Source: an uncultured Clostridia bacterium (GTDB lineage Bacteria; Bacillota; Clostridia; Christensenellales; Borkfalkiaceae). Taken from it: a stretch of DNA of 32,418 nt. Positions 1 through 32,418 of this stretch are shown piece by piece (positions within the stretch are counted from its first letter, which is position 1; every line of letters begins with the position of its first letter). The translations under genes and the position numbers were made by a program. The notes under the pieces were generated by a model that was given only the letters and a program-made list of their open reading frames with translations, ran no database searches and had not been told where the DNA came from. The stretch lies in NCBI GenBank assembly GCA_944358655.1, contig CALVRO010000016.1, positions 1-32,418 of the forward strand, read 5' to 3'.

Positions 1-118
1 CCCGAGCCTTTCGCCTCTGCAAAACAAGGTGAAAAGTGTATCTGAAAAGTAGCCGGGGAGATTTCTCCGCTACGAACGCTAAAGCGTTCTCCGGTCGAAA
101 TGACACTCTTTTTTTACA

Positions 119-209
119 TGGAAGATTTCTCCGTTTCGCATCTTGTACGCGTTTAATGTAATTGCTCGCGTCCCAAGCGAAAGCGGCGCTTCGCTTGCAC
201 GAAATGACA
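119..209 (+). repeat. Intergenic repeat unit, copy of 7736-7831
   Basis: The segment runs from a GATTTCTC core through TTCGCATCTTG and CCAAGCGAAAGCGGCGCT to GCGAAATGACA or its variant. The same order of blocks is found in direct orientation at 7736-7831 with scattered substitutions. No coding function is seen. Confidence 0.7.
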
Positions 210-215
210 TTCTCT

Positions 216-282
216 GCCGAGGGGATTTCTCCGTTTCGCCCGCCGCGCTTTGCGCGGCGGGCTTCAGTCGAAATGACATATT
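216..282 (+). repeat. Hairpin repeat unit (GATTTCTCCG...CGAAATGACA)
   Basis: The unit opens with GGGGATTTCTCCG and closes with GTCGAAATGACA. Between them is a perfect hairpin GCCCGCCGCGC / GCGCGGCGGGC. The same unit in the opposite orientation lies at 2635-2702 with the same hairpin. Units with different hairpins are at 2704-2785, 3186-3265 and 7201-7278. Confidence 0.75.
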
Positions 283-311
283 CTGTCCGAGAGGAGTCGC
301 GCCGCATATTC

Positions 312-423
312 TGCCCCGTTTGTCATACTGAGCAGCGCACCGGACAGGCAGGATGCCTTATAATGTAGGAGTGCGCGTCGCCGAACGTATCTCGGAGGCG
401 TAAGCCGACGGACAAACGGGGCG
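312..423. mobile_element. MITE-like element with 11-bp terminal inverted repeats, copy 1
   Basis: About 110 bp bounded by CCCCGTTTGTC and its exact reverse complement GACAAACGGGG. A second copy, inverted and roughly 90% similar by eye, lies at 3048-3160. It has no open frame of note. Terminal inverted repeats, small size and multiple copies are what is expected of a non-autonomous transposable element, but no flanking target duplication is obvious, so mobility is inferred. Confidence 0.5.
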
Positions 424-445
424 TTTTTTAATCTTTTACCACAAC

Positions 446-550
446 GCGGCGCGTTCGCGCCGCATATCGAGGCCGTGCGTATCGCACGGCCATATCGAGC
501 CCCGAACGGGGCATATCGAGGCCGCACGCTCCAGCGCGCGGCCATATCGA
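446..550 (+). repeat. ATATCGA-separated palindrome array, copy 1
   Basis: Four palindromes lie one after another: GCGGCGCG/CGCGCCGC, GGCCGTGCG/CGCACGGCC, GCCCCG/CGGGGC and GGCCGC/GCGGCC. Each is followed by the identical heptamer ATATCGA (464-470, 492-498, 513-519, 544-550). The hairpins differ in sequence and length but all keep pairing. Related arrays are at 2865-2958 (inverted) and 7874-7970. Confidence 0.8.
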
Positions 551-563
551 CTTCAATATGCGG

Positions 564-594
564 GGGCGGCGGACTGCATTGCAGTCCGCCGCCC
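564..594. terminator. Long hairpin after pckG, possible terminator without U-tract
   Basis: GGGCGGCGGACTGCA pairs with TGCAGTCCGCCGCCC in a nearly loopless hairpin about 35 bases past the pckG stop codon. No T-run follows it on the minus strand, so it may act as a transcript end stabiliser or be another repeat rather than a classical intrinsic terminator. Confidence 0.4.
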
Positions 595-629
595 TTTATA
601 ACTATCTGTGCCTTAATACAATATCTGCC

Positions 630-2441
630 TTATTTTTCGCAGTTGCTTTTCAAGGTCTCGAGGCAGGCCGTAAGCTCGGCGGGTATCCTCGTCTTGATGG
701 TGTTTGCGTAGTAGTTGCCGATCTCCTCGGCCTCGGCCGCCCACTTCTTTTTGTCTACGGCGAGTATGCCTTCAAGGTCGGCAAGCCCGAATTTGTGTCC
801 GGGCGCAATTTCGTAGTCCATGCCCTCGAGGTCGATGTCCTTTGCCTTGGGCACATAGCCTATGGCCGTCTCGTCGGCGTCGACGGCGTCGTCGCAGCGC
901 TTGAGTATCCATTCGAGCACGCGCATGTTGTCGCCGAAGCCCGGCCAGATGAAGTTGCCGTCCTCGTCCTGTCTGAACCAGTTTACGTTGAATATCTTGG
1001 GCGGGTTCTTTACTATCTTGCCCATGTCTATCCAATGCTTGAAGTAGTCGCCCATGTGGTAGCCTGCAAAGGGCTTCATGGCCATGGGGTCGTGGCGGAG
1101 CACGCCCGTCGCGCCGGTGGCGGCGGCCGTCGTTTCGGAGGACATGGCCGAACCTACGAACACGCCGTGGTTCCAATCCTTCGACTGATATACGAGGGGA
1201 GTGGTGGAGGCCCTTCTTCCGCCGAAGATTATAGCCGACAGGGGCACGCCCTCCTTAGAGTTGAATTCGGGCGAGATGCAGGGGCAGTTTGCGGCGGGCG
1301 CCGTAAAGCGCGAGTTGGGGTGCGCGGCGTACGTCGACTTATCCTTTTTGTTGAACTTGTTCTTGTCCCACGGCTTGCCCGTCCAGTCTATGCAGTGTTC
1401 GGGCAGGTCGCCGTCGAGGCCCTCCCACCATACGGTCATGTTGTCGGTGTCGAGCGCGACGTTGGTGAATATGGTGCCGCGGCGGGTGGTGGCCAGCGCG
1501 TTGGGGTTGGAGTGCTCGTTGGTGCCGGGCGCCACGCCGAAGAAGCCGTTTTCGGGGTTTACCGCCCACAGGCGGCCGTCGTCGCCCACTCTTATCCATG
1601 CAATGTCGTCGCCCACGCACTCAACCTTGTATCCCTTTTCCACATAGTGCTTGGGGGGGATGAGCATGGCGAGGTTGGTCTTGCCGCAGGCCGAGGGGAA
1701 GGCCGCCGCAACGTACTTCTTGCTGCCGTCGGGGAAGGTGACGCCGAGAATGAGCATGTGCTCGGCCATCCAGCCCTCGTTTTTGCCGAGGTAGGAGGCA
1801 ATTCTCAGCGCAAAGCACTTTTTGCCGAGCAGCACGTTGCCGCCGTAGGCCGAGTTTACCGAAATTATGGTGTTATCCTCGGGGAAGTGCATTATGTAGC
1901 GGTTGTCGGCGTCCACGTCGCACTTGGCGTGGAAGCCCTTTATAAAGTCGCCGTCGGGCCCTATTGCCTTTAAAACGTTGGCGCCCACGCGCGTCATAAT
2001 GTTCATGTTGAGCACAACATATATCGAGTCGGTCACCTCTATGCCGTAGCGGGCGAAGGGCGAGCCGACAACGCCCATGGAGTAGGGTATGACGTACATA
2101 GTCCTGCCCTTCATCGAACCGCGCGCGATCTCCGAGGCCAGCTCGTAGGCCTGTTTGGGATCCATCCAATAGTTAACGGGGCCTGCGTCGTCCCTGTTCC
2201 TGGTGCAGATGAAAGTTCTGTCCTCTACGCGCGCAACGTCGTTGACCTTCGTCCTGTGCAGGTAGCAGTCGGGCAGGATGGAGCGGTTGAGCCTGATGAG
2301 TTCGCCGCTCTTTACGGCCTCCTCTCTCAGTTCGTCAAGCTGTTCGTTTTCGCCCGTTATCCACACAATGCGGTCGGGCTGAGCAAGTTCGGCGCTCTCG
2401 GTCACAAAGTCGAGCACCTTTTTGTTCTTGGTAAGTGCCAT
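630..2441 (-). CDS. pckG: Phosphoenolpyruvate carboxykinase (GTP)
   Basis: Predicted cytosolic enzyme of 603 residues that interconverts oxaloacetate plus GTP with phosphoenolpyruvate, GDP and CO2. It links the C4 acids of fermentation or gluconeogenesis to glycolysis. The length is normal for the GTP family. The nucleotide-binding loop FPSACGKTNLAM is near residues 248-259. A VGDDIAWI motif (metal/kinase-2 type), NPENGFFGVAPGT and NVNWFRQDEDGNF follow in the order typical of the GTP class; these distinguish it from the ATP-dependent PckA. An open frame continues 33 codons further upstream to 2540. The start at 2441 is chosen because AAAGGAG lies nine bases before it and because the predicted promoter (2546-2574) would place the transcript start near 2539. 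It is monocistronic, with repeat clusters on both sides. Confidence 0.96.
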   Translation of the reverse strand: MALTKNKKVLDFVTESAELAQPDRIVWITGENEQLDELREEAVKSGELIRLNRSILPDCYLHRTKVNDVARVEDRTFICTRNRDDAGPVNYWMDPKQAYELASEIARGSMKGRTMYVIPYSMGVVGSPFARYGIEVTDSIYVVLNMNIMTRVGANVLKAIGPDGDFIKGFHAKCDVDADNRYIMHFPEDNTIISVNSAYGGNVLLGKKCFALRIASYLGKNEGWMAEHMLILGVTFPDGSKKYVAAAFPSACGKTNLAMLIPPKHYVEKGYKVECVGDDIAWIRVGDDGRLWAVNPENGFFGVAPGTNEHSNPNALATTRRGTIFTNVALDTDNMTVWWEGLDGDLPEHCIDWTGKPWDKNKFNKKDKSTYAAHPNSRFTAPAANCPCISPEFNSKEGVPLSAIIFGGRRASTTPLVYQSKDWNHGVFVGSAMSSETTAAATGATGVLRHDPMAMKPFAGYHMGDYFKHWIDMGKIVKNPPKIFNVNWFRQDEDGNFIWPGFGDNMRVLEWILKRCDDAVDADETAIGYVPKAKDIDLEGMDYEIAPGHKFGLADLEGILAVDKKKWAAEAEEIGNYYANTIKTRIPAELTACLETLKSNCEK

Positions 2442-2545
2442 ATCTTTCAGCTCCTTTATGGGAAGATTTTGCATAATTGCCGTCCTTCCGCGCGGGTGGC
2501 GCGGAGAGCGGAGGGGGAAGAAAATCATCTTGTCTCCCATTTAAA

Positions 2546-2574
2546 AGTATAGCAGATTTTTGCCGCCATTGCAA
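2546..2574 (-). promoter_or_regulatory. Sigma-A-type promoter of pckG
   Basis: On the minus strand TTGCAA and TATACT are separated by exactly 17 bases. The predicted transcript start near 2539 leaves a leader of about 98 nt before the preferred ATG at 2441. Nothing resembling a known riboswitch was recognised in that leader. Confidence 0.7.
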
Positions 2575-2634
2575 CAAAATGAGGCCGCCGCAGGCAAATT
2601 TGTGCGAGAAGGCCGCGCAACAGCCCCCTCGGGC

Positions 2635-2702
2635 AGAGCATGTCGTTTCGACTGAAGCCCGCCGCGCAGAGCGCGGCGGGCGGAACGGAGAAATTCCACG
2701 GG
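2635..2702 (-). repeat. Hairpin repeat unit, inverted
   Basis: Read on the minus strand this is the same unit as 216-282, including the hairpin GCCCGCCGCGC/GCGCGGCGGGC and the conserved CGAAA(C/T)GACA end. Confidence 0.75.
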
Positions 2703-2703
2703 T

Positions 2704-2785
2704 AGAGCATGTCATTTCGACTAAGGCGGCCGCGTTGCGCGGCCGCCGCACGGAGAAATCTCCCGGGCTCCGCTTCAGATACACT
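2704..2785 (-). repeat. Hairpin repeat unit with a different hairpin, inverted
   Basis: The flanks match the other units (GTATCTGAAG at one end, GAGATTTCTCCG inside, CGAAATGACA at the other end). The internal hairpin is built from GCGGCCGC arms around a short loop instead of the GCCCGCCGCGC arms of its neighbour. Confidence 0.75.
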
Positions 2786-2864
2786 TATACCGCATTATAG
2801 CCTCTCCTTCGTATGGAGAGGTGGCCACACGCATGGGCGTGTGGTCGGAGAGGTCGAAGTAAAG

Positions 2865-2958
2865 TCGATATATTGCCTTCGGCAATTCGATAAGCCCCGT
2901 TCGGGGCTCGATATGGCCGTGCAAACGCGCGGCCTCGATATGCGGCGACAAAATCGCC
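2865..2958 (-). repeat. ATATCGA-separated palindrome array, copy 2 (inverted)
   Basis: Reading TCGATA(T/A) as the constant unit, the palindromes are ATTGCC/GGCAAT, GCCCCG/CGGGGC, GGCCG../..CGGCC and GCGGCGA/TCGCCGC. The GCCCCG and GCGGCGA hairpins also occur in the array at 7874-7970, and the GCCCCG hairpin occurs in all three arrays. Confidence 0.75.
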
Positions 2959-3047
2959 GCGTTGCGGTGAGAGCAGAAAGAACGCCCCCTCAGTCGGCAA
3001 TAAATTGCCGCCAGTTCCCCATATCGACGGGGAGCCAAAATGGGGTG

Positions 3048-3160
3048 TTCCGCCCCGTTTGTCCGTCGGCTTACGCCTCCGAGATACGTTCGACGATGCG
3101 CACTCCTACCTTATAAGAAACCCCGCCTGCTCGGTGCGCTGCTCAGTATGACAAACGGGG
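3048..3160. mobile_element. MITE-like element with terminal inverted repeats, copy 2
   Basis: An inverted copy of 312-423 with the same CCCCGTTTGTC and GACAAACGGGG ends. Internal differences are scattered and include a small replaced patch near the TATAAG(G) segment. The two copies face each other across pckG. Confidence 0.5.
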
Positions 3161-3185
3161 CAGAGGTTGGGCGCGCCCTCTCTCG

Positions 3186-3265
3186 GGGAGAGCCTGTCAT
3201 TTCGACTGCAGCACACAAAGTGTGCGAAACGGAGAAATCTCATGGGCTATGTTTCAGATACGATA
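3186..3265 (-). repeat. Hairpin repeat unit, inverted
   Basis: Same flanks as the other units (GTATCTGAAAC, GAGATTTCTCCG and CGAAATGACA on the minus strand). It has a third internal hairpin, GCACAC/GTGTGC around AAA. Confidence 0.7.
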
Positions 3266-3691
3266 TATCCTTATTATGACCTCCCCGTCGCTATGGGGAG
3301 GTGGCGGCGCGCGGCCATTTGGCCGCACGCCGTCGGAGAGGGCGATATTCTGACATTTATTCCCCATTGTCATCCTGAGCTATAGCGAAGGATCTCCTTT
3401 GTCCGACCAAAACGGAACATATGTAGAGATGCCTCGGCAACGCGCGCACATGCTTGGTTTTAATCCTACTCTTTTGGCGCGCTGCTCGGCATGACAGGGA
3501 GGGGAGTATGGGTGCGCAGCTCCGCGAGCACCCTCCGAAAAGTAAGTAGCAAATCGCTAAAGCACCGCACCCGCGAAAGAGGGGGCGGGCAAGGGCGAAT
3601 TTGCTTTCACGGAGTGCAGGTATTTTTACCTTGTTCTCGCGCAAAACTGTAGTATTTGCGCGAAAGAGGAGCCGCAGGCGCTAAAAGCGGA

Positions 3692-3714
3692 CAAGGCAGG
3701 TTACACCTGCCTTG
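3692..3714. terminator. CAAGGCAGGT hairpin, second terminator-like element after ypeB
   Basis: CAAGGCAGGT pairs with ACCTGCCTTG around a three-base loop. The same stem forms the tRNA terminator at 7159-7188, where it is followed by a T-run. Here no good U-tract follows on the minus strand. Confidence 0.45.
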
Positions 3715-3718
3715 TTGC

Positions 3719-3736
3719 AAAAAGCGCCTTGCGGCG
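3719..3736 (-). terminator. Short intrinsic terminator of the spore operon
   Basis: On the minus strand CGCC-GCAA-GGCG is followed by C and five T residues immediately after the ypeB stop codon. It is a short but canonical stem with a GNRA-like loop and a U-tract. Confidence 0.6.
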
Positions 3737-3740
3737 ACGA

Positions 3741-5177
3741 TTACATTACTTCCCTTCCCTGCGCGGTGCCGACGACCGTAAGCACCTGCACTTCCTCGCC
3801 CGTGGCGGCGTCGACGTACGCAAAGTACTCTCTGCCCTCCAATCGGCCGAAAAATTCATAGCACAGCACCTCGTCGCCGTCCAAGGGTATCAGAACAAGC
3901 CTGCCGCCGCGCGCCTCCAAGCGGCCGTCCACGGCGCTCAGCGCCTCCTCTTTAGTCAGAGTTGCCCCACCTATATCCCTTTGCGAATGGTTTTTAACGT
4001 AACCGAACGCCTCGGCGCCCGTCACTATGCCGCGCTCCTCGCACACCTTTAATTTTATCATGTCGGGGTAGATCACCACGCCGTCCTGCACATGGCAGAA
4101 ATTTATGTGGCAGGTAGTGCCGCTGTGGTTGACCCACACGGGCACAAGCCCCTCGTATCCCGCCTTTTTCAGGAATTGTTCGGCAATATCTATGCACCTT
4201 TCGGGCGTGAAGTTGTGCTCGGTGCACTCTCTGTAGCTGTCGAACATGACGAGCTTGCCGCCCCTGACGGATATCTGCGCGAGCATCTCGCCGTTTTTGC
4301 CGTCGAGCTCCACGTTGTAGAAGGCCAGCTCTCCCGCCTCTGTGCGCCCCGTGCAGCGGGCCGAGGAGACGCCGTAGTCGGCGAATATGTCCGAGGCTAT
4401 CTTCTCCGCCTCGCTCTCGCTTATCTCGCTCTGCCCCTCGAATACGGACAGGTTGGTGTCGGCGGCGCCGTCCGAGAAGGGGCCGTCGAATATGCCCTTG
4501 GGCTCATCAATAATGTTGTTCTTAATGTCGAGCGCGTCGCCGAGCCGCGAAAAGTCGTCGCCGAGCACGTCGTCGCCCAGCCATTGCCCCGAGGATATGG
4601 CCTCGTTGATGTGTCTTTTGAGGCGCGCGTTGGTGACGTACATATATTCGAGCGAGCTGCGCTGCCACTCCTCTGTTTCCCCGCCCGCCGCGGCGGTGGC
4701 TATCATGGCCTGCGCGCTGTCGCCCATTTTGTTCATAAAGGCGGCAATATTGCCCGTCGAACGCACGTCTGCGGGCATGCGCTCGAGTATCATTTCGGCC
4801 ATCTCGCTCTCTATGGCAACGTCGGTCATCAGCACGGCGCGTTCGCGGGGGGAGGAGGCCACTCTCGCCTTGGCGAGGGTGGAGTCGAGGTCGTCGACTA
4901 TGGCGTTGAGCTCGTACAACGAGCGGTCGCGCATGCTCTCCATCCTCGTTCTCATGGCCGATATGTTGAACCAGCCGTAGGTGACTATGGCCGCCAGCAC
5001 AAGGCAGACGGTGCTCAGCGCTATCACGGCCGCCAGCCAGCCGCCCCGCCCCGCCGTCTTTTGGGCCGTGCCGTCGCCGCCCGACCTTCTTTGCTCCTCT
5101 CTTGCGACAAAGTCGTCGCCGTAAGCGCGCCCCTCTGCGTCGCCGTCGAATAGATCCTGTCTGTCGTCGTTATTCAT
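3741..5177 (-). CDS. ypeB: Germination protein YpeB
   Basis: 478-residue membrane-anchored protein expected in the forespore/spore inner membrane. There it stabilises and positions the cortex-lytic enzyme SleB until germination. A hydrophilic N-terminus of about 45 residues is followed by one transmembrane helix (about 46-68, GWLAAVIALSTVCLVLAAIV). Next comes a long helical region, then C-terminal modules of PepSY/YpeB type (the segments with SESEAEKIASDIF, ERCIDIAEQFLKKAGYEG and TKEEALSAV). The start is fixed by AAAGGAGG seven bases before the ATG. It follows sleB by 33 bp, the partnership seen throughout spore-formers, and ends the operon. The identification rests on this context plus domain pattern. 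The N-terminal cytoplasmic tail looks longer than usual. Confidence 0.9.
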   Translation of the reverse strand: MNNDDRQDLFDGDAEGRAYGDDFVAREEQRRSGGDGTAQKTAGRGGWLAAVIALSTVCLVLAAIVTYGWFNISAMRTRMESMRDRSLYELNAIVDDLDSTLAKARVASSPRERAVLMTDVAIESEMAEMILERMPADVRSTGNIAAFMNKMGDSAQAMIATAAAGGETEEWQRSSLEYMYVTNARLKRHINEAISSGQWLGDDVLGDDFSRLGDALDIKNNIIDEPKGIFDGPFSDGAADTNLSVFEGQSEISESEAEKIASDIFADYGVSSARCTGRTEAGELAFYNVELDGKNGEMLAQISVRGGKLVMFDSYRECTEHNFTPERCIDIAEQFLKKAGYEGLVPVWVNHSGTTCHINFCHVQDGVVIYPDMIKLKVCEERGIVTGAEAFGYVKNHSQRDIGGATLTKEEALSAVDGRLEARGGRLVLIPLDGDEVLCYEFFGRLEGREYFAYVDAATGEEVQVLTVVGTAQGREVM

Positions 5178-5210
5178 TTATCTTCCTCCTTTCGGGCGGT
5201 TGCCCCCGTA

Positions 5211-5933
5211 CTATATGGCAAATACATGCTTGCCTATCACCGTTACCGTCTCGCGGCCGAATATCCAGCTGCTCGTGGCCACGGCGGGATTGTAGTAGTA
5301 AAGACAGCCGTAGGTGGGATCCCACCCGTTCATGGCGTCGGTCGCCGCGTTTATGGCCTTCTGGTCGGGCGTAAGGTTTATCTGCCCGTCGTTGACGGCC
5401 GTGAAGGCGTTCTTCTGGTATATTACGCCCGCAATGGTGTTGGGGAAGTCGGGCGAGTCGACGCGGTTGAGCACCACGGCGCCCACCGCCACCTGACCGG
5501 TGTAGCTCTCGCCGCGCGCCTCGGCGTAGATGCACCTTGCCAGAAGGTAGAGGTCGGAGCTGGTGTACTGCCCGCTCCCGCCGCCCTCGGCCTCGAGGGC
5601 CTTTACGCTGTCGTTCATGCCCAGCGCGGCGAAGGTGGCTTTGCCGGCTATGCCGTCCACTTTCAGGCCGTTCTTGCGCTGAAAGTTTTTAACGGCCTCG
5701 GCCGTCTTGCCGCCGTATATGCCGTCGACCTGGCCCGCGTAGTAGCCCCACATCTTCAGCCTGCGCTGCACTTCCTTTACCTCCCCGCCCGAGGAGCCCT
5801 GCCTGAGCACGGCCGCCTCAACAACTTCCACGGCGGGCACGGCCTCGCCTCCGCCCACGTTGGCCGCGGCATATCCCGCTATCAACGCGGCGGCCGCCGC
5901 AAGGGCAATGCCTGCCTTTATGCCTTTTTTCAT
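5211..5933 (-). CDS. sleB: Spore cortex-lytic enzyme SleB
   Basis: 240-residue secreted peptidoglycan hydrolase, predicted to be a lytic transglycosylase acting on spore cortex during germination. It has a signal sequence (about 1-24), a peptidoglycan-binding domain 1 (about 44-107; LRQGSSGGEVKEVQRRL, DGIYGGKTAEAVKNFQ) and a C-terminal Hydrolase_2/SleB catalytic domain (about 127-240). The latter carries the family signature LARCIYAEARGE, in which Glu138 is the likely catalytic acid, and VAVGAVVLNR. The length is only slightly below well-studied SleB proteins. GGAGGT lies upstream of the ATG. The gene begins 25 bp after spoIIR and is followed by ypeB, so all three should be co-transcribed. 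Confidence 0.95.
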   Translation of the reverse strand: MKKGIKAGIALAAAAALIAGYAAANVGGGEAVPAVEVVEAAVLRQGSSGGEVKEVQRRLKMWGYYAGQVDGIYGGKTAEAVKNFQRKNGLKVDGIAGKATFAALGMNDSVKALEAEGGGSGQYTSSDLYLLARCIYAEARGESYTGQVAVGAVVLNRVDSPDFPNTIAGVIYQKNAFTAVNDGQINLTPDQKAINAATDAMNGWDPTYGCLYYYNPAVATSSWIFGRETVTVIGKHVFAI

Positions 5934-5958
5934 CTATGGTTACCTCCGTTGGGGGCGG

Positions 5959-6498
5959 TCAGTCCGCCCCGTTAAAAAATTTGTCTATGATTTCGAGTAT
6001 CAGGCTTCTGTACTCCACGCCGCAGGGCGCCGAAGTAAAACACAGCGGCGGGTAGATGACGCACCACCAGTTGTCGCCGTCGCCCTCGCCCAGCTCGACG
6101 ATGAGGGCGTCGTAGTCGCCCTCCTCCAGCGTCAGGCCGTCGTACACGCGGGTGGGAAAGTGTTCGCGCCTGACTTCCGCCCTCGCGCCGTAGCTCTCGC
6201 CCAGCGCCGCGAGCGAACGCTCGCACACGTCCTCTATGTCGTCGGTCAGCGCCGATATCTTTTCCATCGCCGTCTGCTTGTCGCCGCACTGCGCCACATA
6301 GGGCGTAATATAGGCCACGACGTCGTCCTTTACGGCATATTTTACCTGCTGGTCGTGCGCCGAATCGGAGTTGGCGCGAACGTGTATGCGCAGGTATCGG
6401 GTATTGTCGCCCGCGTCGGACGCGCCGAGGGTGCGTGCGCAGACCGCCGCTGTAATTAAGATGAGTAGAACGCAAAAAGTTATACAAATTTTTTTCAT
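5959..6498 (-). CDS. spoIIR: Stage II sporulation protein R
   Basis: 179-residue secreted signalling protein. In Bacillus, SpoIIR is made in the forespore under sigma-F and triggers processing of pro-sigma-E in the mother cell through SpoIIGA. One N-terminal signal/anchor helix (about 4-21) is followed by the family signatures RYLRIHVRANSDS..DQ..K (34-53) and NWWCVIYPPLCF (143-154). The frame is open to 6672, but the start at 6498 is preferred: AAAGAGG lies just before it, the protein then opens with a proper signal sequence, and the predicted forespore promoter (6549-6578) lies inside the longer frame. It is rather short for the family. It heads an operon with sleB and ypeB. Confidence 0.93.
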   Translation of the reverse strand: MKKICITFCVLLILITAAVCARTLGASDAGDNTRYLRIHVRANSDSAHDQQVKYAVKDDVVAYITPYVAQCGDKQTAMEKISALTDDIEDVCERSLAALGESYGARAEVRREHFPTRVYDGLTLEEGDYDALIVELGEGDGDNWWCVIYPPLCFTSAPCGVEYRSLILEIIDKFFNGAD

Positions 6499-6548
6499 GT
6501 CGGCCTCTTTTTCGATTTTTTCGGTGCGGCAGGCTTGGCCGCGAGGGG

Positions 6549-6578
6549 CATTATTGCCCGCCGTGAAGGTATTTATAC
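6549..6578 (-). promoter_or_regulatory. Forespore (sigma-F/sigma-G type) promoter of spoIIR-sleB-ypeB
   Basis: On the minus strand a -35 element GTATA is separated by 15 bases from a -10 element GGCAATAAT. This fits the Bacillus forespore consensus (GYATA, about 15-16 bases, GGnnAnAnT). It lies about 50 bp upstream of the spoIIR ATG, and the encoded functions are exactly those expected under forespore control. Confidence 0.7.
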
Positions 6579-6630
6579 TTATCTCAAACCGAAGTTTTTG
6601 TGGGCAATAAAAAAGAGAGGAGGGGGCGGA

Positions 6631-6668
6631 GGGCGGGCGGAGCACAACATGTTGTGCTCCGCCCGCCC
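6631..6668. other. Perfect 38-bp palindrome between spoIIR and the tRNA genes
   Basis: The left half GGGCGGGCGGAGCACAACA (6631-6649) is the exact reverse complement of 6650-6668, with no unpaired centre. On the minus strand a run of six T residues occurs about 12 bases past it, so it could be a leader terminator. It could also be a binding site or a repeat remnant. Confidence 0.6.
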
Positions 6669-6746
6669 ACATATTACTATATCGCGAGTATGCGCCCCCA
6701 AGCAGATAATTTACAAAAAATTTTTAAAAAAAGATGATAAAAATGC

Positions 6747-6775
6747 TTGCCTTTTGCCGATATATTTGATATATT
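6747..6775 (+). promoter_or_regulatory. Sigma-A promoter of the tRNA cluster
   Basis: TTGCCT and TATATT are separated by 17 bases in an AT-rich stretch. The expected transcript start lies about seven bases before the first tRNA. Confidence 0.7.
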
Positions 6776-6788
6776 AGTAAAGCGTTAA

Positions 6789-6864
6789 GGGAGCTTAGCT
6801 CAGTTGGGAGAGCAACTGCCCTACAAGCAGTGGGTCACAGGTTCGAGCCCTGTAGCTCCCACCA
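6789..6864 (+). tRNA. tRNA-Val (anticodon TAC)
   Basis: A complete 76-nt cloverleaf with encoded CCA: acceptor GGGAGCT/AGCTCCC, D-arm GCTC/GAGC, anticodon stem ACTGC/GCAGT, five-base variable loop, and T-arm ACAGG-TTCGAGC-CCTGT. The anticodon at 6822-6824 is TAC. The seven-base anticodon loop reads CCTACAA, so position 33 is C where nearly all tRNAs have U. This is reported as a finding. Confidence 0.93.
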
Positions 6865-6889
6865 CAAAATAGTGCGGATGAATACTTAT

Positions 6890-6964
6890 GCGGGAATGGC
6901 TCAGTGGTAGAGCGTCACCTTGCCAAGGTGAATGTCGCGGGTTCGAATCTCGTTTCCCGCTCCA
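6890..6964 (+). tRNA. tRNA-Gly (anticodon GCC)
   Basis: 75 nt with encoded CCA: acceptor GCGGGAA/TTCCCGC, D-stem GCTC/GAGC, anticodon stem TCACC/GGTGA with loop TTGCCAA, and T-arm GCGGG-TTCGAAT-CTCGT held by two G-T pairs. It is the second gene of the cluster, 25 bp after tRNA-Val. Confidence 0.95.
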
Positions 6965-7057
6965 CCAATTCAGCCGCACTATTTTTTTATTATCGCCCCA
7001 AAAGTAACCGGATGGTTTGAGGGACAAAGCTTCACCGCGGCATATGGTGAAGTTATC

Positions 7058-7132
7058 GGCGCTATAGCCAAGAGGTAAGGCATGGGCCTGCAAAGCCCTG
7101 ATTCCCCGGTTCAAATCCGGGTGGCGCCTCCA
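7058..7132 (+). tRNA. tRNA-Cys (anticodon GCA)
   Basis: 75 nt with encoded CCA: acceptor GGCGCTA / TGGCGCC (one non-canonical pair at the base), the short D-stem GCC/GGC usual for Cys tRNA, anticodon loop CTGCAAA (anticodon 7090-7092), and T-arm CCCGG-TTCAAAT-CCGGG. The outermost anticodon-stem pair is T:T. Confidence 0.93.
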
Positions 7133-7158
7133 GCTCGGCCGCAAGGCCCCTATTGCAA

Positions 7159-7188
7159 CAAGGCAGGTTTTACCTGCCTTGTTTTTTT
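7159..7188 (+). terminator. Intrinsic terminator of the tRNA cluster
   Basis: CAAGGCAGGT pairs with ACCTGCCTTG around TTT and is followed by seven T residues. The preceding GCCGCAAGGC and TTGCAA blocks also precede the related hairpins at 3692-3714 (other strand) and about 7489-7511. Confidence 0.9.
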
Positions 7189-7200
7189 GCTGTGGTAAAA

Positions 7201-7278
7201 GTGTATCTGAAGCGATATCCGTGGAGATTTCTCCGCGCGGCGGCCGCACTTTGTGCGGCCGCCTTGGTCGAAATGACA
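7201..7278 (+). repeat. Hairpin repeat unit
   Basis: The flanks GTGTATCTGAAG, GGAGATTTCTCCG and GTCGAAATGACA match the other units. The internal hairpin is GGCGGCCGCAC/GTGCGGCCGCC. Confidence 0.75.
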
Positions 7279-7464
7279 GGGTAAAAGAGGGGCGGCGCGC
7301 GGCGTACAGGCCGCTGTTAGAAAGAAACAAATTGTATGAAAAAACATGTTCGGGGGCGAAAAATATTTACTGCGGCAATTAACTTGACAAACGAGGGGTG
7401 GTGTGACTAAAATATAGTAGTAAATACTTATAATAAATACTGTAAAAAGGTACTATATTCCCGC

Positions 7465-7698
7465 CCCATCGTCGCCGCAAGGCTAACTTCGCAACAAGCC
7501 AAGTAAACTTTGCTTGTTTGCTCTATAGCCTGCGGCTCCTCTTTCGCGCAAAAGCCACGGTTTTGCGCGAAAATGCGGAATTGATTTATGCACTCCGTGA
7601 AAGCAAATTCGCCTTTGCCCGCCCCCTCTGTCGCGGGTGCGGTGCTTTAGCGATTTGCTACCTGTCTTTCGGAGGGTGCTCGCAAAGCTGCGCACGCT
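7465..7698 (+). repeat. Right arm of the ~230-bp inverted repeat
   Basis: Aligns with the reverse complement of 3509-3740 over most of its length. The terminator-like hairpin near its start has changed on both arms (CAAGCCAAGT / ACTTTGCTTG here) and still pairs with one mismatch. Confidence 0.75.
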
Positions 7699-7735
7699 TC
7701 GCGGAGCGGTAACAAGTGTATCTTAAACGTAACCG

Positions 7736-7831
7736 GGGAGATTTCTCGGCTACGTTTTCGCATCTTGTTCGCGTTCAACAAAAAAGCTCTCGTTCCAAGC
7801 GAAAGCGGCGCTACGCTTGCGCGAAATGACA
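7736..7831 (+). repeat. Intergenic repeat unit, copy of 119-209
   Basis: Shares TTCGCATCTTG, the CCAAGCGAAAGCGGCGCT block and the GCGAAATGACA end with 119-209, in the same orientation. Confidence 0.7.
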
Positions 7832-7873
7832 GTCTCTACCCGAGAGGGGGCGTTATTAAAACTCCCGCCACAA

Positions 7874-7970
7874 CGCGGCGATTTGTCGCCGCATATCGGG
7901 GCCGCGTGTTCGCGTGGCCATATCGAGCCCCGAACGGGGCATATCGAGTTGCCGAACGGCAACATATCGA
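7874..7970 (+). repeat. ATATCGA-separated palindrome array, copy 3
   Basis: Palindromes GCGGCGA/TCGCCGC, GGCCGCG/CGTGGCC (one G-T pair), GCCCCG/CGGGGC and GTTGCCG/CGGCAAC are each followed by ATATCG(A/G). Confidence 0.8.
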
Positions 7971-8057
7971 TGTTTTCAGATCCCTCGCTGTCGCTCGGGA
8001 TGACAAGTCTGCCCCACCCGCCCACCCCCGGGCCTTTCGTCTCTGCAAAGTAAAATT

Positions 8058-8086
8058 TTTACAAGATAACAATTTAGATAAATAAT
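8058..8086 (+). promoter_or_regulatory. Probable sigma-A promoter of the tetR gene
   Basis: TTTACA, 17 bases, AATAAT in an AT-rich stretch. The downstream leader carries a 9-bp inverted repeat TATATCGGG (8086-8094) / CCCGATATA (8158-8166), whose second half touches the Shine-Dalgarno sequence. Confidence 0.5.
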
Positions 8087-8180
8087 ATATCGGGGTGAAC
8101 GGGCAAAAGGTCGCCGAACATAATGGCGGAGAGGCCCGCAAAAATAAGGTTTTTCCGCCCGATATAAAAGGAGGTTGCCG

Positions 8181-8789
8181 TTGGCTAAACGCAATGTAAA
8201 GGAAGAGGCCCTGCAGGCCGTGTACGACGTGTGCGCGCGCGTGGGGCTGGAAAATTTATCGATAAAGCGGATAAGCGAGCAGATACACGCCTCCGAGGCC
8301 ATGATCTACTACCACTACAAGAGCAAGACGGACATTTTGGAAAAGGCCTTTCTGGCCGTCCACTCGCGCATAGACGAGGTGTTCAGACGGCACTTTATAG
8401 AAGAGGGCCTCGTGCTCGAGCGCGACACGCTTAAGGTGTGCACGCAGACATGGATGCTCTACTACGGCTTCTGGCGCGACCACCCCGCCGAAACGGCCTT
8501 TTACGACGCGTTCATCCACTCGCACTACATATCCGTTGAGCTGTGGCGGAAGGACAACGCCTCGTATGTGTTCTTCGCCCCCATGTTCGGCAGGCTTATG
8601 GGCGATATCGAGCGCAAGACGGGCGAAAGCGTGTTTGCGTTCATATGGTCGGTGATAATCGAAAGCGCGATAATAATGGCCAAGCGCGCGCAAAATACGG
8701 GCAAAGACCTCGACGAGCAGGCCAAAAAGACGATAGGCCGCGTGCTTTCGGCAATACTTTCGGCCTCGCCCTCGGAAGGGGATGATTGA
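8181..8789 (+). CDS. TetR/AcrR-family transcriptional regulator
   Basis: 202-residue DNA-binding regulator. The N-terminal helix-turn-helix region (about 3-60) reads KEEALQAVYDVCARVGLENLSIKRISEQIHAS-type and continues to EAMIYYHYKSKTDIL, the classical TetR recognition-helix pattern. The rest is a helical ligand-binding/dimerisation half without recognisable ligand specificity. The start is a TTG at 8181 with AAAGGAGG six bases upstream; an in-frame TTG two codons earlier sits directly on that Shine-Dalgarno sequence. It stands 84 bp before the membrane-protein operon on the same strand and may control it or itself. The target is unknown. Confidence 0.88.
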   Translation: MAKRNVKEEALQAVYDVCARVGLENLSIKRISEQIHASEAMIYYHYKSKTDILEKAFLAVHSRIDEVFRRHFIEEGLVLERDTLKVCTQTWMLYYGFWRDHPAETAFYDAFIHSHYISVELWRKDNASYVFFAPMFGRLMGDIERKTGESVFAFIWSVIIESAIIMAKRAQNTGKDLDEQAKKTIGRVLSAILSASPSEGDD

Positions 8790-8873
8790 GGCATATATGG
8801 GCACCAATTTGCAAATCAGAGGCTTTAAAAAGGCATTAAAAAATACAAGTCAACATTTCCACGGAGGGAAGGT

Positions 8874-11105
8874 ATGATAAAGTTAAAAAGCAGGTTTTTA
8901 GCGGCAATATTTTTGATATTCGCCGTAATAGAGCTCGGTTTTGCGGCGGCGTTCTCTGCGCCCGCAGCAAGAGCCGAGGAGAGCGGCGTCTACAGCGACG
9001 AGCAGATAGCTGACATAGAGCAGATAATTTCCTCCGCCAATCAGAACATAATCAACGTCGTGCCCGGCGAAAACGCCCAGGCCGCCCTCGACAAGGTGGT
9101 AGAGGACGCTCTCGGCGAAATTGCAAAAGTGCCCAGCAACTCGGTAGTTGCGGGCGATATAAAGCCGGACGGCAGCTCGCCTTCGGGCGAGGGCCAGGCC
9201 GACTACGGCGAGGGCCACGACCCCGACGAGATCTGGGGCGTAGTCACCAACGACAGCTCCATTCCCGGCGGCATAAAGCTCGTCATCGAAAAGACGGACA
9301 GCTCGGCGCTTTCTGCCATAGAGAGCGCTTCGCAGAGCGGCGGCCTCGTATCGGCCGAGGGCAGCTCGCTGTCCGCCGAGGACATGCAGAGGGCCGTAGC
9401 CGATAAGGATATCAAAACCACTCTCGATATCTACCTGCTCATGTCCGACGGCAGTAAGGTCACCGAGTTCGAGGGCATGTACAAGATAAAGCTGCTCCTT
9501 CCCGCCGACATGAGGGGCATGAGCGGCCTGCAGGTGGTCTACGTCGCCGACGACGGCAGCGTGGAGGTGTTCGAAACCACTGTAAACGGCAACTACCTCG
9601 AGTTCACCACCTCGCACTTCTCCGAGTTCTACATTCTCGGCGACACCTCGCTCGATCTGTGGTGGCTGATAATCACCCTTGCGGTAATTCTGCTCATCGA
9701 AATAATAGTAATAGTCGTGCTCGCCCTCCGCAGAAGGGAGGACGGTAAGGACAGTAAGGAAAGTAAGGCAAGCGCCTTCATTCCCCCCGTGCTGGCCGTC
9801 AACCTCATCCCCGCGGGCGCCATACCCGCAATAGTCGTGCTCGGCGTTTTAGTGCTCATCGCCGCGGCGGTAATAGTCGCACTCCTCATAAGGGGCAGGC
9901 GCAGGGCCGCCGGGGAGGCCGAGGAACCCACCGCCGAAGATATAGCGGCCGAGGAGCCTTCGGAAGCTGAGGAGACCGCCGAGGTCGCCGAAGAGAGCGC
10001 AGAACAGAGAGAGGCCCAAACGGACGAACAGCCCGAAAAGGCCCCCGAAGAGGCCGCCCCCGCCGAGGAAGTGCGCGAAGAGCGCGCCGAAGAGATCGTT
10101 GAGATCGAAAAGACGGCCGAAACGGTCAGGCGGGAGGAGACCGCCGTCACCGCCGCGGCGGCTGCCGCCGTCGCGGGCGGGGCGGGGCCGGTCATAGGCC
10201 AGACCTTCATCCGTTACCGCTACAACCGCTCCTTCGAGGCGCGCCTCATACAGTCGGAGGACAGGGTAAAGAAGTACTACTCCGAGCTCAAAAACGAGCT
10301 GCTCTGCTACAAGAGGGTGAGCTCGCGCATGAGCTGGCAGCACGACGGCTACAGGCGGAGCCGCCCCATCGAGGCCAAGTTCGTGTTCCGCGGAAAGACG
10401 CTCTGCCTGTGCCTCGCGCTCGACCCCGCCGACTACGCCGAGGGCAAGTATATCGTCGACGACATGTCGCGCTATGCAAAGTTCGCCTCCACGCCCGTAA
10501 TGTACCGCCTTAAGAACCCCCGCCGCGTAAAGTACGCCAAGGAGCTCATAGCGGCGCTGTTCGCGGGCGAGGAGAGGGCCGAGGGCCAGACCGTCGACTA
10601 CTCCGCCATTCCCTACGAGAGCACGCAGAGCCTTGTGGACAGGGGCCTCATAAAGGTGGTAGGACAGGAGAGCGTAGTTTACGACGGCACCAATTACCAG
10701 GCCGAGGTGTACGAGGACGACGACGAAATGCCCGAAGATATCGACCTCGAGGACGAGGGCGCCGACGACGGCGTCTCCGTAGACGAGGCCGACAGGCTGA
10801 TGACCGACGACGAGGCCAAGGCCGCAGTCGAGGAGGGCGTCAGGTATGCCGACAGAACCAAGACGGGCATAATAAACGTAGACACTCTGGGCAAGCTCTT
10901 TGCCGACGGCGAAAAGGTCACGCTCGAGGAGATAAAGCGCCGCATGCCCTCCTACGACAAAAAGGTCACCTTCGTAAAGGTGCTCGCACGCGGCGAGCTC
11001 GGCCGCGCGCTCGTGGTGGAGGCCGACGACTTCTCGCTCGAGGCCGTAAAGATGATAGCCTTGGAGGGCGGCAGAGTCATAAAGACGCGCCGCAGGCAGC
11101 AATAA
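8874..11105 (+). CDS. Membrane protein with extracellular domain and ribosomal L15-like C-terminal domain
   Basis: 743 residues of unknown function with a striking architecture. A signal peptide (1-34) is followed by an extracellular part whose end (about 200-256; MYKIKLLLPADM, FTTSHFSEFYILGD) resembles domains common in Clostridial surface proteins. A transmembrane helix (about 262-286), a second hydrophobic stretch (about 302-340, possibly a hairpin) and a long Glu/Ala-rich linker (about 345-430) come next. Residues about 445-565 form a conserved-looking basic/aromatic domain (RYRYNRSFEARLIQSED, YYSELKNELLCYKRVSSRMSW). An acidic stretch precedes the last segment (about 666-738), which follows the C-terminal fold pattern of ribosomal protein uL15: INVDTLGKLFADGEKVTLEEI, VKVLARGELGRALVVEADDFS, EGGRVI. 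GGAGG precedes the ATG. It is first of three closely spaced genes. Confidence 0.75.
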   Translation: MIKLKSRFLAAIFLIFAVIELGFAAAFSAPAARAEESGVYSDEQIADIEQIISSANQNIINVVPGENAQAALDKVVEDALGEIAKVPSNSVVAGDIKPDGSSPSGEGQADYGEGHDPDEIWGVVTNDSSIPGGIKLVIEKTDSSALSAIESASQSGGLVSAEGSSLSAEDMQRAVADKDIKTTLDIYLLMSDGSKVTEFEGMYKIKLLLPADMRGMSGLQVVYVADDGSVEVFETTVNGNYLEFTTSHFSEFYILGDTSLDLWWLIITLAVILLIEIIVIVVLALRRREDGKDSKESKASAFIPPVLAVNLIPAGAIPAIVVLGVLVLIAAAVIVALLIRGRRRAAGEAEEPTAEDIAAEEPSEAEETAEVAEESAEQREAQTDEQPEKAPEEAAPAEEVREERAEEIVEIEKTAETVRREETAVTAAAAAAVAGGAGPVIGQTFIRYRYNRSFEARLIQSEDRVKKYYSELKNELLCYKRVSSRMSWQHDGYRRSRPIEAKFVFRGKTLCLCLALDPADYAEGKYIVDDMSRYAKFASTPVMYRLKNPRRVKYAKELIAALFAGEERAEGQTVDYSAIPYESTQSLVDRGLIKVVGQESVVYDGTNYQAEVYEDDDEMPEDIDLEDEGADDGVSVDEADRLMTDDEAKAAVEEGVRYADRTKTGIINVDTLGKLFADGEKVTLEEIKRRMPSYDKKVTFVKVLARGELGRALVVEADDFSLEAVKMIALEGGRVIKTRRRQQ

Positions 11106-11120
11106 ATAATAAGGTATAGT

Positions 11121-11876
11121 ATGGACAACAGTCAGAGAGAGGAGTTCAACCCCTCGCCCTCGAACGCGGGAGGCAGCGAGTTTCAGGAAGGCGCGCAGAG
11201 CGCGCCCTCTCCCGCCAAAAAAAAGAGCCTTTCCTTCGACAAGCTCATCACCAAAATACTTGTGGGCGGAGCGGCCGTGATGACGGTCGGCGGCTTTGTG
11301 CTCGCACCCGCCGCGCCCGAGGTGAGCTTCACCTCGCTCAGGGCCACCGACACCCGCATAGACTACACGGTGGAGGTGGAGGAGGACGCCGAGGGGCTGA
11401 TAATAGTCGCCTCCAACGACTTCACCCGCCGCGAGGCCTCTCTTTCGGGCGGCACCAATACGGGGTCGTTCGAGGGGCTCAAGCCCAACATGAGCTATAA
11501 AATAACCGTGGAGCAGACTTCGGCCTTCGGCGGCAGCATAGCCGAGGAGAGCGTTACCACGCTCACCGCCGAGGAGGCGCCCGTAACGGCGCTCTATTCG
11601 GTGACTTCGGAGTGCACCTGCAACATAGACGGCTATTTCCATTTCACCATGGAGCTCGTCGACGAGAAGGGCATATGGTCGGAGTTCGAGGCCACGCTCA
11701 CCGACAAGAAGGGCACGGTTTCAAGCTGCGTATTCTCGCAGGAGATAACGGCCGAACAGGTCATCGACGTGGTCGGCGCGCCCCTCGTGGGCAAGACGGC
11801 GCAGTTCGTGATAAGCTGCTACGATTCCGAACTCGGGCAGCGCACGCAGCTATACAGCGCAGAAGTAAAAATTTAG
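11121..11876 (+). CDS. Single-pass surface protein, unknown function
   Basis: 251 residues with no recognised family. A polar, Ser/Pro-rich cytoplasmic N-terminus (1-44) leads into one transmembrane helix (about 45-63). The remaining ~185 residues look extracellular and beta-rich. The part from 67 to 150 (PEVSFTSLRATDTRIDYTVEV, GLKPNMSYKITVEQ) is reminiscent of a fibronectin type III module, and a second beta domain follows. It lies 15 bp after the L15-like membrane protein and 23 bp before the MscS gene, so the three are probably one transcript and may act together at the envelope. Function is not assigned. Confidence 0.7.
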   Translation: MDNSQREEFNPSPSNAGGSEFQEGAQSAPSPAKKKSLSFDKLITKILVGGAAVMTVGGFVLAPAAPEVSFTSLRATDTRIDYTVEVEEDAEGLIIVASNDFTRREASLSGGTNTGSFEGLKPNMSYKITVEQTSAFGGSIAEESVTTLTAEEAPVTALYSVTSECTCNIDGYFHFTMELVDEKGIWSEFEATLTDKKGTVSSCVFSQEITAEQVIDVVGAPLVGKTAQFVISCYDSELGQRTQLYSAEVKI

Positions 11877-11899
11877 TTAACGGGAGATAAACAATTCCA

Positions 11900-12928
11900 A
11901 TGGCAAAGCAAAGATCGACCAAAAGCAAAGTCATTCGCGGCATACTGCTGGCGATAGCCGTTGCGGGCACCATAGTGGCCTTCGTATTTTCCACTCAGCT
12001 CTTCGGCGAGGACTCAATTTTCAACAAAAGCGTATCGGGCAATATCTTCGTGGATACGCTCTACCAAAAGATACCCGCCGTCATACGCACCGTGCAGATA
12101 GTCGCAATAGCACTGCTGCTCTCCATGCTGCTGCGCAAAATAATGCGCATGGGCTTCGCCAAGAGCAGCCGCAGCTTAACAATAGTCAAACTTTTGGAAA
12201 ACTTCGTGCGCTGGGTAATAGCCATAGTCGCCGTGCTCATCATTCTCGGCGCGTGGGGCGTGGACACCGCCACCCTCGTGGCCGGCGCCGGAGTGTTGAC
12301 CCTCATCGTCGGCCTCGGCGCCCAGAGCCTTGTGGCCGACATAGTCGCGGGCATATTCATGGTGTTCGAAGGCGAATTCCAGATAGGCGACATAGTTATA
12401 GTCAACGGCTGGCGCGGCACCGTGCAGGAGATAGGCATCCGCACCACCAAGCTCGTCGACGCTGGCGGCAACGTCAACATTGTCAACAACAGCGAAATAA
12501 CCACCGTCGTCAATCAGACCAAGGATATGTCGGTGGCAAAGTGTGTTGTCAGCATTGAGTACGGCGAATCCATACCCCGCGTAGAGGTGGTCATCCGCGA
12601 CAATCTCGAAAAGATAAGGCAGTCCATCCCCGCCATACTCGACGGCCCCTACTACAAGGGCGTGGAGGCGCTGGGCGCTTCGAGCGTAGACCTCCTGCTC
12701 ATCGCCACCTGCCGCGAGGAGGACATATATCAGGTGCAGAGGGATATGAACAGGGAGCTCAAGCTGCTCTTCGACGCCAACGGCATCAGCATACCCTTCC
12801 CCCAGATCGTTTTGAACCAGCCCACCGAATTCAAGAAAAAGACCTCCAAAAAGACCGAGGCAGGCGCCCGCGAATTTTTAGAGGAGCAGAAGGAGCAGTC
12901 CAAGGCCCTCGAGGACGAAAACGACTGA
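11900..12928 (+). CDS. Mechanosensitive ion channel, MscS family
   Basis: 342-residue small-conductance mechanosensitive channel that would open under membrane tension to release solutes in hypo-osmotic shock. Helices are seen at about 12-31, 61-79 and 102-119. The pore-lining segment GVDTATLVAGAGVLTLIVGLGAQ..VADIVAG (about 120-151) is rich in Gly and Ala as expected. It is followed by the beta domain signature FQIGDIVIVNGWRGTVQEIGIRTT (about 160-183) and the C-terminal alpha/beta vestibule. A charged Lys/Glu tail (about 310-342) follows. The Shine-Dalgarno is weak (GGGAG about 14 bases before the ATG), suggesting translation coupled to the upstream gene. Confidence 0.93.
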   Translation: MAKQRSTKSKVIRGILLAIAVAGTIVAFVFSTQLFGEDSIFNKSVSGNIFVDTLYQKIPAVIRTVQIVAIALLLSMLLRKIMRMGFAKSSRSLTIVKLLENFVRWVIAIVAVLIILGAWGVDTATLVAGAGVLTLIVGLGAQSLVADIVAGIFMVFEGEFQIGDIVIVNGWRGTVQEIGIRTTKLVDAGGNVNIVNNSEITTVVNQTKDMSVAKCVVSIEYGESIPRVEVVIRDNLEKIRQSIPAILDGPYYKGVEALGASSVDLLLIATCREEDIYQVQRDMNRELKLLFDANGISIPFPQIVLNQPTEFKKKTSKKTEAGAREFLEEQKEQSKALEDEND

Positions 12929-13024
12929 TCTTAAATTGTCGGATAGAGAGAGCGCACGGCGCGCTCCGTCGTCCTGCACGGCGCCCCGCCCGCGCGGCGC
13001 CTGAATATATACAACGCCCATCCC

Positions 13025-13065
13025 TTATGCGCGCATACTTTTTTCACCCCTTTGTGCGCGCATAA
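13025..13065. other. 11-bp inverted repeat around palindromic TGCGCGCA cores
   Basis: TTATGCGCGCA (13025-13035) and TGCGCGCATAA (13055-13065) are exact reverse complements 19 bases apart. Each contains the self-complementary TGCGCGCA. It may be an extra hairpin at the end of the mscS transcript or a double operator. Confidence 0.5.
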
Positions 13066-13074
13066 AATTGCCCG

Positions 13075-13110
13075 CCCGCAGGACAGCTTGTCTGTCCTGC
13101 GGGTTTTTTT
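13075..13110 (+). terminator. Strong intrinsic terminator
   Basis: CCCGCAGGACAG pairs perfectly with CTGTCCTGCGGG around CTTGT, followed by seven T residues. It closes the transcript that ends with the MscS gene. Confidence 0.92.
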
Positions 13111-13129
13111 GTGCTCCGCCCGCCCCTTT

Positions 13130-13158
13130 GCGCCCGCCTCTCGGCGGGCGCTTTTTTT
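13130..13158 (+). terminator. Second intrinsic terminator in tandem
   Basis: GCGCCCGCC pairs with GGCGGGCGC around TCTC and is followed by seven T residues, 20 bases after the first terminator. It insulates the GH3 locus from upstream transcription. Confidence 0.88.
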
Positions 13159-13230
13159 ATGCCTTTTGCCCGCTCTCCGTTTGTGGCGCGGGGCGCGCCG
13201 TTTGTGCCCGAAGGGGCCCGAAAGCTCAAA

Positions 13231-13268
13231 AAAACGTGCATTTCATGTTGCAAAAAGTGCATTTCATG
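13231..13268 (+). promoter_or_regulatory. 17-bp direct repeat, putative activator site
   Basis: AAAANGTGCATTTCATG occurs twice with a period of exactly 21 bp (two helical turns), ending 36 bp before the -35 element. The core TGCATTTCATG recurs at 22494-22504 upstream of the two-component operon. LytTR-type regulators bind direct repeats with this period, but the sequence itself is not a good match to the published LytTR consensus. Confidence 0.5.
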
Positions 13269-13303
13269 GCTTGGAGATTTATTTATCGGGTAAATCGTAC
13301 GGC

Positions 13304-13331
13304 TTGAACGAGTTATGTTGAAAGGTATAAT
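13304..13331 (+). promoter_or_regulatory. Sigma-A promoter of the first GH3 gene
   Basis: TTGAAC, 16 bases, TATAAT. The transcript would start near 13338, about 70 nt before the ATG at 13407. Confidence 0.7.
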
Positions 13332-13406
13332 TTTTGGTGCTAATATGCTGTTGCAAAGCCGCAGAAGATGAAAGCGGCAAACAAAATATTCCTAAAGGAG
13401 GGTATG

Positions 13407-16400
13407 ATGCTAAAAGCAAAGACAGGCAAAAAAGCTGTTAAGTCGTTGTCCGCGATAGCCGTCGCGGTGGTAATGGGCGCAAGCGTTTTTGCGGGTACGG
13501 GCATTGCTTCGGCCGCCGAAGGCGACGGAGCGCAGACCACAACCGGCAATCTCACCAAGTACTATTCCGACTACAACAGCATGGAGGAAGCTAAGAAGGC
13601 CGCCGAAGATCTGACAAGGCAGATAGTAGGCGAGGGCGCTTCGCTCCTCAAGAACAGGGAAAACGCCCTTCCCATGAAGGGCAGCGAATGGGTAAGCGTA
13701 TTCGGCGTAACGTCGGATAATCTTATCGGCGCTTCGGACAGCTCAGGCGCCTTCAGCAGCGGTTCCACGGGCAGCGACGAAACTCTTGCCGCCGCTCTCG
13801 AGCACGCGGGCTTCAAGGTCAACCCCACGCTCAAAAATTTCTACAGCAACGATACAAGCGAAATAGGCAAGGAAGTCACCGACTTCCCCGGCTCGGTAGA
13901 CAGCTCCACAAAGCTGTATAACGACGCCGCCTTCATCGTTCTCTCCCGCGAGGGCGGCGAAGGTTCGGACGCCTCGCGCGTGACCGATCAGACTGTGGAC
14001 GAGGACGACGATCACCTCGCTCTCTACACCGACGAGGACGGCAAGACGTACAAGCACTACCTCATGCTCACCGACGAAGAGGAGGAGCTCATCGAATACG
14101 TCACCGCCCGCTTCGAAAAGGTTATCGTCATCACCAACACCTCCAACGCCATGGAGCTTGAAGATCTTGAAAACAACGACAAGATCAGCGCCATACTGCA
14201 CATAGGCCGTCCCGGCGTGGGCGGACTTGCGGGCGTTACCGACATCCTCACGGGCCTCAGCCCCTCGGGCGGCCTCGTAGACGAGTGGATGGCCGACTTC
14301 ACCACCGACCCCACCTGGTACAACTTCGGTTCCAACAATCAGACGGGCGGTCAGACCGTCGAAAACGGCGCGGGCTCCAACTCCTACAGGCGCGAAAACG
14401 GCGCCGTAGTCGGCAGTTCGGACGACTGGCAGAAGGGCGACGAAGTTGCCGCCGATAAGATAACCGCAACAACGGACGACAAGGGTAACACAACTTATAA
14501 GGACGATCAGGGCAACGAGTGCGTCAAAGACGGCGACAAGTACTACCTCAAGGCCGACACCTACACCTCGTACGACACCGAAGGTTTCCACGGCGTAGAC
14601 TACGAGGAGGGCATCTACCTCGGCTATAAGTACTACGAAACGGTCTACACCGAAATAGCCAACGGCAACCTCACCTACGACGCCGCAAAGGGCACCCTCA
14701 CCGAAAATACATACGGCGAGCCCAGGCAGACCGAGGCCACGCTCAACGCGGCCGAGGAATGGTGGGAAGAGAACGTGCTCTATCCCTACGGCTACAGCCT
14801 CAACTACACCACCTTCTCCTTCAATGCGGGCGGCATATTCACCGACGAAGCCTGCAGCAAGGCGCTGGGCGCAACCGGCCTTGCCGACATGTTCGCCTCG
14901 TCCGTTGGCAAGGAAGCTGAGGTCGACAAGATCTACGTTCCCGTCACCGTCAAGAACACGGGCAGCGTAGCCGGCAAAAAGACCGTTCAGGCCTATGTAT
15001 CCGCTCCCTACTATTCGGGCGAAGTTGAAAAGGCTGCCGTAACGCTGTGCGGCTTTGCCAAGACCGACATGCTCGAGCCCGGCGAAGAGCAGACCATAGT
15101 CATTGAAATAAACGTTCAGGACATGGCTTCGTGGGACTATAAAGACGCCAACACCAACCAGAACCAGGGCTGCTACGAGATGGACGAGGGCAAGTACACC
15201 ATAAGGCTTATGGAGGACTCGCACTACGACTTCAAGACCGACGTTTCGGACAACACCGACGCCTACGACGAAGTTACGTTCACCCTCGAAAAGGACGCCA
15301 TCTTAAGGCTGGACGATTACTCGGGCAACGAGCTTGAAAACCTCTTCTCGGCCGAAAACGGCTCGGCAGACGGCACCACCAAGCTCGGCGACCACGACTA
15401 CAACAATATCCGCACGGCCGAAATGATGGCCGACGGCGAAAGCGGAATGACCATCATCTCGCGCGGCAGCATGGTGAGCACCTTCCCCAAGGCACCCACG
15501 GTCGACGACCTCACCTTCAAGAACGAAGTGCTCGACAACATAGGCTATTGGGATAACTTCCGCGTAACGGCTACGCCCGAGATCGACAGCTCCACCGGCC
15601 TCGAAGTAGAGGGCACCAGCACCTACGAATTCGGCCCCTCGTACGACAAGGAGAGCGATCCCTGGTATGTATCGAAGGACGAGATCCCCGCAGGCTGGAC
15701 TCAGGCCACGGGCGTCTACGACGAAGATCACAAGGTACAGAACAACCGTACCGAGACATCCAACCCCATGTGGGTATCGCAGGCCACCGAGGACACCATC
15801 AAGTTCAAGGATATGGCCGGCGTAGAGCTCTACAACGCCGACGGCACCGTCAACGAAAAGTGGGTCAAGTTCATGAACCAGCTCACCTACGACGAAATGT
15901 GCTCGCTCATAGAGTTCGCAGGCTACTCCACGGCCGACATCGCCTCGGTAGGCAAGCTCAAGACCGAAGATTCGGACGGCCCCAACAACTGGGACAGCTC
16001 GCACTGCTGGGCTTCCGCCGACATAATCGGCGCCACCTTCAACACCGAACTTGCCAACAAGCAGGGCACCATAATGGGTAACATAGGCCTGCTGCTCGGC
16101 AGAAATGGCTGGTATGCTCCCGGCGCAGATATTCACCGTTCGCCCTTCTCGGGCCGTAACAACGAATACTACGGTCAGGACGGCTTCGCAAACGGCACTA
16201 TAGCAGCCTCCGTTATCCAGGGCGTTCAGTCCAAGGGCATCATCTGCTACGTAAAGCACTGCTTCATGAACGAGCAGGAAACCAACCGCGGCAACGTATT
16301 CACATGGTGCGACGAGCAGGCAATGCGCGAAAACTATGCCCGCTCCTTCCAGATAGCTCTTCAGGAAGGCGAAAGCACGGCGGCCATGGTCGGCTACGGC

Positions 16401-17699
16401 AGACTGGGCGGCTGGTCTAACACCAACAACTACAACATGAACACCGAACTCTATCAGAATCAGTGGGGCAGCATGGCTTACTTCGTAACCGACGGTTACA
16501 TCGGTTGGAAGACGCGCACCGATCCCGACATGATGGTCCGCGCAGGCAACGTTGTAGAACTTTACACCACACCTTTCGTAGAGTATCTCTCGGGTGAATG
16601 GGACGCCGATAAGAAGATGGTAGTCATCGACACCGTCGATCAGTCTACCAGTAAGAACGTCACCGTCGAAAGCCCCACTCAGTGGTACTGCGTGCGTAAC
16701 GCAGCCATGAAGATGCTCTATCAGCTCTCCAACACTTCGGCCCAGTTCAACGGCTACAGCGAACTCACCATTGCCGGCTCGGCTCTTGCCGCGGGCAAGC
16801 AGCACGTCAACTACGAGGCCAGCGTCGCCATCGACAGCAAGATCGACGCCGACTCCGAGGTGACCTACTCCGTAACTTCGGGCAGCCTTCCCGAAGGCCT
16901 CACGCTCGACGCCAACACCGGCAAGATCTCGGGCACTCCCGAAACGACGGGCGAATACAAGTTCACCGTTGAATACATGATAGACGGCTGGGTAGACAAG
17001 ACTGCCGACTACTCCATCAAGATCGACGACGTAGTCACCATAGCCGACGGCAGCGACTCGCTCACCGACCTCAAGGTAGGCCAGGACTTCTACGCCATGC
17101 TCGAATCGGATGAGTTCAACAGCGACAACTACACCTCCATCGAGTGGACGGTAGCAACCGGTTCCGCCCTGCCCGCAGGCCTCGAACTCAAGACGGCCGA
17201 CGGCACGACGACTATCGAGGGCACGCCCACCGAGGCGGGCACTTACACCGTGACCATCCACATCAAGGCCTCCAAGGGCGAAAGCGGCGGTGGCGGCGGA
17301 TTCCCCGGCGGCGGCTCCGGCGGCGGCCCCAGCGGATTCGATATCTCCGCTTATGGCTTCGGCCCCGGCGGCCCCAGCGGCCCCGGCGGCCCCAGCGGCC
17401 CCGGCGGCCCCAGCGGCGGCGGCGACACCTCCTCGGCTACAGAGGTCGACATAGAGCTTGTATTCGTAGTTGCCGAAGCCGACGCACCCGTGGTTGAAGA
17501 ACCCGACTACGTCACCGGCGACGAAGTTCAGGACATGATCGACCAGGCCATCGAAGGCCTCGATAAGGACAGCAACACCGGCGACGAGGGCGGCTGCAGC
17601 GGCAACCTCGGCAGCACCTTCGCGGTAGTGGGCGGAAGCCTTGCTCTTGCGGCGGCCGCGGCGGTAGCCGTAAAGTGCGCAAGAAGAAAGAATAAATAA
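13407..17699 (+). CDS. Secreted, membrane-anchored GH3 enzyme with inverted domain order
   Basis: 1430-residue surface glycoside hydrolase family 3 protein, likely a beta-glucosidase or beta-xylosidase type activity; the substrate is unknown. Domain order is inverted. After a signal peptide (about 1-37) comes the normally C-terminal alpha/beta domain (about 65-460; EGASLLKNRENALPM, LSPSGGL). A fibronectin-like domain (about 510-610) and only then the catalytic barrel (about 825-1120) follow. Barrel motifs are GRNNEYYGQD (916-925), VKHCFMNEQE (949-958) and YFVTDG, whose Asp1029 is the expected nucleophile. Two putative Ig-like domains (about 1134-1193 and 1224-1288), a Gly/Pro/Ser-rich linker with GPGGPS repeats, and a C-terminal helix with basic tail (about 1404-1430) complete it. 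The start at 13407 suits AAAGGAGG; an ATG one codon earlier is too close. Confidence 0.88.
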   Translation: MLKAKTGKKAVKSLSAIAVAVVMGASVFAGTGIASAAEGDGAQTTTGNLTKYYSDYNSMEEAKKAAEDLTRQIVGEGASLLKNRENALPMKGSEWVSVFGVTSDNLIGASDSSGAFSSGSTGSDETLAAALEHAGFKVNPTLKNFYSNDTSEIGKEVTDFPGSVDSSTKLYNDAAFIVLSREGGEGSDASRVTDQTVDEDDDHLALYTDEDGKTYKHYLMLTDEEEELIEYVTARFEKVIVITNTSNAMELEDLENNDKISAILHIGRPGVGGLAGVTDILTGLSPSGGLVDEWMADFTTDPTWYNFGSNNQTGGQTVENGAGSNSYRRENGAVVGSSDDWQKGDEVAADKITATTDDKGNTTYKDDQGNECVKDGDKYYLKADTYTSYDTEGFHGVDYEEGIYLGYKYYETVYTEIANGNLTYDAAKGTLTENTYGEPRQTEATLNAAEEWWEENVLYPYGYSLNYTTFSFNAGGIFTDEACSKALGATGLADMFASSVGKEAEVDKIYVPVTVKNTGSVAGKKTVQAYVSAPYYSGEVEKAAVTLCGFAKTDMLEPGEEQTIVIEINVQDMASWDYKDANTNQNQGCYEMDEGKYTIRLMEDSHYDFKTDVSDNTDAYDEVTFTLEKDAILRLDDYSGNELENLFSAENGSADGTTKLGDHDYNNIRTAEMMADGESGMTIISRGSMVSTFPKAPTVDDLTFKNEVLDNIGYWDNFRVTATPEIDSSTGLEVEGTSTYEFGPSYDKESDPWYVSKDEIPAGWTQATGVYDEDHKVQNNRTETSNPMWVSQATEDTIKFKDMAGVELYNADGTVNEKWVKFMNQLTYDEMCSLIEFAGYSTADIASVGKLKTEDSDGPNNWDSSHCWASADIIGATFNTELANKQGTIMGNIGLLLGRNGWYAPGADIHRSPFSGRNNEYYGQDGFANGTIAASVIQGVQSKGIICYVKHCFMNEQETNRGNVFTWCDEQAMRENYARSFQIALQEGESTAAMVGYGRLGGWSNTNNYNMNTELYQNQWGSMAYFVTDGYIGWKTRTDPDMMVRAGNVVELYTTPFVEYLSGEWDADKKMVVIDTVDQSTSKNVTVESPTQWYCVRNAAMKMLYQLSNTSAQFNGYSELTIAGSALAAGKQHVNYEASVAIDSKIDADSEVTYSVTSGSLPEGLTLDANTGKISGTPETTGEYKFTVEYMIDGWVDKTADYSIKIDDVVTIADGSDSLTDLKVGQDFYAMLESDEFNSDNYTSIEWTVATGSALPAGLELKTADGTTTIEGTPTEAGTYTVTIHIKASKGESGGGGGFPGGGSGGGPSGFDISAYGFGPGGPSGPGGPSGPGGPSGGGDTSSATEVDIELVFVVAEADAPVVEEPDYVTGDEVQDMIDQAIEGLDKDSNTGDEGGCSGNLGSTFAVVGGSLALAAAAAVAVKCARRKNK
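17361..17414 (+). repeat. Three 18-bp tandem repeats encoding GPGGPS
   Basis: GGCCCCGGCGGCCCCAGC is repeated three times without change (17361-17378, 17379-17396, 17397-17414). It encodes a collagen-like Gly-Pro-Gly-Gly-Pro-Ser linker in the first GH3 protein. Identical copies suggest slippage-prone length variation. Confidence 0.85.
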
Positions 17700-17737
17700 C
17701 CTCCCCTCTGATATCCCGTAAAAGGGATGTCGAAAAA

Positions 17738-17791
17738 TCAGGCAGACAGGGTATGCCGGAGTATTCCGGCATACCCCATGCCTGACATTTT
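17738..17791 (+). terminator. Terminator after the first GH3 gene with alternative outer pairing
   Basis: The inner stem GGGTATGCCGGA/TCCGGCATACCC (17749-17776) is extended by TCAGGCA (17738-17744) pairing with TGCCTGA (17779-17785), then CATTTTT. The same 5' strand, as TCAGGCAGA, can instead pair with TCTGCCTGA at 17796-17804. A small hairpin GATATCCC/GGGATGTC (17710-17729) precedes it. Confidence 0.75.
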
Positions 17792-17867
17792 TAAATCTGC
17801 CTGAAAATTTTGTATGTTGCGGCCATTGCCGCAAAATGGGGCGGCGGACGTCCGCCTCTTAACAATT

Positions 17868-17897
17868 AAATTTGTAAAAAATGCAATAAAATTTGTA
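17868..17897 (+). promoter_or_regulatory. 9-bp direct repeat with 21-bp period
   Basis: AAATTTGTA occurs at 17868-17876 and 17889-17897, i.e. 9-bp repeats separated by 12 bp. This is the spacing used by LytTR-family regulators, although the sequence is AT-rich and not a consensus match. It lies 30 bp before the lipoprotein ATG. A 14-bp palindrome GGCGGACGTCCGCC lies at 17843-17856. Confidence 0.4.
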
Positions 17898-17927
17898 CAA
17901 AACCCCTAAAAAGGAGAACACATAACC

Positions 17928-19049
17928 ATGAATATCAAAAAGATATCTTTTGCATGCGCCTCGCTGCTGTGTGCGGCGGCGCTCACGGGCTCGCTTGCGG
18001 CCTGCGGCAACGGCAGCGACGAGGACAAGGTCACCTATACCGTTACCTTCGACACCGACGGCGGCAGCGCCGTGGCCTCGCAGACGGTGGAGGAGGGCTC
18101 CTATGCCACCCGCCCCGAAGAGGATCCCACCAAGGAAGGCTTCGTGTTCGGCAACTGGTACGCCGACGAGGATCTCGAAGATCCCTTCGAGTTTGAAACT
18201 ACTGTAATTTCCGAGGACACCACCGTCTACGCCAGCTGGGTAGACGAAAGCAGCGCCCTCACCGCCACATTCTATTGGAACTACGACGGCGCGCCCGACA
18301 ACGGCGTGTATAAGACGGTCAGCTTCGAAAAGGGCGGCCGCGTCGGCGCCGTGGCCGATCCCTCGCGCGCGGGCTACGCGTTCGGCGGCTGGTACACCGA
18401 GGACGGCGAGGAATTCAAGCCCGCCCTCAGGTACGAGTCTTCCGTGGGGTTCTACGCCAAGTGGTCTAACTCCTTCACGTTCGAGGCAGAATATACCCAG
18501 CTCACGGGCCTCTTCGACGATCCAAGCTACCTCGTCACCGGCGAAAACTGCGACAAGGCGGGCAACAACTATTCGGGCAACACCTCCGGCCTCAACCTCA
18601 TTCAGGGCAACGCCGCGGCCAGCAACGGCAAGTACGTCACCGGCCTCTTCTACAACGGCGGATATCTCGAGTTTGAAATCACCTCCGACAAGGCCGTCAC
18701 CGACGCTCAGCTCAAGCTCGTGCTCGGCTGCGAATATGCCGACATAACTCTCACTGCCGCCACCTATCAGGTGGAAGTCAACGGCTCTTTTGTGCCCTAC
18801 ACGGCCACGATAAAGCTGGGCGACGGCACCGAATGGACGCCCAACCCCGGTCTGCGCGGCAGCTGGCAGGAGATCAACATAGGCAACATCACCCTTAACG
18901 AGGGCGTAAACAGCATAATTCTCCGCGTCAACAACAGCGAAACTCCCTGCGGCGACGCGGGCACAATCGACGCCGCCTCGCCCATGGTGGACTGCATCAA
19001 GATAATCGCCGACGCGCAGCTCACCATGACGGAATATAACAAGCAATAA
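17928..19049 (+). CDS. Lipoprotein with two InlB-type repeats and a CBM6/35-like domain
   Basis: 373-residue surface lipoprotein. A type II signal peptide ends in LAAC with Cys26 as the lipidated residue. Two Listeria-Bacteroides (InlB B/Flg_new) repeats follow: about 36-105 (YTVTFDTDGGSAV, GFVFGNWYAD, TTVYASW) and about 111-180 (GYAFGGWYTEDG, VGFYAKW). The C-terminal half (about 183-363) has the pattern of a carbohydrate-binding module of the CBM6/CBM35 group: FEAEYTQLTG at its start, NGKYVTGLFYNGGYLEFEI, ITLNEGVNSIILRV and a final VDCIKI. It probably holds glycan substrate at the cell surface for the neighbouring GH3 enzymes. The next gene starts 12 bp downstream, indicating an operon. Confidence 0.85.
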   Translation: MNIKKISFACASLLCAAALTGSLAACGNGSDEDKVTYTVTFDTDGGSAVASQTVEEGSYATRPEEDPTKEGFVFGNWYADEDLEDPFEFETTVISEDTTVYASWVDESSALTATFYWNYDGAPDNGVYKTVSFEKGGRVGAVADPSRAGYAFGGWYTEDGEEFKPALRYESSVGFYAKWSNSFTFEAEYTQLTGLFDDPSYLVTGENCDKAGNNYSGNTSGLNLIQGNAAASNGKYVTGLFYNGGYLEFEITSDKAVTDAQLKLVLGCEYADITLTAATYQVEVNGSFVPYTATIKLGDGTEWTPNPGLRGSWQEINIGNITLNEGVNSIILRVNNSETPCGDAGTIDAASPMVDCIKIIADAQLTMTEYNKQ

Positions 19050-19061
19050 GGAGCTCCTGCA

Positions 19062-19511
19062 ATGGAAGCTGTTAAAAAATTTATGGCGGGCAGAGGGGTA
19101 GGCTACTACCTCTCGCTGCTCGCGCTGATATGCGGCATAGTGGGCGTTGCCACTTACACGGCCACGGGCACAAATTCGTTCAACCCCGAGCTCAACGTAA
19201 GCTGCCTCGTCTGCTGCTGGCTGGCGGTGGCGCTGTGCGCCGCTACCGTCGCGTTCAACTTCAAGGATATCCGTTACATAGCCGCCATGCTCTTTTTATA
19301 CGGCTTTTTAATGTTTATCTACTCGCAGGTCAACTATATCGCCAACGTGTTCGTCGGCATCGACGGCAACGTTCTGACGGGCGAGTTCTTCTGCGCGTTC
19401 GTAACATTGTTCCTCGCGTTTGTGCTGTCGCTGCTCGCGGGCATACTCACAAAATGGCGCCCTTGGACGGGCCGCAACGCAGGCACGGAGGTAAAGAATG
19501 AAACTGTTTAA
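19062..19511 (+). CDS. Small four-helix membrane protein, unknown function
   Basis: 149 residues with four predicted transmembrane helices (about 14-33, 46-65, 71-90 and 108-129). There is a Cys-rich second helix (CLVCCWLAVALC) and a basic C-terminal tail, so both ends are probably cytoplasmic. No family is recognised. GGAG precedes the ATG. Its last 14 bases overlap the start of the second GH3 gene, implying translational coupling and a shared role, for instance a partner of the membrane-anchored hydrolase. Function is not assigned. Confidence 0.8.
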   Translation: MEAVKKFMAGRGVGYYLSLLALICGIVGVATYTATGTNSFNPELNVSCLVCCWLAVALCAATVAFNFKDIRYIAAMLFLYGFLMFIYSQVNYIANVFVGIDGNVLTGEFFCAFVTLFLAFVLSLLAGILTKWRPWTGRNAGTEVKNETV

Positions 19512-22425
19512 AAGAAGACTGTGGGAGGGCCTGACCCTCGGCTTTACGTCGCTGTTCGTGTTCATGACGGGCGCGTACACCATAGCCATGAGCCAGAGCA
19601 CTACGATAAACAAAGAATTAAATATTTCCACTTCGGAAATCATCCGCTCGGACGACCCGCAGTATCAGCACTTTAAAAGCGAATACGGCGACGACTATGC
19701 AAAGCTCCAGTCCGACTACCTCGCTCTGGGCGAGGAGGTGGAGGCGAGCGGCCTCGTCCTCCTAAAGAACGACAACAACGCCCTGCCCCTCGCCGAGGGC
19801 GAAAAGGTCAGCACCTTCCTGACGGGTTCGGTAAAGTTCAACTACGCCACTTCGGGCTCCTCGGCGGCCAACACCGAGGGCTACACCGACCTCAAAACGG
19901 CCCTCACCGAAGCGGGGCTCGAGGTCAACACCAAGCTGTGGGACTTCTATTCCCAGCAGCTCCTTCTGGGCAAGGGCAGGACTAAGCTGGGCTCCAACAG
20001 GCCCGTCTACCAGGTCAGGGAGCCCTCCTACGAGAGCATCGGCCAGGACGTTACGGCCACCTTCCCGGAATACGGCACGGCCATAGTTTCCATCGCGCGC
20101 GACAGCGGCGAGGGCGGCGACATAAACGCCGTCCAATCCGACACGCTCGACGGCAGCTATCTCACCCTCTCCAAGGAGGAGCTGGGAGTTTTACAGAACC
20201 TCAGCACCCTCAAGGTCAACAAGCAGATCAAAAAGATAATAGTGCTACTCAACTCCTCGGCCACCATCCAGCTCGACTTCCTCGAAGCCGAGGGCGTCGA
20301 CGTAGACGCCTGCCTGTGGATAGGCAACGTGGGCAAGAGCGGCATCTCGGGCGTGGCCAAGGCGCTCACGGGCGAATATGTGCCGAGCGGCAAGCTTTCG
20401 GACACCTACCTCAAGGACAACATGTCCTCCCCCGCAATGATGCAGCAGTCCTACAACAAGGACAGCTACTTCATGAGCGCGTACGAGGACTCCGACAAGC
20501 TTGAGGACAAGACGCAGAAGTACTACGGCGTCTACTCCGAGGGCATCTACGTCGGCTACCGCTACTTCGAAACGAGGTACTACGACTATGTGACGGCGAG
20601 CGAGGAGAGGAACACGGGCGAATACGACTATAACGCCGACGTCGCCTATCCCTTCGGCTACGGCCTCAGCTACACGCAGTTCGAATACACAAATTTCAAC
20701 GTCGACTACGACGAGGCGGCCGAACAGTACATAGTCACGCTCAACGTCGTCAACAAGGGCGACACCTATACGGGCAGGGAGGCGGTCGAAGTCTACCTTC
20801 AGAAGCCCTACACGCAGGGCCGCGTGGAAAAGGCGGCCGTCGAGCTCGTCGGCTACGACAAGACCGAGGCCCTCGCCCCCGGCGAAACGAGCGAAACCAT
20901 AACCATCAAAATAGACAAGAGCCAGCTGACAAGTTACGACTACGAGGGCGCGGAGACCTACGTTCTCGACGAGGGCGACTACTACTTCACCGTCGCCAAC
21001 GGCTCGCACGAGGCCGTCAACAACATCCTCGCGGCGCAGGGCAACACGCCCGAAAACACCAAGGGCCGCATGGACGCCGTCGGCAATAAGGACGTAGTGG
21101 CCTCCTTCTCCCTCGACTACGACGGCGAGACCTATTCGGTCTCCGAACACACCGGCGGGGAGATAACCAACCGCCTCGGCTTTGCCGACCTCAACATATA
21201 CGAGGGCACCGACGCAAGCGTCACCTACGTCTCCCGCGCCGACTGGACGGGCACCCTTCCCAAGGCTGCCATAACCGTCAAGGCGACCGACACGCTTGTT
21301 GCCGACCTCGCCTTCAATCACGAAATAGAGACCGATCCCGAGGCTGCAATGCCCGCATACGGCAGAAATAACGGCTACACCATAACCGAACTGCGCGGCG
21401 AGCCCTACAACAGTCAGAAGTGGGAGGATCTGCTCGACCAGATGACGTGGGAAGATCAGTCCCTGCTCATCACCAACGGCAAGTATCAGAGCGACCCTCT
21501 GAGCTCGGTAGCCAAGCCCGACACCACCGAAAACGACGGCCCCACGGGCGTAGGCGGCTCCAAGGGCAGCCTGTCCCTGCCCAGCGAGGGCATATGGGCC
21601 TCCACGTTCGACGACGACCTCATCCGCAGGGTGGGCGAGCTGCTCGCCGAGGACGCCATAGCCGCCGACAAGGACGGCATATACGCCCCCGCCTGCAACA
21701 TTCACCGCACCCCCTTCGGCGGCAGGAGCCACGAATACTTCTCCGAAGATCCCTACCTGTCGGGCAAGGCCTGCGCCGTTGAGGTGCAGGGCATACAGTC
21801 CAAGGGCGTGGTGGCCTTCGTAAAGCACATAGCCTTCAACGATCAGGACGACTACCGCTCGGGCGGCGCGGTATGGCTCAACGAGCAGGCGGCCCGCGAG
21901 ATCTACCTCAAACCCTTCGAGTACTCGCTCTCCTCGGCCGAGGGCATGGGCAACGCCCACGCCGCAATGTCGGCCATGAACCGCGCGGGCGCAGCGTGGG
22001 TGGGCGCAAGCGAAGCGCTTCTCACCGACATAATGCGCGGCGAATGGGGCTTCGACGGCTACTGCGTCACTGACATGGCCGACTCCGACACCAAGATAAT
22101 GATGTCCTATCAGGACGGCGTTCCCGCCGGCACCGATCTCTTCCTCGGCCAGGGCTTCACCTACACGCTCGACGAATACAAGGGCAACGCCACCTACGCG
22201 CAGGCCATGCGCGAGGCGTGCCACAGAATACTCTACGTCATCTCCAACTTCAGCGTGGCCGTCAACGGCATGACGCCCGATACCCCCGTGGGCGTTTCAA
22301 GCTGGTGGTGGTCGAACACGCTCGTTGCGGTGATGTGCGTATTCGGCGTGGCGGCGGGCGGCAGCATAGCCATGTACGTTGTGTGCAGGCTGAGGGAAAG
22401 AAAGTCTGCCGCCGCGGCAAAATAA
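19498..22425 (+). CDS. Membrane-anchored GH3 enzyme with inverted domain order, second copy
   Basis: 975-residue GH3 protein anchored at both ends: an uncleaved N-terminal helix (about 12-31) and a C-terminal helix (about 938-965) followed by RLRERK. The domain order is again inverted: alpha/beta domain (about 66-395; ASGLVLLKNDNNALPL, VPSGKLSDTY), fibronectin-like domain (about 401-500), then the catalytic barrel (about 642-918). Motifs are closer to textbook GH3 than in the first copy: GGRSHEYFSEDPYLSG (around 742-757), FVKHIAFNDQD (around 774-784), GFDGYCVTDMAD with Asp859 as expected nucleophile, and GTDLFL. GGAGG precedes the ATG. It ends an operon with the CBM lipoprotein and the small membrane protein. 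Substrate specificity cannot be read from sequence. Confidence 0.92.
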   Translation: MKLFKRRLWEGLTLGFTSLFVFMTGAYTIAMSQSTTINKELNISTSEIIRSDDPQYQHFKSEYGDDYAKLQSDYLALGEEVEASGLVLLKNDNNALPLAEGEKVSTFLTGSVKFNYATSGSSAANTEGYTDLKTALTEAGLEVNTKLWDFYSQQLLLGKGRTKLGSNRPVYQVREPSYESIGQDVTATFPEYGTAIVSIARDSGEGGDINAVQSDTLDGSYLTLSKEELGVLQNLSTLKVNKQIKKIIVLLNSSATIQLDFLEAEGVDVDACLWIGNVGKSGISGVAKALTGEYVPSGKLSDTYLKDNMSSPAMMQQSYNKDSYFMSAYEDSDKLEDKTQKYYGVYSEGIYVGYRYFETRYYDYVTASEERNTGEYDYNADVAYPFGYGLSYTQFEYTNFNVDYDEAAEQYIVTLNVVNKGDTYTGREAVEVYLQKPYTQGRVEKAAVELVGYDKTEALAPGETSETITIKIDKSQLTSYDYEGAETYVLDEGDYYFTVANGSHEAVNNILAAQGNTPENTKGRMDAVGNKDVVASFSLDYDGETYSVSEHTGGEITNRLGFADLNIYEGTDASVTYVSRADWTGTLPKAAITVKATDTLVADLAFNHEIETDPEAAMPAYGRNNGYTITELRGEPYNSQKWEDLLDQMTWEDQSLLITNGKYQSDPLSSVAKPDTTENDGPTGVGGSKGSLSLPSEGIWASTFDDDLIRRVGELLAEDAIAADKDGIYAPACNIHRTPFGGRSHEYFSEDPYLSGKACAVEVQGIQSKGVVAFVKHIAFNDQDDYRSGGAVWLNEQAAREIYLKPFEYSLSSAEGMGNAHAAMSAMNRAGAAWVGASEALLTDIMRGEWGFDGYCVTDMADSDTKIMMSYQDGVPAGTDLFLGQGFTYTLDEYKGNATYAQAMREACHRILYVISNFSVAVNGMTPDTPVGVSSWWWSNTLVAVMCVFGVAAGGSIAMYVVCRLRERKSAAAAK

Positions 22426-22464
22426 CCTGTAGTTGATTGCTACTTCTCCCTCCATAATATTTAT

Positions 22465-22500
22465 AATGCAGCCCGCACGCAAAACGTGCGGGCTGCATTT
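22465..22500 (+). terminator. Hairpin terminator after the second GH3 gene
   Basis: AATGCAGCCCGCACG pairs with CGTGCGGGCTGCATT around CAAAA. The T-run is short (TTT), but the 15-bp stem is very stable. Its 3' end overlaps the TGCATTTCATG motif. Confidence 0.7.
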
Positions 22501-22544
22501 CATGCTAAAAATATTTCGAGTTAGCCGCTTAGTATTGAAATGCA
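22494..22544 (+). promoter_or_regulatory. TGCATTTCATG motif and inverted copy upstream of the two-component operon
   Basis: TGCATTTCATG at 22494-22504 is identical to the core of the direct repeat before the first GH3 gene. TGAAATGCA at 22536-22544 is its inverted 9-base core and overlaps the -35 box. The two are 42 bp apart, twice the 21-bp period seen at 13231-13268. Confidence 0.45.
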
Positions 22545-22563
22545 TGCGCTTTTATGATAAAAT
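22535..22563 (+). promoter_or_regulatory. Sigma-A promoter of the two-component/acylation operon
   Basis: TTGAAA, 17 bases, TAAAAT. The leader (about 22570-22633) contains two GC-rich hairpins, GGGCGG/CCGCCC (22575-22590) and CGGCGGGCG/CGCCCGCCG (22598-22622). The second directly abuts the GGGGG Shine-Dalgarno of the kinase gene. Confidence 0.75.
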
Positions 22564-22633
22564 TTAAGCGGTTGGGGCGGACAGCCGCCCATCATTCCGG
22601 CGGGCGTTTTACGCGCCCGCCGATGGGGGTACA

Positions 22634-23982
22634 ATGGAAGAATTGTTCATGTATTTCACCTTCGTCTACGACTGGGTGAACGTTCTGCAGCTCATAGCTG
22701 TGTCCTTTTCGGTGGTGCTCGTGCTCAGTTCGGTCAAGCCGGACGGGCAGGGCCTCATCCGCTTCTGCGTAGAGGTGGTGTGCGTGTTCGCGGGCGAAAC
22801 GCTCTTCAACTGGCTGCTATTCTATCTCTCGCACTATTTAAAGTGGCTGGCGGGCATCAACTTCCCGCTCGCCCACCTTATAGTCATCACCATATATGCG
22901 GCCGCTGTGTGCAAATACAACGTCAAAAGCCGCATAGTGCTGGGCGGAACGGTGTTCGTAACGGCCATAGCCATGGCCGAGCTCGGCGCGCAGAGCATGC
23001 GCTTTTTCGCCTCGGGCGGCAGCGTCTCCCACCTGCTCGCCGTGGCCACCGACATACTCATAGTCGTCTTTGCCGAGCTCATCCATCTGCGCTCCATCCA
23101 CGTCTACGAAGATATCCCCAAGATATCCGTAGGCGCCATACTCGTTGTGGCGCTGCCTCCACGGGCATTGTCGGCCTTGTGGAAGTGCACTCGCTCGGCA
23201 ACGAGCTCGTCACCGACGGCTTCATCTGCCTCGTGCTGCTCTACGTCTATCTGGTCACCGTCGCCGTCTATCTGGTCACCTATCACCACTGCACCGAGCA
23301 CAACGCCAAACTCGTGCTCGAGGTCGATAAAAAGCTGATGGAGGCCGACATAGAGATGCTCTCCCTCTCCGAGCAGCTGGCCGAGGAGATGAAGGAGGTG
23401 CGCCACGACATAAAGAACGAAATGCTCGTAATGGGAGTGATGCTGCGCGAAAAGAAGTACGACGAAATGGAAAAGTACTTCAACAACATGAAGAAGGACT
23501 TCGCGCGCTTTCCCCACTTCACCGACTGCGGCAACGACTCCATAAATTCCATAATGAATATGGAGACTTTGAAGGCCGCCTCCAAAAACGTGCAGATAAT
23601 CAGCAAAATCAACGTTCCGCCCGTCCTTCCCATAACCGTCAACGACCTCTGCCGCATCTTCGTCAACCTGCTCGACAACGCGATAGAGGCGTCAGAAAAA
23701 GCCATAGGGGGTGACCGGATAGTCGACTTAAATGTGCACATGCAGAACGACTATCTGTACATAAGCGTATCCAACCCGATAGGGGAGGAGGCCGACCGCG
23801 CCGCGGCGCTCAGGCTCAACACCACCAAGAGCGACTACAAAAACCACGGCTACGGCCACAAGATAGTGCAAAAAATAGTCGATAAATATAACGGATATAT
23901 CAATTACTCGATAGAGGGCGACGAATTTATTGCCGAAGCGTTGCTCGATATAAATACGGAGGCAAAAGATGATACAAATTAA
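22634..23982 (+). pseudogene. GHKL-type sensor histidine kinase, frameshifted as given
   Basis: AgrC/LytS-like membrane sensor kinase of about 449 residues if one base is restored. The first frame (from the ATG at 22634) gives several transmembrane helices up to ISVGAILVVALP. From about 23153-23160 the protein continues in the frame one base back as STGIVGLVEV, last helices, coiled-coil linker, H-box EVRHDIKNEM (His near residue 258 after correction), N-box CRIFVNLLDNAIEAS and G-box GYGHKIVQKIVDKYNG. The junction CTGCCTCC lacks one base, most simply a third C. No slippery heptamer is present, so a sequencing/assembly error or true mutation is likelier than programmed frameshifting. The downstream frame remains intact and overlaps the response regulator by 14 bases. 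Confidence 0.85.
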
Positions 23983-24727
23983 CTTTGCCGTGTGCGATGA
24001 CGACGAAATCGTTCTGGACGCCGTCTGTCAGAGGGTGCACGCCATATTCAAAAGGTGCGGCGTGGAAGCCACGGGGGTAAAATACCTCTCGCCCGTCAAG
24101 CTGTACGAGCAAATAAAGGACGGCGAAAAGAAGATGAAGTACAACCTCATCTGTCTGGATATCGACATGCCCAAGCTCGACGGCGTGTCCCTCGGCAAGG
24201 CCATACGCGAAAACAGCCCCGAAACCGACATAATATTCGTGTCCAACCGCGAGGACAGGGTGTTCGACACCCTTCTTAACGTCCGCCCCTTCGGCTTCGT
24301 GCGCAAGAACAACTTTTCGTCCGACCTTATGGACACGCTGCGCGCGTATATCGTTTCCAAGATAGACACCAACCACTATTTCGTAATAAAGACGGACAAC
24401 AACTCGGTCACCCGCTCGCTGCGCGTCGTCGACATAGTGTATATCGAAAGTTTCAGAGATCACCAGTTCATCTACATGCAGGACGGCGAAAAGATAGACA
24501 TCCGCATGACCATGGACGAGCTCGAAAGGGAGCTTTCCAAGTACGACATAGTGCGCACGCACAAGGGCTTCCTCGTCAACTTGAAGTACGTTCAGCGCAT
24601 CGACACAAAGGGCATAACTCTGCCGGGCGGCGTGGTGGCGGGCCTCAGCCGCACAAAGGTGCAGGAGGTCAGGGCGCAGTACTTAAAGTATCTTCGGAAG
24701 ACAGGCGCCTCGCTGATAAGCAACTGA
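23969..24727 (+). CDS. LytTR-family response regulator (AgrA-like)
   Basis: 252-residue transcription factor. The receiver domain (about 1-125) has the acidic pocket CDDDE (9-13), the phosphoacceptor Asp64 in ICLDIDMPKLDG, and a conserved Ser/Lys segment (VSNRED, FGFVRKN). The LytTR DNA-binding domain (about 140-245) has VVDIVYIESFRDHQFIYM, MTMDELERELSKYDIVRTHKGFLVNLKYVQRID-type sequence and LSRTKVQEVRAQYLKYLR. Such regulators bind two direct repeats one 21-bp period apart. It overlaps the kinase gene and is followed after one base by the first SGNH gene, so it is part of the same transcript as the acylation genes. Confidence 0.93.
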   Translation: MIQINFAVCDDDEIVLDAVCQRVHAIFKRCGVEATGVKYLSPVKLYEQIKDGEKKMKYNLICLDIDMPKLDGVSLGKAIRENSPETDIIFVSNREDRVFDTLLNVRPFGFVRKNNFSSDLMDTLRAYIVSKIDTNHYFVIKTDNNSVTRSLRVVDIVYIESFRDHQFIYMQDGEKIDIRMTMDELERELSKYDIVRTHKGFLVNLKYVQRIDTKGITLPGGVVAGLSRTKVQEVRAQYLKYLRKTGASLISN

Positions 24728-24728
24728 A

Positions 24729-26171
24729 ATGAAAAAACCTGTTTTAAAGACCGTTCTGGCCGTCCTCACGGCCTTGGCGTGCGTTGCGGCGCCCTTTCTG
24801 GCCATATTTTTAACGGGCGTATGCCTGCCTCCGCAGTTCTCGCAGACGTGGTATGGTGCCTTTCCCGCCATGTATGATAAACTTGCCTCCGCCGAGGGCA
24901 AAAGGCTGATAGTCGCGGGCAATTCCAACGTCGCCTTCGGCGTCGACTCGGCGCTCGCCGAACAGCTGCTCGCCGAGTGCGGGCTGGACTACACCGTGTG
25001 CAACTTCGGCCTCTACGGCTCGCTGGGCACCAAAATGATGCTCGATATCGCCGTGGAGGAGGCAAGGGAGGGTGACATAGTCGTGCTCGTGCCCGAGCTC
25101 GCCGCGCAGGCGCTCTCAACATATTTTTCGGCAGACGAGGCGTGGTACGCCATAGACGGCGACATGTCGATTTTTTTTGCCTTCAACGGCGAGGGGAAGG
25201 GCGCGTTGGCGGGTGCATATGCCTCGTACACCGCCAGAAAGCTTGAATATTTCGCAGGCGGCGAGCCCGCCTCGCCCAGCGGAATATACGCCTCGTCCTC
25301 CTTTGACGAAAACGGCGATCTCAAAAATTACCCCCGCCAATATAACGCGATGAGCGGCGGTTTCGACAAGAACAACCCCCTCGCTCTCGATATCTCGCTC
25401 TACGCTCCCGACTTCGTGGCCTACGTCAACGGGTGCGCCGCGGAGCTGGAGCGCAGGGGCGCAAAGCTCATGTATTCCTTCCCGCCCATGAACGCCTCGG
25501 CCTTTTCGGGGGAGAGGGACGAGCGCTCCTTTCAGACGGCCGTCACCGACCTCTTCGACTGTCCCGTCATCAGCGACGTGGCCGATTATATAATGGAAGA
25601 GGGGTGGTTTTACGACAGCAACTTCCACCTCAACTCGGCGGGCATGACGGTGCGCACCGTGCAGCTCGTCAACGACATAAAAAATGAGCTCGGCAACACC
25701 TCCAAGACGGAGATCGACCTGCCCAACATGCCCGTCGCGCCCGACGAGGACGTCGATGGCGAGGGCGACAACTCGTGCAAGGACTGTTTCACCTACGAGC
25801 TCGTCGACGGATACTACACCGTCACGGGCCTCACCGAGGAGGGCGCGGGCAGGAGCGAACTCGTTCTGCCCTATCAGGTCAACGGCATCTACATAAACAA
25901 TTTCACGGCCGAAGTGTTCGCAGGCAACACGGCGGTGCAGAGCATATATATCCAGGGCAATATATCCGTGCTGCCCGACGGCGCCTTCAGCGGCTGCTCG
26001 TCGCTTTCGGCCGTATATCTCGCCCACGGCGATCCCGCCGACATATCCGTCGGCTATTCGCTGTTCGAGGGCGCGCCCCGCATGAGGGTGTATGTGCCCG
26101 AAGAGGCGCTCGGCGCATTTACCAACAACTATTTCTGGGGGCGTTATGCAGACAGGCTCGGGGCGTATTAA
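24729..26171 (+). CDS. SGNH-fold surface protein with C-terminal leucine-rich (BspA-type) segment
   Basis: 480-residue exported protein with one N-terminal anchor helix (about 9-31). The first part (about 55-325) follows an SGNH hydrolase/DltD-like acyl-transfer fold: nucleophile motif VAGNSNVAFGVDS (Ser66), CNFGLYGSLG (block with Gly/Asn role, about 91-100), EGDIVVLVPE, a YSFPPMNAS strand, and the catalytic pair in FYDSNFHLNSAG (Asp296 and His300). A short acidic linker leads to a C-terminal region (about 350-475) resembling BspA-type leucine-rich repeats (SELVLPYQVNGIYINNF, IQGNISVLPDGAFSGCSSLSAVYL). No Shine-Dalgarno is seen, and the ATG lies one base after the response regulator stop, so translation is probably coupled. 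The acyl group and the acceptor are unknown. Confidence 0.75.
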   Translation: MKKPVLKTVLAVLTALACVAAPFLAIFLTGVCLPPQFSQTWYGAFPAMYDKLASAEGKRLIVAGNSNVAFGVDSALAEQLLAECGLDYTVCNFGLYGSLGTKMMLDIAVEEAREGDIVVLVPELAAQALSTYFSADEAWYAIDGDMSIFFAFNGEGKGALAGAYASYTARKLEYFAGGEPASPSGIYASSSFDENGDLKNYPRQYNAMSGGFDKNNPLALDISLYAPDFVAYVNGCAAELERRGAKLMYSFPPMNASAFSGERDERSFQTAVTDLFDCPVISDVADYIMEEGWFYDSNFHLNSAGMTVRTVQLVNDIKNELGNTSKTEIDLPNMPVAPDEDVDGEGDNSCKDCFTYELVDGYYTVTGLTEEGAGRSELVLPYQVNGIYINNFTAEVFAGNTAVQSIYIQGNISVLPDGAFSGCSSLSAVYLAHGDPADISVGYSLFEGAPRMRVYVPEEALGAFTNNYFWGRYADRLGAY

Positions 26172-27978
26172 GTGCGCCGTAACAATAGTATTGTGCGCGC
26201 TGTTCGCGCTCTTCGCGCCCGCGTGCGCGAAGGAGGAGGCGGGCAAGACGGTGGCCGTCACCATTGCCGACAGCCTGTTCTTTACGCCCTCCGTGGGCGC
26301 GGCGAGGGTGGAGCCCGGCTCCGACTTTACGGTCACTCTGAACATGCTGTCGGGCAGCGAGTTTATCTCGTGCGACTACGCCGACTACTCTGTCGAGCGG
26401 ACGGCCGTCGACTGCTACGAGCTCACCCTGCACAACGTGACGGCGCCCTCGCGCGTCACCGTGACCTCTCAATTTGTCGAGCCTCAAACGCTGCGCGAGC
26501 CCAGATACTGCTCCATAACCTACGTCAACGGCGGAGAGCGGTACGAGCGCGACTACACCCTCACCGAGCACATACGCCCCAACACATGGAACGGGCAGGA
26601 GCTCGAAAGGGAGGGCTACACCCTGCTCGGCTGGAACACCGCTGCAGACGGCAGCGGCGAGCACATAGGTCTCGGCAGCCGCGTGACGGTGGAGGACGGC
26701 GGGCACATAACTCTGTACGCCGAATGGGTGGAGTGGCTGCCCGAATCCGACTTCCTCTTCGCCCCCGTTGGCGACGGCACGGCCGAACTGACGGGCTACC
26801 GCGGCAGCGGCGACATGCCCCTCTTTGTGGTGCCTGGCATGGCGGGCGGCATGCCCGTCGGCAGCATAGCCTCCTCGCTCACCACAAACATACCCTGCGG
26901 ATCGCTCTCCTCGCACACCCTCGTGCTGCCCGATACGGTCACGCGCGTGGCGGGCAGCGCCTTTGTCAACTCGTCCTTCTCGGAGATATATTTCTTTGAT
27001 AACATGGAGTATATCGACGATACCGCCTTTCCGCACAATCTCACCACCTATCACGTCAACGCGGCCGTGCCGCCCCACTATCAGGACATAAACACCAGCA
27101 CATATTACGCTGACGACGTCGACAGGCTCATCCTCACGGCGGGGCAGAGGCGGATGATATTCTTCGCGGGCTGCTCGTTTGCCTACGGCGTCAACAGCCG
27201 CATGGCCGAAGCGGCGCTCGGCGGGCAATATACCGTGTGCAACATGGGCGTCAACGGCGACATAAACGGCGCCGTGCAGATGGAAGTAATACTCAACTAT
27301 ATCGCCGAAGGCGACATACTTGTGCACTCGCCCGAGGTGATGAGCGCCCCGCAGCTGATGTCCTCGCTGTATATCGACGGCAGGTTTTTCATCATGTGCG
27401 AGGGCAACTACGATCTTCTCGCCATACCCGATTTTTCGGGCATTAACACAATGATAGGCGCCTACAACCACTATGTCACCATACGCGAAGAGCAGGAGGA
27501 GTGCTCCTACTCGGACGGCGTCACCAACTACTTCAACCAATACGGCGACTTCATAATCACCACGCCCTACACCGAGGACGACGAGGTCGAGCGCGACGTC
27601 AGCTACAGCAACAACGCCTACAACTTCGCGCCCGATATGCTCACCGAGGAGGGCATGGACAGGCTGTGCGCCTACTACGACGCCGCCCGCGCCAAGGGCG
27701 CCACGGTGTGCGTGTCCTACGCCCCCACCAACGCCAGCGCCGATACTTCGCCCTCTGTGTTGGAGGCGGGCGCCGCGTTCGATAATAAGTGGCGCGCCAT
27801 GCTGGCCGAGCGCGGCTATTCGCTCATCTCCGACTACCGCCGCCATATATATCCCGGCAGGTTTTTCCACGACTCGGACTATCACATGAACCCCATGGGC
27901 GCCATACTGCACACCGACCAACTGCTCGCCGACTTAGAGGCGGCGGGCGTAGTAAAACTCAGCGTGGGGAGGCAATGA
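26146..27978 (+). CDS. Second SGNH-fold surface protein with InlB-type and leucine-rich modules
   Basis: 610-residue exported protein. A signal sequence (about 8-28) ends in APAC, so Cys27 may be lipidated, although the lipobox is imperfect. One InlB B/Flg_new repeat (about 121-194; YCSITYVNGGERY, GYTLLGWNTAADGSG, ITLYAEW) is followed by a BspA-like leucine-rich stretch (about 205-300) and a C-terminal SGNH domain (about 336-600). Key residues are FAGCSFAYGVNS (Ser344), VCNMGVNGDING (about 364-374), EGDILVHSPE, SYAPTNAS and FHDSDYHMNPMG (Asp576, His580). The SGNH part is paralogous to the upstream protein, but the accessory modules are on the other side. The frame is open from 26092; 26146 gives a clean signal peptide, overlaps the upstream gene by 26 bases and has only a weak GGGGG before it. 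Confidence 0.75.
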   Translation: MQTGSGRIKCAVTIVLCALFALFAPACAKEEAGKTVAVTIADSLFFTPSVGAARVEPGSDFTVTLNMLSGSEFISCDYADYSVERTAVDCYELTLHNVTAPSRVTVTSQFVEPQTLREPRYCSITYVNGGERYERDYTLTEHIRPNTWNGQELEREGYTLLGWNTAADGSGEHIGLGSRVTVEDGGHITLYAEWVEWLPESDFLFAPVGDGTAELTGYRGSGDMPLFVVPGMAGGMPVGSIASSLTTNIPCGSLSSHTLVLPDTVTRVAGSAFVNSSFSEIYFFDNMEYIDDTAFPHNLTTYHVNAAVPPHYQDINTSTYYADDVDRLILTAGQRRMIFFAGCSFAYGVNSRMAEAALGGQYTVCNMGVNGDINGAVQMEVILNYIAEGDILVHSPEVMSAPQLMSSLYIDGRFFIMCEGNYDLLAIPDFSGINTMIGAYNHYVTIREEQEECSYSDGVTNYFNQYGDFIITTPYTEDDEVERDVSYSNNAYNFAPDMLTEEGMDRLCAYYDAARAKGATVCVSYAPTNASADTSPSVLEAGAAFDNKWRAMLAERGYSLISDYRRHIYPGRFFHDSDYHMNPMGAILHTDQLLADLEAAGVVKLSVGRQ

Positions 27979-28223
27979 TGGAGAGCGTGATACTTTCGTC
28001 GCCCGTGCTGCTGTGCGGGTATATGGCGGCGCTTGCGCTGTGCGTCGTCGGAATAGTCAAAAAGACGGGCTTCTGGCTGACGGCCCTGTCGGCCATAGTG
28101 TTCGTAGGAACGAGCATATATGCCCTCCTGTCGGGCGCGTCGCTCGAGGAGGCGGGCATAGCCGCCATAATCTTTTTGTGCGTAAACATAGCCGCGCTGC
28201 CGCGCGGGAGGGGGGATAAATGA
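27978..28223 (+). CDS. Small three-helix membrane protein
   Basis: 81 residues, almost entirely hydrophobic, with three predicted helices (about 6-26, 32-54 and 57-75) and a basic end (PRGRGDK). No family is recognised. GGGGAGG lies five bases before the ATG at 27978; another ATG directly before it is also possible. It overlaps the upstream stop codon and shares an ATGA overlap with the MBOAT gene, so it is tightly coupled to the acyltransferase. By position it may be an accessory subunit, loosely comparable to the tiny DltX protein of dlt operons, but there is no visible sequence similarity. Confidence 0.75.
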   Translation: MESVILSSPVLLCGYMAALALCVVGIVKKTGFWLTALSAIVFVGTSIYALLSGASLEEAGIAAIIFLCVNIAALPRGRGDK

Positions 28224-29710
28224 ACTTCAACTCCATTGAATTTCTCATCTTCCTGCCCGTGGTCGTAACGGCGTATTGGCTGCTGCCCTTCAAGGCGCGT
28301 TGGGTGCTGCTTTTGGCGGCGTCGCTGTTCTTCTACATGAGCTGGAACGTCTGGCTCATCATCCTCATAGGCATAACCACGGTCACGGCCTACGTCGCGG
28401 CCATAGCCGTGTCGCGCACGGACAACGTAAAGTTAAGAAAGGCGTGGCTCATAGCAACGCTCGTCATCTGCCTCGGTATACTCATATTCTTCAAGTACAT
28501 AAACTTTCTTTTAGAAAGCGCCGTGGGGGTCATAAGGCTGTTCAACGCCGGTCAGGCGGACATAGTGCTGGACATAATCCTGCCCGTCGGCATAAGCTTT
28601 TACACCTTCCAGACGCTGTCGTATGTGATAGACGTCTACCGCGGCGACTACCCCGCCGAAAGGCACTTCGGGTATTTTGCGCTGTACGTCACCTACTTTC
28701 CGCAGCTGGTTGCGGGGCCGATAGAAAAGCCGGGCACGCTGCTGCCACAGCTGAGGACGGAACAAAAGCTCAATTCGGACGACCTGTTGGAGGGCGGCAA
28801 GTGGCTGATATCGGGCTTTTTCCGCAAGTGCGTGGTGGCCGACTTCTGCGGCATCTTCGTCAACAAGGTGTACGCCGACCTCGGCTCGGCCAACGCCCTG
28901 GCGGTGTTCGCCGCGAGCGCGCTCTTTCTCTTCCAGATCTACAACGACTTCGCGGGCTACTCCGAAATCGCCCTCGGCAGCGCGCGGCTCATGGGCGTAA
29001 AGCTGACGCACAACTTTGAAAAGCCGCTCACCTCGGCTTCGTTCACCGAATTCTTCCGCCGCTGGCACATAACGCTCAACCAATGGTTCACGCAGTATGT
29101 GTACATACCTCTGGGCGGCAGCCGCTGCGGCAAGTGGCGCAGGGTGCTCAACACCATGATAGTCTTTGCGCTCTGCGGACTGTGGCACGGCGCCAACTGG
29201 ACGTTTGTGCTTTGGGGCCTCGCGGCGGGCGTATTTGTCAGCATAGAGAGCCTCATCCGCAGGCCCGTAAGGGCGTTCTGCAACGAGAAGGGCATAGACC
29301 TTCAAAGTCCGGGCGTGCGGTTCATAAGGCAGATAGCCGTGTTCATGCTGTTCGTGCCGTGCTGCATACTCTTCCGCGCGCAGAACGTGGCGGAGATAGG
29401 CGTGGCGTTCACGCGGCTGTTCACGGCGTGGGGCTTCGGCGGCGAGTACTTTGCCGCCGCATTCCAAAGCCTCGGCATGGACGGCGGCAGGCTTATAATG
29501 CTTGCGGCCAGCCTCGCGGGCATGGTGCTCGTCTACCGCCTGCCGAGGGGCGACAGCTCGCCCTCTCTGCCGTTGAGCGGCGGATATGCGCGGGTCAACT
29601 ACAACTGCACGGCGGCCGTGTTCATCTACGGCGCGCTCGCCGTGGCGTTCTGCTGGCTGGCCCTTCTTGCCGGCTCGGACGTCAGCGGCTTCGCCTATTT
29701 CCAATTCTGA
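28220..29710 (+). CDS. MBOAT-family acyltransferase (AlgI/DltB type)
   Basis: 496-residue polytopic membrane O-acyltransferase that would pass an activated acyl group across the membrane to an extracellular acceptor. Typical family blocks are present in order: IEFLIFLPVV at the N-terminus, ILPVGISFYTFQTLSYVIDVYRG (about 119-142), PQLVAGPIEK (161-170), FQIYNDFAGYSEIALGSARLMG (about 238-259), FFRRWHITLNQWFTQYVYIPLGG (about 278-300, His283) and the catalytic-histidine segment CGLWHGANW (His323). Length matches AlgI/DltB relatives. It is linked to an AMP-forming ligase and two SGNH proteins, the set of activities used in Dlt D-alanylation and in alginate-type acetylation. It is linked by an ATGA overlap to the small membrane protein. 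Confidence 0.93.
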   Translation: MNFNSIEFLIFLPVVVTAYWLLPFKARWVLLLAASLFFYMSWNVWLIILIGITTVTAYVAAIAVSRTDNVKLRKAWLIATLVICLGILIFFKYINFLLESAVGVIRLFNAGQADIVLDIILPVGISFYTFQTLSYVIDVYRGDYPAERHFGYFALYVTYFPQLVAGPIEKPGTLLPQLRTEQKLNSDDLLEGGKWLISGFFRKCVVADFCGIFVNKVYADLGSANALAVFAASALFLFQIYNDFAGYSEIALGSARLMGVKLTHNFEKPLTSASFTEFFRRWHITLNQWFTQYVYIPLGGSRCGKWRRVLNTMIVFALCGLWHGANWTFVLWGLAAGVFVSIESLIRRPVRAFCNEKGIDLQSPGVRFIRQIAVFMLFVPCCILFRAQNVAEIGVAFTRLFTAWGFGGEYFAAAFQSLGMDGGRLIMLAASLAGMVLVYRLPRGDSSPSLPLSGGYARVNYNCTAAVFIYGALAVAFCWLALLAGSDVSGFAYFQF

Positions 29711-29725
29711 AAGGGATATTTTTGT

Positions 29726-31090
29726 ATGATACCATCCGAAAAACTCATCTACGACTACTTCCGCGCCTTCGCGGCCGAGCGGCCGCACGACAGGTTTATC
29801 TTCGATGAGGCGCGCTCATACACCGTATTGCAGTCCTTCCGCATAATAAAGAACATGTCCGCGCAGCTAAGGTGCGCGGGCGTGAGAGCGGGGGAGGAGG
29901 TGCGGCTGTCCGCCTCGCGCGACGTGCGCACCATCCTCAACTTCTTCGCGCTGCAGTTCATAGGCGCCATGGCCGTGCTCGTCGACCCGCACGATGAGTT
30001 GGAGGCAGCGAGGTATATCATAAAAGAGGGCGTACTATATGCCGACGAACGCAAAATCCCCCTCGAATTCAACGACTGCGACAGCGACTTCGCGTCCTCG
30101 GGCGACAGCAGAACGCCCACTATAACCATATTTACCAGCGGCTCCACGGGCAAGCCCAAGGCCGTGCGGCTCAGCCAGTACAATTTCATCAACAACTCGC
30201 GAGACACGCGCGATATCGGCGGGTACTATCCCGACGATATCAACATAGACATAGTGCCCATTCACCATGTGTTCGGTTTGGCGCTCATCTTCACGGCGGT
30301 GGTCACGCGGCATGCCATATTCGTGCCGCGCAGCGTTCAGCCCGACTACATAGTCGAAAGCGTCATAAAGTACGGCGCCACGCGGCTCAACGGCGTGCCG
30401 TCGCTGTACCTTGCCATGGCGGAGAGCGCGCGGGCGGGCGAAATAACCACCCTGAGGTGCGGGCTTATAGGCGGCGCGCCGTGCACGGCCGAACAGTTCG
30501 AAAGGATAGAGCGCGGCATAGGCATAACGCTCATACCCGTTTACGGGCTGAGCGAGTGCATAGCCATAAGCTGCGGCAGCTACAGGGACTGCGCCGAAGT
30601 CAGGCGCACGACGGTAGGCAGGGTGTACTCCATGAACGAGGTGCGCATCGCCGCCGACGGCGAAATACTTGCCAAGAGCCCGGCCATGGCCGAGGGTGCC
30701 GCCGCCGAGGACGGCTGGCTGCACACGGGCGATCTGGGCTATCTGGATACGGAGGGATATCTGCACGTTAGTGGCCGCAAAAAGGATATAATCATCCGCA
30801 ACGGCAACAACCTCTCCGCCGTGGCGATAGAGCAGGCCATACTCGCCCTGCCCGAGGTAAAGGACGCGTGCGTGGTGGGGATATCCGACGATAAAGAGGG
30901 CGAAGTTCCCGCAGCTTTGATAGTGCTATCCCCCGACATATGTGCCGACGAAGAGCAGATAAACAATAAAATCTCCGCAGTTTTACCAAAGCCCATGCGG
31001 CCCAAGCGCGTCATTTTCGCTCCTGCCATGCCCTTCACCTCCTCGGGCAAGCCCGACAAACCCGCCATCCGCGCCCTGTTTGGGCAATAA
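29726..31090 (+). CDS. AMP-forming acyl/aminoacyl ligase (ANL superfamily)
   Basis: 454-residue cytosolic adenylate-forming enzyme. Core motifs are A3 TIFTSGSTGKPKAVRLS (about 134-150), IHHVFG (179-184), A5 YGLSEC (273-278), A7 HTGDLG (Asp336), A8 GRKKDIIIRNGNN (350-362) and the C-terminal catalytic lysine region FTSSGKPDKPAIR (Lys442). It is shorter than most family members because the N-terminal domain is compact. In this operon it should activate the acid that the MBOAT and SGNH proteins transfer, as DltA does with D-alanine. No acyl/peptidyl carrier gene is visible, so the carrier may be encoded elsewhere or the product may be a CoA ester. AAGGG precedes the ATG, 15 bp after the MBOAT gene; it is the last gene of the operon. 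Confidence 0.9.
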   Translation: MIPSEKLIYDYFRAFAAERPHDRFIFDEARSYTVLQSFRIIKNMSAQLRCAGVRAGEEVRLSASRDVRTILNFFALQFIGAMAVLVDPHDELEAARYIIKEGVLYADERKIPLEFNDCDSDFASSGDSRTPTITIFTSGSTGKPKAVRLSQYNFINNSRDTRDIGGYYPDDINIDIVPIHHVFGLALIFTAVVTRHAIFVPRSVQPDYIVESVIKYGATRLNGVPSLYLAMAESARAGEITTLRCGLIGGAPCTAEQFERIERGIGITLIPVYGLSECIAISCGSYRDCAEVRRTTVGRVYSMNEVRIAADGEILAKSPAMAEGAAAEDGWLHTGDLGYLDTEGYLHVSGRKKDIIIRNGNNLSAVAIEQAILALPEVKDACVVGISDDKEGEVPAALIVLSPDICADEEQINNKISAVLPKPMRPKRVIFAPAMPFTSSGKPDKPAIRALFGQ

Positions 31091-31118
31091 ATGGGTAAAA
31101 TTCAATAAAGCAAACGGC

Positions 31119-31149
31119 GCGGGGCGCAGACAAAATGTCTGCGCCCCGC
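31119..31149. terminator. Hairpin between convergent genes
   Basis: GCGGGGCGCAGACA pairs with TGTCTGCGCCCCGC around AAA, between the ligase stop codon and the convergent GrpB-like gene. No good T-run lies on either side, so it is probably a bidirectional, U-poor terminator. Confidence 0.6.
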
Positions 31150-31165
31150 CAAAACTTATGTTGGT

Positions 31166-32053
31166 TTACTTCGGGATAGTTGCGTTGCAAATGAATATCC
31201 TGCACCTTTCGGGGTCGTCCGCGCTGTATGTTACGGAAACTCTGTCGCCCGGGGAGGGGGAGGAGGAGAGAAAGTTGGAGCGCCTCTTGCAGGTGTAAGT
31301 TTTGCCGTCCGCGCAAAATTCAAACGCCACCATATAGGGGAACAGCGCCCCGCCACGGGTGGTGGGCACGAGCGGCCGTCTGTTTATGTGTATGCACCAT
31401 ATCCTCTTTGCCGGAATCACCGTGCCCGTCGTCGTCCGAACGGTGCTCTTCCGCGTAGAGTTTTTGCCGTCGGCCTCATTGTTTGGCGCATATCTGCCGC
31501 CGAATTGCCTGCGCGCCGCGCGCGTAGCCCTGCGCACGAACCTCGTTTTTGCGGCCGTGTATGCGTCGCGGTCGTGTTCGAATTTGCGCCACAACTTCAT
31601 CTTCATCGCCTCATACTTCCGCGCCTTTGCGGGGTGCGCGTTTAGGTAGTCCCTGAAATACAGCTCGTCGTTGTCGCCCTCGTACCTAAGGTGTAAATGA
31701 TATACCTTATCGGCAAAACCGTCCTTTGTGTAGCCTTTGTTGAAGGATATCCTCGCCTCTTCGGCCGACATTCGTATATAGCCGCAACGCTCTATCTCCC
31801 GCGCGACGGCTTCCATGTCGCCGTTAAGGGGGATCTCCACAAGAATATCCACTATATTTTTCGCCCAAATACCGCCTATCGCCGTGCTGCCTATGTGGCT
31901 TATCCGAATTATAGAGCCCTCGGGCAGCGCGCCTTCAAGCTGCGCCTCGGCCTCTTTAAACAAGAGCGGCCACCTGTCGTCGGGCGGCACGAGCGCGATG
32001 GGGAACAGCTCCCACAGCTCTTCAAGCGACATATGGCAAAGTTCTTTAGTCAT
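31166..32053 (-). CDS. GrpB/UPF0157-family protein with DUF3592-like C-terminal extension
   Basis: 295 residues. The first ~195 match the GrpB (UPF0157) family, a nucleotidyltransferase-like fold of uncertain function: SHIGSTAIGGIWAKNIVDILVEI (52-74) and a later segment with YHLHLRYEGDNDELYFRDYLNAHP and YEAMKMKLW. GrpB proteins usually end near 170-190 residues. Here a basic linker is followed by about 90 extra residues (VAFEFCADGKTYTCKRR, PGDRVSVTYSADDPERCRIF) with the beta-rich pattern of DUF3592-type domains. AAGGAGG lies five bases before the ATG. The start codon overlaps the end of the recombinase frame by four bases. Its role is unknown, and the fusion could reflect an old read-through between two genes. 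Confidence 0.8.
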   Translation of the reverse strand: MTKELCHMSLEELWELFPIALVPPDDRWPLLFKEAEAQLEGALPEGSIIRISHIGSTAIGGIWAKNIVDILVEIPLNGDMEAVAREIERCGYIRMSAEEARISFNKGYTKDGFADKVYHLHLRYEGDNDELYFRDYLNAHPAKARKYEAMKMKLWRKFEHDRDAYTAAKTRFVRRATRAARRQFGGRYAPNNEADGKNSTRKSTVRTTTGTVIPAKRIWCIHINRRPLVPTTRGGALFPYMVAFEFCADGKTYTCKRRSNFLSSSPSPGDRVSVTYSADDPERCRIFICNATIPK

Positions 32054-32418
32054 TTTTCCTCCTTCTCAGAATAGTAGATAAGCACCCATAAAGGGTGCTT
32101 TTTGGTGCTTGTGATAAGCCGAAACCCCTGAAGGGGTCCCATCTGCCGTTTCCACCCTTCGGGCGGAGCCTCGGCAGAGCAGCTCTGCGTTCGCGCGGCA
32201 TAGCTTCGGGCATTCGCCCTCGCGCGAACTGTCAAGTCCTCCCTTAAAGCACAAATAAGCACCCATAAAGGGTGCTTTTTTGGTGCCCCGCATGAAAACA
32301 AAGTTGAACTTTTGAGTTCTGCAAGGCTTATTGTTTCTTCTTTACCGTTGGCGTTGTATATAATTTTTAAGTGGTCGTCATAAAGGTAAATTGCATTGAT
32401 AAAAGTATCTATTATCTT
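32050..32418 (-). CDS. Large serine recombinase, C-terminal fragment (runs off the window)
   Basis: Only the last 122 codons are in the window. The first 39 read KIIDTFINAIYLYDDHLKII and continue with NGKEETISLAELKSS, the characteristic C-terminal segment of large serine site-specific recombinases found in integrative elements of Firmicutes. That part is AT-rich, unlike the rest of the window. After about FSCGAPK the frame runs through the repeat/terminator region 32080-32281 (KKHPLWVLI appears twice) and stops only at 32050. The last ~80 residues are therefore probably not part of the original protein, or arose by repeat insertion. The catalytic serine domain lies outside the window. Confidence 0.75.
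   Translation of the reverse strand, partial: KIIDTFINAIYLYDDHLKIIYNANGKEETISLAELKSSTLFSCGAPKKHPLWVLICALREDLTVRARANARSYAARTQSCSAEAPPEGWKRQMGPLQGFRLITSTKKHPLWVLIYYSEKEEK
32080..32103. terminator. Terminator-like hairpin AAGCACCC, copy 1
   Basis: AAGCACCC pairs with GGGTGCTT around ATAAA and is followed by TTT on the plus strand. An identical hairpin is found at 32257-32281, 177 bp away. Confidence 0.6.
32257..32281. terminator. Terminator-like hairpin AAGCACCC, copy 2
   Basis: Same hairpin as 32080-32103 with a longer T-run on the plus strand. On the minus strand it follows the conserved end of the recombinase and is followed by TTATTTGT, so it may terminate that gene. Confidence 0.6.

Follow-up and report, generated by a model that had tools for sequence, protein, structure and literature searches.

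The window analysed here, a stretch of 32,418 nucleotides, comes from the draft genome (92.6% complete) of an uncultured Clostridia bacterium of the Borkfalkiaceae. Seven co-directional genes, overlapping or separated by small gaps, occupy positions 22634–31090 of the plus strand. They encode a GHKL sensor kinase (22634..23982), a LytTR response regulator (23969..24727), two SGNH-type proteins designated SGNH1 and SGNH2, a three-helix microprotein, an MBOAT protein and an AMP-forming ligase. Matches to the GHKL, response regulator/LytTR, MBOAT and AMP-binding domains all exceed their Pfam cut-offs. A previous sequence-only reading described seven tightly packed genes, and the packing and shared orientation stand; the kinase is not a single open reading frame in this assembly. 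That reading also omitted glycosidase genes that belong to the conserved neighbourhood. Maps of relatives show that the conserved unit exceeds seven genes and extends upstream across 13368–22425.

This upstream block lies on the same strand. The large GH3-type protein at 13368..17699 has Pfam matches to GH3_C, Fn3-like, GH3_N and He_PIG domains and, by eye, a C-terminal membrane anchor; its homologue is found beside the cluster in genomes G003, G088 and G231, and on another contig in G085. An InlB-repeat protein of 373 aa follows (17928..19049; Pfam scan), lipoprotein-like by eye. Its homologue adjoins GH3 in G003, G088, G082 and, on another contig, G085, and is also present in G028 and G027, where it is cut by the end of the stretch. 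The next gene (19062..19511) encodes a small membrane protein of 149 aa with no Pfam match, and homologues are in place in G003, G028, G027, G082, G088, G231 and G085 (other contig). The block closes with a GH3 glycosidase (19498..22425; Pfam, alignment) in which GH3_C precedes GH3_N, with a nucleophile-like VTDM motif and, by eye, hydrophobic segments at both ends; its homologue adjoins the cluster in relatives. The maps of 14 ligase-bearing genomes, by count, show GH3 within the fetched stretch in 12 and a sensor kinase or response regulator in 11. GH3 is on a contig other than the cluster's in G085 and G072. The clusters of G011 and G063 end with an InlB-type protein bearing an alpha/beta-hydrolase part that resembles PHB depolymerases. 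The window proteins covered by the Pfam scan include no sugar transporter, no alginate or other polymer synthase and no cellulose synthase.

The kinase and regulator genes are adjacent, and their Pfam matches give a two-component arrangement; the regulator is found in relatives. Homology of the kinase to its intact relatives falls in two frames (about 22625–23160 and 23146–23979), and in the four relatives compared (G028, G027, G082 and G022) it is a single intact reading frame of 453–459 aa. The split may be a real frameshift or an assembly error. Upstream of the kinase lies a promoter-like TTGAAA-17-TAAAAT (22535..22563, plus strand; 10/12 positions matched). Taken alone this match is weak, as the scan returned nine such sites against 5.5 expected; the region aligns with four relatives. 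Between the GH3 gene and the kinase sits a strong hairpin (22465..22499, plus strand; −29.2 kcal/mol, z −7.3), a possible terminator with a short T tail that is absent from the output of the terminator scan. Two boxes, TTTCATG and GTTAGCC, spaced 22 bp apart (22498..22528, plus strand), form a candidate LytTR-type site. It is present in five of the nine kinase leaders examined (this genome, G028, G027, G082 and G022) and not in those of G003, G088, G085 and G011. The sensor pair heads the operon in this genome, as had been proposed, and its position varies among relatives: G003 and G088 have it before the GH3 block and G231 behind SGNH2, and in G085 and G072 it is on a different contig from the cluster. 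The G085 pair lies behind the GH3 block, on the other contig, which ends about 250 bases later. No sensor pair is seen on the stretch map of G396. Loss of the pair from G003, G085 and G088 was considered and rejected, because the regulator was found and kinase and regulator were located near the GH3 block.

SGNH1 (24729..26171, plus strand) comprises an N-terminal helix, a putative SGNH domain with S66, D296 and H300, and a C-terminal LRR domain, as judged from residue conservation and a structure model. SGNH2 (about 26146..27978, plus strand) is lipoprotein-like by eye and combines InlB B-repeat and LRR parts with a putative C-terminal SGNH domain (S344, D576, H580), assigned from Pfam, alignment and structure matches. 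The SGNH1 triad is invariant in all 16 aligned sequences; in the 16 aligned for SGNH2, S344 and H580 are invariant and D576 is present in at least 90%. The Pfam scan gives no SGNH match for either protein, and the SGNH assignment draws on the conserved Ser/Asp/His residues together with marginal fold matches. The SGNH1 model (pLDDT 84.9) matches an LRR structure well and matches DltD and rhamnogalacturonan acetylesterase marginally (DltD, E 1.4e-3, TM under 0.4), while natural-protein structure matches to the SGNH half of SGNH2 are no better than E 0.1. The InlB and leucine-rich modules noted earlier on the SGNH proteins score below the Pfam cut-off, but structure matches back both. SGNH2-like genes also adjoin GH3 in fetched stretches that contain no MBOAT (L070 in G086 and L071 in G066).

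The MBOAT (28220..29710, plus strand; Pfam, alignment) matches PF03062 with 102.8 bits against a cut-off of 27. It carries H283 and H323 and ends in an acyl-shuttle hexapeptide, FAYFQF, which contains Y493; all three residues are invariant in 16/16 aligned sequences. Of 80 named relatives, 77 share the F.Y..F ending of the MBOAT; the exceptions are a split reading frame, a short one and a single FIFFQF. The best PDB matches are DltB, and the sole NCBIfam match is likewise DltB (TIGR04091), with 123.9 bits, under the cut-off of 375. From this motif, the protein is best classed as a PatA/AlgI-type MBOAT whose acyl shuttle is part of the same chain. In the portion of PMC12148441 drawn on here, PatA carries an FxYxxF acyl-shuttle motif, acyl-tyrosine chemistry is described for PatA and DltX, and the studied member of the fused-shuttle type takes acetyl-CoA. 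The microprotein (82 aa, 27975..28223, plus strand) overlaps the MBOAT gene by 4 nt and precedes it in all 14 ligase-bearing genomes read. It was considered as a DltX and rejected: it has three helices and no FxYxxF hexapeptide end. Searches of its family in Pfam and NCBIfam gave single-member matches only (best, the MAG0920 family, E 6e-4, 1/18) and assign it to no known family. The microprotein is likely to be a subunit of the MBOAT and is a new candidate for that role.

The ligase (29726..31090, plus strand; Pfam, NCBIfam and PDB matches) resembles acyl-CoA ligases. These are its best matches, CoA ligases form the majority, no DltA model is among the best 25 of 107 NCBIfam matches, and an acyl-ACP synthetase is the last among the best 60 PDB matches listed. 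G057, whose ligase is linked to a carrier, served as control: this ligase scores as DltA-like (308 bits; cut-off 476) and the adjacent gene as DltC-like, each short of the curated cut-off. A first carrier search with PF00550 missed this DltC-like gene, which the DltC model NF003464 recovers. The genome studied here has one PF00550 carrier gene, on a contig other than the cluster's. The carrier search covered 12 of the 13 ligase-bearing genus genomes, all except G061. PF00550 matches a single gene in 11 of them and nothing in the twelfth, and neither an additional carrier nor a DltC-like one turned up in any (PF00550; NF003464 at E 0.01). The DltC-like protein of G057, used as a query in seven genus genomes, gave a single chance-level row (E 0.36, G028). 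The cluster was previously described as carrier-less, with a search of relatives for a linked phosphopantetheine carrier as the check; both the cluster and these 12 genomes bear the description out. G396 and G231 each have three PF00550 matches outside the cluster. In G318 a related ligase gene is oriented divergently from the gene of a different MBOAT type, and in G066 a lactate/oxalate-formate-type MFS transporter lies between ligase and microprotein.

Among 93 genus genomes, 19 have the MBOAT and 13 the ligase, every one of the latter among the 19 (Fisher p 1e-11, without correction for kinship). The MBOAT count includes the partial or broken genes of G061 and G077, and the ligase count that of G061; the stretch maps cover surroundings other than those of these two. 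SGNH1 occurs in 17 genus genomes, all with the MBOAT and five without the ligase. A second family also has the gene set, in altered order (G231), and across the two families the ligase keeps close to the MBOAT despite the changes in order. Gene order in relatives had been named as a check, and content proves conserved and order largely so. In the second of two 29-row trees, a branch with 99/98 support, recovered in 100% of 200 bootstrap trees, gathers the ligase-bearing MBOATs into one group. This grouping fits a single addition of the ligase to an acyl-CoA-type machine. Both trees have midpoint roots. The first includes two carrier-bearing long-branch rows and two rows from G044 and G052; the second replaces these four with G063, G231 and two of G396. 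Both leave aside the MBOATs of L036, L038–L040, L043, L044, L163 (G318) and 74/80 named loci. A Dlt system that lost its carrier was rejected as an origin, since ligase-free MBOAT–SGNH relatives branch beside the ligase group in these midpoint-rooted trees.

Gene content, its conservation, the motif and catalytic residues, the failure to find a dedicated carrier and the grouping of ligase-bearing MBOATs were all computed here. The reading preferred, at a probability of about two-thirds, is a carrier-independent machine for acyl export and transfer to a surface glycan, in which an acid is activated as its CoA thioester and O-acylation is regulated by the sensor pair. Judging by its family, the ligase would convert a carboxylic acid to acyl-AMP and then to acyl-CoA. 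The MBOAT, probably with the microprotein as subunit, would accept the acyl group of acyl-CoA on Tyr493, within its C-terminal FAYFQF peptide, at the outer face, as identity with the PatA motif suggests. From acyl-tyrosine the group would move to the catalytic serine of SGNH1, SGNH2 or both, and then into an ester on the surface glycan. LRR and InlB-type modules may keep the SGNH proteins on the polymer or on partners. Conserved linkage suggests that the GH3 enzymes trim or recycle the acylated glycan, and linkage likewise that the GHKL/LytTR pair governs the locus; autoregulation by the pair is a weaker guess. The sequence-only reading had proposed regulated surface acylation by ligase, MBOAT and SGNH protein under a Dlt-like label. 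The machinery with its linked sensor pair survives; the label does not, given an acyl-CoA-ligase-like enzyme, an MBOAT of PatA/AlgI type and no protein that qualifies as DltA, DltB, DltC or DltX.

The same machine could instead be fed by acyl-ACP, with the ligase charging a housekeeping acyl carrier protein shared in Dlt style. The single PF00550 gene would supply the carrier, and acyl-ACP synthetases share the superfamily of the ligase. This variant is judged unlikely, however: the cluster and the carrier gene lie on separate contigs, the ligase matches mostly CoA ligases, and the fused-shuttle MBOAT type has its acetyl-CoA-using precedent (PMC12148441, as far as the portion used extends). 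A glycan-harvesting locus would run the chemistry the other way, with SGNH esterases deacylating outside glycosides, GH3 freeing sugars, the ligase salvaging the acid and the MBOAT in a side role. Accompanying GH3 genes, the L070 and L071 pairings, the hydrolase-bearing InlB-type proteins of G011 and G063, and InlB/LRR modules suited to binding would all agree with this. Yet an intact MBOAT with invariant histidine and shuttle tyrosine argues for outward transfer, it accompanies SGNH1 in every genus genome that has the latter, and the scanned window proteins include no sugar transporter; harvesting is accordingly improbable.

Very unlikely is a loose neighbourhood, in which an ordinary MBOAT/SGNH O-acetylation pair happens to lie beside an unrelated ligase and sensor pair. 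The five SGNH1-bearing genomes without ligase, the shuffling of order among lineages and the occasional placement of GH3 and sensor pair on other contigs lean that way. Against it, the ligase is nested within MBOAT genomes (13/13) and remains near the MBOAT through rearrangement in two families, and ligase-bearing MBOATs form one branch of the tree.

Regulated, carrier-independent acylation remains the preferred reading. Its boldest extension is tentative, with the odds somewhat against it: a new type of surface acylation system in Clostridia, under regulation, for an acid that comes from import or metabolism and is other than acetyl or D-alanyl. It would consist of a dedicated CoA ligase, a microprotein–MBOAT with self-acylating tail and two SGNH transferases. 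It would have arisen by a single ligase gain on an acetyl-type machine, forming one regulated unit with membrane-bound GH3 enzymes that shape the same glycan. On this view the transporter encoded between ligase and microprotein in G066 hints at import of the acid, as a short monocarboxylate. A search of open-licence papers found no description of this gene combination. The tree offers a testable origin, namely one ligase gain by an acyl-CoA machine. The association with GH3 and the sensor genes suggests that this uncultured lineage has a surface glycan whose trimming and acylation respond to a signal.

AlgJ and AlgX have the roles of SGNH proteins in the AlgIJFX system. This system of alginate O-acetylation, named in the part of PMC12148441 used here, shares with the cluster the combination of one MBOAT and two SGNH proteins, those of the cluster being putative; the cluster differs in its ligase, and the window proteins scanned with Pfam include no alginate synthesis genes. 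PatA/PatB of Gram-negative peptidoglycan O-acetylation and PatA1/PatB1 of a secondary cell wall polysaccharide have, in the same portion of that source, an MBOAT with C-terminal FxYxxF, a separate SGNH partner and no carrier. To this plan the cluster adds the ligase, two LRR/InlB SGNH paralogues, the three-helix microprotein, GH3 and the two-component system. CcsHI with CcsZAB, a proposed Clostridial acetylated cellulose synthase, resembles it as a Clostridia locus in which an MBOAT, an O-acetyltransferase partner and a glycoside hydrolase occur together, so far as the available part of PMC7710045 describes it. The present locus has GH3 rather than GH5, adds ligase, twin SGNH proteins and sensor pair, and has no cellulose synthase in the set of window proteins covered by the Pfam scan. 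DltABCDX, which D-alanylates teichoic acid, also joins an AMP-forming ligase to an MBOAT and an SGNH protein. The cluster departs from it in that no DltC was found, the ligase is not DltA-like, the shuttle is fused to the MBOAT and the microprotein is not DltX. To our knowledge, MBOAT–SGNH systems rely on one of two sources: the cell's common acetyl-CoA pool or, for Dlt, a dedicated carrier loaded with an amino acid. A carrier-free form fed by a ligase would fill a gap among them and would allow choice of the acyl group exported.

The source genome, of which the window is contig C16, is a 1.85 Mb draft of 66 contigs, 92.6% complete, and is probably a metagenome-assembled genome. Genes for YpeB, a cell-wall hydrolase and stage II sporulation protein R (3741-6672) make the organism a likely spore former. 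At 22634-31090, seven plus-strand genes overlap or are separated by a few bases. These are a GHKL kinase; a LytTR regulator overlapping it by 14; SGNH1, after a gap of 1; SGNH2, overlapping SGNH1 by about 26; a membrane microprotein of 82 aa and an MBOAT, each overlapping its predecessor by 4; and, after a gap of 15, an AMP ligase. The next gene, on the minus strand and convergent with the ligase (31166-32053), encodes a GrpB domain with a DUF3592-like C-terminal part. Between the kinase and the GH3 gene upstream lie a promoter-like site and a hairpin of -29.2 kcal/mol, which is absent from the terminator-scan listing.

Searched at E 1e-30, the MBOAT is present in 19 of 93 genomes of the genus; at E 1e-25 the ligase is present in 13, all within the 19. 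Their co-occurrence has a Fisher p of 1e-11, with kinship not corrected for. SGNH1 is found over most of its length in 17 of the 93, as read from the search listing (the copy of genome G003 is in two pieces), and the ligase accompanies it at E 1e-20 in 12 of the 17. Across 396 genomes drawn from the order, a ligase match of E 1e-60 or better was obtained in five, of which two belong to the genus. Genome G396, of the same family, has the order GH3-SGNH1-SGNH2-microprotein-MBOAT-microprotein-MBOAT-ligase-GH3; its two tandem microprotein-MBOAT pairs share a single cluster (L162:8071-11563), with a further SGNH2-SGNH1 pair downstream. G231, of another family, reads small membrane protein-GH3-GH3-microprotein-MBOAT-ligase-SGNH1-SGNH2-kinase-regulator-GH3. 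All that G318 shows is a ligase gene, placed divergently beside an MBOAT of a different type that ends in FLYFRF (L163:9147-12375). Among the best 80 named loci of a sequence search, L072 and L073 hold the set of twin SGNH proteins, microprotein and MBOAT; L073 additionally has the ligase and sensor pair, and the L072 stretch stops shortly past the MBOAT. Relatives keep the gene content of the operon proposed by the sequence-only reading and, to a large extent, its order, with rearrangement between lineages, as in G396 and G231. Content retained through rearrangement argues for a cluster that would act as one functional unit.

The conserved unit exceeds the seven genes. Upstream of the kinase, the genes at 13368-22425 code for a large GH3 protein, a protein with InlB repeats, a membrane protein of 149 aa and another GH3 protein. 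Homologues of this block adjoin the cluster in G003 and G088, and partially in G028, G027, G082 and G231; in G085 they lie together with the sensor pair on another contig. The kinase and regulator precede the block in G003 and G088, so that the whole set forms one co-directional stretch. In locus maps of 14 ligase-bearing genomes (12 of the genus, G396 and G231), a GH3 gene lies within the fetched stretch in 12, and at least one of kinase and regulator does so in 11. G072 (a contig of 8,263 bases) and G085 are exceptions on both counts, each carrying a set of GH3, kinase and regulator genes on a different contig; G396 is an exception for the sensor genes only. The sensor genes of G011, G063 and G066 show only distant similarity (E 1e-10 to 1e-13), with one of the two seen in each of G063 and G066. 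Among five ligase-free members of the genus, G086 has a GH3 gene nearby and none showed a kinase of the cluster type. The gene directly behind the MBOAT in G011 (L031:1410-3911) and G063 (L155:5372-7717) codes for a protein that combines InlB repeats with a PHB-depolymerase-like alpha/beta-hydrolase part and that may de-esterify the product.

The kinase region of the window is matched in two frames by intact relatives, and is thus either broken or mis-assembled; in G028, G027, G082 and G022 a single ORF of 453-459 aa encodes the kinase. The leaders of these four and of the window's own kinase have a promoter-like region in common, as well as two boxes that lie about 35 bp upstream of the -35 and are separated by 21-22 bp, the spacing expected of LytTR direct repeats. 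The boxes are not at the corresponding place in the kinase leaders of G003, G088, G085 and G011, so autoregulation by the kinase/LytTR pair is only a suggestion.

Ser, Asp and His are conserved in both SGNH proteins. The C-terminal part of the predicted SGNH1 fold (confidence 84.9) is a good match to an LRR domain (2lz0, 42% identity), and the SGNH part gives marginal matches to DltD and rhamnogalacturonan acetylesterase. SGNH2 (confidence 73.9) matches the InlB B-repeat, its SGNH half being matched weakly. G086 (L070:7157-8968) and G066 (L071:8041-10248) have SGNH2-like genes close to GH3 genes in fetched stretches that contain no MBOAT, which leaves room for an esterase role. In each of the 14 ligase-bearing genomes read, the gene for a hydrophobic microprotein (about 80-104 aa, three predicted helices) runs up to or into the MBOAT start. 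Four of the five ligase-free members of the genus also have the microprotein, at 179 aa in G106; it was not seen in the fifth, G099. Small hydrophobic ORFs occupy the equivalent position in loci L072-L075, L079 and L084. Apart from stray single-member hits, the family (n=18) matched no known family, and may be a new MBOAT subunit.

The best matches of the ligase are acyl-CoA ligases, malonyl-CoA synthetase and MenE, every one far below the equivalog cut-off. In the carrier-bearing control locus of G057, a genome of the same taxonomic order, the ligase comes out by rank as DltA-like and the adjacent protein as DltC-like, neither reaching its curated cut-off. The cluster had been described as carrier-less, and no dedicated carrier was found: the search covered 12 of the 13 ligase-bearing genomes of the genus and gave no DltC-model match at E 0.01 in any of them, and that of G057 was detected. 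Exactly one PF00550 gene is present in 11 of the 12 and none was found in G063 (65% complete); G396 and G231 have three matches each, all outside the cluster. Hints to the chemistry come from one locus each: an MFS transporter between ligase and microprotein in G066 (L065:14097-15359), nearest the L-lactate and oxalate/formate families but below cut-off, and, in G027, a gene for a CatA-like acetyltransferase that lies between those of the MBOAT and the ligase (L030:7799-8527).

In a midpoint-rooted MBOAT tree of 29 rows, which leaves out the MBOAT of G318 and the majority of the 80 named ones, a branch with support 99/98, present in 100% of 200 bootstrap trees, sets the 15 ligase-bearing MBOATs apart, and ligase-free members of the twin-SGNH type adjoin them. 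A Dlt pathway that has lost its carrier was set aside on the ground that these ligase-free relatives branch beside the ligase-bearing group. The simplest reading is that the ligase would have joined an acyl-CoA-using machine once.

The cluster is real and conserved, and probably belongs to the MBOAT-SGNH envelope acylation systems as a new form, with a putative glycan acceptor and putative use of CoA. Both His positions are retained in the window's MBOAT, whose last residues are FAYFQF. This F.Y..F end is found in 77 of 80 named MBOAT relatives; the remaining three comprise one split and one short ORF and a Candidatus Vogelbacteria MAG protein ending in FIFFQF (L116:149-1654), in which Phe replaces the shuttle Tyr. 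According to PMC12148441, PatA self-acetylates by an FxYxxF acyl-shuttle hexapeptide and the same hexapeptide in DltX carries D-alanine; the FAYFQF end of the window's MBOAT corresponds to this hexapeptide of PatA and DltX.
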